Positions 1 through 64,000 are shown, counted from the first letter of the stretch. The stretch: DNA of 64,000 nt from Salinicola acroporae (GCF_003206615.1 NZ_PZJW01000005.1:62001-126000), one strand, 5' to 3'. Numbers and translations: made by a program. The notes: generated from the sequence alone by a model not told the origin.

Positions 1-1861
1 AGCCAGGTATGCCGGTGACGAAATTGATCCCGGGCACCTCGTCTCGCAGGCGCTGGCTAAGCTCCTGCACGTAGGCATCGGTTCGCGCCACCGAGGATCC
101 TGCGGGCAGATTGACGGCAGCCAGCGCGACGCCCTGATCCTCGGAAGGGAGCAGCGCCGCCGGCAACTGGGCAAAGATCAGCCAGGAAACGATGCCCGCG
201 GCAGCCAAACCGACGATCACCAGCCACAGCTGGTGGATGAGGAAGTTGGTGATCGCCATGAAGAAATCGGTGATCTTGTCGAAGATCTTGTTGAACCAGT
301 CGAACGGCTTGCGGATGGCGCGGATGAAACCGGACTGTTGGAGGCGATCCTGGTTCTTCAGGAAGATCGCACTCATGGCCGGGGTGAACGACAGTGCCAC
401 GATGGCCGAAATCGCTACCGAGATCGCGATGGTGATCGCGAACTGCTGGTACATCTGCCCGGTCAGGCCGCTCATGAAACCGACCGGCACGAACACCGCG
501 GCCATGATGAAGGCGGTCGCAATGACCGCGCCCGACACCTCTTTCATTGCCTCGAGCGCAGCACTGAACGGGGTCGCCTCCTCATCCTCTTCCATGATGC
601 GTTCGACGTTCTCGATGACCACGATGGCGTCATCCACCACGATTCCGATTGCCAGTATCATGCCGAACAGCGACAACAGGTTGATCGAGAAATCGAGCAG
701 GTACATCCCGGCAAACGTCCCCACCACCGAAATCGGCACCACCGACATCGCCACCAGAGTGGAGCGCCAGCTCTGCAGGAACAGGAACACGATCACCGCC
801 ACGAGCAATAAGGCCTCGATGAAGGTGTGCTCTACCGACTGCACGGAGGCGTCGATGAACAGCGTCGTGTCGTAGGGGATATCGAAATCCAGTCCCGGCG
901 GGAAACGCGTCTTGAGGTCCGCCATCGACTGCTTGACTTCGTTGGCCACGTCCAGCGCGTTGGCCCCCGGCTGCAAGTAGATGGCGATCGGCGCGATCGG
1001 TTTGTTGTTGACGTAGGCCTGAATGCCGTAGCTGTTTTTGCCCAATTCGATACGCGCCACATCGCTCAAACGCAGCGAAGAACCGTCCGGATTGGTTCGC
1101 AGCACGATCTCGCGAAACTGGTCGACGCTCTCGTAACGGCCCTGAGTGGTAATGGTATAGGTGTAGGGCGTGGGGTCGCTCTGCGGCTCGGCTCCGAGCT
1201 TGCCGCCCGCCACCACCGCGTTCTGCGCCTGTATCGCCGAGGAGACTTCGGCCGGGGTCAGATCGTACTGGGCCAGCTTGTCCGGGTTGAGCCAGACACG
1301 CATCGCGAACTCCTGGCTACCCAGCACTTCCGCCTGCCCCACGCCAGGAAGGCGTGAGAGCTCATCGGTCACGTTGATGTTGGCGTAGTTGGTCAGATAC
1401 AGCGAGTCGTAGGCATCGGAGTCCGAGGTAATGCCCACGAACAGGAGGATGCTCGACGACCGCTGCTCGACCGTGACCCCCTGGGACTGCACCTCGCTGG
1501 GAAGCTGCGACAGCGCTCGCTGGACCCGGTTATTGACGTTGATCGTTGCCGTCTGCGGGTCGGTGCCAATATTGAAATAGACGCTCATGGACATCTGACC
1601 GCTATCCGAACTGCTCGAGGTCAGATAGATCATGTCCTGAGTGCCGTTGATCTCCTGGGCGATCACCGAGGCGACCGTGTCGGAGACCGTCTGGGCGCTG
1701 GCACCGGGATAGGTCGCGGAGACGCTGATCGTTGGCGGTACGACAGGCGGATACTGCTCGATGGGCAGCGTCCGCATCGCCATCAACCCGATCAGCGTGA
1801 TGATGACCGAGAGGACGGTAGCGAAGATCGGGCGTCTGATGAAAACGCTGGAAAAGTTCAT
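1..1861 (-). CDS. acrB: RND (HAE1) multidrug efflux inner-membrane transporter, 3'-truncated by window edge
   Basis: This is the proton-driven inner-membrane pump of a tripartite multidrug efflux system. The frame opens with MNFSSVFIRRPIFATVLS, the classic cytoplasmic start and first membrane helix of AcrB/MexB proteins. About 620 codons are present; the family is usually 1030-1050 aa, so the C-terminal part lies outside the window. The transmembrane-4 motif GIVVDDAIVVIENVERI, with the paired proton-relay aspartates, is intact, and the porter-domain sequence is typical. The ATG overlaps the TGA of the upstream acrA as TGATG, so the two are translationally coupled. The divergent TetR gene and operator suggest AcrR-type repression. 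The outer-membrane partner is not in view. The family is certain; the exact orthologue (AcrB, MexB or TtgB) is not. Confidence 0.93.
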   Translation of the reverse strand, partial: MNFSSVFIRRPIFATVLSVIITLIGLMAMRTLPIEQYPPVVPPTISVSATYPGASAQTVSDTVASVIAQEINGTQDMIYLTSSSSDSGQMSMSVYFNIGTDPQTATINVNNRVQRALSQLPSEVQSQGVTVEQRSSSILLFVGITSDSDAYDSLYLTNYANINVTDELSRLPGVGQAEVLGSQEFAMRVWLNPDKLAQYDLTPAEVSSAIQAQNAVVAGGKLGAEPQSDPTPYTYTITTQGRYESVDQFREIVLRTNPDGSSLRLSDVARIELGKNSYGIQAYVNNKPIAPIAIYLQPGANALDVANEVKQSMADLKTRFPPGLDFDIPYDTTLFIDASVQSVEHTFIEALLLVAVIVFLFLQSWRSTLVAMSVVPISVVGTFAGMYLLDFSINLLSLFGMILAIGIVVDDAIVVIENVERIMEEDEEATPFSAALEAMKEVSGAVIATAFIMAAVFVPVGFMSGLTGQMYQQFAITIAISVAISAIVALSFTPAMSAIFLKNQDRLQQSGFIRAIRKPFDWFNKIFDKITDFFMAITNFLIHQLWLVIVGLAAAGIVSWLIFAQLPAALLPSEDQGVALAAVNLPAGSSVARTDAYVQELSQRLRDEVPGINFVTGIPG

Positions 1862-3150
1862 CAATTGGCCCCGTTCTGTCCGTCTTTCGCCTCTTGCGCA
1901 TCGAGGTGAGCGCCCTCGACACCCTCACCACCCTGGGCATCGGCCTCCTGGGAAGGATTCTCGCCGGCGTTGTTTTGCGGTTGCGGCACTTGGCCGTTGA
2001 AGGCTTGCGCGTCGATCTCGTCGCCGGCGGAGACGCTACCGATGCCCGACACGACGACTCGGTCGCCCGGATTCAACCCCTCGGTGATGATCTGCCAGTC
2101 TCCCGCGATCTCGCCCAGCGACACGAAACGTGACTCGGCCTTGCCCTCACCGTTGACGACGAAGACCTGGGGTCCCTTGAGTCCCTCGGTCACCGCAATG
2201 GCCGGTACGGCGTAGACGTCGTAACGCATCACGTTGGGCAACTTGACCCGCACGAACTGACCCGGCAGGAAGAGCTGGTCATCGTTCTGGAACACCGCTT
2301 CGGCCTGGACCGTGCTGGTGGACTCGTCGACTCTCGAGCCGAGGAAGTCGAGCTTGCCCCGCAACTGAAGCGCCTCGTGACTGGCACTTTCGGTACCCGG
2401 CGCGGTCAAAACGGCGACATCGGCTTGTTCGGCATTGCCCTGCTGGCGCTGGTGACGGAGGGAGAACGCGTCATCGGCGGGCAGTGAAAAACGCACCTCG
2501 ATCGGATTCAGCGGCGTGATGGTCGCCAGTTCCTGAGGCGGCTGTACCAGGTTACCGACATTGACCTCGCTTAGACTGATCATGCCGCTGACCGGCGCAT
2601 TGACTTGGGTGTAGCTGAGATCGATCTGGGCACTGTCCAGCGCCGCCTGGGCCTGGGCCTGCGCGGCTTGCGCGGTCCGCAGATCCGCCTGGGCCTGATC
2701 GCGCTGCTGTTGACTGACGGAGTTCTGGTTGTAAAGACGCTGGTAGCGCTCGGCGTCGCGCTGGGCGCGGTACACCTCTGCCTGCGCGCTCTGCACGTCG
2801 GCCCGATTCTGCGCAACCGTCGCCTCGTAGGGTGCCTGCTCGATGGTGAAGAGCTTGTCCCCCTTCTCGACCATGCTCCCCTCGCGATAGTGGCGGGCTT
2901 CGAGGATCCCTTCCACGCGTCCCATCACCGTGACTTCGCGGTTGCTGCGAATCTGGGCGGGATACTCCTTGGAGAGCGAGACGTCGTGGGCCTCGACCTT
3001 CATCACTTCAGCCTTGGTGGGCGGCTTCTGCTGTTGCCCCCCCCCTTGCTGAGCGTTTTGCTGATCGTCTCCACCGCAGGCGGCCAAGGCCAACGACAGC
3101 AACATCGCCCCACCGAAACCGAGGGTGCCATTCATGAAATTAGGGCGCAT
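1861..3150 (-). CDS. acrA: RND efflux periplasmic adaptor (membrane fusion) lipoprotein, AcrA-like
   Basis: This periplasmic adaptor bridges the RND pump and an outer-membrane channel. It is 429 aa from the ATG at 3150, which follows GGAG at good spacing; longer upstream starts would read through the regulatory region. The N-terminus is a lipoprotein signal ending in LALAACGG (lipobox LAAC), so it should be lipid-anchored in the inner membrane. The order of parts is typical: barrel/lipoyl half (GRVEGILEARHYREGSMVEKG), a Gln/Ala-rich alpha-helical hairpin at about residues 100-165, the second lipoyl half (INAPVSG-like YTQVNAPVSG), then the beta-barrel. The C-terminal tail is low complexity (Gln, Asn, Gly, Glu). 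It is co-transcribed with, and overlaps, the pump gene downstream. Confidence 0.93.
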   Translation of the reverse strand: MRPNFMNGTLGFGGAMLLSLALAACGGDDQQNAQQGGGQQQKPPTKAEVMKVEAHDVSLSKEYPAQIRSNREVTVMGRVEGILEARHYREGSMVEKGDKLFTIEQAPYEATVAQNRADVQSAQAEVYRAQRDAERYQRLYNQNSVSQQQRDQAQADLRTAQAAQAQAQAALDSAQIDLSYTQVNAPVSGMISLSEVNVGNLVQPPQELATITPLNPIEVRFSLPADDAFSLRHQRQQGNAEQADVAVLTAPGTESASHEALQLRGKLDFLGSRVDESTSTVQAEAVFQNDDQLFLPGQFVRVKLPNVMRYDVYAVPAIAVTEGLKGPQVFVVNGEGKAESRFVSLGEIAGDWQIITEGLNPGDRVVVSGIGSVSAGDEIDAQAFNGQVPQPQNNAGENPSQEADAQGGEGVEGAHLDAQEAKDGQNGAN

Positions 3151-3179
3151 GAGTCTCCGTCCTGGAAAGGGGTGCCTAA

Positions 3180-3219
3180 ATGAATGTAGCGAGCTTACAG
3201 GCATACATACATGAATGTA
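3180..3219. promoter_or_regulatory. AcrR-box-like operator in the acrA/acrR divergent promoter region
   Basis: The sequence TACATACATGAATGTA (3204-3219) has the inverted repeat TACAT-N6-ATGTA. The nonamer ATGAATGTA occurs twice as a direct repeat, at 3180-3188 and 3211-3219. This closely resembles the known Escherichia coli AcrR operator, which is built from TACATACAT and ATGTATGTA half sites. It lies between the divergent pump genes and the TetR gene, where an autoregulated repressor would bind. That AcrR binds here is inference from resemblance and position. Confidence 0.72.
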
Positions 3220-3318
3220 AACTTGCCGATAATTCGTTATGCTGCATCTTGCCGACTTTAACCCGTCCATAAGAAAAGCCATTCGCCATGACTCACTCAC
3301 GCCAGCGACGACATCATC

Positions 3319-3969
3319 ATGCCCAAACGCACCAAGGCTGAAGCCGAAGCCACCCGAGAGGCCCTGCTCGACGCCGCCGAGGTCATCTTTCTCGAGCGCG
3401 GCGTTTCGAGAACCTCGCTCGAGCAGATCGCTCGCCAGGCGGGCATGACCCGCGGCGCCGTCTACTGGCATTTCAAGAACAAGTCCGACCTGTTCCACGC
3501 CATGCTGGATCGCGTCAAGATGCCGCTTCGCCAGTTACTGGATGATGTCGAGGACCCCGAACGTCCGCGCGCACCGCTGGAGAGTCTACGGTTGGCCGCC
3601 CTGCACGCCTTGGAGAGACTGCAGGGTCCTCGGTCCCGGCGAGTGCACACGATCCTGTTTCACTGCTGCGAGGCATCCAGCGACGTCAACATTCTCGAGC
3701 TGCATCAACGGCTCGCCGACGACTGCCACGAGACCATGCTGGAACGCTTCGAGGAGGCAAATCGCACCGGCACGATGATAGCGAGCATCGAACCCGAAAT
3801 CGCCTGCCGCATGCTGATGTCGATGTTCGGCGGCCTGATGCACGACTGGCTGCGCGATCCGACACGCTACGATATTGGCGATATCGGCCCACGTATGATC
3901 GACACCTTCTTCGAGCGCATCTCGCCATGCGCGACCCATTGCCCCTCGTCGCCCCAGTCTTCTTCCTGA
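3319..3969 (+). CDS. acrR: TetR/AcrR family repressor of the adjacent efflux operon
   Basis: This is a 216-aa TetR-family regulator. The N-terminal helix-turn-helix is clear: TREALLDAAEVIFLERG, then TSLEQIARQAGMTRGAVYWHF, very close to AcrR/TtgR. The C-terminal part (about residues 60-205) is the ligand-binding domain that senses pump substrates in this family. It is transcribed divergently from acrA across a palindromic AcrR-like box, so it most likely represses both itself and acrAB until a toxic ligand binds. The C-terminal tail is Ser/Pro rich and not conserved in kind. Family assignment is secure; the inducing ligands cannot be read from sequence. Confidence 0.92.
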   Translation: MPKRTKAEAEATREALLDAAEVIFLERGVSRTSLEQIARQAGMTRGAVYWHFKNKSDLFHAMLDRVKMPLRQLLDDVEDPERPRAPLESLRLAALHALERLQGPRSRRVHTILFHCCEASSDVNILELHQRLADDCHETMLERFEEANRTGTMIASIEPEIACRMLMSMFGGLMHDWLRDPTRYDIGDIGPRMIDTFFERISPCATHCPSSPQSSS

Positions 3970-4039
3970 ACTCCGGCCCGCACGGGCGGACAGCGCCATC
4001 GATCAGTCCGTCCGGCGGCGGAAACAAGACTTTCGTCGC

Positions 4040-4080
4040 AAAGACACCACCGTTGTGACCCTCGACACTGGGTGGTCTTT
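4040..4080 (+). terminator. Possible terminator hairpin after acrR
   Basis: AAAG and ACCACC (4040-4051) pair with GGTGGT and CTTT (4071-4080), with a two-base bulge and a 19-base loop. The right arm ends in a short T run. It sits about 70 bp after the acrR stop and just before the next Shine-Dalgarno sequence. The loop is long and the U tract weak, so this is a tentative call. Confidence 0.3.
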
Positions 4081-4099
4081 GTGCCGGAGGATTTCGATC

Positions 4100-5056
4100 A
4101 TGTCCTATCCAGACTGGCTAGTCGTCGAGGACGACCGCTTTTCCTCACTGGTCTTGCCCAATGGCCAGCTCGAGCGACTCTGGCAAGCCGGCCGCTGGTG
4201 CGAGGGGCCAGCCTACTTCGCCGCCGGGCGCTATCTGCTCTGGTCGGACATTCCCAACGACCGTATTCTGCGCTACGACGAAAACGACGGGCACGTCTCC
4301 GTCTTTCGCCAACCCGCTGCCTTCAGCAACGGCCAGACGCTGGACCGTGACGGCCGCCTCATCACCTGCGAGCACGGCAGCCGCAGCGTCACTCGCACCG
4401 AGCACAACGGGCGTATCGCGACCTTGGCGGATGCCTTCGAAGGCCGCCGGCTCAACTCGCCCAACGATGTCGTGGTCAAGTCCGATGGCTCGATCTGGTT
4501 CACCGATCCCAGCTAGGGCATCGACAGCGATTACGAAGGTGGCAAACGACGCTCCGAGCTCGATTGCCACGTCTACTGCCTTACCCCCGGCGGCGAACTG
4601 CGTCGCGTGGCCGATGATTTCGAGAAACCCAACGGCCTTGCCTTCTCCCCCGACGAAACCTGGCTCTACGTATCAGATACCGGCGCGACGCATCGCGCCG
4701 ACGGGCCCCGGCATATCCGGAGATTCCGCGTCGAGCAGGACCATCGCCTGCAGGGCGGCGAGGTGTTTGCCGTGTCGGACTGCGGGCTCTTCGACGGTTT
4801 CCGCCTGGATATCGCCGGCAACCTGTGGACCAGCGCCGGCGACGGTGTTCACTGCTACGCCCCGGATGGCACTCGCCTCGGTCGCATCCTGATCCCGGAG
4901 ACCGTGGCCAACGTCTGCTTCGGCGGCATCAGCCGCAATCGACTCTACGTCTGCGCCACCACGTCGCTCTACGCACTGCCCCTCAATACCCGAGGGCATC
5001 ACGTCATCGGCGAGGCCGTCGCCCCTGCCGATATTCGCGCTCCGGCACGCGCCTGA
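4100..5056 (+). pseudogene. SMP-30/gluconolactonase family hydrolase interrupted by an in-frame TAG
   Basis: The intact protein would be a six-bladed propeller lactonase/calcium-binding hydrolase acting on sugar lactones. Translation starts at MSYPDWLVVEDDRF (ATG 4100, GGAGG upstream). It shows the family segments WCEGPAYF, LNSPNDVVV and IWFTDPS, then meets TAG at 4514-4516. The same frame continues uninterrupted to TGA at 5056 with GID, the metal-site region KPNGLAFSPDE, LYVSDTG and a C-terminal blade including FDGFRLDIAGNLWTS. Family members usually have Tyr at the stop position (FTDPxYG), so one base change TAC/TAT to TAG explains it. The full frame is 318 codons, a normal length. It is therefore a single-lesion pseudogene, a sequencing error, or an amber codon that is read through. 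Confidence 0.85.
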
Positions 5057-5069
5057 CCGGAGAGCTCCG

Positions 5070-5915
5070 TCAGCCGGCCAGAATGCGATCGGCCGCCCTC
5101 GCCACGCCATGGCGATAGGTGCCACCGAACAGGTAGAGATGGTTGAGCAGCGGGTAGAGCTGGAACAGCGCTTCCCGCCGCTCCCAGTCCGCGGGTCGGT
5201 CGCCGTCCCAGTAGGCTTCGAAGAAGGCGTCGCCAGGCCCGCCGAAGAGCGTCAGCATGGCCACGTCCACGTCGGGATAGTGCCGGTAGACGGCGGGATC
5301 GATGATTGCCGGCCCCTGCGGCGTGAACAGCACGTTGCCGGACCACAGGTCACCGTGCACCAGCGACGACGGTGCCTGTTCGAGCCAGCGCTCCAGCGAG
5401 TCGGCGGCCCGCTCGACACGCCCGGCGAGCGCGGCATCCAGCACGTCCCGCTCGTGACAGCCTCTCATTAATGGCAGCAGACGACGGTCGCGCTGAAAGG
5501 CACGTCCGTCGGCCAGCGGGGCGTTGGGCTGCGGGGTCAAGCCACAGGCGTTGTCCCGCGACCAGCCATGTCCGGCATCAGCGTCGCGGGAATCCCGGTG
5601 CAATTGGCGCAAGCCTTCACCCAGCGCCGCGCCGTCCCGCTTCCCCGTGCTTTCCAGAGCCTGCATGATCAGCAGGTCGCCGTCTTCGGCCAGCACTTCC
5701 GGCACGATGAGCTTACGACAGACGGCACCCAACGCTCGCAGGCCGTCGGCCTCGCCGGCGACACGCTCAGGCGTATCGCGCTTGACGATAAAGGGCGTCG
5801 CGCCGTCGACCCGCCACAGCCCCGCCCCACTGTCGCCACCGGAGAGTGGTGTGATCGCGGCGCCATCAACGGGCATTTCCAGGGCCGCCAGCCGCTGTCT
5901 CAGCACCCGTGTCAT
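5070..5915 (-). CDS. Fructosamine kinase / FN3K-like aminoglycoside-phosphotransferase-fold kinase
   Basis: This small kinase of the fructosamine kinase family phosphorylates ketosamine groups on glycated amines or proteins, leading to deglycation. It has 281 aa with PLSGGDSGAGLWRV (nucleotide loop), FIVKRD (ATP lysine), catalytic LVHGDLWSGNVL and the metal-binding AIIDPAVYRHYPDVDVAM. The C-terminal FQLYPLLNHLYLFGG is also typical. The ATG at 5915 is preferred over a GTG one codon upstream. The start lies within the 3' end of the upstream antiporter gene, an overlap of about 50 bp, which suggests co-transcription. The family is clear; the physiological substrate is not known for bacterial members. 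Confidence 0.88.
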   Translation of the reverse strand: MTRVLRQRLAALEMPVDGAAITPLSGGDSGAGLWRVDGATPFIVKRDTPERVAGEADGLRALGAVCRKLIVPEVLAEDGDLLIMQALESTGKRDGAALGEGLRQLHRDSRDADAGHGWSRDNACGLTPQPNAPLADGRAFQRDRRLLPLMRGCHERDVLDAALAGRVERAADSLERWLEQAPSSLVHGDLWSGNVLFTPQGPAIIDPAVYRHYPDVDVAMLTLFGGPGDAFFEAYWDGDRPADWERREALFQLYPLLNHLYLFGGTYRHGVARAADRILAG

Positions 5916-7749
5916 CACGTACCTCCTCGTTCACGTCGTCGCTATCATTGGCAGCAGCGGCCTCCTCGCGTGCGCTCTCCTTGCTGCCACGGCCCCGGTT
6001 GAGCTCCTGCTGGAACAAGGACCTCAGCTCCGCCATCGCCGCCTTTTCGGTCGCCATCAACCGTTCCGTGTCGTTGCGGTGGGCATAGGTATCCTTGAGC
6101 AACTGGTTGTCGAAGTCGCGGAAAGTTCGTACCGCATTGATGGCGTTCGAACTGGGATAGCCAAGCCCCTTGAGCACTTCGACGCTCATTTCCATGCTCG
6201 AGGCGAACGTTTCCCGCACCACGCCGTCGACACCGATCTCCATCAGTTGCCAGGCGTGGTGGCGGTTGCGGGCGCGGGCATAGACGGAAAGCTCCGGGAA
6301 ATGGGTCTTGGCCAGGCGGGCAATGGTCAGCGCGGCGCTCTCGCTATCGACCGCGATCACCAGGAGCCGGGCCTTGTCGATACCCGCGGCACGCAGCAGG
6401 TCGAGACGCGTGGCGTCGGCGTAGAAGATGCGGGAGCCGAAGCGGCGAATGAATTCGACCTGGGTGATGTTGGGGTCCAGTGCGGTGAAGTTGATGCCCT
6501 GCATTTTCAGCATGCGCCCCACCATCTGCCCGAATCGCCCGAGACCGGCAATGATCACCGGCGGCGTGTCATCGCCAAAGTCGGTGTCGTAAGGGCGACT
6601 CTCCTTGAGTCGGTTGCCAAGCTTCTCGCCCAACTGGTAGAGAAACGGCGTCGCGGCCATGCTGAGGGTCACCGCGGCGATGCAGAGGCTAGCGATGCGC
6701 TGATCGATGACACCGGCAGCCACGGCCGCGGTCAGCAGCACGAAGTCGAACTCTCCGCCTTGGGCGATGATCGTCGCCAGCCTGGGAATTTCCGTGCGCG
6801 GCAGCCGGGTCACCCAGCCGATGATCGCCAGCACCACGGTCTTGGCCACGGTCATGGCCACGGCGAGCCCCATGACCAGCCAGAGATTGCCCAACACCAG
6901 CGAGAGATCGACCGACATCCCGACGGCGATGAAGAAAAGCCCCAGCAGCAACCCCTTGAATGGCTCGATGTTGGCCTCGAGCTCATGCCGGTATGGGGTA
7001 TCGGCCAACATGACACCGCCCAGAAAGGCGCCCAGCGCCATCGACAAGCCCGCCCACTGCATGACCAGGGCCATCGCCAGCACCAGGAACAATGCGGCGG
7101 CGGTAAAGATCTCATGCACGTCGCTTCGCGCAATCAACGCCAGCACGCGGGGGAAGACCAGGCGGCCGAAAACGATGGCGGCAATCACCACACCGATGCT
7201 GCGCGCAATGACCCAGCCATCGTCCGGTGCCGCATCCGCACGTCCGGCCAGGAACGGCAGCAGCGCCAGCAGGGGTATCACTGCCAGATCCTGGAACAGC
7301 AGCATGGCGAAGGCGCTCTGGCCATGTGGCGTGGCCAGTTGCCGGCGCTCATTGAGTACCTGCAGCGCGAAGGCGGTCGACGATAGCGCCAGCGTCAAGC
7401 CGAGGAAGATGGCGATACTCGGCGGTAGATCGAGCAGCAGCCCGATCGGCATCAGCAGGGCTGCGCAGCCGGCCATCTGCAACGATCCCAATCCCAGCAG
7501 CCGCTTGCGCATCGACCACAACCGCTTGGGTTCCAGCTCCAGACCGATGATGAACAGCAACATCACCACGCCGAACTCGGAGAAATGCAGCACGGACTCA
7601 GGCTCGGATACGAACCCGGTCACCGACGGGCCGGTCAGCAGGCCGATGCAGAGATAGCCCAGAATCGACCCCAGTCCCAGGCGCTGAAACAGGGGTACCG
7701 CGATGATGGCCGCCCCGAGCAGAACGGCCGCCTCATTGAGAAAGTCCAT
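5866..7749 (-). CDS. kefB: Kef-type monovalent cation:proton antiporter with TrkA-N (RCK) domain
   Basis: This 627-aa CPA2-family transporter exchanges potassium (or sodium) for protons. Residues 1-375 form about 12 membrane helices, with family motifs such as GLELEPKRLW, LALSSTAFALQVL and LLFQDLAVIPLLALLPF. A cytosolic RCK/TrkA-N domain follows (VIIAGLGRFGQMVGR, about residue 400), with an NAD-binding glycine-rich loop. The C-terminus is a charged, Glu/Asp/Ala-rich tail. KefB/KefC in E. coli are gated by glutathione adducts; whether that applies here cannot be seen, since no KefF/KefG ancillary gene is adjacent. The downstream neighbour overlaps by about 50 bp. Relevant to ion and pH homeostasis in a halophile. 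The KefB symbol is by similarity. Confidence 0.88.
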   Translation of the reverse strand: MDFLNEAAVLLGAAIIAVPLFQRLGLGSILGYLCIGLLTGPSVTGFVSEPESVLHFSEFGVVMLLFIIGLELEPKRLWSMRKRLLGLGSLQMAGCAALLMPIGLLLDLPPSIAIFLGLTLALSSTAFALQVLNERRQLATPHGQSAFAMLLFQDLAVIPLLALLPFLAGRADAAPDDGWVIARSIGVVIAAIVFGRLVFPRVLALIARSDVHEIFTAAALFLVLAMALVMQWAGLSMALGAFLGGVMLADTPYRHELEANIEPFKGLLLGLFFIAVGMSVDLSLVLGNLWLVMGLAVAMTVAKTVVLAIIGWVTRLPRTEIPRLATIIAQGGEFDFVLLTAAVAAGVIDQRIASLCIAAVTLSMAATPFLYQLGEKLGNRLKESRPYDTDFGDDTPPVIIAGLGRFGQMVGRMLKMQGINFTALDPNITQVEFIRRFGSRIFYADATRLDLLRAAGIDKARLLVIAVDSESAALTIARLAKTHFPELSVYARARNRHHAWQLMEIGVDGVVRETFASSMEMSVEVLKGLGYPSSNAINAVRTFRDFDNQLLKDTYAHRNDTERLMATEKAAMAELRSLFQQELNRGRGSKESAREEAAAANDSDDVNEEVRDDTGAETAAGGPGNAR

Positions 7750-7847
7750 CTACTTTCTATACCTCGTCGCGGCAGAGTGCCGCCCAAGTGGGTCCAAGTG
7801 CAGAGTATCACCAACCGGGGATGCGACCGGGCACCGCCATCACCAAG

Positions 7848-8990
7848 CTATGACGGCGGGTCCTTGAACGGCAGGCGTAGCCGACACTGCTCGAGATAGG
7901 CGTGGACGTAGGCCCGCTCCTCGCGACAGAACTCGGCGACCGCCTCGCGAAACCCCTCATGTTCGAGATAGTGAAGCGATCGGCTGATGACCGGTGCGAA
8001 CCCTCGGGTCAGCTTGTGTTCCCCCTGGGTCCCCGGATCGAACCTTGCCAGGCCGCGCTCGAGGCAGTGCTCTATTCCCTGGTAGTAGCACGTCTCGAAA
8101 TGCAGAAAGTCAGCCTCGACCTCACTGCCCCAGTATCGGCCATAGAGGGCGTCGCCCCCCTGGAGGCAGAGCGCGGCGGCCACCGCCCGGCCCGCCAGAC
8201 TGGCACGCACCAGCATCAGGCAGTCAGGCATGCCGTCGCGCAGCCGGGTGAAGAATTCGAGCGACAGATAGGGTCGCTGCCCTCGTTCGAGGTAGGTCAT
8301 GCAGTAGCAGCGATAGAACTGCGCCAGCACCTGGTCATCGATCCGGTCTCCTGTCAGGCGCTCGAACACGAATCCCTGATCGGACAGCTTGCGCCGCTCT
8401 CGACGTATCTCCTTGCGCTTGCGCGAACTCATGCGCGCCAGGAAGCCGTCGAAGTCGCCGAAGCCGTCGTCCTGCCAGGCGAACTGCACCGCCTGGCGTT
8501 CCAGCAGTGGCGCGCCGATCGCGGCCTGCCAGTCGTCAACCTCGTCGCTATCGGCAAACAGCAAGTGCCAGCTCTGCAGACCGGTGTCGCGAATCAGCGG
8601 CGCCAGTGCGGCGATGACGGCACGCCGGTCGACATCCTCGACCACCGCCAGTCGCGGCCCGATCGCAGGCGTGAACGGAATCGCCGACAGCGACTTGGGG
8701 TAGTAATCGCCGCCCGCGCGCTCCCAGGCATCCGCCCAGGACCAGTCGAACACGTACTCTCCCCGCGAGTGATACTTGGCGTAGCGCGGCAGCGCCCCCA
8801 CCGCTCGCTCGCCCTCGAAAACCATCAGATGGTCCGGTTCCCAACCGGTCTCGGTGTGGGCGCATCCGCAAGCTTCCAGCGCGGCCAGAAACTCGTAGCG
8901 AAGAAACGGATAGCGGGCACCGACCACGGCATTCCAGCGCGACGCACTGACGGCAGCCAGGCTGCCGATATTCTCGACCCGCAATGCCAT
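7848..8990 (-). CDS. GNAT-fold DUF482 / COG3146 family protein (putative N-acyltransferase)
   Basis: This is a 380-aa protein of the peptidogalycan/DUF482 family, which has a tandem GNAT-like fold; no biochemical role is firmly assigned. Recognisable features are PFLRYEFLAALEACG near the N-terminus, RYAKYHSRGEYVFDWSWADAW, SAIPFTPAIGPRL, SSRKRKEIRRERRKL and the C-terminal HFETCYYQGIEHCLERGLARFDPGTQGEHKLTRGF. The ATG at 8990 is chosen because GGGAGGAAGGGA precedes it at ideal spacing; another ATG at 9011, also with a plausible ribosome site, would add seven residues. It stands alone, facing away from the small membrane gene on its right. Confidence 0.85.
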   Translation of the reverse strand: MALRVENIGSLAAVSASRWNAVVGARYPFLRYEFLAALEACGCAHTETGWEPDHLMVFEGERAVGALPRYAKYHSRGEYVFDWSWADAWERAGGDYYPKSLSAIPFTPAIGPRLAVVEDVDRRAVIAALAPLIRDTGLQSWHLLFADSDEVDDWQAAIGAPLLERQAVQFAWQDDGFGDFDGFLARMSSRKRKEIRRERRKLSDQGFVFERLTGDRIDDQVLAQFYRCYCMTYLERGQRPYLSLEFFTRLRDGMPDCLMLVRASLAGRAVAAALCLQGGDALYGRYWGSEVEADFLHFETCYYQGIEHCLERGLARFDPGTQGEHKLTRGFAPVISRSLHYLEHEGFREAVAEFCREERAYVHAYLEQCRLRLPFKDPPS

Positions 8991-9099
8991 TCCCTTCCTC
9001 CCATCGTTCATTCAACTCCCGTCGCCCGCTGCTCATGTTGAAAACTTCGAGAGCCGCGGACAAGCGTGCGATACTCTACCGACAGTTCCAGCTCGCGAG

Positions 9100-9411
9100 A
9101 TGTACAGCACGATGACACCCGCCGCCTCCCCTCCCGGCCAGCCGACACCGCCACCAGGCCCCACCAATACCATGGCACTGGCGGCGTTCGCGTTGAGCGT
9201 GCTGGGCACCTTCGTCCCCCCTGCAGCGCTGGGCGGCGTCGTGTGCGGCCATCTCGCTCGACGCCAGATTCGCCAACAGCAGGAATCCGGCGATAGCTGG
9301 GCCCTGGCCGGTTTGATACTAGGCTATTTGTTGATCCTGTTGTCGCTGGCGGGACTTTTGCTGTTTGGCGGCTTCATCGTGACAATGTTCGGTGTCATGG
9401 CTTTCCTGTAG
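9100..9411 (+). CDS. Small DUF4190-type membrane protein
   Basis: A 103-aa protein with a Pro-rich N-terminus (PPGQPTPPPGPTNT), then two hydrophobic helices (about residues 24-50 and 68-100) joined by GHLARRQIRQQQESGDSWALAG. The layout MALAAFALSVLG - GxVCGHLARRQI - GxxxALAGLILGYL is the signature of DUF4190 proteins, whose function is unknown. It is probably inserted in the inner membrane with both termini on the same side. It lies between a divergent DUF482 gene and pncB, on pncB's strand, 72 bp upstream. No regulatory site stands out. Confidence 0.75.
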   Translation: MYSTMTPAASPPGQPTPPPGPTNTMALAAFALSVLGTFVPPAALGGVVCGHLARRQIRQQQESGDSWALAGLILGYLLILLSLAGLLLFGGFIVTMFGVMAFL

Positions 9412-9483
9412 CCGATTTCATTGAAGAAACGCTCGCCGGCAAACAACGACCGCGGGTTCTGCCTACGCTGATGACGAGTTCCC

Positions 9484-10656
9484 ATGCTGACTTCGCTTCT
9501 CGACAACGACTTCTACAAGATCACGATGCAGAATGCCGTGATCAAGCGCTTCCCCTACGCCCAGGCCCGCTACGCCTTCATCAATCGTGGCGAGCATGAG
9601 TTTCCGGACGGGTTTGGCGACGCGCTACGACGCGAGGTGGATGCGATGGCCAACCTGGTCCTGAGCGACGCCGAAAAGCGCTATCTCGAAGCCACCTGCC
9701 CCTATCTCGATCCGACTTACCTCGACTTTCTGGCAGGCTTTCGCTACGACCCGGCGGAAGTGACCATCCGCCAGCAGGGTGCCGACCTCTCGGTGACGAT
9801 CGAGGGGCTGTGGTATCGCACCATTCTGTGGGAAGTCCCGCTGATGGCGCTGATCAGCGAACTCTGGTACCGCTTGCGCGATGTCGAGCGGGATGCCGAC
9901 GAGACGGTGGAGGCTCGCACCCGGGCCAAGATAGAGCAGTACCAGAAGCTGGGGCTGAAAATCGCCGAATTCGGTACCCGGCGACGTTTTTCATTCGATG
10001 TGCACGACCGAGTGGTCGGCGCGCTGCGCCACCACGGCGGGGAGGCGTTCAGTGGCAGCAGCAATGTGCTGCTGGCGATGCGCCATGGCGTCAAGCCCAT
10101 CGGCACCCATGCGCATGAGTGGTTCATGTTCCACGGCGCCCGGTTCGGCTTCAAGATGGCCAACAGCCTCGCCCTGGAGCACTGGGTCGATGTCTACCGT
10201 GGCGATCTAGGCATCGCTCTGACCGACACGTTTACCAGCCCGGCCTTTTTCGAGAGCTTCGACAAGAAGTTCGCCAAACTCTTCGACGGCGTCAGGCACG
10301 ATAGCGCCGACCCGATCGATTTCGCGGCCTCGACCATCGCCCACTACGAAAAGCTGGGCATCGATCCACGCAGCAAGACGATCATCTTCTCCGACGCCCT
10401 GACGCCGGAGAAGGTCGAGCGGATCCAGGCCTTCTGCCAGGACCGTATCGGCATGGCGTTCGGCATCGGCACCAATTTCACCAACGATGTCGGCGTCGAA
10501 CCCATGAACATGGTCGTCAAGATGGTCGAGGCACGACCGGAAGGCCAGCACTGGCTGCCCGTGATCAAACTATCCGACGTCCCCGACAAGCATACTGGCG
10601 ATCCCGAGATGATCGCGTTGGCCAAGCGCGTTCTGGCGCTCAGCCGGCCAAGCTGA
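9484..10656 (+). CDS. pncB: Nicotinate phosphoribosyltransferase
   Basis: This is the first enzyme of the Preiss-Handler NAD salvage route, making nicotinate mononucleotide from nicotinate and PRPP. It has 390 aa, the normal length of the short bacterial type. It opens with LTSLLDNDFYKITMQNAV, the conserved substrate-facing start, and carries EFGTRRRFSFDVHDRVV, the catalytic-His region PIGTHAHEWFM, and GVRHDSADP. The C-terminal part includes FGIGTNFTNDVG and VIKLSDVPDKHTGDPE. Expected to be cytoplasmic. It appears to be a single-gene unit, with a short pentanucleotide repeat directly after the stop. Confidence 0.96.
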   Translation: MLTSLLDNDFYKITMQNAVIKRFPYAQARYAFINRGEHEFPDGFGDALRREVDAMANLVLSDAEKRYLEATCPYLDPTYLDFLAGFRYDPAEVTIRQQGADLSVTIEGLWYRTILWEVPLMALISELWYRLRDVERDADETVEARTRAKIEQYQKLGLKIAEFGTRRRFSFDVHDRVVGALRHHGGEAFSGSSNVLLAMRHGVKPIGTHAHEWFMFHGARFGFKMANSLALEHWVDVYRGDLGIALTDTFTSPAFFESFDKKFAKLFDGVRHDSADPIDFAASTIAHYEKLGIDPRSKTIIFSDALTPEKVERIQAFCQDRIGMAFGIGTNFTNDVGVEPMNMVVKMVEARPEGQHWLPVIKLSDVPDKHTGDPEMIALAKRVLALSRPS

Positions 10657-10681
10657 GCCGGGCCGGGCCGGGCCGGGCCGG
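10657..10681. repeat. Pentanucleotide tandem repeat (GCCGG x5)
   Basis: Five perfect copies of GCCGG start on the base after the pncB stop codon. The tract can fold back on itself but is not followed by a T run, so it is not an ordinary terminator. Short perfect repeats of this sort are prone to slippage. Confidence 0.9.
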
Positions 10682-10789
10682 AAGCCAGAATCAGGCCACC
10701 GCGTCGCTCATGGACAAGGTCTGCCTCCCTGGCTTTTGACCGTTCTTCCGGCTTCGGACCGGTGGCTCGAGGCTAGGGACGCAGCCCGA

Positions 10790-11593
10790 TCACTGGTTCA
10801 ATGCCTCGTCCAGCGTCAGCAGCGCAGCCTGCCAGGAGGCGGCATCGGCCGCCGCGTTGTAACCCAGCGGCAGGTCGTACTCCTTCGCCAGCGCGTCGGC
10901 ATCCGGATTGGTGAACGCATGCTTGGCGCCGGGGTACTGGACCACGCGAACGTCGGCCCCATCCTTCTTCAGCGCGTCAGCCATGCTGTCGAGCGCTTCC
11001 GGGTCCACCAGCGGGTCGTCCTGACCGTTGTAGATGCGCACCAACCCGTCGAACGGTTGCGGATTGGTGACGACCTGTGTGGGACTGCCGTGAAAGCTGA
11101 TCGCCGCGTCCAGCGGCATGCCGGCCAACGCCATGTTCATCACGACACCGCCACCGAAGCAGTAGCCAATCGCAGCCATGCGATTCTCTCGCACCGCCGG
11201 GTGCTGACGCAGCGCCGACATGGCCGCTTCCAGACGCGCCCTGGCGGAGGGCCAGTCCTGCATCACCTGACTGGAGAATGCCTTGGCATCCTTGGGATGC
11301 TGGGCCACCTTGCCGTCGCCGTACATGTCGACAGCCAGCGCCACGAACCCGAGCGCCGCCAGTTGGTCGGCCTTGTGCTTGATGTAGTCGTTCAGCCCCC
11401 ACCACTCATGGACCAGCAGGACACCGGGGCGAGGCTCATCGTCGCTGGCGTTGTAGGCGAGATAGCCTTGGTACGTCTGCCCGCCCGTGGTGTACTCGAA
11501 GGTCTCTCCCTGAACATGGGGGCCTTCGACCTCATCGGCCCAGGCCGACACGCACATCAGGCTGAGCAGCGAGGCCAGCAGTAGTCGTCCCAT
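10790..11593 (-). CDS. Dienelactone hydrolase family protein with signal peptide
   Basis: A 267-aa alpha/beta hydrolase exported to the periplasm. The ATG at 11593 follows an AGGAGAGAGAGG ribosome site and starts a signal peptide (MGRLLLASLLSLMCVSAWA) with probable cleavage after AWA. The catalytic triad is the Cys-Asp-His type of dienelactone hydrolases: Cys145 in GYCFGGG, Asp192/193 in YNGQDDPLVD, and His225 in PGAKHAFT. LLVHEWWGLND is the oxyanion-side motif. Cytosolic dienelactone hydrolases act in chlorocatechol degradation; the exported relatives have no settled substrate. No catabolic genes lie nearby, so the physiological role is unknown. Confidence 0.87.
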   Translation of the reverse strand: MGRLLLASLLSLMCVSAWADEVEGPHVQGETFEYTTGGQTYQGYLAYNASDDEPRPGVLLVHEWWGLNDYIKHKADQLAALGFVALAVDMYGDGKVAQHPKDAKAFSSQVMQDWPSARARLEAAMSALRQHPAVRENRMAAIGYCFGGGVVMNMALAGMPLDAAISFHGSPTQVVTNPQPFDGLVRIYNGQDDPLVDPEALDSMADALKKDGADVRVVQYPGAKHAFTNPDADALAKEYDLPLGYNAAADAASWQAALLTLDEALNQ

Positions 11594-11643
11594 CCTCTCT
11601 CTCCTTCTATGACTGGCTTGACGCCTGGCGCGGCCGGCTCCTT

Positions 11644-12963
11644 TCATGGCGCCTGCTGGACGCGATCCCGGCCACGCCGCTTGGCATCGCGCATGCCCGC
11701 TTCGGCACGCACCAACATGGTTTCCGCGGACTCGCCATCGCGTCGCTCGGCGACACCAAGACTAACCGAGAACGACAGCCAATGGCCATGGAACTCCACC
11801 CGGGTCGAGGCGAAACGGCCACGCAACCTCTCCGCGATGGTGGCCGTCTCCTGCAGGGACTTACCACTCATCAACAGTGCGAAGGTATCCTCTCCGAGCC
11901 GGCCGAAACTGAATCGTTCTCTCAACATCGCCCGACACATCTCGCCGATGCAACTGAGGACGAGATCCCCACCCTCTCTACCCCACGCCTGATTGATATC
12001 CTCGAAGCGATCGACATCGAACACGATCAGCGTGAATCGGGCTCCGACCTCCCCGTTGGAGAGCGCGTGTCGCAACAGCCCCATGAACGGCTCCCGATTG
12101 AGCGCCGAGGTGAGCTCGTCGGTCGCGGTATAGGCATCCCACTGCAACGACTGCTGCCGTCGCTGGGTAATATTCCTGGCAACGGCGATCCAACCCGGCA
12201 TGGCAGAGGGCTCGGATGTCGGCGTCAGCGGCAGTGGGTAAGGCGAAAAGTGAATCTCGAACCAGCGGTAGTCACCATCCCTGTGCCTTAACCGCAACTC
12301 CACGAGTGAAGAGCTCGCGCTGGCGGCCATCTCTACCAGCAAGCGGCGTATTCGGGAGCCATCCTCGGGCGCCATCAACGCGAATAACGACGATGAGAGC
12401 AACGACTCGCTGGCCACGCCAAGCGCTCCTTGGGTATCACCAGCGGCATAGTGGCAATCGAGATCCTCGTCGAGCGCCATGAACACGTCACCGCAGTGGT
12501 CGAGGAGAGACGGCAGCGATGGGCCATCGTTCTCGGCCACGGCCACGACTCGTGGCTGCAACAGGCCAACCAGTGTAACGGCCGCGCCACTCGCGTCACG
12601 CTGGATGTTGACGCTGTCGTCGATCGTGCAGCGGGAGCCATCCGGCCGATCGATGACGTAGGAAAGCCGGATGGCAGGGCTTCCCTGGGTCAGGGCCTGC
12701 TGAAGCTGCTCCAGCACCACCAATCGCTCGGGCTCCGGAATTTGCGCCAGCCACAGCTCCGGCCGGGAACGATGGTCTTCCACCGGCCGATGACTCAAGG
12801 TAGCGATGGAGTCACCGACAAAGCGTAGCTCACCCAACCACCACGCCGAGTCGGTGACATAGACCGTACCTGGCAGCATCTGTAGCCAATTCTGCGTTTC
12901 CGCGCCCGGACTTCCGTCGTCATGCACGAAGGCATCCACTGGATCCATGCACTCCGGCCTCAT
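11644..12963 (-). CDS. PAS-GGDEF sensor protein with degenerate GGDEF signature
   Basis: A 439-aa protein with no membrane helix. Two PAS-like regions come first: about residues 25-135 (ending in a PAS/PAC-like YVIDRPDGSRCTIDDS segment) and 150-270 (RLRHRDGDYRWFEIHFSPY, ARNITQRRQ). A GGDEF domain follows at about 275-435 (DELTSALNREPFMGLL, FDVDRFEDINQAWG). The catalytic loop reads RLGEDTF (G357 to F361) where active cyclases have GG(D/E)EF. The Mg-binding Asp of FDVDRF is kept, and the tail SLGVAERRDGESAETML is normal. It may be a weak or inactive cyclase acting as a c-di-GMP/GTP receptor. A second ATG (12948) with GGAG nearby is a possible alternative start. No operon partner is seen. Confidence 0.85.
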   Translation of the reverse strand: MRPECMDPVDAFVHDDGSPGAETQNWLQMLPGTVYVTDSAWWLGELRFVGDSIATLSHRPVEDHRSRPELWLAQIPEPERLVVLEQLQQALTQGSPAIRLSYVIDRPDGSRCTIDDSVNIQRDASGAAVTLVGLLQPRVVAVAENDGPSLPSLLDHCGDVFMALDEDLDCHYAAGDTQGALGVASESLLSSSLFALMAPEDGSRIRRLLVEMAASASSSLVELRLRHRDGDYRWFEIHFSPYPLPLTPTSEPSAMPGWIAVARNITQRRQQSLQWDAYTATDELTSALNREPFMGLLRHALSNGEVGARFTLIVFDVDRFEDINQAWGREGGDLVLSCIGEMCRAMLRERFSFGRLGEDTFALLMSGKSLQETATIAERLRGRFASTRVEFHGHWLSFSVSLGVAERRDGESAETMLVRAEAGMRDAKRRGRDRVQQAP

Positions 12964-13011
12964 TGAGCCGCAGAGACGTTTCCGTGCGGCTGGGTGGTAT
13001 ACGGGATGGCG

Positions 13012-13338
13012 CTAGCGGGAACCAACGCGACGCCGGGGAGAAGCGTGAGAGTCGAACGTGGAACTCTCCTCGGATCTGCGCTTCCCGTCATCACGGGTAT
13101 CAGCCTCGGGCTTGCTCGACCAACCCGATTGGCGACGCTGGCAGGCACTGGCGAGCTGGCTCAGCTCATCGCGGGTCAATTCGAAACGGTGTATTCCTGA
13201 CTGCTCCTGCCAGATCACGAAAATCACCGGCACGGGGCGCGACTGGTCGACGCCAACGATTCGTCCGCGGCGCGGCTCCCCGGGCTCTTGTATCGTTTCG
13301 CCAATCAGGCGATGTGCGTTGATGATGGTGTCCTGCAT
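13012..13338 (-). CDS. Hypothetical protein, 108 aa
   Basis: I do not recognise this protein. The N-terminal 65 residues look like a compact alpha/beta module (RRGRIVGVDQSRPVPVIFVIWQ, then FELTRDELSQLASACQRRQ). The last 40 residues are charged and low in complexity (Lys, Arg, Ser, Glu) and look disordered. The codon usage of the first half is normal for the genome, which supports coding. The ribosome site is weak. It lies alone between the GGDEF gene and the gap terminator, on the same strand as both. Confidence 0.5.
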   Translation of the reverse strand: MQDTIINAHRLIGETIQEPGEPRRGRIVGVDQSRPVPVIFVIWQEQSGIHRFELTRDELSQLASACQRRQSGWSSKPEADTRDDGKRRSEESSTFDSHASPRRRVGSR

Positions 13339-13551
13339 GACGCCGCCAACCTCGGTGCTTGGTGAAAGATGGACATCTTCAGACTTACACTAGAAGCGAA
13401 GGGCGGGTAAGTCCAAGACCATCAACATGATGCGTAGCATACAGCCTTCTATCGACGCTGGATCGAACGACTTGAGTACGAAATAGGTAGCACTTCATCC
13501 ATAAGCGACCGGCCGAGCCCGCCGATGCCGAGAGATATACCATACCCAAAA
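13339..13551. other. Non-coding spacer before the gap terminator
   Basis: No credible gene is seen between the hypothetical protein and the gap terminator. The stretch is visibly less GC-rich than its surroundings and could contain the promoter of the small leftward gene at 13338. No repeat or clear operator was found. The further 95 bp between the terminator and the gap stop codon is 3' untranslated sequence. Confidence 0.5.
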
Positions 13552-13586
13552 GACGAGGGGCGGCAGAAAATCTGCCGCCCCTCGTC
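13552..13586 (-). terminator. Rho-independent terminator of gap
   Basis: GACGAGGGGCGGCAG (13552-13566) and CTGCCGCCCCTCGTC (13572-13586) form a perfect 15-bp GC-rich stem with a five-base loop. Read leftward, as the gap transcript runs, the stem is followed directly by TTTT. It lies about 95 bp past the gap stop. On the plus strand no T run follows, so it works for the leftward transcript. Confidence 0.88.
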
Positions 13587-13681
13587 GTCATCGTGGGCAG
13601 GACCGGTCTACCAAGGCCCTGGAACTATATGGGCTCGATCGCTCGGGAACCCGGTCGCCCCGCTACCACCCGGCGCATGCC

Positions 13682-14683
13682 TCAGCTTGCCGCCTGCATC
13701 GCCAGCGCCGTGTCCAGCATGCGGTTGGAGAAACCCCACTCGTTGTCATACCAGGCCATGACCTTGACCAGACGGCCATTCACGCGGGTGTGATTGGCAT
13801 CGAAGGTGGACGAGTTGGGGTCGTGGTTGAAATCGATCGAGACCAGCGGCTGCGAGTTGACTGCCAGTACCGGCGAGCTGGCTGCCGCCTTGGTGACGAT
13901 CTCGTTGATCTCTTCCTTGGTGGTATCACGCCCGGCGGTGAAAGTCAGGTCGACCAGCGACACATTGATCACCGGCACGCGCACCGCGAGACCGTCGAGC
14001 TTGCCGTTCAATTCCGGCAGGACCAGCCCGACGGCAGCCGCCGCCCCGGTCTTGGTCGGGATCATCGACTGCGTGGCGCTGCGGGCGCGGTACGGATCCT
14101 TGTGATAGACGTCGGAAAGATTCTGGTCGTTGGTATAGGCGTGGACCGTGGTCATCAGACCATTCTCGATCCCGACGGTGTCCTGCAGCGCCTGCGCCAC
14201 CGGTGCCAGGCAATTGGTGGTGCACGAGGCGTTGGAGACCACCCGATGCTCGGCCTTCAGCGTTCCCTCGTTGACGCCGAACACGATCGTCGCATCGGCA
14301 TCACCGCTGGGAGCGGAGATCAGCACCCGCCCCGCGCCCGCCTCGATGTGCTTGGCGGCGGCGTCGCGGCCGGTGAACAGCCCGGTGCACTCCATCACCA
14401 GATCGACATTCAGCGACTTCCACGGCAGCTGGGCCGGATCGCGCTCGGAGAGGATACGAATGCTATCCCCGTCTACGCTGAGGGTATCGCTGTCGTGGGA
14501 GACGTCGAACCCGAAGCGGCCGTGGACGCTGTCATGGCGCAGCAGATGGGCGTTGAGCGCCGGATCGCCGAGATCGTTGATGGCGACGACTTCGATCCGG
14601 TCCCGATAACCGTTCTCGTACATGGCTCGGAGTACGTTACGGCCAATGCGGCCGAATCCGTTGATGGCGACACGCAATGTCAT
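13682..14683 (-). CDS. gap: Type I glyceraldehyde-3-phosphate dehydrogenase
   Basis: A 333-aa GAPDH oxidising glyceraldehyde 3-phosphate to 1,3-bisphosphoglycerate, the step that joins ED products to lower glycolysis. The NAD-binding start [16 protein letters not shown] and the nucleotide-selecting VVAINDLGD point to NAD preference. The active-site [12 protein letters not shown] (Cys154), TVHAYTNDQ (His about 181) and the C-terminal [14 protein letters not shown] are all intact. It is transcribed away from edd-glk, with a shared 280-bp control region that holds a HexR-like palindrome. In Pseudomonas putida the corresponding gap-1 gene belongs to the HexR regulon, which fits this position. A strong terminator follows the gene. 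Confidence 0.96.
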
Positions 14684-14918
14684 GATGCTCTCCTCTTGAT
14701 GGCGTGACTGGAACGCTGAAGCTGGCGTAATCGAAACGTTGAGTCGACCGGGTGACGCACCTGCGCTCTACCCGGCGCGGCAGCAGATCGAACGAAAGGA
14801 TTAGATCGCCGCGCAGTTGTGAATAGCCTAGTACGTAGTCTAGAACATCGTCGCATGAAAAAATATTACCCCAAAAGGCTAATACCAAAGACGCATTCAC
14901 GAACATACGGGGTATTTT

Positions 14919-14934
14919 TTGGTAAGTTTACCAA
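14919..14934. promoter_or_regulatory. HexR-like palindrome in the gap/edd intergenic region
   Basis: TTGGTAAGTTTACCAA is a perfect inverted repeat (TTGGTAA and TTACCAA, two-base centre), 30 bp before the edd ATG. Its form resembles the TT-GTAA-N-TWWAC palindromes in the zwf/hexR interval of this window and the TTGT-N7/8-ACAA core reported for Pseudomonas HexR. The surrounding 280-bp interval is AT-rich and holds the divergent promoters. Binding by HexR is inferred. Confidence 0.6.
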
Positions 14935-14963
14935 ATAAACCTGACAGCTCGATGAGGCACCCC

Positions 14964-16814
14964 ATGACGCTCGACCCTACCCTGGACCGTGTAACGAGGC
15001 GCATCGAAGAGCGCTCTGCCGACCGCCGCCGTCTCTATGAAGAGCGGATGCAGCAGCAGCACCGCCGTGGCGTCCATCGCGCGGAGCTCTCCTGCGGCAA
15101 CCTGGCTCACGGCTTCGCCGCCTGCAACGCTGGCGACAAGAACAGCCTGAAGCTGATGAACAGCGCCAATATCGGCATCGTCTCTTCCTACAACGACATG
15201 CTGTCCGCTCACCAGCCGCTCGAGCACTTTCCCGAACTGATCAAGGAGGCCGCTCGCGGCATGGGCAGTACGGCGCAGTTCGCCGGCGGCGTGCCAGCCA
15301 TGTGCGACGGCGTCACCCAGGGTCAACCCGGCATGGAGCTATCGCTGTTCTCCCGCGATGTGATCGCCATGTCGACGGCGGTGGCGATGTCGCACAACAT
15401 GTTCGATGGCGCACTCTATCTCGGTGTATGTGACAAGATCGTGCCGGGACTCTTCATTGGTGCCGCGCGCTTTGGCCATCTGCCCGCGGTGTTCGTGCCG
15501 GCCGGCCCGATGCCGAGCGGGCTGCCCAATGCCGAGAAGTCGCGAATCCGCCAGCTCTACGCCGAGGGCAAGGTGGGCCGCGACGCGCTGCTGGAGGCGG
15601 AGTCCGACTCCTACCATAGCGCTGGCACCTGCACCTTCTATGGTACCGCCAACTCCAACCAGCTCATGCTCGAGATGATGGGGTTGCACATGCCGGGCAC
15701 CTCGTTCGTCAACCCCGGTACACCGCTGCGCGACGCCATCACCCGTTTCAGCACCGAGCAGGTGATCCGCAATAGTGACCAGGGCGGCGATTACCACCCG
15801 TTCTACAAACAGATCGACGCCCACGCCATCGTCAACGCCATGGTCGGACTTCTCACCTCGGGTGGATCGACCAACCATACCCTGCACCTGGTGGCGATGG
15901 CCGCCTCCGTGGGCCTGACCATCACCTGGGACGATTTTGCCGAGCTATCGACGGTCGTACCCGGGCTGACCCGGATCTACCCCAACGGTCAGGCCGACGT
16001 GAACCACTTCCACGCCGCTGGCGGCGTCAGCTTTCTGGTAAGACAACTGCTCTCGGCGGGCCTGATGCATGCCGACGTGCGCACCGCCTTCGGCACCGAC
16101 ATGACCGCCTACACCCAGGAGCCATTCCTGGAGGGGGATCGGCTGGTCTGGCGCGAAGGCACACAGCAGAGTCTCGATGAAGAGGTGCTGCGGCCGATAA
16201 CCCGCCCATTCTCGGCCACCGGCGGGCTAGCCGTGCTCGACGGCAATCTGGGACGTGGCGTGATCAAGGTTTCCGCGGTCAAGCCCGAGTTTCGCCGGGT
16301 CGAGGCGCCGGCGCGTATCTTCGACGACCAGATTCAGGTCAAGGCGGCGTTCGAGAGCGGCGAGCTGGATCGCGATGTCATCGTCGTGGTGCGCTTTCAG
16401 GGTCCCCGCGCCAACGGCATGCCGGAGCTGCATCAGTTGACCCCTTTCCTGGGCGTGCTTCAGGATCGCGGGCACAAGGTCGCGCTGGTCACCGATGGGC
16501 GAATGTCAGGTGCCTCTGGTAAGGTACCCGCCGCGATCCACATCACCCCGGAGGCGGTCGACGCCGGGCCCATCGCCTATCTGCGCGACGGCGACCGGGT
16601 GCTGCTCGACCCCGACAATGGCGTGCTGGAGGCGCGGGTCGACGCCGCAACCTGGGCGCAACGCGAACCGGCGTCCTGCGACCTGGACCACTATCATCAG
16701 GGAATGGGCCGCGAACTGTTCGCCGGTTTCCGCCAGTTGGTCGGCGGTGCCGAGGAAGGCGCGGCAACCTTTGGCGGCTTCGACGCCGCCGACTTGCCCG
16801 GAGGGCACACATGA
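14964..16814 (+). CDS. edd: 6-phosphogluconate dehydratase
   Basis: The first committed ED enzyme, converting 6-phosphogluconate to KDPG with an oxygen-sensitive Fe-S cluster. It has 616 aa from the ATG at 14964, preceded by GAGG; an in-frame ATG at 14952 is possible. IlvD/Edd family segments are intact: [63 protein letters not shown] (cluster and substrate cysteines), [10 protein letters not shown] and [19 protein letters not shown]. It heads a coupled operon: its TGA overlaps the glk ATG. The palindrome about 30 bp upstream of the ATG suggests HexR repression lifted by KDPG, as in pseudomonads. Confidence 0.96.
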
Positions 16815-17770
16815 CGACACCCGCCCTGATCGGCGACATTGGCGGAACCAACGCGCGCTTTGCGCTGGTCATGCCCGGCAGCGTCGAGCTTCAATCGATC
16901 GAGACGCTGCCCTGCGCACGCTACGCCGGACTGGTCGAAGCCATCCGGGCCTATCTCGAGCAGGTCGGTGCCGAAGCGCCCCGCGAGGCGTGCCTGGCCT
17001 TCGCCTGCCCGGTCCACGAGGACTGGGTCAAGATGACCAACAACGACTGGGCCTTCTCCAAGAAGGCGGTCGCTCACGAACTGGGGTTGTCGAACTTCAA
17101 GGTCATCAACGACTTCACCGCCCAGGCGCTGGGCATCCCCCATATCGACACCAAGGATCTGGTCAAGATCGGTGACGGCGAGGCCGAGGTCCGCCGCCCC
17201 CGCCTTATCATCGGCCCCGGAACCGGACTCGGCGTGGCCGGACTGATCCCCAGCCAGCGCCACTGGATCCCGCTCACCACGGAGGGCGGTCACGCCACCT
17301 TCGCCCCCACCGATCAGCGCGAGCGGCAGTTGCTCGACTACTTTCGCGCCCGCTACGGACGCGTCTCGATCGAACGCCTGCTTTGCGGCCAGGGCCTGCT
17401 CGATCTCTATCTCGCCCACGCCGCCCTGCTCAATGTCACCGCCAGCTACAACACCCCGGCGGAAGTGACCGGTGCAGCACGGGCCGGCGATCGCGTCGCC
17501 CGCGAGGCGCTGCTGCGCTTCATCAAGATACTCGGCTCCTGCGCTGGAGATGCCGCCCTCACCCTCGGTGCATTGGGCGGTGTTTATCTCTGCGGCGGCA
17601 TCACGCCGCGCCTCGTCGAATGGCTGCCGCGCAGCGACTTCCGCCGCGCCTTTGCCGACAAGGGCCGCCTGAGCGCCTACAATGCCGGCATTCCCACTTG
17701 GGTAGTGACCGCGCCCTGGACCGGGCTGCTGGGGGCGGCGGAAGCCCTGCACAACGAGGAGGTGACATGA
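16811..17770 (+). CDS. glk: Glucokinase (ROK-independent Glk family)
   Basis: A 319-aa cytoplasmic glucokinase that phosphorylates glucose with ATP to glucose 6-phosphate, the substrate of Zwf. [16 protein letters not shown] is the phosphate-binding loop of the Glk family. [19 protein letters not shown], the catalytic base region [24 protein letters not shown] and the EGGHATFAP motif are all present. [12 protein letters not shown] lies near the C-terminus. The start codon overlaps the edd stop (ATGA), and its own stop overlaps the next gene in the same way, giving strict translational coupling in the edd operon. No odd features. Confidence 0.95.
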
Positions 17771-18675
17771 TTCCCGATACGCTGCGGCAATTGGTCGACG
17801 CGACCGACGGCCAGCGGGAAGCCGAGTGGCAAGGCCGGCGCCTGTTGCTGATCAATGCCGCCTGGGGCGAACTGGCGATCTCGCTGCAGGGCGCCCAGGT
17901 GCTCCACTTTCTACCTTTCGGCCCCGAAGCCGCAGGCGCCCCACCGGCACCCGGCACGGAGGATGGCTGGCTGTGGGTCACGCCGACGCCGCAACCAATG
18001 CCCGGCGCCATCCGCGGCGGGATTCCGCTGTGCTGGCCGTGGTTCGCCGACGAGTCGCCCGATGGCAAGGGGCCCATGCATGGCCCTGCCCGCACGGCGG
18101 CGTGGCGGGTCGATGCCGTCGACGACAGCGTCTCCGGTAGCGGCGTCGAGATCCATCTCTCCCCCGAGGAGCGACTGCACGACCAGCTCGTTCCCAGTGC
18201 CGTGGTGCATGCCAACGACCAGCGCCTGAGCGTCGAGCTGATGACGCGCCACACCGGCACCACCCCGGTCAAGCTGACGGGCGCGCTGCATACGTACTTC
18301 GCCGTCGCCGACACCCACCGGTGCCGTGTCGAAGGACTGGCCGGCGCACGCTATCTGGACAAGCTCGAACACTTCGCCGAGCACCACCAGCAGGGCGAAC
18401 TCGGTATTCGCGGTTCGCTCGACCGCATCTATCAATCGAACCGTCCGGTGATCCTCGATGACGGGCAGCGCCGGCTCGCGATCACCAAGCAGGGCAGCGA
18501 TTCCACCGTGGTCTGGCATCCCGGCGACGACCTCCCCGGCGACACCCCGGCCGCCGCCGGAATGCATTTTCTGTGCGTCGAGGCCGCCTGCACGCGGGTC
18601 GACCCGGTCTGGCTGGTACCGGACGGTCAGCATCTGCTCTCCACCACGATCGCGCGGGAGGCGACATCGACGTGA
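17767..18675 (+). CDS. D-hexose-6-phosphate mutarotase (aldose 1-epimerase family)
   Basis: A 302-aa galactose-mutarotase-fold protein of the YeaD group, which interconverts anomers of glucose 6-phosphate and related hexose phosphates. Diagnostic segments are GAQVLHFLPFG, IRGGIPLCWPWFAD, MHGPARTAAWRV, ALHTYFAVAD and FLCVEAACT. The ATG overlaps the glk TGA, and the stop overlaps the GTG of the next gene. Placed after glucokinase, it would supply the beta-anomer needed by Zwf, which is an inference from context. No signal peptide, so cytoplasmic. Confidence 0.9.
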   Translation: MIPDTLRQLVDATDGQREAEWQGRRLLLINAAWGELAISLQGAQVLHFLPFGPEAAGAPPAPGTEDGWLWVTPTPQPMPGAIRGGIPLCWPWFADESPDGKGPMHGPARTAAWRVDAVDDSVSGSGVEIHLSPEERLHDQLVPSAVVHANDQRLSVELMTRHTGTTPVKLTGALHTYFAVADTHRCRVEGLAGARYLDKLEHFAEHHQQGELGIRGSLDRIYQSNRPVILDDGQRRLAITKQGSDSTVVWHPGDDLPGDTPAAAGMHFLCVEAACTRVDPVWLVPDGQHLLSTTIAREATST

Positions 18676-19547
18676 GTGACGATCTGGTTTTCGACTCGCC
18701 CTTCATCCTGGGCATGATGCGCCTCCACGAACGGCCCGAGTTCGACGACGTCGACAAGTTCGCGGATTGGCTGGAAGCCCGGGTGGATCAGGGTCTGCAC
18801 TGGTTCGATCACGCCGACAGCTACGGCAACCACCTGGGCGAGCAGCGCTTCGGCGAGGCACTGTCCCGTCGACCGTCGCTCAAGTCGAGGGTCCGGGTGG
18901 TGACCAAGGGCAATATCATCCTGCCGCATCGCGACACCTCGCCGTTCGGGGTCAAGCATTACGATACCTCCGAACGCCATCTCACCCAGGTCATCGATGG
19001 CTCACTCTCGCGCCTCGGTGTCGACCGGCTCGATCACTTCCTGCTCCACCGCCCGGACCCATTGATGGATACCGAAGCGACGGCCCGAGCCCTGGACGAC
19101 GCCATCGCCGCCGGCAAGGTCGGTGCCGTGGGAGTCTCCAACTTCCTCCCGGAGCAGTGGCGTCGCCTGCAGGCCGCCATGCACAATCGGCTCGGCGTCC
19201 ACCAGCTCGAGCTCTCGCTGGCGCATCCGGATGCCCTGTTCGACGGCTTCTACGACGCCATTCTGGCCGACGGCCTGGCGCCCATGGCCTGGTCTCCGCT
19301 GGGCGGCGGATCGGTCTTCGAGGACGTTCTCGGTACCGCGCTCTCGCGCCTCGCGGAGCAGCTCAACTCGACCACGGCGGGACTGGCGCTCGCCTGGCTG
19401 AGGCGGCTACCCGGCAAACCGGTGCCGGTGACCGGAACGTTGAATGAAAGGCGTATCGACAATTTGCTGCTGAGCGGTAATCTCGAACTCGATCGCCCAA
19501 CGTGGTTCGCGCTGCTCGAGGAAGCACGCAGTCACCGAGTGCCGTGA
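18672..19547 (+). CDS. Aldo/keto reductase (YdhF-like)
   Basis: A 291-aa NADPH-type aldo/keto reductase of the YdhF class. Catalytic residues are visible: Asp and Tyr in WFDHADSYGNH, Lys in VVTKGNI and His in FLLHRPDP. GKVGAVGVSNF and MAWSPLGGG are further family signatures. The start is a GTG at 18672 whose GTGA overlaps the stop of the mutarotase gene; no suitable ATG lies near, and GGAGG precedes at about ten bases. It is the last of four coupled genes in the edd operon, so its substrate may be a sugar or an aldehyde produced during sugar use, but this is inference. Confidence 0.87.
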   Translation: MSDDLVFDSPFILGMMRLHERPEFDDVDKFADWLEARVDQGLHWFDHADSYGNHLGEQRFGEALSRRPSLKSRVRVVTKGNIILPHRDTSPFGVKHYDTSERHLTQVIDGSLSRLGVDRLDHFLLHRPDPLMDTEATARALDDAIAAGKVGAVGVSNFLPEQWRRLQAAMHNRLGVHQLELSLAHPDALFDGFYDAILADGLAPMAWSPLGGGSVFEDVLGTALSRLAEQLNSTTAGLALAWLRRLPGKPVPVTGTLNERRIDNLLLSGNLELDRPTWFALLEEARSHRVP

Positions 19548-19610
19548 TGACGTTCGATGTGTGCAATGCCCGCATCCCAGATTCCCGTTAGACAAGAGAG
19601 TCGGTAACCC

Positions 19611-20579
19611 ATGACCCCCATCATCGCGTTCGGCGAAGCCCTCGTCGACATGTTGTCCAGCCGTCTGGGCGACGACAGCGGTCCCGAGACCTTCACGCCC
19701 TATGCCGGCGGTGCGCCAGCCAATGCCGCCGTGGCCTGCGCCCGCCAGGGCATTCCCAGCCTCTTCCTGGGCATGATCGGTGACGACCGTTTCGGCGACT
19801 TCCTGGTCGACGAACTGACCCGCTACGGGGTCGACACCCAGCACGTGGTGCGAACCCGCGAAGCCCGCACTGCCCTGGCATTCGTCTCCCGCGATGGCCA
19901 GGGAGAGCGCCGGTTCGATTTCTATCGCCCTCCCGCCGCTGACCTGCTCTATCGCCGGGAACACCTGCCGCCCGGCATTTTCACCGAACCGGCCCTGGTC
20001 CACCTGTGCAGCAACAGCCTGACCGATGCCGCCATCGCCCGCACCACCCTCGACCTCGCCAGCATCGCCCGCCGCGGCGGCTGCCTGATCAGCGTCGATG
20101 TCAATCTGCGCGCGATGTTGTGGCCCCAGGGCAATGTCGATATCGCGCTGGTCGAACAGTTGCTCGAACGGGCCCATCTCATCAAGCTCTCCACCGAAGA
20201 ACTGGATGCGCTTCGCGGTGATCGCAGTGCCGAGGAGTGGATCAGCGCCAGGCTGGCCAAGGGTGCCCGACTGATCGTGATCACCGACGGCCCGGGGCCA
20301 GTGACCGCCCATCTGGCGGACCGTCAGCTTCAATCGGTGCCTCCCAGCGTCCAGGCGGTCGACACCACCGCCGCTGGCGACGCCTTCATCGGTGGCCTGC
20401 TGGCGTCCCTGTCCCGAGCCGAGGTGGCCTGCGAGACCCTGGGCGACTGGCTGGCCGACGACACCAAGCTGAACGACGCCCTGGCCTTCGCCTGCCGCTG
20501 CGGCGCCTTCGCGGCGACGCGACCCGGCGCATTCGTCTCGCTGCCGGGCACCTCAGACCTCCACGATCTCCCGAGCTGA
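19611..20579 (+). CDS. PfkB-family carbohydrate kinase (fructokinase-like)
   Basis: A 322-aa ribokinase/PfkB-fold sugar kinase, best matched to bacterial fructokinases. The N-terminal signature is PYAGGAPANAAVACARQG (substrate-binding GG). SVDVNLRAMLWP and LSTEELDALRG are typical of fructokinases, and DTTAAGDAFIGGLLAS is the C-terminal PfkB signature with the catalytic Asp in GDAF. It lies 63 bp after the aldo/keto reductase on the same strand, so it may extend the edd operon; fructose 6-phosphate would enter the ED route after isomerisation. Its 3' end overlaps the 3' end of the opposing LysR gene by 27 bp. Substrate is not certain. Confidence 0.88.
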   Translation: MTPIIAFGEALVDMLSSRLGDDSGPETFTPYAGGAPANAAVACARQGIPSLFLGMIGDDRFGDFLVDELTRYGVDTQHVVRTREARTALAFVSRDGQGERRFDFYRPPAADLLYRREHLPPGIFTEPALVHLCSNSLTDAAIARTTLDLASIARRGGCLISVDVNLRAMLWPQGNVDIALVEQLLERAHLIKLSTEELDALRGDRSAEEWISARLAKGARLIVITDGPGPVTAHLADRQLQSVPPSVQAVDTTAAGDAFIGGLLASLSRAEVACETLGDWLADDTKLNDALAFACRCGAFAATRPGAFVSLPGTSDLHDLPS

Positions 20580-21449
20580 ATCCTCCATCAGGGCGTGAAA
20601 AGCGCTCGCGGTCGAGGAAAGCTGCTGGTCGGCGCGCTTCACGACGCCGACCGGCCGCTCGATCGCCGGCTCGGAAAGCGCCAGACAGCGCACGCCAAGC
20701 GCCTCCATCTGGGCGCGGCACAGGGCCGGCACCGCGCTCACGCCCAAGCCCTTGCCGACCAGTTGGCCGACCGTGGCCAATTGATGGCTCTCCAACTCCA
20801 CCGGTAGCGTCATGCCGTGCCGCGACAGCTGCTGCTCCAGCATCACCCGCACCTGAGATGGCCGCTGCAGGGTGATGAACGGGTATGCCAGCAGCGCCGA
20901 CCAGGTCGTCGACGCCCGCGCGGCGAGCGGCGATGTCGGCGGCACCGCCGCCACGAAGCGATCGTGATGGAGCGGAGTGAATGAAAGTGCCGGCTGGCGC
21001 GGCGGCTCGAAGGCGATCCCGAACTCCACGCGCTGGGCCAGCACCATCTCCACCACCTGCTCATTGATCACATCGTGGATGGTGACGCTGATGCGCGGGT
21101 AGCGCTGGCGAAAGTCTGCGATCAATGGCGGCAGGCAGTTCGAGGCAAAGGATGGCATGGCGGCAATCGCCAGATGCCCCTGCTGCAGATGAAAACGCCG
21201 CCTCATGGCATCCTCGGCATCATCCCACTCGGCCAGCAGCCGACGCGCCAACGGCAGCAGCGCCTCGCCTTCGGGGGTGAGTCGCACCTGGCGAGTGGTG
21301 CGCGAGAACAGCGCCCCGCCGAGCTGCGACTCCAGCGACTTCACCGCCAGACTCAGCGCCGACTGGGTCACGTGCAGCCGCTCGCAGGCCTGCGCGAAAC
21401 TCAGTGTCTGCGCCACGGCAAGGAAGGCGCGGAGTTGCTTGATGGTCAT
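20553..21449 (-). CDS. LysR-family regulator divergent to the ketone-body operon
   Basis: A 298-aa LysR-type regulator. The winged helix-turn-helix is at residues 1-60 ([43 protein letters not shown]). An effector-binding domain of two alpha/beta lobes follows. The ATG at 21449 is preferred; the preceding TTG is only one codon longer. It diverges from scoA across 110 bp containing the palindrome CTCATTGATGAG, the standard layout for a LysR regulator and its target. It likely activates the CoA-transferase/thiolase genes, with acetoacetate or a related metabolite as effector; this is inference. Its 3' end overlaps that of the sugar kinase. Confidence 0.9.
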
Positions 21450-21457
21450 CAAAACGC

Positions 21458-21469
21458 CTCATTGATGAG
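21458..21469. promoter_or_regulatory. Candidate LysR operator upstream of scoA
   Basis: CTCATTGATGAG is a perfect inverted repeat (CTCAT and ATGAG around TG) lying 9 bp before the LysR start codon, within the 110-bp divergent promoter region. An AT-rich stretch with promoter-like sequence follows toward scoA. LysR sites often sit in such a place and are imperfect dyads. Assignment rests on symmetry and position only. Confidence 0.45.
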
Positions 21470-21559
21470 AAAAACTCGACAATTATCGGCGAAAATAAAT
21501 TTAATAACAGCGCGGCGAGCGGTCATAGTCTACTCAGGACACAACAACCGAGGCTCGCC

Positions 21560-22306
21560 ATGACCCAGCATGCCAGTACCCAGACGCGCCCCGCCGGGAC
21601 GCGCGACGGAAAATGCTACGAGAGCGCCCAGGCCGCCCTCGATGACCTGATCGAGGATGGTATGACCCTGGCCGTCGGCGGCTTCGGCCTGTGCGGCATC
21701 CCCGAATCGCTGATCGCGGCCCTGCGCGACACCGGCAAGAAGAACCTGACGGTGGCCAGCAACAATGCCGGCGTCGACGGCTTCGGCCTCGGGTTGCTGC
21801 TCGAGTCGCGCCAGATCCGCAAGATGCTCTCCTCCTACGTGGGCGAAAACAAGGAGTTCGAGCGCCAATACCTCTCCGGCGAACTCGAGCTGGAGTTCTG
21901 CCCCCAGGGCACCCTGGCCGAGCGACTGCGCGCAGGTGGCGCCGGCATCGCGGCCTTCTTCACCAAGACCGGCTACGGCACCAAGATCGCCGAAGGCAAG
22001 GAAGTGCGCGAGTTCGACGGCGAGCATTACGTCATGGAGCGCGGCCTGCCGGTCGACGTAGCGCTGGTCAAGGCCCAGGTCGCCGACAAGGCTGGCAACC
22101 TGCGCTTCAACAAGACCGCGCGCAACTTCAATCCGCTGGCCGCCATGGCCGGCAGGATCTGTGTGGCCGAGGTGGAGGAGATCGTCGAGACCGGCGCCAT
22201 CGACCCTGACGACATCCACCTGCCGGGCATCTTCGTGCACCGCATCGTGCATAACCCGACACCGGAAAAACGCATCGAGAAACGCACGCTCAGGGAGGGA
22301 AACTGA
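21560..22306 (+). CDS. scoA: Succinyl-CoA:3-ketoacid CoA-transferase subunit A
   Basis: The alpha subunit (248 aa) of the CoA-transferase that activates acetoacetate to acetoacetyl-CoA at the expense of succinyl-CoA. Segments typical of this family are [66 protein letters not shown] and FFTKTGYGT. It is followed one base after its stop by scoB, so the two subunits are made together. The divergent LysR gene is the likely regulator. With the thiolase next in line it forms a complete acetoacetate-to-acetyl-CoA route. Confidence 0.94.
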
Positions 22307-22307
22307 G

Positions 22308-22955
22308 ATGCCCTGGAACAAGGAACAGATGGCGCAACGCGCCGCCGGCGAGCTTCGGGACGGCTTCTACGTCAACCTGGGCATCGGCCAGCCGACACTG
22401 GTGGCGAACTACATACCCGACGGCATGGAAGTCTGGCTGCAGTCAGAGAACGGTCTGCTCGGCATCGGCCCTTTCCCTACCGAGGAAACCCTCGACCCCG
22501 ACCTGATCAACGCCGGCAAGCAGACGGTCACCGCCCTGCCCGGCTCGAGCTACTTCGACAACGCCGAGTCGTTCGCGATGATCCGCGGTGGCAAGATCAA
22601 TCTGGCGATCCTGGGCGCCATGCAGGTCTCCGAGCAGGGAGACCTCGCCAACTGGATGATCCCCGGCAAGATGGTCAAGGGCATGGGTGGCGCCATGGAC
22701 CTGGTCGCCGGCGTGCAGCGCGTGGTGGTATTGATGAGCCATACCGCCAAGGGCGAGCACAAGATCCTGGAAGCATGCAATCTGCCACTGACCGGAGTCG
22801 GGGTGGTAGATCGCATCATCACCGATCTCGGCGTGATGGACATCACCGACAAGGGGCTGGCACTGGTCGAGCTGGCGCCCGATGTCACGATCGAGGAGAT
22901 TCGCGACGCCACCGGCTGCGAGCTGATCGATCAGCGGGAGGCCTCCCATGGCTGA
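22308..22955 (+). CDS. scoB: Succinyl-CoA:3-ketoacid CoA-transferase subunit B
   Basis: The beta subunit (215 aa), which carries the catalytic glutamate in [30 protein letters not shown] and [17 protein letters not shown] are further family signatures. Translation starts at the ATG one base after the scoA stop, with GGAGGGAAACTGAG just before it. The stop overlaps the start of the thiolase gene by eight bases. Function is as for subunit A: a ping-pong transfer of CoA through a glutamyl-CoA thioester, in the cytoplasm. Confidence 0.95.
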
Positions 22956-24147
22956 TGTCAACGCGACCACCCTGCGCGACGTGGTCATCGTCGCGGCCAC
23001 GCGCACGCCGATCGGCACCTTCCAGGGGGGGCTTGCCAGCGTTCCCGCGGTGACCCTGGGCGCGACTGCCATCCGTCGCGTCCTCGAGGGCATCGACCCC
23101 GCCGGCGTCGATGAAGTGATCATGGGCCATGTGCTGCGCGCGGGCCTTGGCCAGAACACCGCGCGCCAGGCTTCCATCGAAGCCGGCTTGCCGGACAACG
23201 TGCCAGCGATGACGGTCGACAAGGTCTGCGGCTCAGGCCTCAAGGCCGTGCATCTGGCCGTCCAGGCGATCCGCTGCGGCGATGCCGAAACCATCGTGGC
23301 TGGCGGCATGGAGAGCATGAGCCTGGCGCCCTACGTGTTGCCCAAGGCGCGTACCGGACTGCGCATGGGCCACGCCGAGCTTCTCGACAGCATGATTCAT
23401 GACGGCCTGTGGGACGCCTTCAACGACTACCACATGGGCATCACCGCAGAGAACGTGGCCGAGCAGTGGGATATCTCCCGCCACGATCAGGACGCCTACG
23501 CCGCGGAATCCCAGCGGCGTGCCTCGGCGGCGCGGGAATCCGGCCGCTTCGATGCCGAGATCACCCCGGTCAGCGTGCCTCAGCGACGCGGCGATCCCAT
23601 CGTGATCGAACGTGACGAGCAGCCGCGCGACGGTGTCACCGTCGAGTCGCTGGGCAAGCTCAAGCCGGCCTTCTCCAAGAGCGGCAGCGTTACCGCCGGC
23701 AATGCGTCGTCGCTCAACGATGGCGCCGCTGCCCTGCTGATCATGAGTGCAGACCGTGCCGCCAAGCTTGGGCTTCCGGTCCTTGCCACCATCCGCGCCT
23801 ACGCCAACGCCGCCGTCGACCCGGCGACCATGGGTATCGGCCCGGTCCCGGCGACTCGACGCTGCCTGCGGCGAGCCGGCTGGACGATCGACGATCTGGA
23901 CCTGATCGAGGCCAATGAGGCATTCGCCGCTCAGACGCTGGCCGTGGCCAAGGATCTGGGGTGGAGCCAGGACAAGGTCAACGTCAATGGTGGCGCCATC
24001 GCGCTGGGCCATCCTATTGGCGCTTCCGGCGCTCGAATTCTGGTGACGCTACTGCACGAAATGCAACGTCGCGATGCCAAGCGCGGCTTGGCGACGCTCT
24101 GCATTGGCGGTGGCCAGGGGGTGGCCACCGCCATCGAACGGAACTGA
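22948..24147 (+). CDS. atoB: Acetyl-CoA C-acetyltransferase (thiolase)
   Basis: A 399-aa thiolase that cleaves acetoacetyl-CoA to two acetyl-CoA or runs in reverse. The nucleophilic cysteine lies in [15 protein letters not shown], the GHP histidine in [19 protein letters not shown], and the second cysteine in [19 protein letters not shown] and NEAF ([10 protein letters not shown]) are intact. Its start overlaps scoB by eight bases. In context it completes acetoacetate degradation; it could also feed poly-3-hydroxybutyrate synthesis, but no pha genes are adjacent. The acetoacetate released by carnitine breakdown at 57-62 kb would be a natural substrate source. Confidence 0.94.
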
Positions 24148-24162
24148 ACGCCCATTCGACGC

Positions 24163-24193
24163 GCGGCCGGGTGCCCATGGGGCGCCTGGCCGC
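24163..24193. terminator. GC-rich hairpin between convergent thiolase and 3-hydroxybutyrate dehydrogenase genes
   Basis: GCGGCC (24163-24168) pairs with GGCCGC (24188-24193), with a GC-rich loop that can extend the pairing. It lies in the 62-bp gap between two genes that end toward each other, where a bidirectional terminator would be expected. No T run follows on either strand, so the call is weak. Confidence 0.35.
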
Positions 24194-24209
24194 TTGCGAC
24201 GACTGCCTC

Positions 24210-24971
24210 TCAGCGCGCCGTCCACCCCAGGTCGATGGCCCAATCCGCACCGGTGACGGCAGAGGCCTGATCTGAGACGAGGTAGGCCACGACGCTGGCG
24301 ACTTCCTGCGGCTCGATGAGTCGCTTGATGGCGGCCCCACTCAGCATGATCTTCTCGATGACCTCCGACTCATCCATCCGATTGAGCGTCGCCTGATCTG
24401 CGATCTGGCGCTCCACCAGCGGCGTGCGCACGTAGGCCGGGCAGATCGCATTGGCAGTGATGCCATGCTCGCCGCCTTCCAGCGCGGCAGTTCGTGTCAG
24501 GCCAATGAGCCCATGCTTGGCGCTGACATAGGCCGATTTTCCCGGGGATGCCACGTTGGCATGGATGGAGGCGATATTGATGATCCGCCCCCACGCCTTT
24601 TCGCGCATATGCGGCCACGCGGCCTGGGTCAGCAGAAATGGCGCGGTCAACATCAGATCGATGATCTTGCGCCACTTGTCCGGCGGAAAGTGCTCGATAT
24701 CGGCGACATGCTGGATGCCGGCGTTGTTGACGAGGATATCGACGCCGCCGAGACGTTCTACCGCCACATCGATCACCCGGGCGCACTGCTCACCCTCGGT
24801 GAGATCGGCTTCGAGAAAGGTGGCACCCACGGCTTCCGCCACGGCCTTGCCTGCGGGATTGGCGTCAACGGCCATCACGCGAATGCCCTGGGCCGCAAGA
24901 TTTTCCACTACCGCACGCCCGATACCGCTGGTCGTGCCGGTCACTACCGCCACTCGAGAACGTTCACTCAT
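24210..24971 (-). CDS. 3-hydroxybutyrate dehydrogenase (short-chain dehydrogenase)
   Basis: A 253-aa short-chain dehydrogenase that interconverts 3-hydroxybutyrate and acetoacetate with NAD. The NAD-binding loop is VVTGTTSGIGRAV, the NNAG motif is LVNNAGIQHVADIEHFP, and the catalytic YxxxK is in SAYVSAKHGLIG. The substrate-region sequence IQHVADIEHFPPDKW and AICPAYVRTPLVERQI is highly typical of 3-hydroxybutyrate dehydrogenases. The ATG at 24971 follows AGGAG. It converges on the scoAB-thiolase operon, completing a ketone-body set (3-hydroxybutyrate to acetoacetate to acetyl-CoA). Symbol left blank because bdhA and hbdH are both used. Confidence 0.92.
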   Translation of the reverse strand: MSERSRVAVVTGTTSGIGRAVVENLAAQGIRVMAVDANPAGKAVAEAVGATFLEADLTEGEQCARVIDVAVERLGGVDILVNNAGIQHVADIEHFPPDKWRKIIDLMLTAPFLLTQAAWPHMREKAWGRIINIASIHANVASPGKSAYVSAKHGLIGLTRTAALEGGEHGITANAICPAYVRTPLVERQIADQATLNRMDESEVIEKIMLSGAAIKRLIEPQEVASVVAYLVSDQASAVTGADWAIDLGWTAR

Positions 24972-25468
24972 GCCGTCGCTCCTGTCTTGGAAGAGGGATT
25001 CCCTGAAGACGCAGTCTGGAACAGTCAGAGGACGAGGGGTATCCGTCGAAAGCCTTGAGCCAGTCGAGCAGCATGAGGTCACCAGGCTGTCGAGGCGCGC
25101 CCGAACCGGCAATCGCCGCCCCAGGCGCTAAGCGCTGTCTGGAAAGTCGACGAGCGAAGGCCAGAGTCAGGCCCGTTCCCGACGGGCCAACGCAATTCCC
25201 ACATCCTTGGGGATCGCAAGGCGGGATCGGTGACAAATCGTCGGGATTGACGATTTGGGCAGTTCCAGCTACGCGAAGCGCGAGTGACCGGGATATCGCG
25301 GGTCCCAGGCGGAGTTTACGCGGTGTCAACGAGCATGTGACTCGCTCCGCTCGCTTTTCGGGGCGTCCCACGGCCGTTCTCGACGTCGTTCAGCGAGCCG
25401 ACTCTAACGCCGTGGGCGAGCGCAGACAGCTTTCAGACACTGCCTGATCATCAGCGCCGCCCCGTGTC
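24972..25468. other. Non-coding interval with two perfect hairpins
   Basis: About 500 bp without a credible gene. The open frames on both strands look compositionally odd and match no family I know. Two clean hairpins lie 45 bp apart: GGCCCGT/ACGGGCC (25170-25188, five-base loop) and CAAATCGTC/GACGATTTG (25234-25257, six-base loop). Neither is followed by a T run. The 3-hydroxybutyrate dehydrogenase promoter should lie at the left end, and the 3' end of the zwf-pgl-eda transcript at the right. The pair of hairpins could be a REP-like element or a transcript 3' structure. Confidence 0.45.
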
Positions 25469-26131
25469 TCAACGCGGATAGCGCTGCGTGGCCTCCCGGG
25501 TCAGGCGCGTGATGCCAGCCCAGTCCTCCCGGTCGATGAGCGACTTCGGCGCCATCCAGGAACCGCCGATGCACATCACGTTGGGCAGCGCGAGATAGTC
25601 GCCGGCGTTGTCCACCGTCACCCCACCGGTCGGACAGAACAGCGCCTCAGGCAACGGGCCGCCAAAGGATTTGAGCGCCTTGGCGCCACCGTTGGCTTCC
25701 GCCGGGAAGAACTTGAAGCGGCGATAGCCGTATTCCCACCCCGTGACGACCTCGGAAACCGTGGCCACACCGGGCAACAGCGGTATGCTGCTGGTAGTGC
25801 CGTGCTCGAACAGGGCTGGCGTCGTGCCGGGCGTGACGACGAAATCGACACCGAGCTCCTCGCAGATGCGATATTGATCGATGCTCAGTACCGTGCCGGC
25901 ACCCACCGTCACGTCGGGCAGTTGCTGGCGAATGCGCTTGATGGCGTCGACCGCACAGTCGGTGCGCAAGGTGATCTCGAGCACGTCGAGCCCGCCGTCG
26001 ACCAGCGCCTGCGCCAGCGGTACGGCATGTTCGAGGCGCTCGATGACCAGCACCGGAATGATCGCCGTGGACCGGCAGATCGCATCGAGGCGATCGGTCT
26101 GGGAAATCGGCAGTTGTGATTCGGATCGCAT
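25469..26131 (-). CDS. eda: KDPG aldolase (2-dehydro-3-deoxyphosphogluconate aldolase)
   Basis: The second ED enzyme (220 aa), splitting KDPG to pyruvate and glyceraldehyde 3-phosphate. The catalytic Glu52 is in LDVLEITLRT and the Schiff-base Lys140 in RRFKFFPAE. GAGTVLSIDQY, VVTPGTT and GGSWMAPK are also standard. It is the last gene of zwf-pgl-eda, 65 bp after pgl; the gap holds a G-rich repeat tract. The product glyceraldehyde 3-phosphate would be used by the gap gene of this window. Its own ribosome site is AGGAG eleven bases before the ATG, slightly long. Confidence 0.96.
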   Translation of the reverse strand: MRSESQLPISQTDRLDAICRSTAIIPVLVIERLEHAVPLAQALVDGGLDVLEITLRTDCAVDAIKRIRQQLPDVTVGAGTVLSIDQYRICEELGVDFVVTPGTTPALFEHGTTSSIPLLPGVATVSEVVTGWEYGYRRFKFFPAEANGGAKALKSFGGPLPEALFCPTGGVTVDNAGDYLALPNVMCIGGSWMAPKSLIDREDWAGITRLTREATQRYPR

Positions 26132-26166
26132 ATTGGAATGGCTCCTTTGATGGGTACCCGGCCCTC

Positions 26167-26192
26167 GGGCGGGCGGGGGCGGGCGGGGGCGG
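26167..26192. repeat. G-rich repeat tract (potential G-quadruplex) between pgl and eda
   Basis: The plus strand has five G runs (3, 3, 5, 3 and 5 bases) separated by single C residues; the ten-base block GGGCGGGGGC is repeated twice in tandem. It lies inside the zwf-pgl-eda operon, between the pgl stop and the eda ribosome site. The G-rich strand is the template for the leftward operon, so the mRNA carries the C-rich form. Confidence 0.8.
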
Positions 26193-26196
26193 CGCG

Positions 26197-26871
26197 TCAG
26201 GGCGCCCAGTAGAGGGTAAGCGGGCAGGTCAGGAAGGCACGGATCGGCAGTTCGCGAACATCGTCACCGCTGAGTGCCTGGGCCAGCACCGCCTTCTTGG
26301 CGTCGCCGACCAGATGCAGCGCGTGGCGACGCGCATCATGAAGCCGGGCCGCGCTCAGGGTGATGCGAGGCTGCGAGACGCTGGGCGCCCGCACGGCCAC
26401 GACGCTGTCATCCGTGCTCAATGCCAGCGAGAGCTCGCCGCTGTCCGGAAACAGCGAGGCGGTGTGACCGTCGTTGCCCATGCCGAGCACCACCAGGCTG
26501 GCCGGCCATGGTAGCGTGGCCAGACGGGCGGCGACCGTCGCCGCGCCCTGCTCCGGCGTAGGATCGGAGGTGATCAGCGAGTGAAAGGTCGCCGCCGCGG
26601 CCCGCCCGGTCAGCAGCGTCTCCCGGACCAGCCGCGCGTTGCTGTCGACGTGATCCTCGTGCACCCAGCGCTCGTCGGCGAGGGTGACATCGACCCGCGA
26701 CCACGCCACCGGCTGTTCGGCCAGCCGTCGCAGGAACGGCAGCGGGGTGGAACCGCCGGAGACGACCAGCAGCGCGCGCGGCTGGCTGGCCAGGTCCTCG
26801 GTCAATGCCTGGGCGGCGGCGGCGGCCAGTTGCGCGCCGATCTGCTCGCGGGCGTTCTCAGTAATCTTCAT
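26197..26871 (-). CDS. pgl: 6-phosphogluconolactonase
   Basis: A 224-aa DevB/SOL-type 6-phosphogluconolactonase hydrolysing the product of Zwf to 6-phosphogluconate. Signatures are [26 protein letters not shown], the [12 protein letters not shown] segment, [16 protein letters not shown] and [10 protein letters not shown]. The ATG at 26871 starts 14 bp inside the end of zwf, giving translational coupling; another ATG five codons upstream is possible but deeper in zwf. The gene sits between zwf and eda in the HexR-type operon. Cytoplasmic. Confidence 0.94.
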
Positions 26872-28342
26872 ACCAGGAACGACCATCCTGCGTGATCATC
26901 GCAATGGAGGCCACGGGCCCCCAGGATCCGGCCGGATAGCGACGCGGCGGGATATCCCGCTTCTCCCAGCCGGCGATCAACTGATCGACCCACTTCCAGG
27001 CGTACTCGACCTCGTCGCGACGGACGAACAGGTACTGCTGCCCTTTCATCACCTCGAGCAGCAGACGCTCGTAGGCATCCGGAATCCGCTCCTTGGGAAA
27101 GGCGTGGTTGAAGTCCAGGTGTAGCGGACCGGGGCGCAGTCGCATGCCCTTGTCGAGGCCGCCATCCTTGGTCAACACCTGCAGCGCGATGCCTTCCTCC
27201 GGCTGGAGACGGATCACCAGCTTGTTGGCGGCAAGGTTGCGCTGATCCGGATCGAAGATGTAGTGCGGCTGCTGGCGGAAGTGGATGACGATCTGCGACA
27301 GCTTTTCCGGCATGCGCTTGCCGGTTCGCAGATAGAACGGCACGCCGGCCCAGCGCCAGTTGGCGACCTCCAGACGCATGGCGACGAAGGTTTCGGTGGT
27401 GCTGGAGGTGTTGGCGTCCTCCTCCTCCAGGTACCCCGGGACGCTCTCGCCTTCCATGGTGCCGGCAACATACTGCCCACGGACCACGTGCCGGTTGAGA
27501 TCCTCGCCCTCCAGCGGCTTGAGCGCCTTGAGCACCTTGACCTTCTCGTCACGGATGGCGTCCGCATCGAGATTGGCAGGCGGGTCCATGGCGAGCATGG
27601 TCAGCAATTGCAGGAGATGGTTTTGAACCATGTCGCGCAGTTGGCCAGCCTTGTCGAAATAGCCCCAGCGACCTTCGATACCGACCTGTTCGGCCACGGT
27701 GATCTCGACGTGGGAGATCTGGCTCTGCTTCCACTGGTTGCCGAACATCGGGTTGGCGAAACGCAGTGCGATCAGGTTCTGGACCGTCTCCTTGCCCAGG
27801 TAGTGGTCCATGCGGTAGATCCGCGACTCGGGGAAGACCGCGCCGATGGCGTCGTTGATCTCGTGGGAGGAGTGGAGATCGTAGCCGATCGGCTTCTCGA
27901 CCACGACCCGCGACTCGCTATCGAGGCTGCCGCTCTCCTGGAGATTGGCACAGATCGCCCCGTAGATGCTGGCGGGGACCGCCAGATAGATGGTCAGCGG
28001 GCACTGGGAGTCCGGGCTCTCGGCGTGCCAGTCCCGAATCTTCTCGTAGCCGTCGACGGTGTCGAAATCGAGTTGGGTGTAATCGAGCCGAGCCAGGAAC
28101 CGGTCCAGACAGGTCTGCTCGAGCTCCTTGGCCTTGACCCGCTTCTTGAGCATTCCCAGCACCACGCTGCGGAAACTGTCGGCGTCGTGCTCACGCCGGG
28201 CCAGCCCCAGAATCCGGGTCTCGGCCCCCAACAGGCCATCGCGATCCAGATGATAGAGCGCCGGGTAAAGCTTGCGTAGCGCCAGGTCGCCGAGCGCACC
28301 GAACAGAGCCAAATCCACGTTGGGCGTTGCCTCTCGAGTCAT
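26858..28342 (-). CDS. zwf: Glucose-6-phosphate 1-dehydrogenase
   Basis: A 494-aa enzyme oxidising glucose 6-phosphate to 6-phosphogluconolactone, the entry to the ED and pentose-phosphate routes. The nucleotide loop is [16 protein letters not shown] (GxxGDLA), and the G6PDH active-site signature [14 protein letters not shown] is intact. [11 protein letters not shown] and [16 protein letters not shown] are also present. A GGAGGGAGG ribosome site precedes the ATG. It is the first gene of zwf-pgl-eda and diverges from hexR across 235 bp with two palindromic sites. Cofactor preference is not readable from sequence alone. Confidence 0.97.
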
Positions 28343-28359
28343 TGCCTCCCTCCACCAGA

Positions 28360-28376
28360 GTCGTTAATTTACGAAT
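28360..28376. promoter_or_regulatory. HexR-like operator near the zwf promoter
   Basis: GTCGTTAATTTACGAAT contains the inverted repeat TCGT-N6-ACGA. Read on the minus strand it begins TTCGTAAATTAACGA, which matches in phase the second site at 28412-28426 (TTCGTAACTAAAATA) and the gap/edd palindrome (TTGGTAAGTTTACCAA). It lies 18 bp upstream of the zwf start, next to a TATTTT promoter-like element, where a repressor would act. Confidence 0.6.
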
Positions 28377-28399
28377 AAAATACGCCATGCGACTGGCTT

Positions 28400-28426
28400 T
28401 TGACATGCAACTTCGTAACTAAAATA
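28400..28426 (+). promoter_or_regulatory. Probable hexR promoter with overlapping HexR-like site
   Basis: A consensus -35 box TTGACA lies at 28400-28405. AT-rich -10-like sequence (TAAAAT / AATACC) follows about 14-17 bases on. The HexR-like half-palindrome TTCGTAACTAAAATA (28412-28426) overlaps the presumed -10 region, suggesting that HexR represses its own gene. Spacing of the -10 is not ideal, so the exact promoter is uncertain. Confidence 0.5.
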
Positions 28427-28577
28427 CCTCCGCCAGACCATTATATCGTGCCCAGCCTTCAGCGAGCGCCTGCGACCTCGACGCTCGCCGCTTGGCGCTG
28501 ATGTCGCCAGAGGCTAGGATGCAGGGCCTGTATGACGAATCAATCATCATTCCGCCGTTAGGAGATGCCCCGCAACC

Positions 28578-29438
28578 ATGGCAATGCACGATCTCATCGC
28601 CCGCATTCGTTCGCGGGTCGACGACCTGAATCGCTCGGAACGCAAGGTCGCCGACGTCATCCTCCAGGACCCCAATGCGGCGATTGGCATGAGCATAGCC
28701 ACTCTGGCACAGGCTGCCACGGTGAGCGAACCCACGGTCAACCGCTTCTGTCGCAATTTCGAGACCAAGGGCTACCCGGACTTCAAGATCCAGTTGGCGC
28801 AAAGCCTGGCCGGCGGCACCCCTTACGTCAGCCGCAGCGTCGAAAGCGACGACGACGCCGCCGCCTATACCGACAAGATCATCGGCGCAACCATCGCGGC
28901 GCTGGACGAGATCCGTCGCGGCGTCGATCCCAAGCGCATCGAACGCGTCGTCGACCATCTCTCCCAGGCGCGTCAGATTCATTTCTTCGCGCTGGGCGCA
29001 TCGGCGCCGGCGGCATTCGATGCCCAGAACAAGTTCTTCCGCTTCAATCTGCCGGTCGGCGCCTACAACGACGTGCTGATGCAGCGGATGATCGCCGCGG
29101 CGTCGCACACCGGCGACGTCATCGTCGTCATCTCCTACACGGGCCGGACCCGCGACCTGGTCGAGGTCGCTCAGGTGGCCCGCGAAAGCGGTGCCCTGGT
29201 CATCGGCATCACTCGCGACGGATCGCCACTGGCCAGCGTCTGCACCGACATCCTCCCGGTCGACCTGCCGGAGGACACCGAAGTCTACATGCCGATGAGT
29301 TCGCGCATGATTCACATGGCGCTGATCGACGTGCTGGCGACGGGCGTGACGCTGCGCCGAGGCGAGTCCTTCCTGCCACACCTCAGGACCATCAAGGAAA
29401 GCCTGCGTCCAACCAAGTTCCCGCCGAAGGAGGGATGA
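28578..29438 (+). CDS. hexR: HexR-family transcriptional regulator (RpiR type)
   Basis: A 286-aa RpiR-family regulator. An N-terminal helix-turn-helix (about residues 1-75: [36 protein letters not shown]) is followed by a SIS sugar-phosphate domain (about 125-260: [36 protein letters not shown]). This is the arrangement and near-exact N-terminal wording of HexR, which in pseudomonads represses zwf, edd/glk and gap-1 and is released by KDPG. Here it diverges from zwf-pgl-eda with paired palindromes between, so auto- and cross-repression is expected. The assignment is strong; KDPG as ligand is family knowledge. Confidence 0.94.
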
Positions 29439-29556
29439 CGCCAGCCACTGTTGCGACCTCGAAGGATCGGTCATTTCCTACGACCACGGCGGTTTAATCC
29501 CGGTGCCGCAATGCGGTTATCATGTGCGTCTTCTCACTCACCCGAGGTCGCTGCTC

Positions 29557-30411
29557 ATGCGCTGGATGTTCGCCCTGGTCCTGACAATGGTCTGCTCGGC
29601 CGCCAATGCCGCCGACACCTTCCGCTTCACCGCCATTCCGGACGAGGACCAGTCACGCCTGGTCGAGCGCTTCTCCAAGGTCGCCGACTATCTCTCGGAC
29701 AAGCTCGGGGTCGAGGTCGAGTACGTTCCCGTCACCTCCTACGGCGCCGCGGTCACCGCCTTTCGCAACGACCAGGTGCAGCTGGCGTGGTTCGGGGGAC
29801 TGTCGGGCGTGCAGGCCCGGCAACTGGTACCGGGCTCGAAAGCCATCGCCCAGGGCGCGGAGGACGCGGAATTCCGCAGCTATTTCATCGCCAACACCGC
29901 AACCGGTATCGAGCCGAACCAGGAGAAGCTTCCCGACTCGGTCGCCGGGCACTCGTTCACCTTCGGCGCCAAGACATCGACGTCGGGCCGCTTGATGCCG
30001 GAGCACTTCCTCCGCCAGCGCTTCGACGAAGCCCCCGACCAGCTCTTCTCCCGCGTCGGTTTCTCCGGCGACCACACCCGTACCATCGCGCTGGTCGAGT
30101 CCGGCACCTACGACATCGGCGCCGTGAACTTCACCGTATGGGAAGCCGCCGTCGAGGATGGCCGCGTCGACACCAGCAAGGTCGAAGTGATCTGGGAATC
30201 ACCGACCTACCCGGACTACCAATGGACCCTGCGTGGCGACGCCGACGAGCGTTACGGCGAGGGATTCACCCAGAAGGTGCAGCAGGCACTGCTCGACATG
30301 ACCGACCCGGCCCTGCTGGAGAGCTTTCCTCGTTCGGGCTTCATTCCGGCCAGCAACGACGATTACGCCCCGATCGAAGCGGTAGGGAAATCCATCGGCC
30401 TGCTGCGCTGA
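29557..30411 (+). CDS. PhnD-family ABC substrate-binding protein (putative selenate/phosphite/phosphonate)
   Basis: A 284-aa periplasmic binding protein. The ATG at 29557 begins a signal peptide (MRWMFALVLTMVCSAANA) with a cleavage site before ADTFRF. The mature part has the PhnD-like anion-binding layout: FTAIPDEDQSRLVERFSKV, PVTSYGAAVTAF, VQLAWFGGLSGVQAR, FTFGAKTSTSGRLMP and RVGFSGDHTRTI. The IPDE opening and TSTSGRLMP-SGDH spacing resemble the group annotated as putative selenate binding proteins rather than classical PhnD, but the substrate cannot be fixed. It is the first gene of a three-gene importer, closely followed by the ATPase. Confidence 0.85.
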   Translation: MRWMFALVLTMVCSAANAADTFRFTAIPDEDQSRLVERFSKVADYLSDKLGVEVEYVPVTSYGAAVTAFRNDQVQLAWFGGLSGVQARQLVPGSKAIAQGAEDAEFRSYFIANTATGIEPNQEKLPDSVAGHSFTFGAKTSTSGRLMPEHFLRQRFDEAPDQLFSRVGFSGDHTRTIALVESGTYDIGAVNFTVWEAAVEDGRVDTSKVEVIWESPTYPDYQWTLRGDADERYGEGFTQKVQQALLDMTDPALLESFPRSGFIPASNDDYAPIEAVGKSIGLLR

Positions 30412-30416
30412 CAACG

Positions 30417-31115
30417 ATGTCGTTACTGGAGCTGGACAGGGTCGACCTGGGCCACGGAACGCAAGTCGTGCTGCCCGGTCTGTCGTTGACCTTTGAATCC
30501 GGCGAGCGCGTGGCCCTGCTGGGCCAGAGCGGTGCCGGCAAATCCACGCTGCTGGCCGAGATCCGGCGCCGGCTGGACAGCGCTGCCGCCTGGTGCCCGC
30601 AGGGTCACGGCCTGGTGCCGCTGCTTGCGGTCTATCACAACGTCTATATGGGACGTCTGGAGCGGCACGGGGCACTGACCAACCTGATCAATCTTCTGAA
30701 GCCCCGGCGCGAGGCCTGGAAGGAGATCGAGCACCTGGTTCGTGAGCTGGGCCTGGAAGGCCTGCTTCGACGCCCGGTGGCGCAGCTTTCCGGCGGCCAG
30801 CGCCAGCGAGTGGCGATCGCCAGGGCCTTGTACCAGCAGCGCAACGTCTTTCTCGGTGACGAGCCGCTGGCCAGCGTCGACCCCCACCAGGCGCGACGGC
30901 TGCTGGAGTGTATCCAGGCGCGCCATGCAACCTGCATCATCGCACTGCATCAGCACCGGCTGGCGCTCGATCACTTCGATCGAGTCATTGGGCTGCGGGA
31001 CGGTCAGGTGGTGCTGGATGCCCCCACCCGCGAGCTGACACTGGCGCGCCTCGACGCCCTCTACCCGGATGCCGGGCCACCGCACCACGAGGCCGGAGTC
31101 GCCGCATCGACATGA
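30417..31115 (+). CDS. ABC transporter ATP-binding protein (PhnC-like)
   Basis: A 232-aa ABC ATPase energising the adjacent importer. Walker A is LLGQSGAGKSTLL, the signature is LSGGQRQRVAIARAL, and Walker B is VFLGDEPLASVDP. The H-loop is present (IIALHQHRLAL). It is close to PhnC, and the segment between Walker A and the signature (PQGHGLVPLLAVYHNVYMGRL) is in keeping with phosphonate/selenate-type ATPases. The ATG lies six bases after the binding-protein stop, and its stop overlaps the permease start (ATGA). Peripheral to the inner membrane. Confidence 0.9.
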   Translation: MSLLELDRVDLGHGTQVVLPGLSLTFESGERVALLGQSGAGKSTLLAEIRRRLDSAAAWCPQGHGLVPLLAVYHNVYMGRLERHGALTNLINLLKPRREAWKEIEHLVRELGLEGLLRRPVAQLSGGQRQRVAIARALYQQRNVFLGDEPLASVDPHQARRLLECIQARHATCIIALHQHRLALDHFDRVIGLRDGQVVLDAPTRELTLARLDALYPDAGPPHHEAGVAAST

Positions 31116-32608
31116 CGCCAGCCCCCGGCCTGCTGCGGGGACGCAGCCCCGGCCTGACGCTGGCGCGTCGCTCGCTGGCGCTGATACTCCTGTGCCTGCT
31201 ACTGCTGCCCCTCGCCGACCTGCGGATCATTGCGGTCGACCCGTGGGGCGAGCTGTGGCGGATGGCCGTGGGTTTCGCCTGGCCCGATTTCATGTCGCTG
31301 GAGAGCCCGCTGCGCGCCATCGCCCTGACCGTCAGTGTTGCACTGTGGGGCACCTTCATCGGCGCGATACTCGGCTTCCCGCTGGCGCTGCTGTTTCATC
31401 GCTCGAGACTGGTGCGGAGCTTCTGCGCGTTCGTTCGCGCCATTCACGAGCTGTTCTGGGCACTGCTGTTTCTCCAGGTCTTCGGCCTGTCTGCGGTCAC
31501 CGCTCTTGCCGCGCTGGCCATTCCCTATGCCGGCATCTTCGCCAAGGTCTACGCGGAGATTCTGGAGCTTACGCCTAGAGCGCCGGGTGACGCCCTGCCC
31601 AGCGGGGTCGATCGGTTGTCGCGCTTCCTCTATGCCGAACTCCCGCTGGTCTGGGAGCGACTCGCCAGCTACACCCGCTACCGGTTCGAGTGCGCCATGC
31701 GCGCCAGCGTGCTGCTCGGTTTCGTCGGCCTGCCGACGCTCGGGTTCTATCTGGAGAGCGCCTTCCGCGAGGGACGGTTCGGCGAGGCTGGCGCGCTACT
31801 CTGGATCTTCTACGCGCTCGTCGCCACCTTGCACTGGTGGGGGCATCGCCGCCTGCTGGTGCCACTGCTGGTCGGCGCCTTGTTCTTCCTCGGCCCGTGG
31901 CCGGATGTGGATGGCGAGCTGCTGTGGCGTTTCGTCAGCCACGACCTGTGGCCGTCTCCGTTGCTGGAGGGAAACCTGCCGGGGCTGGGCGCCTGGCTGG
32001 CCGGGCTACCTGAACTGCTGCCAGCGATCGGCAACACGCTGCTGCTGGCGCTCATGGGCACCGTCGGCAGCCTGCTACTGGCGCTGGCGCTGTGGCCGCT
32101 GGCCAGCCGACATTTCGGTCGTCCCTGGCAGGGATTCGGCGGTCGGATGTTGCTGGTCGTCATGCGTTCGACGCCGGAACTGATGCTGGCCTTTATCCTG
32201 CTGCTGATGCTGGGGCCATCGATGCTGCCGGCATGGCTGGCACTCGCCCTGCACAACGGAGCCCTGATCGCGTTCCTGGTCGCGCGCCACGCCGACGGCC
32301 TGACCCTTGGCATGCCCAACCTGCCGGCATCCGGGCGTTACGCCTACGAACTGCTGCCCCGCCTCTACCCCAATTTGCTGGCACTGGTCTGCTACCGCGC
32401 GGAGGTCATCATGCGGGAGACCGCCTTGCTCGGGATGCTGGGCGTCGCGACCCAGGGTTTCTACATCGACTCCGCCTTTCAGTACCTGATGTTCGATCAG
32501 GCCTTTTTCCTGCTGCTGGTCACCGCCGCGCTCAACATCGCCATCGACGCCATCTCCCGCCGCTTCCGGCCTCGCGAGGTGCCGCTGGACGATCCGTGTA
32601 GCCGCTAG
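31112..32608 (+). CDS. ABC permease with two fused PhnE-like membrane domains
   Basis: A 498-aa inner-membrane permease containing two copies of the PhnE-type membrane domain. The first EAA-like cytoplasmic loop is around residues 165-210 (RLSRFLYAELPLVWERLASYT with FVGLPTLGFYLESAF). The second is around 405-460 (GRYAYELLPRLYPNLL with LGVATQGFYIDSAFQ). Both end with an xGFYxxSAF segment, showing internal duplication. Most PhnE permeases are single-domain homodimers; a fused pair is typical of the putative selenate-type systems. The start overlaps the ATPase stop. Convergent with the methyltransferase gene, 11 bp away. Confidence 0.88.
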   Translation: MTPAPGLLRGRSPGLTLARRSLALILLCLLLLPLADLRIIAVDPWGELWRMAVGFAWPDFMSLESPLRAIALTVSVALWGTFIGAILGFPLALLFHRSRLVRSFCAFVRAIHELFWALLFLQVFGLSAVTALAALAIPYAGIFAKVYAEILELTPRAPGDALPSGVDRLSRFLYAELPLVWERLASYTRYRFECAMRASVLLGFVGLPTLGFYLESAFREGRFGEAGALLWIFYALVATLHWWGHRRLLVPLLVGALFFLGPWPDVDGELLWRFVSHDLWPSPLLEGNLPGLGAWLAGLPELLPAIGNTLLLALMGTVGSLLLALALWPLASRHFGRPWQGFGGRMLLVVMRSTPELMLAFILLLMLGPSMLPAWLALALHNGALIAFLVARHADGLTLGMPNLPASGRYAYELLPRLYPNLLALVCYRAEVIMRETALLGMLGVATQGFYIDSAFQYLMFDQAFFLLLVTAALNIAIDAISRRFRPREVPLDDPCSR

Positions 32609-32619
32609 TCTATCCAGGC

Positions 32620-33369
32620 TCAACGACGAGCTTCGATCAGGTGACGCGTGGAATGCGCCACGAAGGGTTTGCCTTGGCGCATATCCGAGTCCAGCTGGCG
32701 CAAGAGATGCCTGTATCGGCTCACGGAGAAATCCGGCACCCACCAGACGCATTTCCGCAGGATCCAGATGACCGCGCCCACGTCGTGAAATACCATGCGG
32801 CAGCGCGCCGTGCGCAGATCGGTCACGGTCAAACCCGCCGCCTCGGCACTCCTCGCCTCCTGCCCAGGATCCCGCTTGCGTCGCTCGAGCGGGAGGGGAC
32901 CCAGAAAATATTCGATGAGTTCGAAAGCGGACGCCGGGCCAACGTGTTGGGCAAAGTAGTATCCGCCAGGCCGGAGCACCCGATAGATTTCCTCCCACTT
33001 CGGGGCCACCGGATGACGCGATGTCACCAACTCGAACACCCCATCACGAAATGGCAATCCAGCCTCGTCCGAGACCTCCACCACTTGAACCCCACGCCTG
33101 GCAAGGCGGGCATGTGCTTTCAGCGCGTTGGGGCGCCAGGATTCGGTGGCGACCATGACCGGCGGCAAGACTTTCGCCTCGTCCAGCACCTCGCCACCTC
33201 CGGTATCGAGATCCAGCGCAGAGCGAACCGCCGCCAGCCGCAGGGCCATCATCCCAGCGTATCCCCACGGTGGACGCTCCTCGCTCGCACGCCCACTCAA
33301 CCATTCAAAGCCCCAGCCCGCAGTGTCGGCAGCCTCCGCCTCTGTCACGAGCGCATCGAAAGACAACAT
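32620..33369 (-). CDS. Class I SAM-dependent methyltransferase
   Basis: A 249-aa soluble methyltransferase. Motif I is LDLDTGGGEVL (about residues 54-64). Later motifs include AGLPFRDGVFELVTSRHPV (motif II/post-II) and IYRVLRPGGYYFAQHVG (motif III), typical of UbiE/Methyltransf_11 enzymes. The C-terminal half has no special domain. The ATG at 33369 is used; in-frame GTG codons at 33381 and 33393 are alternatives with purine-rich leaders. The substrate is unknown. It faces the ABC permease tail to tail, so the two are not an operon. Confidence 0.82.
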   Translation of the reverse strand: MLSFDALVTEAEAADTAGWGFEWLSGRASEERPPWGYAGMMALRLAAVRSALDLDTGGGEVLDEAKVLPPVMVATESWRPNALKAHARLARRGVQVVEVSDEAGLPFRDGVFELVTSRHPVAPKWEEIYRVLRPGGYYFAQHVGPASAFELIEYFLGPLPLERRKRDPGQEARSAEAAGLTVTDLRTARCRMVFHDVGAVIWILRKCVWWVPDFSVSRYRHLLRQLDSDMRQGKPFVAHSTRHLIEARR

Positions 33370-33859
33370 CTTCTCACTCACCTCTTCTTCCACGACCGAG
33401 CGGGATGCTCATGGCGCGAGCGCACGCCCCCATCCTGGCGATCGAGTCTGGCACAGGACACTGCGATTACCCCTCGACACGGGTTTCCCGGCGCGGACGT
33501 GGGCGCGGCAGAGGATGATATCGCCCTTCAGGGGTTCGGTGCGAAAGGTCTCGATCCTCGAATCATGGCAAGTTGTCAAAATTCGTCCAACGTCACGTCC
33601 AACTCTTGGCTCAGCCCTTCTCGATTTCGCTGTGAAGGTTCAATATCCGACTGCCGTCTTCCTGCTTGATCGGATATGCCGGATTCCGCTCACTTGCCTT
33701 GTGGGCTACCTTGCCGCCCAGGGGCCCGCGTGTCACCGATTCACGACATTTCCCCGTCACCTGCCCTCTGGCCCAGTGGCGGTCCTACGTCAATTTCACA
33801 CACTCGCGTCACCTGAAATCCGACAGGGGAACCTCCCTGAGTCCGCATAAAATACAACT

Positions 33860-33869
33860 CTTGTACAAG
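33860..33869. promoter_or_regulatory. CTTGTACAAG palindrome, candidate operator
   Basis: A perfect ten-base palindrome within a local AT-rich stretch, some 510 bp before the pigment cluster. The TTGTACAA core resembles half sites of LitR/CarH-type light-responsive MerR regulators, but only one such core is present, while known operators are paired. Regulatory role and target direction are unproven. Confidence 0.3.
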
Positions 33870-33967
33870 ATTTAGGTTTATGCCAATCTCCGTTTGTCGG
33901 CATGGATAGCCGACATGGAATCAGCAGGGATTGTTGAGGCCACCCCGGCATGGAGTGCTCCTATGAT

Positions 33968-33996
33968 CGCCGTCCGGCCAGGATTGCCGGACGGCG
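33968..33996. other. Strong 11-bp hairpin in the aryl-polyene leader region
   Basis: CGCCGTCCGGC (33968-33978) and GCCGGACGGCG (33986-33996) pair perfectly around a seven-base loop. No T run follows on either strand, so it is not an ordinary intrinsic terminator. It could be a structured leader element, a site for a regulator, or a remnant repeat. Confidence 0.5.
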
Positions 33997-34376
33997 AGAC
34001 CAAGGAAGGCAATGGCGAAGTTCCCGGATGATTCGTCGATCCCGCAATCGAGTCGAAGCGCTACCCGGTAAACCCCGGAACATCATGATCGAGGCAGGCG
34101 CTTCCGATAGCGGCCAGGTTAACGCGGCGCGCTTTTTACCTCCCGCACACGTCGAGACTTAACCTGCATCAAGTCTTTCATCAGAGCGCGGCGGTAGGCT
34201 TGTCGAGCCTGAGGGATCGTCCTCCCGAGGGTGCGCCGGACTCCGGTTCGGCGCTTCGACGCTCCCACCGGGATGGCGACCACCCTCCTCGGAATCCACA
34301 AAGCTTGCACTGCGCAGGCCCGGTTTTCCGTTATGATGCGTAGAATTGTTACGATACGGACCGTTAGAAGAACGTC

Positions 34377-35066
34377 ATGACGGATCTTTACCTACAGGAT
34401 TGGCGAGCCTGGACGCCTCACCGCGAGGCCGACGGGGAGTCTCGACTCGATACCCAGGACAAACCTGCCGGCAAGGCCGTTCCCGCGATGCTACGTCGTC
34501 GCCTCAACCTGATCGGGCGAGCCGTCTGCGACATGCTCGCCGCGCTGGACCCCGAGACGAACCGCATCGTGCTGCACGCCTCGCGCCATGGCGATGGTGA
34601 GCGCACGCTGGAAATGCTGTACGGCCTCAATGAAGGCGACCCCCTTTCCCCGGCGCGGTTTGGCCTGTCGGTTCACAACGCTACGGCCGGCGTCTACTCC
34701 ATCGCCAGTGGCAACCGGTGCAGCCAGCAGGCGATAGCTGCCAGCGGCAGCGAGTGGGCAGCACTGATCGCGGAGGCCCACGGCTACCTCGCCGATGGCC
34801 AGTCGAGCCTGCTGCTCGTCTTCAGCGACCAGCCCGTTCCCCAGCGATTCGCCGCGTACGCCCCCGCGTCGCTCTCCGCTGCCGTCACCCTTCAGGTCGG
34901 CAGCCAGCCAGTTGGAGACGCCCAGCGCCTGGTCGAGACGATGAATCCGGCAGGCGACTCCCCCTTGCAGCCCCTGGACATCATCGACTGGCTGATGGGC
35001 AATCGCCGACGAATCGCGTGCCCCATCAGCCGACGCGGTTGGCAACTCGAGCCGGTTCGGTCATGA
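34377..35066 (+). CDS. apeC: Beta-ketoacyl synthase-like chain-length factor (ApeC-type), aryl-polyene cluster
   Basis: A 229-aa truncated ketosynthase-like protein of the chain-length-factor family found at the head of aryl-polyene clusters, where it pairs with the true ketosynthase (ApeO). Typical text is LYLQDWRAWTP, MLRRRLNLIGRAVCDML, IVLHASRHGDGERTLEMLYGL, and GDPLSPARFGLSVHNATAGVYSI. It lacks the active-site Cys of ketosynthases (the region reads SVHNATAGV), as expected. Its TGA overlaps an ATG that opens two mini-ORFs leading to the ACP gene. First gene of the cluster after a 1-kb control region. Confidence 0.85.
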   Translation: MTDLYLQDWRAWTPHREADGESRLDTQDKPAGKAVPAMLRRRLNLIGRAVCDMLAALDPETNRIVLHASRHGDGERTLEMLYGLNEGDPLSPARFGLSVHNATAGVYSIASGNRCSQQAIAASGSEWAALIAEAHGYLADGQSSLLLVFSDQPVPQRFAAYAPASLSAAVTLQVGSQPVGDAQRLVETMNPAGDSPLQPLDIIDWLMGNRRRIACPISRRGWQLEPVRS

Positions 35067-35166
35067 TCCGCCCCCCGCGACAACCAGTTTTGGCGACGGG
35101 ATGACCGCCGCAACCGGCCGGCAAGCTACCGGCAACGCGCCCGACATCACGGCCGGGCGCCAGTAA
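35063..35166 (+). other. Two ATGA-chained mini-ORFs between apeC and the ACP gene
   Basis: The apeC stop overlaps an ATG (35063) opening a 13-codon frame that ends at 35104. That stop in turn overlaps an ATG (35101) opening a 21-codon frame ending at 35166. Both overlaps are ATGA. The peptides have no recognisable family. In enterobacterial aryl-polyene clusters another gene often sits at this place, so these may be remnants, or they may serve to carry ribosomes forward. Expression is not shown. Confidence 0.4.
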
Positions 35167-35202
35167 TCGATAACGAACGAGTCACAAGGACGATCAAGAC
35201 CG

Positions 35203-35469
35203 ATGACCACGACGGCGCTGGAACAAGAACTCAAGGAGATGATCATCGAGACCCTGGAGCTCGAGGACGTCACACCGGAAGACATCGATCCCAACGAACC
35301 GCTGTTCGTCGAAGGCCTGGGCCTCGACTCCATCGACGCCCTGGAACTAGGCCTTGCGCTACAGAAGCGCTATGGCATCACGCTGGAATCCGAGGCGGAG
35401 TCCTCCCGCCAGCATTTCGCCAACCTGAAGAGTTTGGCGGCTCTGGTCGAATCGCGTCGCCAGAAATGA
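35203..35469 (+). CDS. Acyl carrier protein of the aryl-polyene synthase
   Basis: An 88-aa acyl carrier protein. The phosphopantetheine attachment site is Ser43 in GLGLDSIDALELGLAL, matching the DSxxxxEL motif of APE carriers (ApeE/ApeF type). It is acidic, with the usual four-helix arrangement. It would hold the growing polyene during ketosynthase, reductase and dehydratase steps. Most APE clusters encode two carrier proteins; only one is seen here. It lies 16 bp before the membrane protein gene. Confidence 0.92.
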   Translation: MTTTALEQELKEMIIETLELEDVTPEDIDPNEPLFVEGLGLDSIDALELGLALQKRYGITLESEAESSRQHFANLKSLAALVESRRQK

Positions 35470-35485
35470 CAGTGGCGGCGCCCTC

Positions 35486-36091
35486 GTGATCTCGTCGATT
35501 CCCACCCACGGTCGCAGCCGGCTTCTCTGGCTGGCAGTAGGCATCATCGGCCTTGTCTGGCCCCTGGTGGTGCACTGGCTATTGCCGCACTACGGTGCCT
35601 GGCCACTGCTGATGGTGCTGGCCGCCGCTGCCTGGTGGCGACTGCCGCCGACGCAACGGCGCTGGGGATGGGGTCTCGTGCCGCTGGTTGTCCTGCTGAT
35701 GGCGACCGGTAGCGCAGAGCTCGGCCTGCGACTATGGCCGGTCGTGGTCAATGTCGCCCTGCTGCTGGTCTTTTCCCATGGCCTGCGTCATCCGCCGACG
35801 CTGATCGAACGGTTCGCTCGCCGCCAGGAGCCCGATCTGCCGCCCCACGCCGTGCGCTACACCCGGCGGGTGACCCAGGCCTGGTGTGTCTTTTTCTCCC
35901 TCAACGGTGCCGTTGCCCTGTTCACCGCGATTTTCGCCAACTTCGAGGTCTGGGCCTGGTACAACGGCGGCATCGTCTACGGCCTGATGCTGGCCATGTT
36001 TTTGGGGGAGTGGTGCTTGCGCCAGCGGGTCAAAAGGCGAGCGGAAGCGACCCTGCAATCGCAACACAAGGCGTCCCATGACGTTTCGTAG
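35486..36091 (+). CDS. COG4648-type integral membrane protein of the aryl-polyene cluster (ApeG-like)
   Basis: A 201-aa membrane protein with about five to six hydrophobic helices (WLAVGIIGLVWPLVVHWLL, LLMVLAAAAWW, GLVPLVVLLMATG, VVVNVALLLVF, VFFSLNGAVALFTAIFA, WYNGGIVYGLMLAMFL). The central loop HPPTLIERFARRQEPDLPPHAVRYTRRVTQAWC is the hallmark of the COG4648 family, which accompanies APE synthases; its role is not known. It begins at a GTG (35486), with no ATG at a suitable place. The 3' end overlaps the ligase gene by 14 bp, so the two are coupled. Confidence 0.82.
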   Translation: MISSIPTHGRSRLLWLAVGIIGLVWPLVVHWLLPHYGAWPLLMVLAAAAWWRLPPTQRRWGWGLVPLVVLLMATGSAELGLRLWPVVVNVALLLVFSHGLRHPPTLIERFARRQEPDLPPHAVRYTRRVTQAWCVFFSLNGAVALFTAIFANFEVWAWYNGGIVYGLMLAMFLGEWCLRQRVKRRAEATLQSQHKASHDVS

Positions 36092-37826
36092 ACTCGCCGA
36101 CCGGCCATGGCGTGACCGCGCGACAACGGACACCATCGCCTGGCTTCCGCCGGAAGCGGATACGCCATCGCGCTGGTTGACCGCGACCGAATGGCATGCG
36201 CGTATCGGGGCATGGCAACAGCGCCTGCTTGAGACGCCCAACACCAGTGGATGCTGGCGCCTGTTCGAGCCGGACCCGATCGAATTCAGTGCCGCCATGA
36301 TCGCGATCTGGGAACGCGGCGATCGCGTCGTGCTTCCGGCGGACAATCAACCCATGACGCTGTCGGCGCTGGATGAGGCGGGCGTGGCGCTGGGGCCGAC
36401 CGAGCCGGGGTCCGAGAGCGACCGGGCGGGAAGCCCCCCTGACCACCCACCCCAGTGGCACTCACGCCCGCTACCCGATATCGCCGTCTCGCTCTACACG
36501 TCCGGCTCCAGCGGCGAGCCACAGCGGCTGGACAAACGTTTCGACCAGTTGGATGCCGAACTCGCCACCCAAGCCTCGCTCTGGCCGCTGTCGGGCCGAC
36601 TGGTCGTCAGCCAGGTCAGTCACCAGCACATTTACGGCCTGCTGTTCTCGATCCTGCGCCCGCTATGCGAGAACAGCCCCTTCTCGGCCCGGGCCTGTCG
36701 TTATCCGGAAACCCTCTACACCTGGTTGCAGCACTGCCAGGCGACCGGCAAGCGGATGATTCTCGTCAGTGCGCCACCGGCGCTATCCCGACTCCCGGAA
36801 GCGCTCGACTGGGAGCCGGTCAGCGCGGCGCTGGCAACGATCTATAGCTCGGGGGCACCGCTGTCCAAGGACGCCAGTGACCGGGTCCACGAACGTCTCG
36901 GCCATCCCGTTCACGAGGTTTACGGCAGTTCCGAGACCGGCGGCATCGCTTGGCGCGTCCAGCAGCACGCCGCCGACTGGTCCGCGCTGCCCGGCGTCGA
37001 GGTGAGCCACGACGAAGACCATCGTCTATGGCTGCGCTCGCGTCACCTGGAGATCCCGGACCAGTGGCAACGTCAGGCCGACCTTATCGCGCGGACGCCG
37101 CAGGGCTTCGAACTGCTGGGGCGCGCCGACCGGATCGTCAAGATCGGTGGCAAACGGATCTCGCTGACGGCCATGGACCAGGCCCTGAGCGCGCTCCCCG
37201 GCGTCGAGCGGGCACAGACCCTGACGTTGCAACGCCGCGACCTTCGCCTCGCCGCCATCGTCCAGCTCTCGCCGAACGAGATCCCCCACGATCATCGCCA
37301 CCATCGCGACACGGTGAAGCGGCTGCGCCGGGAACTCGCCGCCCATTTCGAAACGCCGGTGTTACCTCGCTACTGGCGCTTCGTCGCCCCCTGGCCGACC
37401 AATAGTCAGGGCAAGTTGAGCGCGGAGATCCGGCAGCACCTGTTTCTCGATCTCGAGGACCGACGCGCGCCGCGCTGGCTGGGTGAACGACTTCACGAGA
37501 ACGGCTGGCAGGTCACGCTGGAGGTCCCGGAGCATTGTGCCTACGTAGACGGCCACTTCGACGGCCAGCCGGTACTGCCCGGCATTGCCCTGGTGCACTG
37601 GGCAATGCAGCAGGCGCGCCGCCTGTTCACGTTGAGTGGCGAGTTCGAGAGCCTCGAGCGGCTGCGATTCCCCCAGCCGCTACTGCCCGGCGACCGCTTC
37701 GAAATGACCCTCGACTACCGTCGGGGCGACGGGACCGAGAGCTTGCGCCTCGAATGCGAGAGCCAGCGCGGGAAACATGTGACGGGACGGGTCGCCCTGA
37801 TCCATCGGCAAGCGCGGGAGAGTTGA
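36078..37826 (+). CDS. Fused AMP-dependent acyl ligase and hotdog dehydratase (ApeH-ApeI fusion)
   Basis: A 582-aa bifunctional protein. Residues 1-455 form an adenylating ligase (VSLYTSGSSGEP at 137-148, VYGSSETGGIAW at 281-292, LLGRADRIVKIGGKR at 346-360) that would activate the aromatic starter acid and load it on the carrier. Residues 465-582 are a hotdog dehydratase domain, with the catalytic His493 in YVDGHFDGQPVLPG. In E. coli and Xenorhabdus the two activities (ApeH and ApeI) are separate genes. It overlaps the upstream membrane gene and is followed three bases later by the glycosyltransferase. No lesion seen. Confidence 0.88.
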   Translation: MTFRRLADRPWRDRATTDTIAWLPPEADTPSRWLTATEWHARIGAWQQRLLETPNTSGCWRLFEPDPIEFSAAMIAIWERGDRVVLPADNQPMTLSALDEAGVALGPTEPGSESDRAGSPPDHPPQWHSRPLPDIAVSLYTSGSSGEPQRLDKRFDQLDAELATQASLWPLSGRLVVSQVSHQHIYGLLFSILRPLCENSPFSARACRYPETLYTWLQHCQATGKRMILVSAPPALSRLPEALDWEPVSAALATIYSSGAPLSKDASDRVHERLGHPVHEVYGSSETGGIAWRVQQHAADWSALPGVEVSHDEDHRLWLRSRHLEIPDQWQRQADLIARTPQGFELLGRADRIVKIGGKRISLTAMDQALSALPGVERAQTLTLQRRDLRLAAIVQLSPNEIPHDHRHHRDTVKRLRRELAAHFETPVLPRYWRFVAPWPTNSQGKLSAEIRQHLFLDLEDRRAPRWLGERLHENGWQVTLEVPEHCAYVDGHFDGQPVLPGIALVHWAMQQARRLFTLSGEFESLERLRFPQPLLPGDRFEMTLDYRRGDGTESLRLECESQRGKHVTGRVALIHRQARES

Positions 37827-37829
37827 AGA

Positions 37830-38585
37830 ATGTCGCAAGAGAACAGCGCCCGCATCGCGGTCCTGGTGCCGGTCTACAATCACGCCCAGGCGGTCGGCCA
37901 GACGCTGGCGCGACTGGAGCTGCTGCAGTTGCCTGTCATCCTGGTCGATGACGGCAGCGACGCGCACTGTGCGGGGGTGCTGGACGCCCTGGCCGAAGCC
38001 GAGACGGTAGACCTGGTCAGACTGCCCGCCAACCGGGGCAAGGGCGCGGCGATTCGGGCGGGCCTGGCGAGAGCTGTCGAGCGCGAATTCACCCACGTGC
38101 TGCAGGTGGACGCGGATGGCCAGCACGAAGCAGCAGACCTGCCGCCCTTCGTCGACGGACTTCGTGCCGACGACGAGGTCCTGCGGCTCGGCTACCCGCG
38201 ATTCGATGCCAGCGTGCCCCGGCACCGCTTCTACTCCCGCTACATCACCCATTCGCTGGTTTGGCTGGCGACGCTGTCGTTCGAGCTTCGCGACACCATG
38301 TGCGGGGTCAAGCTCTACCCCGTCGCCGCCGTCAACCGGCTGGTTGCCGAGCACGCCTGCGGCGATCGCATGGAGTTCGACAGCGAGCTTCCGGTACGCT
38401 GGTACTGGCAGGGCGGGCGCGTCGCCAACCTGCCCGTCCGTGTCCGCTACCCTCTCGACGGCGTCTCCCATTTCCAGCTGTGGCGGGACAACGTACTGCT
38501 CGCCCGCATGCATCTGCGCCTGGTACTCGGCATGCTCAGGCGCCTTCCCGCTCTCTTGAGCCGCCGCCAGGAACGACTCTCATGA
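37830..38585 (+). CDS. GT2 family glycosyltransferase of the aryl-polyene cluster
   Basis: A 251-aa glycosyltransferase of family 2. It has the nucleotide-sugar fold start IAVLVPVYNHAQAV, a metal-binding QVDADGQHEAADL, and the acceptor-region segments GYPRFDASVPRHRFYSRYITHS and RDTMCGVKLYP. It resembles dolichol-phosphate-mannose-synthase-like enzymes. In APE clusters this activity is joined to an acyltransferase as one protein (ApeJ); here the two are separate genes that overlap as ATGA. It probably decorates the lipid anchor of the polyene; the sugar is unknown. Confidence 0.88.
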   Translation: MSQENSARIAVLVPVYNHAQAVGQTLARLELLQLPVILVDDGSDAHCAGVLDALAEAETVDLVRLPANRGKGAAIRAGLARAVEREFTHVLQVDADGQHEAADLPPFVDGLRADDEVLRLGYPRFDASVPRHRFYSRYITHSLVWLATLSFELRDTMCGVKLYPVAAVNRLVAEHACGDRMEFDSELPVRWYWQGGRVANLPVRVRYPLDGVSHFQLWRDNVLLARMHLRLVLGMLRRLPALLSRRQERLS

Positions 38586-39574
38586 CACCGATCAGCAGCA
38601 ATCCCAATCACTGGTCGAGAATTCGCGAGACCGGTACTGCCGGCGGGGTCCGCGCCATGGTCTGGATCCGACGCAAGCTGGGACGGCTACCGTTCCAGTT
38701 CATGCTGCTGCTGGTGATCGTCTACTACTATATTGCCCACGGCCTTCATCGGCGCGCCTCCCATACCTACCTTACCCGGCTGTGGCGTCACCGCTACGGC
38801 CAGCCGCCCAGCCATCCGACCTGGTTGAGTCTGCGCCACTTCCGCAGTTTCGGGCAGAGCCTGATGGACAAGATCGATGCCTGGAGCGGCATCCCACCGG
38901 CGCTCAGCTTCGAGGGCGATACGCGGGAGCGATTTCGCCGGGCGGTCGAAAGTGGCCGTGGCGGCATCATGCTCGTCTCCCATGTCGGCAACATGGAGAT
39001 CTGCACCGCCATGAGCGACATGCAGGAAGACTTCCGCGCGACCCTGCTGATGCACACACGCAACGCGCAGCAGTTCGACGAGGTCCTGGCGCGCTCGACC
39101 CACCGCGAGAACCCGCCCGAGATCATCGAGGTCAGCGAGATCACGCCGTCGACGGCGATGAAGCTGGGGCGCCGGATCGCGGAAGGCGGGTTCGTGGTGA
39201 TCGCCGCGGATCGTGTCCCGATCAGCGATAGCGGACGCGCCCGCACGCTCCCCTTTCTGGGCCATCCGGCGCGTTTCCCAGAGGGCCCGTTCTGGCTGGC
39301 GAGCCTACTGCGCTGCCCGGTCTACACCATCGGCTGCTTTCGCGAAGCCACCAGCTACCGCATCGACTTCGACCACTTCGACGATACCAGCGCGTTGAGG
39401 CGGCGAGATCGGGCGGCATGGATAGAGGGAGCCATGGGGCGCTACGTCGACTGGCTGACACGACAGTGCGAAAAGACCCCATTGCAGTGGTTCAACTTCT
39501 TCCCCTTCTGGCTCGACTGCGAAGACGCCCACGCCGCAAAGCCCGATCATGAGGACGAGCGCCCCGTCACCTGA
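38582..39574 (+). CDS. LpxL-like lysophospholipid/lipid acyltransferase of the aryl-polyene cluster
   Basis: A 330-aa membrane-associated acyltransferase of the lauroyl/LpxL family. One N-terminal helix (FMLLLVIVYYYIAHGL) anchors it to the inner membrane. The catalytic H-x4-E motif is in VSHVGNMEICTAM, with VVIAADRVP and LPFLGHPARFPEGPFWLA as further blocks. It would attach the polyene or a fatty chain to the lipid part of the pigment. It overlaps the glycosyltransferase by ATGA; in E. coli both are parts of ApeJ. Start chosen for this overlap and for the N-terminal helix. Confidence 0.87.
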   Translation: MTPISSNPNHWSRIRETGTAGGVRAMVWIRRKLGRLPFQFMLLLVIVYYYIAHGLHRRASHTYLTRLWRHRYGQPPSHPTWLSLRHFRSFGQSLMDKIDAWSGIPPALSFEGDTRERFRRAVESGRGGIMLVSHVGNMEICTAMSDMQEDFRATLLMHTRNAQQFDEVLARSTHRENPPEIIEVSEITPSTAMKLGRRIAEGGFVVIAADRVPISDSGRARTLPFLGHPARFPEGPFWLASLLRCPVYTIGCFREATSYRIDFDHFDDTSALRRRDRAAWIEGAMGRYVDWLTRQCEKTPLQWFNFFPFWLDCEDAHAAKPDHEDERPVT

Positions 39575-39614
39575 CCGGGCGATTCCAGACACGCGATATC
39601 CTGAGGACCCGACC

Positions 39615-40166
39615 ATGCCGTTTCGTCGATGGTGGATCACACTGCTGCTGCTGGTGCCGCTGAGCGCCCAGGCCTTCGATCTGGGCGACCTGCAACGGCG
39701 GCTCGCCGCCACGCCCTCGCTGGCGGGCAGTTTCGAGCAGCAGCGCGAACTGGCGGACCTCGACAGCTCGCTCTCCAGCCAGGGCACGTTCCTGTTCGAG
39801 CGCGGCAAGCGCGTCGTCTGGCAACTCGAGAAACCGGTCGAGGAGCGGATCGAACTGACACCGCAGGCAATAACCGATGGCAGCGGCGAGAACGCCCCCC
39901 CCGGTGGCGAGCAGGTCGCCCAGCTGTTCCTGCAGTTGCTGGAAGGCGACTGGCAGGCGCTGGAGTCCCGCTTCACGCTGGCGCTATCCGGAGACCAGGA
40001 TGACTGGCAGGTCGCCCTGACCCCGAGAGAGGCCGCGCTGCGCGAGCGCATCGCCGAGATCACGCTGCGGGGTTCCGATACCATCGATCATCTCGACATG
40101 CGCACCCCCGACGGCGACCGGCTGAAGGTCCGGCTATTCGACCAGCACCCGCTGAACGATTCATGA
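39615..40166 (+). CDS. LolA-like outer-membrane lipoprotein carrier family protein (ApeL-like)
   Basis: A 183-aa periplasmic protein with a signal peptide (MPFRRWWITLLLLVPLSAQA, cleavage before FDLGDL). The mature part resembles LolA: SLAGSFEQQRELADLDSSLSS, TFLFERGKRVVWQLEKP and VAQLFLQLLEGDW. APE clusters usually have such a gene next to the MMPL exporter, and it is thought to carry the polyene lipid across the periplasm. The start ATG at 39615 lies 41 bp after the acyltransferase; the next gene overlaps it by four bases. Confidence 0.86.
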   Translation: MPFRRWWITLLLLVPLSAQAFDLGDLQRRLAATPSLAGSFEQQRELADLDSSLSSQGTFLFERGKRVVWQLEKPVEERIELTPQAITDGSGENAPPGGEQVAQLFLQLLEGDWQALESRFTLALSGDQDDWQVALTPREAALRERIAEITLRGSDTIDHLDMRTPDGDRLKVRLFDQHPLNDS

Positions 40167-42484
40167 CCGGCAGGCACTACCGTCGGCTCGGCTGGCTCTG
40201 GCTCGCAGTGCTGGCGCTCTGCGCGATCTGGCTGGGCTGGATGCTGCGTCAGGGTCTGCCTGCCGATACCGATCTCACCGCCCTGCTGCCGGCCGACCGG
40301 CAGGCGCCGCTGATTGAGAAGGCGGACCGCGAGTTGGGGCGCGGTTTCGAGAATCGCTTCCTGCTGCTGCTCGCTGATGACGACCGCGTAGCGACGACGC
40401 AGGCGCTGGGCCAGTCGTTGCAGCGGCTGGTCGACGAGGGCCAACTGGCCGGCATCGACTGGCGCGAGCTCGATCTGGCCGACGCCGATCCGCATGGCTG
40501 GATGGGGCAGTGGCGCTATCGCCTGCTGACGCCGCAGTGGCAACGGGCCATCGATACCGACGGCGGCAGCGCTTTGGTCGAACCGGCGCTGCGCCGACTG
40601 TTCTCGCCGACGGCGCGACCAGAGCCCGTCGCCGACCCCTTCGGACTGCTCGATGCCTGGCTGTCACGCCTGCCACGCAGCCCGATCGGTGCCGCCGACG
40701 GTCTGTTGACGCTGGATGCCGAGGGCCGGCAATGGAGCGTGCTGATCGGTGAGTTGACGGGGTCCCCCTATGAGCTGCCGATGCAGAATGCCCTGCATGC
40801 CACGCTCGAACGGTTTCAACAGCGGCATCCCGATGCCGAACTGTTGCGCTCCGGCCTGGTGTTCCACGCCGCCGCCGGCGCCCGTCAGGCAAAGCGGGAG
40901 ATGTCCACCATCGGCGCCGCCTCCCTGCTCGGGGTCGTGCTGATCATCGGTTTCGTATTTCGCTCTCCCCGGGTGCTGCTGCAACTGATGGTGCCCCTGG
41001 TGGCCGGTTCGCTGTTCGCGCTGACGTTGACACTGGGCATTTTCGGCCGCCTGCACCTGCTGACCCTGGCGTTCGGTGCCAGCCTGATCGGTATCGCCGT
41101 CGACTATGTGCTGCACCTGCAGTGCGATCGCGTCATCGACGGCAGGCAATTCCGGCTTCGTCGGCTGATGCCGAGCCTGACCCTTGGCCTGGTCTCGAGT
41201 GTCATCGCCTATGTGGCCCAGGCCCTGACCCCGATGCCGGGATTACGCCAAATGGCAGCGTTCGCCGCCTTCGGGCTGATTGGCGCCTGGCTCACCGTGG
41301 TACTGTGGCTGCCCCGCTTCACGCTCCACGCCAGCCCTTTCACCGCCAGCCTGGCGACACGCTGGTGGCGGCTATGCCAGCCGCGCTGGCGACTGTCGCC
41401 GTGGCTCGCCCTGGCCGGCGCACTGGTGCTGGTGACCATCTGCGCCCTGCGCCTGACCAGCGATGACAGTCTGGAACTGCTCAATCCCTCACCGGCGGCA
41501 CTGATGCACGACGAGCAGCGCGTCCAACAGCTGCTCGACCGCGACACCGGCAGCCGCTATTTCCTCGTTCAGGCCTCGGATACCCAGGCGCTGCTGGCCC
41601 GGCTCGAAACATTGGACGGAGCTCTCGACCGAGCCATCGCCGACGGGCTCCGGATCGAGTACCAGTCGCTGGCCGGCTCGGTCCCGACGATGACCGAACA
41701 GCAGGCCAACCTGGCCCGGGTACGCAAGCTTTATGGCCCCCCGCTGGACGCACTGGTCGAGCGGGCCGGCTTGCCGGCGAACGTCGCCGACCAGGCGCGA
41801 GCACGCCTGGACCAGGCGCCACCATTGACCCTGACCGAATGGCTCGAGACCCCTATCGGCTCGCTCCAGCAGCGACTGTGGCTGGGCGAGACGGGTGACG
41901 GCGAGGTGGCCGCCACCGTGGTGATCTCCGGCGAGCGTGATGACCGCACCAGCGCGGCCCTGGCAACCCTCGCCGACACGTTGCCGAAAGTGAAGTATGT
42001 CGATCGCGTCAGTCGCATCGGCGGCCTGCTCGGCGAGCTCCGCCGCCACACCGCCATCTGGGTGATAACGGCCATGGCGTTGATGACGCTGGCACTCCTT
42101 TGGCGTTATCGACGTCACGCCTGGCGTGTCGTGGTACCGCCCTTCGGCGCTACGCTCATCGTGTTGACCGCCTTCGCCGTTGGCGGCGTCCCACTCAATA
42201 TCTTCAACCAATTGGGCCTGCTGCTGATCTTGGGAATCGGGCTGGATGCCGGTATCTTCAACGTGGAGCATGCTCGCAAGCCGGCTGCATGGCTGGCGAT
42301 CACGCTATCGACGCTCACCAGCCTGCTGGCTTTCGGCATGCTGGCCTTCAGCGCCACACCCGCGCTGCACTATCTCGGCCTGACCTGCCTGATCGGCCTG
42401 GCCAGCGTTTGGGCACTGGTCCCGTGGGTACGCCCGGGACCTGGCCATTCAACGACATCACCACGGGAGAGCGAACATGTCTGA
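40163..42484 (+). CDS. MMPL-family (RND-like) lipid exporter of the aryl-polyene cluster (ApeM-like)
   Basis: A 773-aa inner-membrane exporter. It shows the duplicated MMPL layout: one helix at the N-terminus, a large periplasmic loop (about residues 35-245), five helices, then a second helix-loop-helices unit (loop about 440-640). The glycine/aspartate motifs of the family are seen in GIAVDYVLHLQ and GIGLDAGIFNVEHA. MMPL proteins export lipids and polyenes; this one should move the pigment to the periplasm. It overlaps the LolA-like gene (ATGA) and the flavoprotein gene (8 bp). No truncation. Confidence 0.88.
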   Translation: MTGRHYRRLGWLWLAVLALCAIWLGWMLRQGLPADTDLTALLPADRQAPLIEKADRELGRGFENRFLLLLADDDRVATTQALGQSLQRLVDEGQLAGIDWRELDLADADPHGWMGQWRYRLLTPQWQRAIDTDGGSALVEPALRRLFSPTARPEPVADPFGLLDAWLSRLPRSPIGAADGLLTLDAEGRQWSVLIGELTGSPYELPMQNALHATLERFQQRHPDAELLRSGLVFHAAAGARQAKREMSTIGAASLLGVVLIIGFVFRSPRVLLQLMVPLVAGSLFALTLTLGIFGRLHLLTLAFGASLIGIAVDYVLHLQCDRVIDGRQFRLRRLMPSLTLGLVSSVIAYVAQALTPMPGLRQMAAFAAFGLIGAWLTVVLWLPRFTLHASPFTASLATRWWRLCQPRWRLSPWLALAGALVLVTICALRLTSDDSLELLNPSPAALMHDEQRVQQLLDRDTGSRYFLVQASDTQALLARLETLDGALDRAIADGLRIEYQSLAGSVPTMTEQQANLARVRKLYGPPLDALVERAGLPANVADQARARLDQAPPLTLTEWLETPIGSLQQRLWLGETGDGEVAATVVISGERDDRTSAALATLADTLPKVKYVDRVSRIGGLLGELRRHTAIWVITAMALMTLALLWRYRRHAWRVVVPPFGATLIVLTAFAVGGVPLNIFNQLGLLLILGIGLDAGIFNVEHARKPAAWLAITLSTLTSLLAFGMLAFSATPALHYLGLTCLIGLASVWALVPWVRPGPGHSTTSPRESEHV

Positions 42485-43787
42485 AGCCGACCACGAGGTC
42501 ATCGTGATTGGCGCCGGCCCCGCCGGTGCCGCGATCGCGGCACAGCTGGCCGCCCGCGGCCATCGCGTCCTGGTGGTCGAGCGCAGCCATTTTCCGCGCT
42601 TTTCCATCGGCGAGAGTCTGCTGCCGCAGTGCATGAGCCATCTCGAAGAGGCCGGCCTCCTCGAGGCCGTCCAGGCAGCCGGCTATCAACCCAAGAACGG
42701 CGCCGCGTTTACCCGCGGCGGCGAGAGCACGGCGATCGACTTCCGCGAGAAGTTCACGCCGGGCTGGGGCACGACCTTCCAGGTCGAGCGCGCCGACTTC
42801 GACCACCGGCTGATCGAGGCTGCCCGCGCGAAAGGCGCGAAGGTCGAATTCGGCGCCACCGTCACCGCCTTCCGCGCCGACCCCGATCGACCCGAGGTCG
42901 ATGTCGTCGATGAATCCGGCAACGCCAGCACGCTGACCGCCCGCTTCGTCGTCGACGCCAGCGGCTACGGGCGTGTACTGGCACGGCTCGAGGATCTCGA
43001 GCGCGATGCCCGCCAGATTCCCCGCACCGCGCTGTTCACCCATGTCGAAGCCTGCCCGGTCGAGCCGAGCCATGATCGCGAGAAGATCCTCATCGGCGTT
43101 CATCCCGACGATGCCGGTATCTGGTACTGGCTGATCCCCTTCCGCGACCAGCGCGCTTCGGTGGGCGTGGTCGGCCAGACGGCGAGAATAGATGCCTACG
43201 GCCACTCGCCCGAGACACGCTGGCAGGCGCTGATCGACGCCGAACCCCGTTTCCGCCAGCTCCTGGAGGGTGCGCGGTCGACCCGTCCGGTCGGCGAGCT
43301 CCGCGGGTATTCCGCCGATGTCACCCGCCTGCATGGCGCCGGTCATGTGCTGCTGGGCAACGCTGGCGAGTTCCTTGACCCGGTGTTCTCTTCCGGTGTC
43401 ACCATTGCGCTGAAATCCGCGAGCCTGGCGGCACCGCTGGTGGATCGCCAACTGGCCGGCGAGACGATCGACTGGCAGGGCCAGTTCGAGCAGCCGCTGC
43501 GCGCGGGCGTCGAGACATTTCGCGCCTTCGTCGATGCGTGGTACGACGGCCGACTCCAGACGATCATCTTCCACGCCGACGCGCCCCGCGACATCAAGGA
43601 GCGCATCAGCGCCATTCTGGCCGGCTACGCCTGGGACCGTCGCAACCCGTTCGCCACCGACTCGGCCCGGCATATCGATACGCTGGCCGCCATCTGCGAG
43701 AGCCAGGCAGCATCGAGGGCGCCGGGACCAGGGACGGCCAATGCGCGTCAGCCGGATCCTGGCCCGTCGCCGGAGACCGAACGATGA
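42477..43787 (+). CDS. Flavin-dependent halogenase-like oxidoreductase in the aryl-polyene cluster
   Basis: A 436-aa FAD-dependent protein. The dinucleotide loop is VIGAGPAGAAIAAQLAA (about 10-26). FSIGESLLP is the family GxGES block. Residues 70-77 (YQPKNGAA) place a lysine (Lys73) where flavin halogenases have their catalytic lysine, and WYWLIP (216-221) fits the WxWxIP halogenase motif. NAGEFLDPVFSSGV is the FAD-site end. Related oxidoreductases without halogenating activity share some of these, so the reaction is not proven. Xanthomonadins, the Xanthomonas aryl polyenes, are brominated, and related flexirubins can be chlorinated. It overlaps both neighbours. Confidence 0.8.
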   Translation: MSEADHEVIVIGAGPAGAAIAAQLAARGHRVLVVERSHFPRFSIGESLLPQCMSHLEEAGLLEAVQAAGYQPKNGAAFTRGGESTAIDFREKFTPGWGTTFQVERADFDHRLIEAARAKGAKVEFGATVTAFRADPDRPEVDVVDESGNASTLTARFVVDASGYGRVLARLEDLERDARQIPRTALFTHVEACPVEPSHDREKILIGVHPDDAGIWYWLIPFRDQRASVGVVGQTARIDAYGHSPETRWQALIDAEPRFRQLLEGARSTRPVGELRGYSADVTRLHGAGHVLLGNAGEFLDPVFSSGVTIALKSASLAAPLVDRQLAGETIDWQGQFEQPLRAGVETFRAFVDAWYDGRLQTIIFHADAPRDIKERISAILAGYAWDRRNPFATDSARHIDTLAAICESQAASRAPGPGTANARQPDPGPSPETER

Positions 43788-44347
43788 GGCGCGTTTTTCC
43801 CCTGCTGCCACTGTGCCTGGCGTTCGCCCTGTCCGCCTGCAGCTTGAGTCCGCCGGTGTCGCCGCCGCCACCGCTGGCCGCCGCCACCACGACCGACACG
43901 CTGAAGAGCCGGCTCACCTTCGAACCGGATGAAGGCGAAGCCCGGACCTTGATCGCGTTCATCCGGATCGAGCCGGAGCGGCTGCGTGCGGTGCTGGTGA
44001 CGCCCTACGGCCAGCGCCTGACGACGCTGGTTCGCGACGCCGACGGCGCCCGCTTCGAGGCTGGCGATGCGCCGGGCGAACCCCCGCTGCCGATACCGCC
44101 AGAATGGCTGGCGTCCCGTCTGGAGTGGAGCCTGTGGCCTCTCGATGCCTTGCACGAGGCCTTCGCGGGAAGCGCATGGCAGGTCGTCGACGGCGCGGCG
44201 AGTCGCGACATCACCTATCGGGGGCGATTGATCGCCCGCATCACGCCGGTGCCGGCGCGCGATCGCGCCGAGACAATGATGCTGGACGACCGCCAGGGCC
44301 ACTACCGCTTGACGATCGCCCCGATGCAGGAGAACGATGATTCATGA
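43784..44347 (+). CDS. DUF3261 lipoprotein of the aryl-polyene cluster (ApeN-like)
   Basis: A 187-aa lipoprotein. The signal MRRVFPLLPLCLAFALSACS ends in a lipobox (LSAC), and a Ser/Pro-rich linker follows. The mature domain (TLIAFIRIEPERLRAVLVTPYGQRLTTLV, EWSLWPLDALHEAF, RLIARITP) matches DUF3261, a small family linked to APE clusters. It is probably attached to the outer membrane and may receive the pigment. Its ATG overlaps the stop of the flavoprotein gene (ATGA), and its stop overlaps the ketosynthase ATG. Confidence 0.85.
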   Translation: MRRVFPLLPLCLAFALSACSLSPPVSPPPPLAAATTTDTLKSRLTFEPDEGEARTLIAFIRIEPERLRAVLVTPYGQRLTTLVRDADGARFEAGDAPGEPPLPIPPEWLASRLEWSLWPLDALHEAFAGSAWQVVDGAASRDITYRGRLIARITPVPARDRAETMMLDDRQGHYRLTIAPMQENDDS

Positions 44348-45531
44348 GTGCTTCTTCTTGCCGCTTGTCCCGACCCGGCGTGGTCTGCTCGCTGGGCGAC
44401 GATCTGGACACGATCGGCCGCGCCCTGTTCTCGGGCCAGCGCGGCCTGACCACCAGCGATACCTACACCCCTGGCCGTCCGCTGGCGTTGGGACAGGTCG
44501 CCTGTGAACTCCCCGACGACAGCCACTGGCCCAAGGACCATCGCAGCCGCAACAACCGGCTGCTGGCGCTCGCCCTGGCTCGCCTGGGCGACGAACTGGA
44601 AGCCCTGTTATCCACGGTGCCGGGCGACCGGATCGGGGTGGTCGTCGGCAGCAGCACGTCGGGCATCGGTGAAACCGAATTGGCATTGGCGAAGAGCGGC
44701 CGAGAGGGGCCTCTGCCGGAGGATTTCGCCTATGCGCGTCAGGAGCTGGGAGCGCCGGCGCGCTTCCTCGCGGAGCGTCTGGGCATCACCGGCCCCTGCT
44801 ACACCCTGTCGACGGCCTGCAGCTCCAGCGCCAGAGCACTGGCCAGCGCCAGGCGCCTGCTCAAGAGTGGCCAGTGCGATGCGGTGATCGCCGGCGGTGC
44901 CGATAGCCTGTGTCGTCTCACGGTCAATGGATTCCTGAGCCTGGAAGCCGTCAGCGACAATCCCTGTCAGCCCTTCTCCCGGCATCGCGACGGGATCAAT
45001 CTCGGCGAAGCGGCGGCTCTTTTCGTGGTGACGCCCGAGAGCGGCGGCGTCCAGCTCGCCGGCGTTGGCGAGAGCGTCGACGCTCACCACATCTCCGCAC
45101 CTCGCCCGGATGGCAGTGGCGCAGCGGAAGCGATGCGCCAGGCACTGGCGATGGCCGGGCTCGACGCGTCCGAGATCGACTATCTCAACCTGCACGGCAC
45201 CGGCACGGCGCTCAACGACAGCATGGAGGCCGCGGCCGTGACGACGCTGTTTCCCTCCCCGCCGGCCTGCAGTTCGACCAAGGGGTTGACGGGACACACG
45301 CTTGGCGCCGCAGGGGCCCTGGAAGCCGCTTTCTGCTGGCTGGCACTCACCCAGGGACGGTTACCGGAACATCGTTTCGACGGCACCTACGATCCGGAGC
45401 TTCCTCCGCTCCCCCTGGTGACGACCGGTGTAGCACCAGAACACCGGCTGCGCCGGGCACTGAGCAACAGCTTCGCCTTCGGCGGCAACAATGCCAGCCT
45501 GCTACTGACGCTGGACCATCCAACCGAATGA
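44344..45531 (+). CDS. apeO: Beta-ketoacyl-ACP synthase (ApeO-type) of the aryl-polyene cluster
   Basis: A 395-aa ketosynthase that lengthens the polyene by condensation of malonyl units. The catalytic set is complete: Cys159 in LSTACSSSARALASAR, His284 in NLHGTGTALNDSME, Lys313 and His318 in STKGLTGHTLGAAG. SNSFAFGGNNASLLLTL is the terminal block. It would act as a dimer with the chain-length factor at the start of the cluster. A second ketosynthase (ApeR), present in enterobacterial APE clusters, is not found here. Start overlaps the DUF3261 stop. Confidence 0.92.
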   Translation: MSASSCRLSRPGVVCSLGDDLDTIGRALFSGQRGLTTSDTYTPGRPLALGQVACELPDDSHWPKDHRSRNNRLLALALARLGDELEALLSTVPGDRIGVVVGSSTSGIGETELALAKSGREGPLPEDFAYARQELGAPARFLAERLGITGPCYTLSTACSSSARALASARRLLKSGQCDAVIAGGADSLCRLTVNGFLSLEAVSDNPCQPFSRHRDGINLGEAAALFVVTPESGGVQLAGVGESVDAHHISAPRPDGSGAAEAMRQALAMAGLDASEIDYLNLHGTGTALNDSMEAAAVTTLFPSPPACSSTKGLTGHTLGAAGALEAAFCWLALTQGRLPEHRFDGTYDPELPPLPLVTTGVAPEHRLRRALSNSFAFGGNNASLLLTLDHPTE

Positions 45532-45566
45532 CGAGACGCGAAGACGGAGAGCGATTGCCATCTTGA
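45528..45566 (+). other. Twelve-codon coupling mini-ORF between ketosynthase and dehydratase genes
   Basis: The ketosynthase stop overlaps an ATG (45528) that opens a 12-residue frame. Its TGA (45564-45566) overlaps the TTG start codon (45563) of the dehydratase as TTGA. Thus the ribosome could pass from ketosynthase to mini-ORF to dehydratase by termination-reinitiation. Expression of the peptide is not shown. Confidence 0.4.
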
Positions 45567-46036
45567 ATCCATCCATTGCGGCTAGCCTGCCCTGCGCCGT
45601 CGAGCCCTTGATACCGCACGCCAGGCGCATGTGCCTGCTGACCCGGCTGATCGCCGCCAGCGACGATGGCGCCACCGCCGAGACGTGGACGCGGCACGAC
45701 GACCTGTTCGCCGAGACCGACGGCATCCCCGCCTGGGTCGGGGTCGAATGGCTGGCCCAGACCGTTGCCGCCTGGGCCGGCTTCCGGGCATTCGGTTCGA
45801 CCGAGGCCGCGGCACCCGGGCTGCTGCTCGGGGCCAAGCGTTACCGGGCCCGGGTCCCTGTCTTCGCCTTCGATCAGCGAATTCAGGTAACGATCACCGT
45901 CGACTTCGTCGCCGACAACGGCGTTACCCAGGTCAGCGGCGAATTGCGCCGGACCGAGACCGGCGAACTGCCGCTGGCTCACGGCAGCCTGACGCTCTAC
46001 CGGCCCGATTCGATGCCGACACTGGGCGACGCCTGA
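45563..46036 (+). CDS. Hotdog-fold 3-hydroxyacyl-ACP dehydratase (ApeP-like)
   Basis: A 157-aa hotdog dehydratase that removes water from the 3-hydroxyacyl carrier-bound intermediate to make the conjugated double bond. LIPHARRMCLLTRLI is the APE-type substrate segment with the catalytic His of PHAR, and WVGVEWLAQTVAAWAG has the conserved Glu. The start is a TTG at 45563, chosen because it follows GGAGAG and because no ATG lies in frame between the upstream stop and the conserved domain; the unusual start may lower expression. Ends 41 bp before the ketoreductase. Confidence 0.85.
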   Translation: MNPSIAASLPCAVEPLIPHARRMCLLTRLIAASDDGATAETWTRHDDLFAETDGIPAWVGVEWLAQTVAAWAGFRAFGSTEAAAPGLLLGAKRYRARVPVFAFDQRIQVTITVDFVADNGVTQVSGELRRTETGELPLAHGSLTLYRPDSMPTLGDA

Positions 46037-46077
46037 TCTCCCGACTCCCTCATTTGCCGCTTTGCTACCGAGGTTTC

Positions 46078-46815
46078 ATGGAACAACAACATCCCGAGAC
46101 GATTCTGGTCACCGGCGCCAATCGCGGCATCGGCAAGGCGATCGCCATGCGCCTGGCTCGCGACGGATTCGACCTGGTTCTGCACTGCCGCCGCCCAGGC
46201 GACGATATCGAGGGGGTCCGGGCCGGCATCGAAGCCGAGGGCCGCCGCGCCCGCGTGATCCATTTCGACGTGACCGCGCGGGAGACGGTCCAGGCCGTGC
46301 TGGAGGCGGACATCACCGAGCACGGCTGCTATTACGGCGTGATCTGCAACGCTGGCATCACCGCGGATCGGCCTTTCCCGGCACTGGCGGGCGAGGACTG
46401 GGACAGCGTGCTGCGGACCAACCTCGACGGTTTCTACAATGTCCTGCATCCGCTGGTCATGCCGATGATCCAGCGTCGCCAACCCGGTCGTATCGTGGCG
46501 CTCTCTTCAATGTCGGGATTGACGGGCAATCGAGGCCAGGTCAACTACAGCGCCGCCAAGGCGGGGATCATCGGCGCCAGCAAGGCGCTCGCCGTCGAGC
46601 TGGCCAAGCGCCGGATCACGGTCAATTGCGTTGCACCGGGCTGGATCGAGACCGAGATGACCGAAGCGCTACCGAAGGAGGAAGTTCGCAAGCTGATCCC
46701 CATGCAGCGCACCGGATCGGTCGAAGAGGTCGCCGGCACCGTCAGCTTCCTGTGCTCGCGGGATGCCGGCTACATTACCCGCCAGGTGATCCCGGTGAAT
46801 GGCGGCATGATCTAA
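46078..46815 (+). CDS. apeQ: 3-oxoacyl-ACP reductase (ApeQ/FabG-like)
   Basis: A 245-aa short-chain dehydrogenase reducing 3-ketoacyl groups on the carrier protein with NADPH. The cofactor loop is LVTGANRGIGKAIAMRLA, the NAG motif is CNAGITADRPF, the catalytic Ser is in SSMSGLTGNRGQ, and Tyr-x3-Lys is in NYSAAKAGIIG. The GITADRPF-LRTNLDGFYNV sequence is typical for the APE ketoreductase. A GAGG ribosome site precedes the ATG. Last gene of the recognisable cluster; 100 bp follow before an unrelated gene. No ApeR ketosynthase follows. Confidence 0.9.
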   Translation: MEQQHPETILVTGANRGIGKAIAMRLARDGFDLVLHCRRPGDDIEGVRAGIEAEGRRARVIHFDVTARETVQAVLEADITEHGCYYGVICNAGITADRPFPALAGEDWDSVLRTNLDGFYNVLHPLVMPMIQRRQPGRIVALSSMSGLTGNRGQVNYSAAKAGIIGASKALAVELAKRRITVNCVAPGWIETEMTEALPKEEVRKLIPMQRTGSVEEVAGTVSFLCSRDAGYITRQVIPVNGGMI

Positions 46816-46914
46816 GCGCGCCTGGACCACTACTTTAGCGCATGCTCAAGAAACAGCCGTCCAGTGCCGATAAAACGTCGTGGCGGCAATGACTCCCCCT
46901 GATTGGACATCGGC

Positions 46915-47520
46915 ATGAAATCCGGCATTTCCATCGCCCTGATCATCATCGTGCTACTGGCGCTGGCCGCTGGCGGCGTGCTGGCCAGCGAACTTCGCTG
47001 GCCACTGCCGGCCGAAGCGCTGGCGCCGCTGGGCATCTATCTGCTGACCCTGGTGCTGGCGGGTTGGCTCTGCGTGCAGTTGGTGGTTCTGGTCAGAGGA
47101 CTGACCCGCCAGCAGCAGGCGCTGATCGAAAGCCAGGACGCGGTCCGTCGCCAGTTGGAAGCGGCGGAGCTGTCGCAGTTGATGGGGCAGTTCGTGCAGC
47201 ACGCCGAAGCGCTGCTAGACAAGGAGAGCCTGGACCCCAACAAACGCAGCGTGATGCGCTGTCTGGCGATCGATGCGCTGCGCGGCAACAGTGGCCGCGG
47301 CGACGTCAATTACACCCGCCTGGCAAGGCTCTTCGAATGGCTCGATGCCGAGGCCGAACGACACCAGAAAGACACTCACCGGCTACAGCTGATGCTGCCC
47401 ACGCTGATGCAGTACGCCGAGATCGCCTGGCAACTGTGCCAGGTCGGCGAGAGCCAGGCGGACCGGCTGTCGCGCTTTCTCCAACACCAGCCGGCACCGC
47501 CATCCCGCGACGACGCCTGA
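46915..47520 (+). CDS. Hypothetical membrane protein with coiled-coil segment
   Basis: A 201-aa protein of no known family. Two N-terminal hydrophobic helices (ISIALIIIVLLALAAGGVLA and GIYLLTLVLAGWLCVQLVVLV) anchor it in the inner membrane. A charged helical part follows (RQQQALIESQDAVRRQLEAAELSQ) that can form a coiled coil, then an all-helical domain (RLARLFEWLDAEAERHQKDTHRL). The ATG at 46915 is used; a TTG four codons upstream is possible. It lies on the same strand as the pigment cluster, 100 bp after it, so an involvement in that locus is possible but not shown. Confidence 0.65.
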   Translation: MKSGISIALIIIVLLALAAGGVLASELRWPLPAEALAPLGIYLLTLVLAGWLCVQLVVLVRGLTRQQQALIESQDAVRRQLEAAELSQLMGQFVQHAEALLDKESLDPNKRSVMRCLAIDALRGNSGRGDVNYTRLARLFEWLDAEAERHQKDTHRLQLMLPTLMQYAEIAWQLCQVGESQADRLSRFLQHQPAPPSRDDA

Positions 47521-47528
47521 TCGACGCG

Positions 47529-47885
47529 CTACTTGATCGCGACCGTCAGGGTGATCTCCACCCGCAACGCCTGGGCCGGCATCGGTGCCGTGATGCAGGT
47601 ACGCGCTGGTGCATGCCCCTCGGGGACCCAGGCATCCCAGACCGCATTCATCGCCGCGAAGTCGTCCCCGTCAGCCAGATAGATGGTGGCGGACAGGAGA
47701 TGCTCCCGATCCGAACCGACCTCTTCCAGTAGAGCCTCGACTCGGGAGAGCATGCTCAACGTCTGGGCGGTGATATCTCCATCACGGGCTTCGGGGCCCG
47801 CCACCTGGCCGCAGAGATAGGCGACGCCGTTGTGGATCACCGCTCGGCTCATGCGGGTCTGCGGATCGTGGCGCTGGATGGTCAT
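47529..47885 (-). CDS. RidA/YjgF family protein
   Basis: A 118-aa RidA-family deaminase-like protein, which in characterised members hydrolyses reactive enamine/imine intermediates. [29 protein letters not shown] and the C-terminal [19 protein letters not shown] with the conserved Arg (PART) are visible. The ATG at 47885 has AGGAG seven bases before it, so the longer frame upstream is not used. The protein is soluble and small. It follows the UspA gene on the same strand, 80 bp away; a functional link is not evident. The precise subgroup (RidA or Rid2-7) was not determined. Confidence 0.88.
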
Positions 47886-47965
47886 GGAATCACTCCTGTC
47901 GGGCGGCGGGTAGCGCCGGTGGCGATGAATGAGCCACGGCGACGGTGATGCGCCGTGGCGGTCGG

Positions 47966-48826
47966 TCAGCGCAGTATAAGCGTTGCGGTCCGCGCGTGTC
48001 GCAGCATGGCGGTGGTGGTGCTGCCGACCAGCAGATGACGAATCCGCGAGTGACCGTAGGCACCCATGATCGTCAGGTCGACCCCTTGCCGATCCGCGTA
48101 GTCGGCGAGGACTTCGTCCACGTCCCCCGCCAGGATAGCGCCCTGGGCATCGACCTGCCCCTGCCGCAGCCGCTCCAGCGCCCACTCGAGCTGGGCTCGC
48201 TGGTCGTCGGTGCCGGCACCGATCATGACGACATGGCAGACCAAGCCATTGAGCAGCGGGCTGGCGGCGATCATCTCGACCCCCTTGCGGGTCGTCCGGC
48301 CGCCATCGAACGCCAGCAACAGCCTCGAGGGCGGCTGGAATTCGGGCGGGGTCACCAGAATCGGAGTGTGCAGCGTGCGCACGACCCGTTCGAGATTGCT
48401 GCCCAGGTGCTCGAGGGCTTCGTTGGCGGATTCGCCACGCTTGCCCAGCACGATCAGGCGTGTCTGGGACTCACGCTCGACCAGCGATTCGATCAGTTCG
48501 CCGTGTCGCAACGCGGTCGCAACCGTGGTCCCCGGCGCCAGGCGCTCGGCTTGGGCCCGTGCCGACTCGAGCAACTCGCGGCCATGCTGCTGGGCAATCT
48601 TGGCACGCTGCTCGTCGAGTTCGGTGAGCTGCTCGCGCAGATGCTCACGGCTACCGAGACCGATCTGCCCACTGGCATCGGTGACGCCAGGACTTGGCGC
48701 CCTGCTCAGCACGTGCATCAACTCGAGCGGCGCGCCGATACGCTGGGCGGCCCAGGCAGCCGCGGCACAGACCGCGAAAGCGTGGCGGGAGTCGTCGATG
48801 CAGGCTAGAACCTGACGTTCACTCAT
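47966..48826 (-). CDS. Tandem-domain universal stress protein
   Basis: A 286-aa protein with two UspA domains. The first spans about residues 1-150 ([34 protein letters not shown]), the second about 160-286 ([24 protein letters not shown]). Both show the Gx2Gx9G(S/T) ATP-binding motif, best in the second. Such E-type proteins are often encoded beside SulP transporters. It is downstream of the sulP gene on the same strand, separated by an 8-copy heptanucleotide repeat. The stress or ligand sensed is unknown. Confidence 0.9.
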
Positions 48827-48896
48827 GGCGTTCTCCTCTGCACTATCGTCTGCTGGACAGGCATCGCACGATTCGAGATCGATTGACGTCCGTATT

Positions 48897-48952
48897 CGTG
48901 GCTCGTGGCTCGTGGCTCGTGGCTCGTGGCTCGTGGCTCGTGGCTCGTGGCT
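48897..48952. repeat. Heptanucleotide tandem repeat, CGTGGCT x8
   Basis: Eight perfect head-to-tail copies of CGTGGCT, ending six bases before the sulP stop codon and lying about 70 bp upstream of the UspA start on the leftward transcript. Seven-base units give a frame shift or spacing change on gain or loss of a copy. The repeat is outside both coding regions. Confidence 0.95.
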
Positions 48953-48957
48953 AAAGT

Positions 48958-50445
48958 CTAGTGACCCATCAGCTTTTCCACCGCATCCGGCTTGTCGTGT
49001 ACTCCGAAGCGATCGACCAGGGTGGCGCTGGCCTGGTTCATGCCCACCACTTCGACCTCGGCGCCCTCGCGACGGAACTTGATCACCACGTTGTCCAGGG
49101 CCTCGACCGCCGTGATATCCCAGAAGTGGGCGCGGGAGACATCGATCGTCACGCGCTCGACCGCCTCCTTGAAATCGAATCCGGCATTGAAGCGGGTCGA
49201 GGAAGCGAAGAACACCTGGCCGACGACATCATAGTTGCGTGTCTTGCCGTCGTCGTCCATGCGACTCCCGATGTAGAGGATCTGCCCCACCTTGTTGGCG
49301 AAGAACAGTGACGCCAGCAGCACGCCGACCAGGACGCCGATCGCCAGGTTGTGGGTCGTGACCACCACGGCCACGGTGGCCAGCATGACGATGTTGGTCG
49401 ACATCGGATGACGGCGCAGATTGACCACCGACTCCCAACTGAACGTGCCGATCGAGACCATGATCATTACCGCCACCAGGGCCGCCATGGGGATCTGCGA
49501 GACCCAGTCGCCGAGGAAGACCACCAGGATCAACAGGAAAGCGCCGGCGATCAGCGTCGACAGCCGCGTGCGCCCGCCGGACTTCACGTTGATCACCGAC
49601 TGGCCAATCATCGCGCAGCCGGCCATGCCGCCGAGCAGGCCGGAGAAGATGTTGGCGACGCCCTGGCCCTTGCACTCCCGATTCTTGTCACTGGAGGTAT
49701 CGGTCAGTTCGTCGACGATCGTCGCGGTCATCATCGACTCCAGCAGGCCGACCACGGCAATGCCCAGCGAATACGGCAGGATGATCATCAGGGTGTCGAG
49801 ATTGAGCGGCACATCGGGCCACAGGAAGACCGGGAGGGAGTCGGGCAGCTCGCCCATGTCGCCCACGGTACGGATGTCCATGCCGCTGACCATGTAGACG
49901 ATCGTCAGCACCACGATGCAGACCAGCGGCGACGGTAGCATTCTGCCGATGACCGGCAGGTAGGGAAACAGATAGATAATGCCGAGCCCGGCGGCGGTCA
50001 TGGCATACACGTGCCAGGTCACGTCGGTCAGTTCCGGCAACTGTGCCATGAAGATCAGGATGGCCAGCGCGTTGACGAACCCCGTCACCACCGAACGCGA
50101 CACGAAGCGCATCAACTCGCCCAGGCGCAGGTAGCCGAACACGATCTGGATCACCCCGGTCAGCAGCGTCGCCGCCAGCAGGTATTCGAGGCCGTGATCG
50201 CGAACCAGGGTCACCATCAGCAGCGCGGTGGCACCGGTGGCGGCGGAGATCATCCCCGGCCGGCCGCCGGTGAAGGCGATCACCACGGCGATCGAGAACG
50301 AGGCGTAGAGGCCGATCTTGGGATCGACGCCAGCGATGATCGAGAACGCGATCGCCTCCGGTATCAACGCCATGGCGACCACGGTGCCGGCGAGCACGTC
50401 GGCACGGACGTTGGATAGCCAGTGTTTTCTGATCAGCTCAAGCAT
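48958..50445 (-). CDS. SulP family anion permease with STAS domain
   Basis: A 495-aa inner-membrane anion transporter of the SLC26/SulP family. The ATG at 50445 begins [21 protein letters not shown], the conserved SulP start; a longer frame upstream is unsupported. About 14 membrane segments follow ([61 protein letters not shown]). A C-terminal STAS domain (about 385-490: [26 protein letters not shown]) ends it. Substrates in the family include sulfate, bicarbonate and chloride; this one cannot be assigned. The gene is followed by a UspA gene, a frequent pairing. Confidence 0.9.
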
Positions 50446-50877
50446 GGGCAGTTCTCTGTCATGAGCCACGCCGGGCGGCCAGGGACCTCGCCTGTGCGTC
50501 TCGACAAGACGAAACTTCAGTGGTCGACATCCATCGTCGGGGACATCGGACACAGGGCGTTGTCGGCCGACCGCCACGCATTCGCGGCGAATCTTTGAAT
50601 GGGATAGGAGCAACGAAACGATGCCATCCGCCGACCGTGAGGGTCGGGACAGCCAGACGGGTGCCTGAGGCACGCCGGGACGGGGGCGTTACGCTAGGGT
50701 GGCGTCATACCGGCGATGGTGTTGGCAAAAGGGGCTTGCATGGAGTCGGACCCTGTCGAGCGCGGCAGACGCGTCGTTGAATGATCGATTGTCTCGAGGC
50801 GCAGGAGTCTACCACTGGCGTCGAAAAGTTCCCAGCCGCGATCACCCGAGGGGGGCGCCACTGTCGGTTTCGAGCCC
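50446..50877. other. Intergenic region between sulP and mntR
   Basis: About 430 bp without a credible gene. Both flanking genes run leftward, so it holds the mntR 3' end and the sulP promoter. A short hairpin CCGACC/GGTCGG (50631-50647) is present. A leftward open frame partly covering 50694-50860 has protein-like text but no start or family, and could be a remnant. No tRNA, repeat or clear operator was seen. Confidence 0.45.
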
Positions 50878-51300
50878 TCAGCGGTTGTGCGCTTCCAGAA
50901 ACCGCTGCATTGCCTCGACGGTGGCATCGCTGCAGTGGTGCTCGATCCCCTCGGAATCGGCCTCGGCCACGTGGGGAGGCACCCCGAGTGCCAGCAGGGT
51001 CGACAAGACCAGTTGATGGCGGGCCTCGACCTTCTCGGCCAGTTCACTCCCCTTCGCGGTGAGGAAGACGCCACGATAAGGGCGCGCCTCGGCGAGCCCG
51101 TCACGCTTGAGCCTGGCGATCACCTTGGAAACGGCAGCGGCACTGACCCCGAAACGCTCGGCCAGGTCGCTGGCCCGGGCCTCGCCGTGATCGCGATGAA
51201 GCTGGGCGATCTCCTCCACGTAGTCTTCCACCAGCTCCTGCTGATGGTCGAGGCGCGTGCGCTCGAAACGGGCATAACGTGGACGTGGCGTTGCTGGCAT
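50878..51300 (-). CDS. mntR: Manganese-responsive transcriptional regulator MntR (DtxR family)
   Basis: A 140-aa DtxR/MntR-type repressor. The helix-turn-helix is ARASDLAERFGVSAAAVSKVIARL, and the metal-site segments are DHQQELVEDYVEEIAQLHRDHG at the N-terminus and EADSEGIEHHCSD in the dimerisation part. FLTAKGSELAEKVEARHQL is typical of MntR. The ATG at 51300 is used, giving the usual length for the short type without an SH3 domain. It lies 74 bp downstream of mntH on the same strand, so mntH-mntR is probably one unit. Manganese-bound MntR should repress mntH. Confidence 0.92.
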   Translation of the reverse strand: MPATPRPRYARFERTRLDHQQELVEDYVEEIAQLHRDHGEARASDLAERFGVSAAAVSKVIARLKRDGLAEARPYRGVFLTAKGSELAEKVEARHQLVLSTLLALGVPPHVAEADSEGIEHHCSDATVEAMQRFLEAHNR

Positions 51301-51374
51301 GATGTTCTCATCGACGGGCTGAAGTGATGGGCGGCGAGAGTCTGTCGGGCGCTTGTGCGCGCATCCCTGAGAGC

Positions 51375-52652
51375 CTACAGCAACTCGAAGGCCAACACAT
51401 AACCATTCAGCAAGATGATGATCGCGGCGATCACGCATCCCAGCGCGGTCACCCAGCCACGACTGGTCAGATTCCCCATCACCCGGTGCTGTGCGGTGAA
51501 GTGGATCAGGGGAACCAACGCGAAGGGTATCCCGAAACTCAGCACGACCTGGCTGGCGACGAGCACCTGCTGCTCCGGGAATCCCAGCATGATCACCGCG
51601 ATCGCCGGCAGCATGGTCAACAGACGCCGCAGCCACATCGGGATGGTGAAGCCGACGAACCCCTGCATCACCACCTGCCCTGCCATGGTGCCGACGATCG
51701 ACGAGGAGAGCCCCGCCATCAGCAAGGTGAAACCGAACAGGGTGCTGGCCAGATCCCGGTTCATCAGCGGCGCCAGCAATTGGTAGCTCTGCTCGATCGA
51801 CGCGATGCTGGTCCGGCCGTTATCGAAGAAGACCGCCGCCGCCAGTGCCAGCATCGACAGGTTGATGATCCCGGCGACCCCCATGCCGATGATCACGTCC
51901 CAGCGGTAGTAGCGCATCGCGCGGCGGCGCTGTTCGTCGCTGTAGGTCACCACCCGGCGCTGGGAAAGCGACGAGTGCAGATAGATGACATGGGGCATCA
52001 CGGTCGCGCCGAGAATGCCTGCGGCCAGGAACACCGCGTAGCCGTCCGGGAACTGTGGCAACAGCAGGCCCTGCAGCGCCGGCGCGGCGTCGGGCCGCCC
52101 CATGACGATCTGGATCACGAACCCTGCCGCCACCGCCATCAGCATGCTGCCGATGATGATCTCGAGCAGGCGGAAACCGAATCGCTGCATGTAGAGCGCC
52201 GCATAGGTGATCGCCCCGGTGAGCAGCGCCCCCTCGAGCATCGACATGCCGAACAGTAGATTGAAGGCCAATGCGGCACCGAGGAATTCCGCCAGGTCGG
52301 TGGCGATCGCCACCAGCTCGGCCTGGACCCAGTAGAACCAGACCAGCGGCCGCGGGTAGCGCTCGCGAATCATCTCCGCCAGATTCTTGCCCGTCGCCAG
52401 GCCGAGGCGAACCGACAGCGTCTGGATCAGCATCGCCATCAGGTTGGCCCACAGCACGACCCACAGCAGGACGTAGCCGTAGCGGGAACCGGCTTCGATG
52501 TTGGTGGCGAAGTTGCCCGGATCGATGTAGGCCACCGCCGCGATCATGGCGGGGCCGAAGAACGGCAGAAAGCGCGACAGCGCCGATCGACGGCGGCCGC
52601 CAACTTGCGCTGCCTCGCTCCCGTGGCGGGACTCGATAACGCTGTCGGACAC
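51375..52652 (-). CDS. mntH: Nramp-family Mn(II)/Fe(II):proton symporter MntH
   Basis: A 425-aa Nramp transporter that takes up manganese with protons. The metal-binding motif in helix 1 is YIDPGNFATN (Asp44-Pro-Gly-Asn47), and that in helix 6 is VMPHVIYLHSSL (Met219-Pro-His221). About 11 helices are predicted. The N-terminal 25 residues are polar. It is upstream of mntR on the same strand and begins close to an inverted repeat at 52711-52728. The assignment is strong; use of other divalent metals is possible as in other family members. Confidence 0.95.
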   Translation of the reverse strand: MSDSVIESRHGSEAAQVGGRRRSALSRFLPFFGPAMIAAVAYIDPGNFATNIEAGSRYGYVLLWVVLWANLMAMLIQTLSVRLGLATGKNLAEMIRERYPRPLVWFYWVQAELVAIATDLAEFLGAALAFNLLFGMSMLEGALLTGAITYAALYMQRFGFRLLEIIIGSMLMAVAAGFVIQIVMGRPDAAPALQGLLLPQFPDGYAVFLAAGILGATVMPHVIYLHSSLSQRRVVTYSDEQRRRAMRYYRWDVIIGMGVAGIINLSMLALAAAVFFDNGRTSIASIEQSYQLLAPLMNRDLASTLFGFTLLMAGLSSSIVGTMAGQVVMQGFVGFTIPMWLRRLLTMLPAIAVIMLGFPEQQVLVASQVVLSFGIPFALVPLIHFTAQHRVMGNLTSRGWVTALGCVIAAIIILLNGYVLAFELL

Positions 52653-52710
52653 GATGGAACCCTGGAATTCGTCAACGAACCGGCGCGATTATGCCCCGGT
52701 TATCAATTTA

Positions 52711-52728
52711 AACCTTGGTTGACAAGAT
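52711..52728. promoter_or_regulatory. Inverted repeat upstream of mntH, candidate MntR operator
   Basis: AACCTTGGTTGACAAGAT contains CTTG-N5-CAAG (52714-52726), in an AT-rich segment 60-75 bp before the mntH start. TTGTCA in the mntH direction could be a -35 element and would be overlapped by the repeat. No other MntR site in the genome can be compared here, so the role is inferred from position. Confidence 0.4.
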
Positions 52729-52820
52729 ATACCCGAGTTACCGCTGTCGCAATGGTAAGTAGCCATGAGTTATTTCAATCGCGCCGATTGAGGGGACCGA
52801 ATCTCGATGCCCAAGCACGG

Positions 52821-53525
52821 CTAGCGCCACTGCAGGACCGGCCAGCCACGCGCCTCGGCGGTCTCGCGCAGGCGGGCATCCGGTTGGGTGGCGTGGGGGT
52901 GATCGACGAATTCGAGCAGCGGCAGGTCGTTGTAGGAGTCGCTGTAGCCCCAGGTCTCCCAGCCTTCGGCAAAGCCGGTGTCGTGGGCGTCGAGCCACTG
53001 GGCGAAGGCGTCGAGCTTGCCGCGCTGGTAGGTCTGGATGCCGGTGGGCTCACCGGTGAAACGGTCGCGGCCATCCAGCTCGGGCAGCGTGGCCAGCGCC
53101 CCGTCGGCCCCGACGGCGTCGGCGATGGGTCCGACCAGGTGATGCATCGAGGCGGAGATCACCAGGGTGGCATGGCCCTCCCGGCTATGCTGCTGCAGAC
53201 GCTCTACCCCGGGCTGCATCAGCCGCGGGCGGACCGAAGACTCGACGAACGCCTCGACCTGCTCGCGAACGCTCTGGCGCGAGCGGCCAACGAGCGGCGC
53301 CAGCGTGAAACGCAGATGATCGGTCATGTTCAGCGTGCCGGCGTGGTACTGCTCGTCGTGTTCGCGCATCTGGTTCAACAGGGCTTCGCCGTCCTCGACC
53401 CAACCGCACTCGATGATCCACTCGAGCCACAGATGCGTGCAGTCACCGTCGAGCAGGGTGTCGTCGAGATCGAAGATGGCCAGGGCGGACGGCGGGCGTG
53501 ACGGAAGAGGTCGTGACGTAGCCAA
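52821..53525 (-). CDS. HAD-IB family hydrolase (phosphoserine-phosphatase-like)
   Basis: A 234-aa phosphatase of HAD subfamily IB. The nucleophile motif is AIFDLDDTLLDGDCTH (FDLDDT), motif II is LVISASMHHLV, and motif IV is GYSDSYNDLPLLEFVDHP. The cap domain lies in between (about residues 40-130). The start is a TTG at 53525 with GGAG eight bases before; no in-frame ATG or GTG precedes the first motif. Relatives dephosphorylate small phosphomonoesters such as phosphoserine or histidinol phosphate; substrate is not readable. It stands between mntH and the slipin gene without overlap. Confidence 0.85.
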   Translation of the reverse strand: MATSRPLPSRPPSALAIFDLDDTLLDGDCTHLWLEWIIECGWVEDGEALLNQMREHDEQYHAGTLNMTDHLRFTLAPLVGRSRQSVREQVEAFVESSVRPRLMQPGVERLQQHSREGHATLVISASMHHLVGPIADAVGADGALATLPELDGRDRFTGEPTGIQTYQRGKLDAFAQWLDAHDTGFAEGWETWGYSDSYNDLPLLEFVDHPHATQPDARLRETAEARGWPVLQWR

Positions 53526-53605
53526 GCGTGACTCCGGTTCAATCGGCTGAGGATGACGTCAGGATACACGCTGGCGCCGCGACGGACAGCGTTCGCCAGC
53601 GTCGA

Positions 53606-54385
53606 TCAATCGTCCTCCTTCGGGGCGACCGCGCCGGAGAATCCTCTCATCGTCTTGAACGCTTCCATGATGTCCATCGGCAGCGGAAAAACGATGGTAG
53701 AGGCGTTCTTGTTGCTCATGTCACTCATGGTCTGGAGGTAACGCAGCTGCAGCGCCGCCGGATTGCGCGACATGATGTCGGCCGCCTCGACCAGCTTCTC
53801 GGCCGCCTGCTGCTCGCCCTCCGCGTGGATCACCTTGGCGCGGCGCTCGCGTTCGGCCTCGGCCTGACGGGCGATCGCCCGAATCATGCTTTCGTCGAGA
53901 TCGACATGCTTGATCTCGACGTTGGCGACCTTGATCCCCCAGGCTTCGGTCTGGGTATCGATGATCTCCTGAATGTCGTCGTTGAGCTTGTCGCGTTCGG
54001 AGAGCATCTCGTCGAGATCGTGCTTGCCCAGCACCGAGCGCAGCGTGGTCTGCGCCAGCTGGCTGGTGGCGTTGACGTAGTTCTCGACCTGGATGATCGC
54101 CTTCTGCGGATCGACGACGCGGAAATAGAGCACGGCATTGACACGCACAGTGACGTTATCCTGCGAGATGACGTCCTGCTCCGGCACGTCCATGGTGATC
54201 ACGCGCAGGTCGACCACCTGCATCTTCTGGACCACCGGGATCAAAAAGAACAGTCCCGGTCCCTTGACGTCCTGGAAGCGCCCCAGGAAGAACACCACCC
54301 CACGGCGATATTCCGGCAAGATCCGGACCGACGCCAGCAGCAGCAGAATCAGCAGTACCACGGGTACCAGATAGGCGAACATCAT
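53606..54385 (-). CDS. Slipin (SPFH/Band-7 family) membrane scaffold protein
   Basis: A 259-aa prohibitin-homology protein. One N-terminal helix ([19 protein letters not shown]) anchors it to the inner membrane. The SPFH domain follows ([59 protein letters not shown]), and then a charged coiled-coil ([34 protein letters not shown]). The sequence corresponds to bacterial slipins. AGGAG precedes the ATG at 54385. It lies 63 bp downstream of an NfeD protease-like gene on the same strand, and these two families are usually found together; they are thought to organise membrane microdomains. Confidence 0.92.
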
Positions 54386-54448
54386 CTCGTCTCCTTCCTG
54401 CAGGACAGCCTTCCGCCCATCCTGGCGACGGGCGTGGGGGCCTCGGTT

Positions 54449-55819
54449 TCAGTTCGATGTCGGCGGACACGCGACGCCGGTCGGTTCGACGCTGACGGTC
54501 AACCCGTCCAGCGCCGTCACCCGCAACTTGTCACCCTTGTGAATTCGGGCCTCTCCGCGGGCCCGCCAGCGCTCGCCATGCAGCAGCACCTTGCCGCGCC
54601 CGGCAGCAAAGTCCTCCAGCGCCACCGCCTCGGCACCGATCAGCTCCTCGCGACCGGTCAACGGGATCCGCCGGCGCACGCCCATCAGGCGTATCACGCC
54701 CCACAGCAGGAAACCGGCCGCCACCAGCGCGGTGCCGCCGATCAACGGCCATGCCACGGCGCTGTTGGCCTCCTCCATCAACAGGATGGAACCGATCACG
54801 AAGGCGGCGATACCGCCCACGCCGAGCGCCCCGAAGCTGGGCAGAAAGGCTTCGCCGACGATCATCACCAGGCCGAGCAGGACCAGTCCCAGCCCCGCCA
54901 GATCGATCGACAACACCTGAAAGGCGAACAGCCCCAGCAGCAGGCTGATGGCGCCGACCACGCCCGGAACGATCGTGCCGGGACTGGCGAGTTCGAACAC
55001 CAGCCCGTAGAAGCCGATCAGCAGCAGCCCGTAGGCGATGGTGGGGTTGGCGATGAACGACAGCAGCGAGGTGCGCCAGTCCGGCAGTTTCCGAACGACC
55101 TCGATACCCTCGGTGGAGAGCGTGCGCGTGCCGTTTTCCAGCGTCACCCGGCGGCCGTCCAGTTGCGCCAGCAGGTCGTCGAGATCCGTGGCTACCAGAT
55201 CGATGACGTTGCGATCGAGCGCCTCCCGCGCCCCCAGATTGGCCGCCTCGCGCACCGCCTGTTCGGCCCAGTCCGCGTTGCGTCCATGGCGTTGCGCGTA
55301 GCCGCGAATCGTGGCCACGGCACCCTCGACCACCTTGCGACGCATCGCCTCGCCGTTGGCATTGTCGCTAGCCGTGTCTCCCAGCATCACCGGCGTGGCG
55401 GAGCCGAGATGGGTACCCGGCGCCATCGCTGCTATCGGGCTCGCATATAGCAGATAGGTACCCGCACTGGCCGCGCGAGCCCCGCTCGGCGTGACGTAGA
55501 TCGCGACCGGCACCTCGGAGACGAGTATGGACTGGGCCAGCCGGCGCATCGACTCGACCTGGCCGCCGGGCGTATCGAGTTCCACGACCAGGAGCGCGGC
55601 CCCCATCGACTCGGCCTGGCGAATACCGCGCTCGACGTAGTCCCGGGTTGCCGGATTGATGCTGTCATCGAGGGTGAGTACCAGCGCCCGCGAGGCGGAG
55701 GAAGCCTGCACCAGCGCCGCCATGGCCATCAGCCCGCCCACCAGCAGGCAGACGAGCCAACCAGCGCGGCGCTGACGACGCGTCGGGAATCCGCGAGTAC
55801 CACCCGTCGAATGGAACAT
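54449..55819 (-). CDS. NfeD family ClpP-class serine protease (NfeD1b-type, full length)
   Basis: A 456-aa membrane protein. A signal-like N-terminal helix (AGWLVCLLVGGLMAMAALVQ) is followed by a ClpP-like periplasmic domain with the Ser-Lys dyad: Ser in TPSGARAASAGTYLLYA and a lysine in MRRKVVEGAVATIRGYA. After that come about four membrane helices (TSLLSFIANPTIAYGLLLIGF, VVGAISLLLGLFA) and a C-terminal OB-fold NfeD domain (ALEDFAAGRGKVLLHGERW). It precedes the slipin gene, and the pair probably works together, the protease cutting the slipin C-terminus as in archaeal homologues. Family is clear. Confidence 0.9.
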   Translation of the reverse strand: MFHSTGGTRGFPTRRQRRAGWLVCLLVGGLMAMAALVQASSASRALVLTLDDSINPATRDYVERGIRQAESMGAALLVVELDTPGGQVESMRRLAQSILVSEVPVAIYVTPSGARAASAGTYLLYASPIAAMAPGTHLGSATPVMLGDTASDNANGEAMRRKVVEGAVATIRGYAQRHGRNADWAEQAVREAANLGAREALDRNVIDLVATDLDDLLAQLDGRRVTLENGTRTLSTEGIEVVRKLPDWRTSLLSFIANPTIAYGLLLIGFYGLVFELASPGTIVPGVVGAISLLLGLFAFQVLSIDLAGLGLVLLGLVMIVGEAFLPSFGALGVGGIAAFVIGSILLMEEANSAVAWPLIGGTALVAAGFLLWGVIRLMGVRRRIPLTGREELIGAEAVALEDFAAGRGKVLLHGERWRARGEARIHKGDKLRVTALDGLTVSVEPTGVACPPTSN

Positions 55820-55874
55820 ACCCGCAGCGTAGTCAGTTTCCCGCGTCGATGCCGTTAACCAGTGGTCGCGAGAC

Positions 55875-56579
55875 TCAGGGCTGCAGCTTTCCCTCGCGCC
55901 TGAGCATCACCTCGAACTGGTCCGCCAGCGCCTCCATGTCGGGAGCCATCATGTCGGGAGGATCGCCCCAGGGCTCGAACGGCAACTTGGGATTGCGCTG
56001 GACCCAGGCGGCGCGCAGTCCGGCGTAGCGCGCGCCGATGATATCGAAAGGATTGGCGGAGACCAGCCAGGTATTGTCGGGGCGACTGTGGGTACGCCGG
56101 CGCAGGTGCGCGTAGACGACGGCATCGGGCTTGAACCGTCGCACCTCCTCGACGCTGATGACATCATCGAACATTGCCCGCAGGCCGGCGTTGTCGAACA
56201 GCAGTTCGACGCTCTGGCGGCTGCCGTTGGAGAACGCCACGCAGCGCACGCCCAGCTTGCGGATGCGCTCGAGCGCAGCGGGAACTTCACTGAAAGCGGG
56301 CAGCCGGCGATAGGCGGCCATCAGGCTCTGCTTGAACTCCTCGCCGAAGCGGGTGCCCCACTCCTGATCGACCAGATCCAGCGCTTCTCGTTTACACTGG
56401 GAGAAGTCGGCATACGCGCCCATCAGCCCCCGACGGAAAGCGAATTCGAGCTGTTTGTCGCGCCAGCGATCGGCGAAGCGGGACGCCTCCTCGCCGAGCC
56501 GGGCGCGAAGCGTGGAAACCACGCCCTGGGTATCCACCAGCGTCCCGTAGACATCGAAAGCCAGTACCGGTGTCTGCAT
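55875..56579 (-). CDS. Haloacid dehalogenase type II-like HAD hydrolase
   Basis: A 234-aa protein of the (S)-2-haloacid dehalogenase group. It has nucleophile LAFDVYGTLVDTQGV (Asp of FDVYGT), RCVAFSNGSRQSVELLF, VRRFKPDAVVYAHL (Lys) and LVSANPFDIIGARYAGLRAAWVQR. These parts match the L-2-haloacid dehalogenases, which remove chloride from chloroalkanoates through an Asp ester. Many proteins of this kind are not active on haloacids, so the substrate is open. The gene diverges from the GlxA regulator across 117 bp. Confidence 0.86.
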   Translation of the reverse strand: MQTPVLAFDVYGTLVDTQGVVSTLRARLGEEASRFADRWRDKQLEFAFRRGLMGAYADFSQCKREALDLVDQEWGTRFGEEFKQSLMAAYRRLPAFSEVPAALERIRKLGVRCVAFSNGSRQSVELLFDNAGLRAMFDDVISVEEVRRFKPDAVVYAHLRRRTHSRPDNTWLVSANPFDIIGARYAGLRAAWVQRNPKLPFEPWGDPPDMMAPDMEALADQFEVMLRREGKLQP

Positions 56580-56696
56580 GTATCGGATCCTTGGTCAAAG
56601 TGCTTCATGTCGCTTTTTTTGTCACCATGAGCTCACGGAATCGAAAAAACCCGAACAAAATCATTGTTCTATTTTGTAATCAGCGAGTGACATTTC

Positions 56697-57695
56697 ATGC
56701 GCCTGGACTACATGGGACCGTTTCCCGAGCCCGTGGGTTTTGTGCTTATCCCGCGTTTCTCGATGATGGCGTTCTTCTCCGCAGTAGAGCCGCTGCGCAT
56801 CGCCAACCGGCTTGCCGGTCGTGAGCTCTACCGGTGGTCGCTGATCAGCGAGGACGGCCGCCCGGTGACCGCCAGCAACGACATGACCCTGCTCGTCGAC
56901 TGCGGCCTGGCCGAGGCCCCCTCCCTGCCGACGCTGGCGGTGTGCGCGGGTTTCGAACCCGAACGCGATCTGCCGCGCCGACTCACCCAGTGGCTGCACC
57001 GCCGGGCCAGTGAAGGCTGCCTGCTGGGCGGCATCGACACCGGCCCGCTGCTGCTGGCGGAAATGGGCTTGCTCAACGGTCACCGCCTGACGCTGCACTG
57101 GGAGAGCCTGCCGGCGTTTCGCGAGCGGTTCCCGACGCTGGAAGCGGTCGAGTCGCTGTTCGAGATCGACGCCCGCCGCTTCACCTGCGCCGGTGGTGCC
57201 GCGGCCATGGACATGACCCTGAGCATGATCGCCGGTCGCCACGGCCAGGCGCTGGCCGACGACATTTCCGAACAGTTGATTCACGCTCGCCTGCGCCCGC
57301 GCCAGGAGCACCAGCGCCTGCCGCTGGCGAAACGCCTCGGCACGCACCGCCGACCGCTGGTCGACGCCGTCGCGTTGATGGAACGCCATCTGGAACAGCC
57401 GCTGTCGATGACCACGGTGAGCGAACGGATCGGGCTCTCCATGCGCCAGCTCCAACGCCTGTTTCTCGACGAGCTGGGACGGCGGCCGCGGGACTACTAC
57501 CTCGAACTGCGCCTGGATCGCGCGCGTCATCTGCTAGAGGAGACCGACCGCGATATCCTCAGTATCGGTCTGGCGTGCGGCTTCGGCTCGGCGTCGAGCT
57601 TCTCCCGGGCCTATCGCCAGCAATACGGGGCGCCTCCCAGCGCATCGCGGCGCCCCCACGGGCTTTCAGCGCCACCCGCCAATCACGGCCAATAA
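56697..57695 (+). CDS. GlxA-family transcriptional regulator of the carnitine/betaine locus
   Basis: A 332-aa regulator with a DJ-1/PfpI-like amidotransferase-fold domain (residues about 10-190: GFVLIPRFSMMAFFSAVEPLRIANRLAG, VCAGFEPERD, LLGGIDTGPLLLAEMGLL) and an AraC-type DNA-binding domain (about 220-325: AVALMERHLEQPLSMTTVSERIGLSMRQLQRLF, IGLACGFGSASSFSRAYRQQYG). GlxA-like regulators of this group (CdhR, GbdR) control carnitine and glycine betaine use in pseudomonads. It lies 90 bp before a gamma-butyrobetaine dioxygenase gene on the same strand and is one of two such regulators flanking the carnitine operon. Confidence 0.88.
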   Translation: MRLDYMGPFPEPVGFVLIPRFSMMAFFSAVEPLRIANRLAGRELYRWSLISEDGRPVTASNDMTLLVDCGLAEAPSLPTLAVCAGFEPERDLPRRLTQWLHRRASEGCLLGGIDTGPLLLAEMGLLNGHRLTLHWESLPAFRERFPTLEAVESLFEIDARRFTCAGGAAAMDMTLSMIAGRHGQALADDISEQLIHARLRPRQEHQRLPLAKRLGTHRRPLVDAVALMERHLEQPLSMTTVSERIGLSMRQLQRLFLDELGRRPRDYYLELRLDRARHLLEETDRDILSIGLACGFGSASSFSRAYRQQYGAPPSASRRPHGLSAPPANHGQ

Positions 57696-57785
57696 CCTCA
57701 ATAAAATGGCGGTTAAACGCAATCCCGGCGCCGGGTCATCCGCCACGCTGAGTCGATCCCCAGCAGCGATGCCTTCGGAGTCCCC

Positions 57786-59045
57786 ATGTCAGCCGCCTCG
57801 GATCCACGGTCACACGCCCTCCCTGCCACGCCCGACTTCGACGCCTGGCCGGTCGATCATGCCATCACCGGTCTCTCCCATGACGACCGGCAACTGACGA
57901 TCACCTGGCAGGACGGCCGCAGGAGCCGTTATCACAGCATCTGGTTGCGCGAGAACGCCGCCGACGACAGCACGGTCAACCCGGCGACCCGGGAACGCAT
58001 CCTCGATCTCTCCCGGTTGGGAGCGTGGCCGACCATCGGCGAAGCCCGCCTGGAAACCTGCGGCGCGGTCACACTCGAGTTTCTGCCCGAGCGGCGCCGC
58101 CTGGCGTTCCATCCCGGCTGGCTGCGCGCCCACGACTATGACAACGAGACCGCCGCCGAAGCCCCGCTGGTGGCAACGACACCCTGGCGTGGCGCCGAAC
58201 GCAGCGAGCCGACCACGCTCGACGCCAGCGGCTGGATGGACGTCGAGCTCGCCGTCACCGGCACCGACCCGCTGTTGGAAAAGGCGCTGGAGGCGGTCAT
58301 CGGCGAGGGGTTGGTCAGGCTGCGCAACCTGCCCGTCGAACCGGGCAGCCTGGATCTCATCGCCCGGCGCATCGGCCCGCCGCGACCGACCAACTTCGGC
58401 CACCTGTTCGACGTTCGCGCCAAGCCGGACCCGGACTCCAACGCCTACACCTCGATCGCCCTGCCGCCGCACGTCGACCTGCCGACACGGGAGTACCAGC
58501 CGGGCCTGCAGCTGCTGCACTGCCTGGAGAACGATACCGTTGGCGGCGAGGCGGTGATGATGGACGGCTTCGCCGTGGCCGAGGCCCTGCGCGAGCGCCA
58601 TCCCGAGCATTTCGCGACGCTCACCCGGGTGCGCTGGTGCTACGCCAATACCGCCAGGACCAGCGACTACGTCTGGTTCGACCCGATGATCAAGCTCGAC
58701 GCCCAAGGCGATTACAATGAGGTCCGCATCGCGGATTTCCTGCGCGGCCCGCTGATGGCGCCGTTCGACGACGTCGAGCCCGCCTATGCGGCGCTGATGA
58801 CACTGCAGCGGTTGCTGCGCGAGCCGGAATTCGCACTGCGCTTCAGCTACGCGCCCGGTGACCTGGTGATCTTCGACAATCGGCGTCTGCTGCATGCTCG
58901 CGACGCCTTCGATGTCAGCCAGGGCGGCCGTCGCTGGCTGCAGGGCTGCTATCTGGAGCGCGACGAAGCCCGCTCCCGCCTGCGCATGCTGCAGCGTGCC
59001 CGCCGCCGGGAGCGGGTCGCCTCGTCGGTGGCGTCAGGAGGCTGA
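57786..59045 (+). CDS. Gamma-butyrobetaine dioxygenase-like Fe(II)/2-oxoglutarate oxygenase (paralogue 1)
   Basis: A 419-aa 2-oxoglutarate-dependent oxygenase. An N-terminal DUF971-type zinc-binding domain (about 25-120: WQDGRRSRYHSIWLRENAADD, AFHPGWLRAHDYD) is followed by the TauD fold. Iron ligands are His229 and Asp231 (LPPHVDLPTREY) and distal His370 (NRRLLHARDAFD), with the following arginines for 2-oxoglutarate. The 4-trimethylaminobutyrate (gamma-butyrobetaine) hydroxylase family makes L-carnitine from gamma-butyrobetaine. Here the neighbouring dehydrogenase and cleavage enzymes use carnitine, which fits. A related gene lies at 62743-63873; the two are clearly distinct in sequence. Confidence 0.88.
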   Translation: MSAASDPRSHALPATPDFDAWPVDHAITGLSHDDRQLTITWQDGRRSRYHSIWLRENAADDSTVNPATRERILDLSRLGAWPTIGEARLETCGAVTLEFLPERRRLAFHPGWLRAHDYDNETAAEAPLVATTPWRGAERSEPTTLDASGWMDVELAVTGTDPLLEKALEAVIGEGLVRLRNLPVEPGSLDLIARRIGPPRPTNFGHLFDVRAKPDPDSNAYTSIALPPHVDLPTREYQPGLQLLHCLENDTVGGEAVMMDGFAVAEALRERHPEHFATLTRVRWCYANTARTSDYVWFDPMIKLDAQGDYNEVRIADFLRGPLMAPFDDVEPAYAALMTLQRLLREPEFALRFSYAPGDLVIFDNRRLLHARDAFDVSQGGRRWLQGCYLERDEARSRLRMLQRARRRERVASSVASGG

Positions 59046-59062
59046 CGCCGGTTCGTCGATGG

Positions 59063-59533
59063 CTAGCCTCTTCTGATACCGATGCGCCGCCCGGCAGCGC
59101 TCGGCCATTCGTCACCCGCGGCCGGCAGCGCGGCAACCGCCGATGCCACCGGCTCGGGGAGCGGTGCCGGGCGTCCGCTGGCCACCTCGATCCCCATCAG
59201 CATCTGCTCGCTGGTGGCGAGCACGTCCCCATCCACGTTGTTCAGCGTGAACAGCACGTGCAGCCGCTTGGCATCGCTATCGAGCAGGCTCAGCGCCACC
59301 CGCAACGGTTCGCCCCGGTGCGCCTCGCGGCAGTAGCAGAGGTGGGTCTCGAGGGTATAGAGCGTATAGCCGTGCTCGCGGCGGCCGGCCGCGTCGAGAC
59401 CGATACGATCCATCAGCGCCTCCACCGCCAGCGAAAACACCCGCGCGTACTCGGCGTCGTTCATATGCCCGTTATAGTCGACCCAGGCATCCGCCACCCG
59501 GGTCTGGTAGAGGGTCTCCGCCTGAGCCGCCAT
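59063..59533 (-). CDS. Hotdog thioesterase of the carnitine pathway (betainyl-CoA thioesterase-like)
   Basis: A 156-aa 4HBT-type thioesterase. VDYNGHMNDAEYARVFSLAVEALM is the YNGHMNxxxY motif, and HLCYCREAHRGEPLRVALSLLDSD is the central strand. In some bacteria this domain is fused to carnitine dehydrogenase; here it is a separate gene whose ATG overlaps the dehydrogenase stop (TGATG). It would hydrolyse betainyl-CoA, the product of the downstream cleavage enzyme, to glycine betaine and CoA. Reaction is family- and context-based. The gene ends tail to tail with the dioxygenase gene, 17 bp away. Confidence 0.87.
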   Translation of the reverse strand: MAAQAETLYQTRVADAWVDYNGHMNDAEYARVFSLAVEALMDRIGLDAAGRREHGYTLYTLETHLCYCREAHRGEPLRVALSLLDSDAKRLHVLFTLNNVDGDVLATSEQMLMGIEVASGRPAPLPEPVASAVAALPAAGDEWPSAAGRRIGIRRG

Positions 59534-60504
59534 CAGATCCGCCCCTCGAGCCCTTCGGCTTCCGGCCAGTATTTCTGGGTCAGCGCGAGCAGCTCGGTGA
59601 GAAACGCATCGCGGCGTGTCTCGAGCTCGGCAACGCTGCGCCCGGCGGCCTGATGCTCGCAGCCATCGGCCACTTTATCGATCAGCGCTTCCGTCAACTC
59701 AGGGGCTTCCAGTTTGGTCCACGGCAGTTTCAGCGCCGGGCCGAACTGGTGCAGCATGTGGCGCATGCCGCCCTCGCCGCCGGCGAGATGGAAGGTCAGG
59801 AAGGTGCCCATCAGCGACCAGCGCAGGCCGGCGCCGTAGACCACCGCAGCATCGATCTCCTCGGTGGTGGCGACACCGTCATTGACCAGATGCAGCGCTT
59901 CGCGCCACAGCGCCTCCATCAGCCGGTCGGCGACGTGGCCTTCGATCTCGCGACGCACCACCAGCGGACGCATGCCCAGTGCGGCGTAGTGCACCCGGGC
60001 ACGTTCGATCACCTTGGGTGCGGTGTGCTCGCCACCGACCAGTTCCACCAGCGGCAGCAGATAGACCGGATTGAACGGGTGCGCCACGATCACGCGGCCG
60101 GGCTCGCGGGTGCAGGCCGACTGCAGATCGCTCGGCTTGATCCCGGAGGTCGACGAGCCGATCACCACGCCAGGCGCGGCCAGGGCGTCGAGCTGGCGCA
60201 ACACGTCGTGCTTGAGCGCCAGCCGCTCGGGCACGTTCTCCTGGATCAGCTCAGCGCCCTCGACGGCGGCTTCGAGGGAATCGACAAAGGTCAGCGCCGC
60301 GGGATCGGCGCCCTCGGCAAGCCCCAGTCGCTCCAGCGCCGGCCAGGCACGCGCGACGAAAGCGCGAGTGCGTTCGGGAGCGGTGGCGTCAGGATCGAAA
60401 GCGGTGACCCGGCAGCCCGCCGCCAGGGCGCGGGCGATCCAGCCGTTGCCGATCACGCCGGTGCCGATCACGGCAACGTTGCGGGGAAGTTCAGAAGCGG
60501 TCAT
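59533..60504 (-). CDS. lcdH: L-carnitine 3-dehydrogenase
   Basis: A 323-aa NAD-dependent dehydrogenase of the 3-hydroxyacyl-CoA dehydrogenase fold. The NAD loop is NVAVIGTGVIGNGWIARALAA, VEGAELIQENVPERLALK and GSSTSGIKPSDLQSA are typical, and VAHPFNPVYLLPLVELVGG carries the active His. AVVYGAGLRWSLMGTFLTFHLAGG is a mark of carnitine dehydrogenases rather than the CoA enzymes. It oxidises L-carnitine to 3-dehydrocarnitine. It is the middle gene of a leftward operon that begins with the cleavage-enzyme gene and ends with the thioesterase. Start ATG as listed. Confidence 0.93.
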   Translation of the reverse strand: MTASELPRNVAVIGTGVIGNGWIARALAAGCRVTAFDPDATAPERTRAFVARAWPALERLGLAEGADPAALTFVDSLEAAVEGAELIQENVPERLALKHDVLRQLDALAAPGVVIGSSTSGIKPSDLQSACTREPGRVIVAHPFNPVYLLPLVELVGGEHTAPKVIERARVHYAALGMRPLVVRREIEGHVADRLMEALWREALHLVNDGVATTEEIDAAVVYGAGLRWSLMGTFLTFHLAGGEGGMRHMLHQFGPALKLPWTKLEAPELTEALIDKVADGCEHQAAGRSVAELETRRDAFLTELLALTQKYWPEAEGLEGRI

Positions 60505-60603
60505 CAGGGCACTCCATGACGATGCGAAACAGGATTGACAGCGAACGCGCCCTCGGGAGATAGCCCGGGCGCGTTCACGGAAAACGGGAGAGTTCAGGCG
60601 AAA

Positions 60604-61485
60604 TCAGGGCTTGCGCAGTCCCAGCGACTCGCGGGTCTGCGCCGGCGTCTGCACCTTGCCGCCAAGGTTCTCGGCGATGGTGGCGGCACGCTCGACCAAT
60701 TGGGCGTTGGTGGCGAAGACGCCCTTGCTCAGGTAGAGATTGTCTTCCAGGCCGACCCGCATGTGCCCGCCCATGATCATCGACTGCGCCGCCATCGGGA
60801 ACTGCTGGCGACCAATGCCGAACGCCGACCAGATCGCGTTATCCGGCAGCTTGTTGCGCATCGCCAGCATGGTCTCGGTGTCGGCCTCGGCGCCCCAGGG
60901 AATCCCCAGGCAGAGCTGGAACAGCGGGTCGCCGTCGATCAACCCTTCTTCGACCAGCTGACGGGCGAACCAGACGTGGCCGAGATCGAAGCATTCGAGC
61001 TCCGGCTTGACCCCGGCCTGCTGGATCAGCCGCGCGTGTTCACGCAGCCAATCGGCGCTGTTGAGATAGACCATATCGCCGAAGTTGAGGCTGCCGCAGT
61101 CCAGCGTGCACAGCTCCGGCAGCAGTTCGCCTACCGGATGGTGGCGCTCCGCCGCCGTCTGCAGGTCAGTGCCCTCGAGCCCGTGGATCACCCCGTCGCG
61201 AATCTCGGGAAACAGGTCGCCGCCGCCACCGGCGGTGATGTTGATCACCGCGTCCACGTCGGACTCGCGGATGCGCTCGACCACCTCGCGGAAGTGATCG
61301 GTCGAGTGGCTGACGCCGCCGGTTTCCGGGTCGCGTACGTGAAGATGGACGATGCTGGCACCCGCACGGGCGGCGTCCAGTGCGCTGTCGGCGATCTGGC
61401 GCGGGGTGATCGGCAGGTCAGGGTGCTTGCCGGCGGTGTCGCCGGCGCCGGTCACGGCACAGGTCAGGATGACGTCGCGATTCAT
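60604..61485 (-). CDS. BKACE-family 3-dehydrocarnitine cleavage enzyme (beta-keto acid cleavage)
   Basis: A 293-aa zinc enzyme of the beta-keto acid cleavage enzyme family (TIM barrel). The zinc-binding SIVHLHVRDPETG and the later region GGHMRVGLEDNLYLSKG are conserved. It condenses 3-dehydrocarnitine with acetyl-CoA, giving acetoacetate and betainyl-CoA. The ATG at 61485 follows GAGG; the longer frame upstream is not supported. It lies 99 bp upstream of lcdH on the same strand and is likely the first gene of the operon. The family is certain; the substrate is fixed by its neighbours, not by sequence alone. Confidence 0.92.
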   Translation of the reverse strand: MNRDVILTCAVTGAGDTAGKHPDLPITPRQIADSALDAARAGASIVHLHVRDPETGGVSHSTDHFREVVERIRESDVDAVINITAGGGGDLFPEIRDGVIHGLEGTDLQTAAERHHPVGELLPELCTLDCGSLNFGDMVYLNSADWLREHARLIQQAGVKPELECFDLGHVWFARQLVEEGLIDGDPLFQLCLGIPWGAEADTETMLAMRNKLPDNAIWSAFGIGRQQFPMAAQSMIMGGHMRVGLEDNLYLSKGVFATNAQLVERAATIAENLGGKVQTPAQTRESLGLRKP

Positions 61486-61627
61486 GGAATCCTCTCTTGG
61501 TCCGGCCGCGACTCGTTGGCCGTTCGCGGCAGTGCATGAGTGCACCCGGCGGGTGCCTGTCGATGTCATCCATTGTGGGTGTCGCTGGGCCTCGAAAATT
61601 GTCGTTAGGCGCCATGAAATTGACGCT

Positions 61628-62647
61628 TCACGACAGCCCTTTTCCCCGCTGTGCCGTGGTTCGCGGCGACTCGCCGAACCGTGCCCGATAGACCCGGGAG
61701 AAATGCGCTGGCTGGGTGAACCCCGCCGCCAGCGCGGCCTGAGTCACGCTGGTTCGGCTATCGGCAAGGATCTGCCGGGCCCGATCGAGTCGCAGTGATA
61801 GATAGCGGCCCTTCGCCGTTTCGCCGCGATAACGCTGAAAGAGCCGGTTGAGCTGGCGCTGGGACTGGCCAACCCGTTGGCAGATATCCGGGATCGTCAG
61901 CGGCTGCGCCAGATTGGCTTCCATGATCGCCTCCGCCCGACGCACGCTGCGGGGTCGATACTCCGAGCCGGCTCGCCCCTCGCCATCCCCCTGGACGCGA
62001 GGGTCCAGACGCGAGTGCACCAGCTGTCGGCTCAGTGCCGCGACCAGATTGGTCCCGTGCTCCCGCTCGATGAAAGCCATCATCAGATCGAGACTGGCCG
62101 CGCCGCCGCCGCCCGTCAGACGCTGCCGATCGAACCGGTAGCGGGCGTCGCTCAGGGCGAGACCGGGGAACTCTTCCGCGAAGGCCGGTGCGCTCTCCCA
62201 GTGGAGGGCCACTTCGAAGCCGTCGAGCAACCCGGCCCGAGCCAGAATGAACGCCCCCGTCTCCAGCGCCGCGAGTAGTCCGCCATGGGCCGCGACCTGG
62301 CGCAACGCCGCCCAGTGCGACGAGGCCACCGTCGCTTCGGCCTCATACGAGGCCACGACGAACAGATTGTCGAAGATCGGCGTTCGCCCCAGCGCCGCGT
62401 CGACATCGACGGTCACGCCGTTGCTGGCGGTCACCGGCCGACCATCGTTGGAAAACAGCCGCCACGCGAACAGCGGGCGGCCGAATCGATTGGCGACGCG
62501 CAGCGGCTCGAGCAGACAATAAAGCGTCAGCATCGAGAACTTCGGCAGCAACCAGAGATTGACCGTGACATCAGCCTCCTCGGGCGACAGCACGGGCGGC
62601 AGATCGGGGCGGGGATAGAGCCATTCCGGCGTCGAATGATCGGACAT
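61628..62647 (-). CDS. cdhR: GlxA-family regulator, CdhR-like
   Basis: A 339-aa regulator with the same architecture as the one at 56697: a DJ-1/PfpI-like domain (about 30-215: VNLWLLPKFSMLTLYCLLEPLRVANRFG, LETGAFILARAGLLDGF) and a C-terminal AraC domain (about 235-335: IMEANLAQPLTIPDICQRVGQSQRQLNRLF, ALAAGFTQPAHFSRVYRARFG). It precedes the carnitine cleavage/dehydrogenase operon on the same strand and so resembles CdhR of Pseudomonas, the carnitine-responsive activator. The ATG at 62647 is used; a TTG 12 codons upstream is less likely. The dioxygenase gene starts 95 bp away on the other strand. Confidence 0.87.
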   Translation of the reverse strand: MSDHSTPEWLYPRPDLPPVLSPEEADVTVNLWLLPKFSMLTLYCLLEPLRVANRFGRPLFAWRLFSNDGRPVTASNGVTVDVDAALGRTPIFDNLFVVASYEAEATVASSHWAALRQVAAHGGLLAALETGAFILARAGLLDGFEVALHWESAPAFAEEFPGLALSDARYRFDRQRLTGGGGAASLDLMMAFIEREHGTNLVAALSRQLVHSRLDPRVQGDGEGRAGSEYRPRSVRRAEAIMEANLAQPLTIPDICQRVGQSQRQLNRLFQRYRGETAKGRYLSLRLDRARQILADSRTSVTQAALAAGFTQPAHFSRVYRARFGESPRTTAQRGKGLS

Positions 62648-62742
62648 GGCGAAAAGCGTCGCCGATACGGCCAAAAATATCAATTGCCTTCACGCGACAC
62701 CGCCTAGGGTATCAGGACACTGATCCACCGAGAGATGTCGCC

Positions 62743-63873
62743 ATGGATGTTTTCGTCGAGATCATTCCCGGCAACCACGCTCGCCAGCTGAGAGTGGTCG
62801 AGGGCAATCGGGAAACGCGCTTCCACGCGCTGTGGCTACGCGAGCGCTCCCCCGATGCGGAAACGCTCGATCCTCGCACCGGCCAGCGGCTGATCGAGGC
62901 GGCCACCTTGCCGCTGGATCTGGCGCTGACCGACGCAGGCTGCGACGGCGAGACGGTCGATTTGACGTTCAGCGACGGACATCGTGCCCGTTTCACCTTG
63001 CGCGACTTGCATCCGGAACCGCCGGCCGGCGCCGTCCATGAGCACTGGGATGCGTCACTGGCGATCATGCCGAGTGCCGATTTCAGCCAGGCGCTGGAGC
63101 GCGACGATGCCCTGTCGGAGATGCTCGAGGCGCTCGAGCGCTACGGTTTCGTCAAGGTCGGCGGCGTGCCGCTGACGCGCGATGGCATGATGCCGCTGGT
63201 GGAGCGCCTGGGGCCGTTGCGCCGAACCAACTGGGGCGGCATCGCCGACGTCAAGTCGATCGCCGATGCCTTTGATCTGACCATGACGCAGCGCGGACTC
63301 GAACCGCACACCGATAACCCCTATCGCGACCCGATACCCGGCTATATCTGGCTGCACTGCCTGAGCAACGCCGACAGCGGCGGTGACAGCACTCTGACCG
63401 ATGGCTTCATGGCCGCGGAGCGCCTGCGCAAGGACGATCCCGACGCCTTCGACTGCTTGACCCGGACCTCGACACGATTTCGCTATGTCGACGATGACGC
63501 CCACCTGGAAAGCGAGGGCCCGCTGATCGAGCTCGACGCCCGTGGCAAGGTGATCCGGGTACGCTACAACAATCGCACCGAGCGCATCCCGCCGTTGCCG
63601 CCAGAGCAACTGGAGCGCTACTACGCGGCCCGGCGCGCCTTCTTCGCGCTGATCACGGCGCCGGAACTGACCCTGACGCCCAAGTTGGCACCCGGCGAGA
63701 TGCTGATCATGGACAACTACCGGCTGCTGCACGGACGCACTGCCTTCCAGCTCAGCCAGGGCGTTCGCCATCTGCGCCAGGGGTACGTCGATCGCGACAC
63801 CACCGCCAGCCGACGACTGACGTTGCGTCGCCAGGCCGGTGCCCCACTCCACTCGCTGCAGGAGTCCGCATGA
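62743..63873 (+). CDS. Gamma-butyrobetaine dioxygenase-like Fe(II)/2-oxoglutarate oxygenase (paralogue 2)
   Basis: A 376-aa oxygenase of the same family. The N-terminal domain (about 15-95: VVEGNRETRFHALWLRERSPD) resembles the DUF971 part but lacks much of its metal site. Iron ligands are His189 and Asp191 (LEPHTDNPYRD) and His330 (NYRLLHGRTAFQ). It differs from the first paralogue at the substrate side, so it may act on another trimethylammonium compound, such as gamma-butyrobetaine itself or trimethyllysine. Its stop overlaps the next gene as ATGA. It diverges from the CdhR-like regulator, which is probably its regulator as well. Confidence 0.86.
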   Translation: MDVFVEIIPGNHARQLRVVEGNRETRFHALWLRERSPDAETLDPRTGQRLIEAATLPLDLALTDAGCDGETVDLTFSDGHRARFTLRDLHPEPPAGAVHEHWDASLAIMPSADFSQALERDDALSEMLEALERYGFVKVGGVPLTRDGMMPLVERLGPLRRTNWGGIADVKSIADAFDLTMTQRGLEPHTDNPYRDPIPGYIWLHCLSNADSGGDSTLTDGFMAAERLRKDDPDAFDCLTRTSTRFRYVDDDAHLESEGPLIELDARGKVIRVRYNNRTERIPPLPPEQLERYYAARRAFFALITAPELTLTPKLAPGEMLIMDNYRLLHGRTAFQLSQGVRHLRQGYVDRDTTASRRLTLRRQAGAPLHSLQESA

Positions 63874-64000
63874 ACGCCACGTTTACCCGGTTCGATCATA
63901 GCCAGGCGGATGACTGGCAAGAGATCGACGCCCACTTTCGCGACTACCGCGAAGGCGTGGTCGAGCGTGTGATCGCGCATCTCCTGCGTCTCGAGGGCGA
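63870..64000 (+). CDS. Start of a probable HD-domain protein, cut by window edge
   Basis: Only the first 43 codons lie in the window. The ATG at 63870 overlaps the stop of the oxygenase gene (ATGA). The sequence DWQEIDAHFRDYREGV and ERVIAHLLRLEG resembles the start of HD-domain hydrolases commonly encoded next to gamma-butyrobetaine dioxygenases and other 2-oxoglutarate oxygenases, as far as I recall. Too little is present to be sure of family or length. The coupling suggests it works with the oxygenase. Confidence 0.45.
   Translation, partial: MNATFTRFDHSQADDWQEIDAHFRDYREGVVERVIAHLLRLEG

Follow-up and report, generated by a model that had tools for sequence, protein, structure and literature searches.

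What does a gene for a flavin-halogenase-like protein do inside a gene cluster for yellow pigments of the aryl-polyene (APE) type in Salinicola, a genus of halophiles within the Halomonas family? The question is raised by an open reading frame at 42477-43787 (plus strand) of the window, the whole stretch of 64,000 nucleotides that was analysed, which belongs to a genome of 4.37 Mb. The frame encodes 436 amino acids without internal stops, and its codon-position G+C (0.72/0.51/0.82) follows the pattern of a gene. Among the matches listed, the best named relative is a protein of Salinicola lusitanus CR50 (97% identity). The first-pass annotation had claimed that the gene overlaps both of its neighbors, and this is indeed the case: the exporter gene ends at 42484, overlapping the start at 42477 by 8 bp, and the ATG of a DUF3261 lipoprotein gene at 43784 shares 4 bp (ATGA) with the stop. 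A purine-rich stretch lies upstream of the start of the halogenase-like frame and of that of the DUF3261 frame. The surrounding APE cluster spans about 34377 to 46815 and comprises the following genes.

34377..35066, plus strand: chain-length-factor-like half ketosynthase, ApeC type (PF13723, 1.5e-45)
35203..35469, plus strand: acyl carrier protein, the only one of the cluster (PF00550, 1.5e-10)
35486..36091, plus strand: membrane protein in the ApeG position (no Pfam match; tblastn match to its positional counterparts in the Acinetobacter and E. coli clusters)
36078..37826, plus strand: AMP-ligase fused to an ApeI-type dehydratase (PF00501 and PF22818)
37830..38585, plus strand: family 2 glycosyltransferase (PF00535, 5.1e-15)
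38582..39574, plus strand: LpxL-like acyltransferase (PF03279, 3.4e-07)
39615..40166, plus strand: LolA-like lipoprotein carrier (PF19574 and PF03548)
40163..42484, plus strand: MMPL-type exporter (no Pfam match at 1e-3; tblastn match to the MMPL gene in the APE clusters of Acinetobacter and E. coli)
42477..43787, plus strand: flavin-halogenase-like protein (GAGPAG 12-17, Lys73, WYWLIP 216-221, FLDPVFSSG 299-307, clade-specific Asn295)
43784..44347, plus strand: DUF3261 lipoprotein (PF11659, 8.4e-17)
44344..45531, plus strand: beta-ketoacyl synthase, ApeO type (PF00109 and PF02801)
45563..46036, plus strand: ApeP-type dehydratase (PF22817, 9.6e-09)
46078..46815, plus strand: FabG-type ketoreductase, ApeQ type (PF13561, 4.9e-52)

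Pfam revealed no flavin-reductase domain among the scanned proteins of this cluster, which we regard as neutral, since partner reductases are often unlinked.

Translation and alignment recovered the motifs that had been noticed in the sequence, namely the GxGxxG loop, Lys73 in YQPKNGAA and WYWLIP at 216-221. The FAD-binding loop reads GAGPAG (12-17), with G12, G14 and G17 present in all 104 relatives inspected. Lys73, the WxWxIP element (Trp216, Trp218, Ile220, Pro221) and a third motif, FxxPxxSxG at 299-307 (Phe299, Pro302, Ser305, Gly307), are likewise invariant in 104/104, hence the frame is not a product of chance; codon pattern, gene overlaps and synteny also rule out a non-coding frame or a chance neighbor. 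The three elements align with those of the eight reference halogenases Mpy16, ChlB4, Bmp2, CndH, CmlS, SgcC3, RadH and FasV (8zop). Absence of Lys73 from such an alignment had been named beforehand as evidence against a halogenase; it lines up with the Lys of 8/8 references. In the halogenase BrvH this Lys is essential, and WxWxIP was proposed to prevent monooxygenase activity (PMC5945002, PMC10696468). One position of the window protein differs from the references: Asn295 is invariant in its clade, whereas all reference halogenases aligned carry Asp (GN for GD).

It had been cautioned that these motifs can also occur in related flavoproteins that do not halogenate. For the known relatives tested this is only half true. 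The peptidyl-tryptophan dihydroxylase QhpG, which has the same fold and is not a halogenase, keeps the two Trp of WxW but not the Lys, the IP or FxxPxxSxG: PSQRQ or ASPRM replaces the Lys element, WAWMA replaces WxWxIP and DPLSGNG the SSG loop. QhpG is absent from the class sample of genomes described below, and its sequences were taken from named genomes. Aligned LodB-like proteins and FixC are also devoid of the Lys/WxWxIP/FxxPxxSxG set.

Profile comparisons were consistent with the motifs. The window protein matched Trp_halogenase of Pfam (1.1e-22), and its best NCBIfam match was CmlS, far under the equivalog cut-off, followed by the geranylgeranyl reductase family TIGR02032 at 123.4 bits (cut-off 158.8). 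Scores for the quinone-cofactor maturase equivalogs were low (119.7 of 240 bits for QhpG, 89.9 of 400 for LodB), and with the differing motifs membership in these families was rejected. With a profile built from 76 relatives of the window protein, E-values ranged from 1.6e-86 to 8.5e-65 for halogenases, compared to 3.6e-23 for a geranylgeranyl reductase and 6.4e-14 for QhpG. The closest solved structure by sequence was 3nix (6.5e-97), with halogenases next at 1.7e-40 and weaker. The predicted model (pLDDT 90.4) superimposed on 3nix with a Z score of 57.7 over 405 residues, and on PltA with 47.1 over 403 residues at 2.5 A, which places it within the halogenase fold. Further Z scores were 46.8 for ChlB4, 45.9 for Mpy16, 45.7 for FasV, 45.1 for Bmp2, 41.1 for RadH, 40.9 for CndH and 36.4 for CmlS, compared to at most 36.3 for hydroxylases. 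Motifs, profile scores and predicted fold thus agree on a flavin-halogenase-like protein, and motifs, curated cut-offs and profile scores rule out a geranylgeranyl reductase or a group A hydroxylase.

The gene is not a peculiarity of the window. A scan with one genome per species yielded at least 579 relatives, the best 80 of which were examined for gene context. Three or more other APE genes were found near 74 of these 80 best named relatives, mostly from soil, freshwater and marine Beta- and Gammaproteobacteria, and 57 of them have the exporter directly upstream and the ketosynthase just downstream; an aromatic ammonia-lyase is present in 37 of the 80 loci. The order exporter, flavoprotein, DUF3261 recurs in annotated Pseudoalteromonas and Acinetobacter loci, and in Caballeronia and Paraburkholderia the halogenase-like gene is found at the cluster's end instead. 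In E. coli CFT073, the MMPL exporter abuts the DUF3261 gene with nothing in between, and the cluster starts with a methyltransferase; for this one strain, the statement that enterobacterial APE clusters lack such a gene is correct. Of 274 genomes sampled evenly from the class, 65 carry the chain-length-factor family, and 44 of these have a halogenase-like gene; among the other 209, 2 do. Thus, the halogenase-like gene is a standard, ordinary component of APE clusters, and together with the overlaps the 74 of 80 loci confirm that it is built into the cluster. Gene, motifs, predicted fold and cluster membership of the flavoprotein can be taken as established.

This distribution does not support the proposed link to a halophilic life style. 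Orthologues are frequent among bacteria from soil, freshwater, the sea and hosts, which rules out an adaptation specific to halophiles: an ordinary, long-established APE component of many habitats is not explained by exposure to salt.

Nor is the presence of halogenase genes in APE clusters new, having been known since 2013-2014. A Lysobacter paper from 2013 placed halogenase genes beside the KS-CLF pair in most of the clusters shown; the Lysobacter cluster itself lacks the halogenase gene, and its pigment is unbrominated. Halogenases in APE-type clusters were likewise named in a 2014 paper. As in the window, a halogenase-type enzyme lies inside the APE clusters of Azoarcus and Xanthomonas, with published gene orders arcA-arcB and XanB1-XanB2, respectively. 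The Azoarcus pigment, arcuflavin, was reported to be non-brominated, even though a halogenase gene is part of its cluster. For a flexirubin halogenase or a chlorinated flexirubin, the literature searched held nothing usable.

The halogenase-like proteins of the 274 genomes fall into two groups. Orthologues of the window protein (at least 42% identity) were found in 15 genomes, and a second group with 31-39% identity to it in 31. A XanB2-type chorismatase is encoded in 22 of the 31 second-group genomes, where 14 halogenase-like genes lie 336-494 bp from the XanB2 domain match, and in one of the 15 orthologue genomes, on another contig (Fisher p 7.5e-5); no gene of the orthologue group lies within 2 kb of XanB2 in these 15 genomes. 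For the APE-type ammonia-lyase the picture is reversed (7/15 orthologue genomes vs 2/31 second-group genomes, p 0.003). For both statistics, related genomes are not fully independent, and the sample is spread over families. The proteins beside XanB2 share 31-36% identity with the window protein and form a separate group in the tree; the XanB2 family (PF21168) was not found in the window's own genome. On identity, tree and the missing XanB2, membership of the window protein in the XanB2-adjacent (xanthomonadin/arcuflavin-type) group was rejected. As the published orders arcA-arcB and XanB1-XanB2 fit the XanB2-adjacent arrangement, we infer from gene order that Azoarcus arcA and Xanthomonas XanB1 belong to the second group; the halogenase of the arcuflavin cluster is hence probably of that other group. 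Consequently, the analogy to the brominated xanthomonadins drawn in the first-pass annotation is not supported in its direct form, and xanthomonadin bromination is no direct evidence for the window enzyme.

In the tree, the window protein groups with its orthologues and 3nix in a clade (100/100) that includes neither second-group proteins nor any characterised enzyme; the deep nodes are weakly supported (88/77, 83/70). At this weak deep resolution, the window protein is nested neither among tested halogenases nor among non-halogenating enzymes. The clade includes a solved structure: 3nix is a Cytophaga hutchinsonii flavoprotein from structural genomics, 40% identical to the window protein, which has the Lys, WxWxIP, GN and FxxPxxSxG in common with it and differs in its Bacteroidota origin. 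A connection between 3nix and halogenases was not found in the literature. PltA, Mpy16, ChlB4 and Bmp2, which proved active in tests on carrier-bound pyrrolyl or similar substrates, resemble the window protein in their single domain, catalytic Lys, WxWxIP and halide loop (Z 45-47), but are only 23-29% identical to it, fall into a separate clade and carry Asp in the GD motif. CndH, SgcC3 and CmlS share the motifs, but are longer and also form a separate clade; the substrates of CndH and SgcC3 are carrier-bound phenolics.

It is conceivable, and we put it forward only tentatively, that APE clusters employ two halogenase clades matched to different starters: a GD-type clade with XanB2-derived hydroxybenzoate (xanthomonadin, arcuflavin), and a GN-type clade, including the window protein and 3nix, with starters from an aromatic ammonia-lyase (coumarate-type, flexirubin-like). 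We found no description of a two-group split with different starter enzymes, which is the new part of this analysis. The Salinicola APE cluster itself is without an ammonia-lyase, but an unlinked gene of the genome (G000:C12:476505-478028) encodes a lyase that shares 60% identity with the one from the Acinetobacter APE cluster. The genome also encodes a second aromatic-lyase homologue, which is more distant (29%) and probably a histidine ammonia-lyase. Modicisalibacter and Aidingimonas, which are sister genera, have the lyase inside the APE cluster. Judged from these genes, the unlinked lyase may supply a coumarate-type starter, and the likeness to the Acinetobacter enzyme together with the in-cluster lyases of the sister genera makes plausible a phenolic head group of the coumarate type; such a ring would be activated towards electrophilic halogenation.

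We consider it fairly probable that the window enzyme is an FADH2-dependent, single-domain halogenase of the carrier-protein type, acting on a carrier-bound hydroxyaryl head group. A carrier-bound substrate is favored because the nearest characterised enzymes work on carrier-bound aromatic substrates and the cluster encodes an acyl carrier protein. Halogenation, substrate and halide are what we infer from these comparisons. A general cellular flavin reductase would supply reduced flavin, which would react with O2, and the resulting flavin hydroperoxide would be attacked by chloride or bromide. Hypohalous acid could then travel through an internal tunnel, which WxWxIP screens, and reach Lys73. 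Positioned by this residue, it would act as the electrophile towards the electron-rich hydroxyaryl ring of an aryl-polyene intermediate that is probably bound to the acyl carrier protein of the cluster at this stage. This would yield an aryl-polyene lipid carrying a halogen on, or beside, its aromatic head. The association of the gene with APE-type clusters speaks for a halogenase; non-brominated arcuflavin, the invariant Asn and the weak deep branches of the tree speak against it. The literature searched contained no demonstrated activity for any member of the window clade and no report that a cluster of this type yields a halogenated aryl polyene.

The same scaffold could instead serve a flavin monooxygenase that (di)hydroxylates the aromatic head group without halide chemistry. 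QhpG dihydroxylates an aromatic ring with this fold (PMC7876137), 4-hydroxybenzoate hydroxylases have it in common as well (Z about 35), and at the flavin site the clade has a substitution of its own, Asn295. However, the catalytic Lys, the IP and FxxPxxSxG that QhpG lacks are all invariant in the window clade, and hydroxylases rank far below halogenases by profile and below them by structure. Hence we regard a monooxygenase as unlikely.

Less likely still is a redox enzyme (oxidase, desaturase or reductase) whose substrate would be the polyene chain or a reactive by-product, and which would be needed for the pigment rather than for its decoration. Occurrence in 44 of the 65 sampled APE-type genomes exceeds what is expected of an optional decoration, and the second NCBIfam match is a geranylgeranyl-reductase family, yet its score stays under the cut-off, E. 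coli makes aryl polyenes without the gene (PMC8253772), and the Lys/WxWxIP mark of halogenases is missing in FixC, the sole such relative aligned. Finally, the enzyme might be a halogenase with a conditional product or partly lost activity, leaving most pigment unhalogenated, as non-brominated arcuflavin suggests; the gene in Neisseria gonorrhoeae and one copy from Salinicola (L020) are fragmented by frame changes. The catalytic residues are nevertheless invariant across very wide distances, which argues that selection maintains the function in most lineages, and this explanation appears improbable to us.

Reports of halogenated aryl-polyene lipids from Acinetobacter or Pseudoalteromonas were absent from the literature searched. 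If the two-clade reading is true, such lipids would be widespread in the outer membranes of Beta- and Gammaproteobacteria, including these two genera. Should the large clade of the window protein halogenate, halogenated outer-membrane lipids would be far more common than thought; should it not, the accepted set of halogenase motifs would fail to predict halogenation.

The aryl-polyene (APE) cluster of Salinicola (34377-46815) and its Chromohalobacter counterpart are reduced gene sets. Both lack a second ACP, a PlsC-type acyltransferase, a thioesterase and an ApeR-type ketosynthase, each of which is present in most other APE clusters. When the ApeR-type ketosynthase was searched for in the source genome, the top matches did not exceed 41%. 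The 5' side of the pigment cluster is adjoined by one gene in reversed orientation:
32620-33393, strand opposite to the cluster, just upstream: class I methyltransferase (PF08241)

A single APE region of a Methylococcales sponge symbiont (L089) carries two halogenase-like genes (4326-5459 and 10001-11215), one per divergence level (28% and about 50%). The Neisseria gonorrhoeae copy of the halogenase-like gene (L028:11912-13126) lies in several pieces in different reading frames; its 2.17 Mb source record, labelled 'plasmid', is presumably, to judge from that length, a mislabelled chromosome. In the related Salinicola genome G013 the orthologue consists of two overlapping pieces (L020:1501-2743), which is the result of a frameshift or an assembly error. 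Certain orthologues from Cupriavidus, Ralstonia and Paraburkholderia (loci L051, L057, L060, L061 and L104) are not near any APE cluster. At three such Cupriavidus loci the orthologue is followed downstream by a FabG-like reductase, which in Ralstonia is located upstream.

A candidate gene for starter supply was found elsewhere in the source genome (G000):
C12:476505-478028 (L167:9506-11029), unlinked to the cluster and outside the window: aromatic ammonia-lyase, APE type

The encoded protein shows 60% identity to the lyase of the Acinetobacter APE cluster. This putative ammonia-lyase probably supplies the starter for the Salinicola pigment, despite its location.
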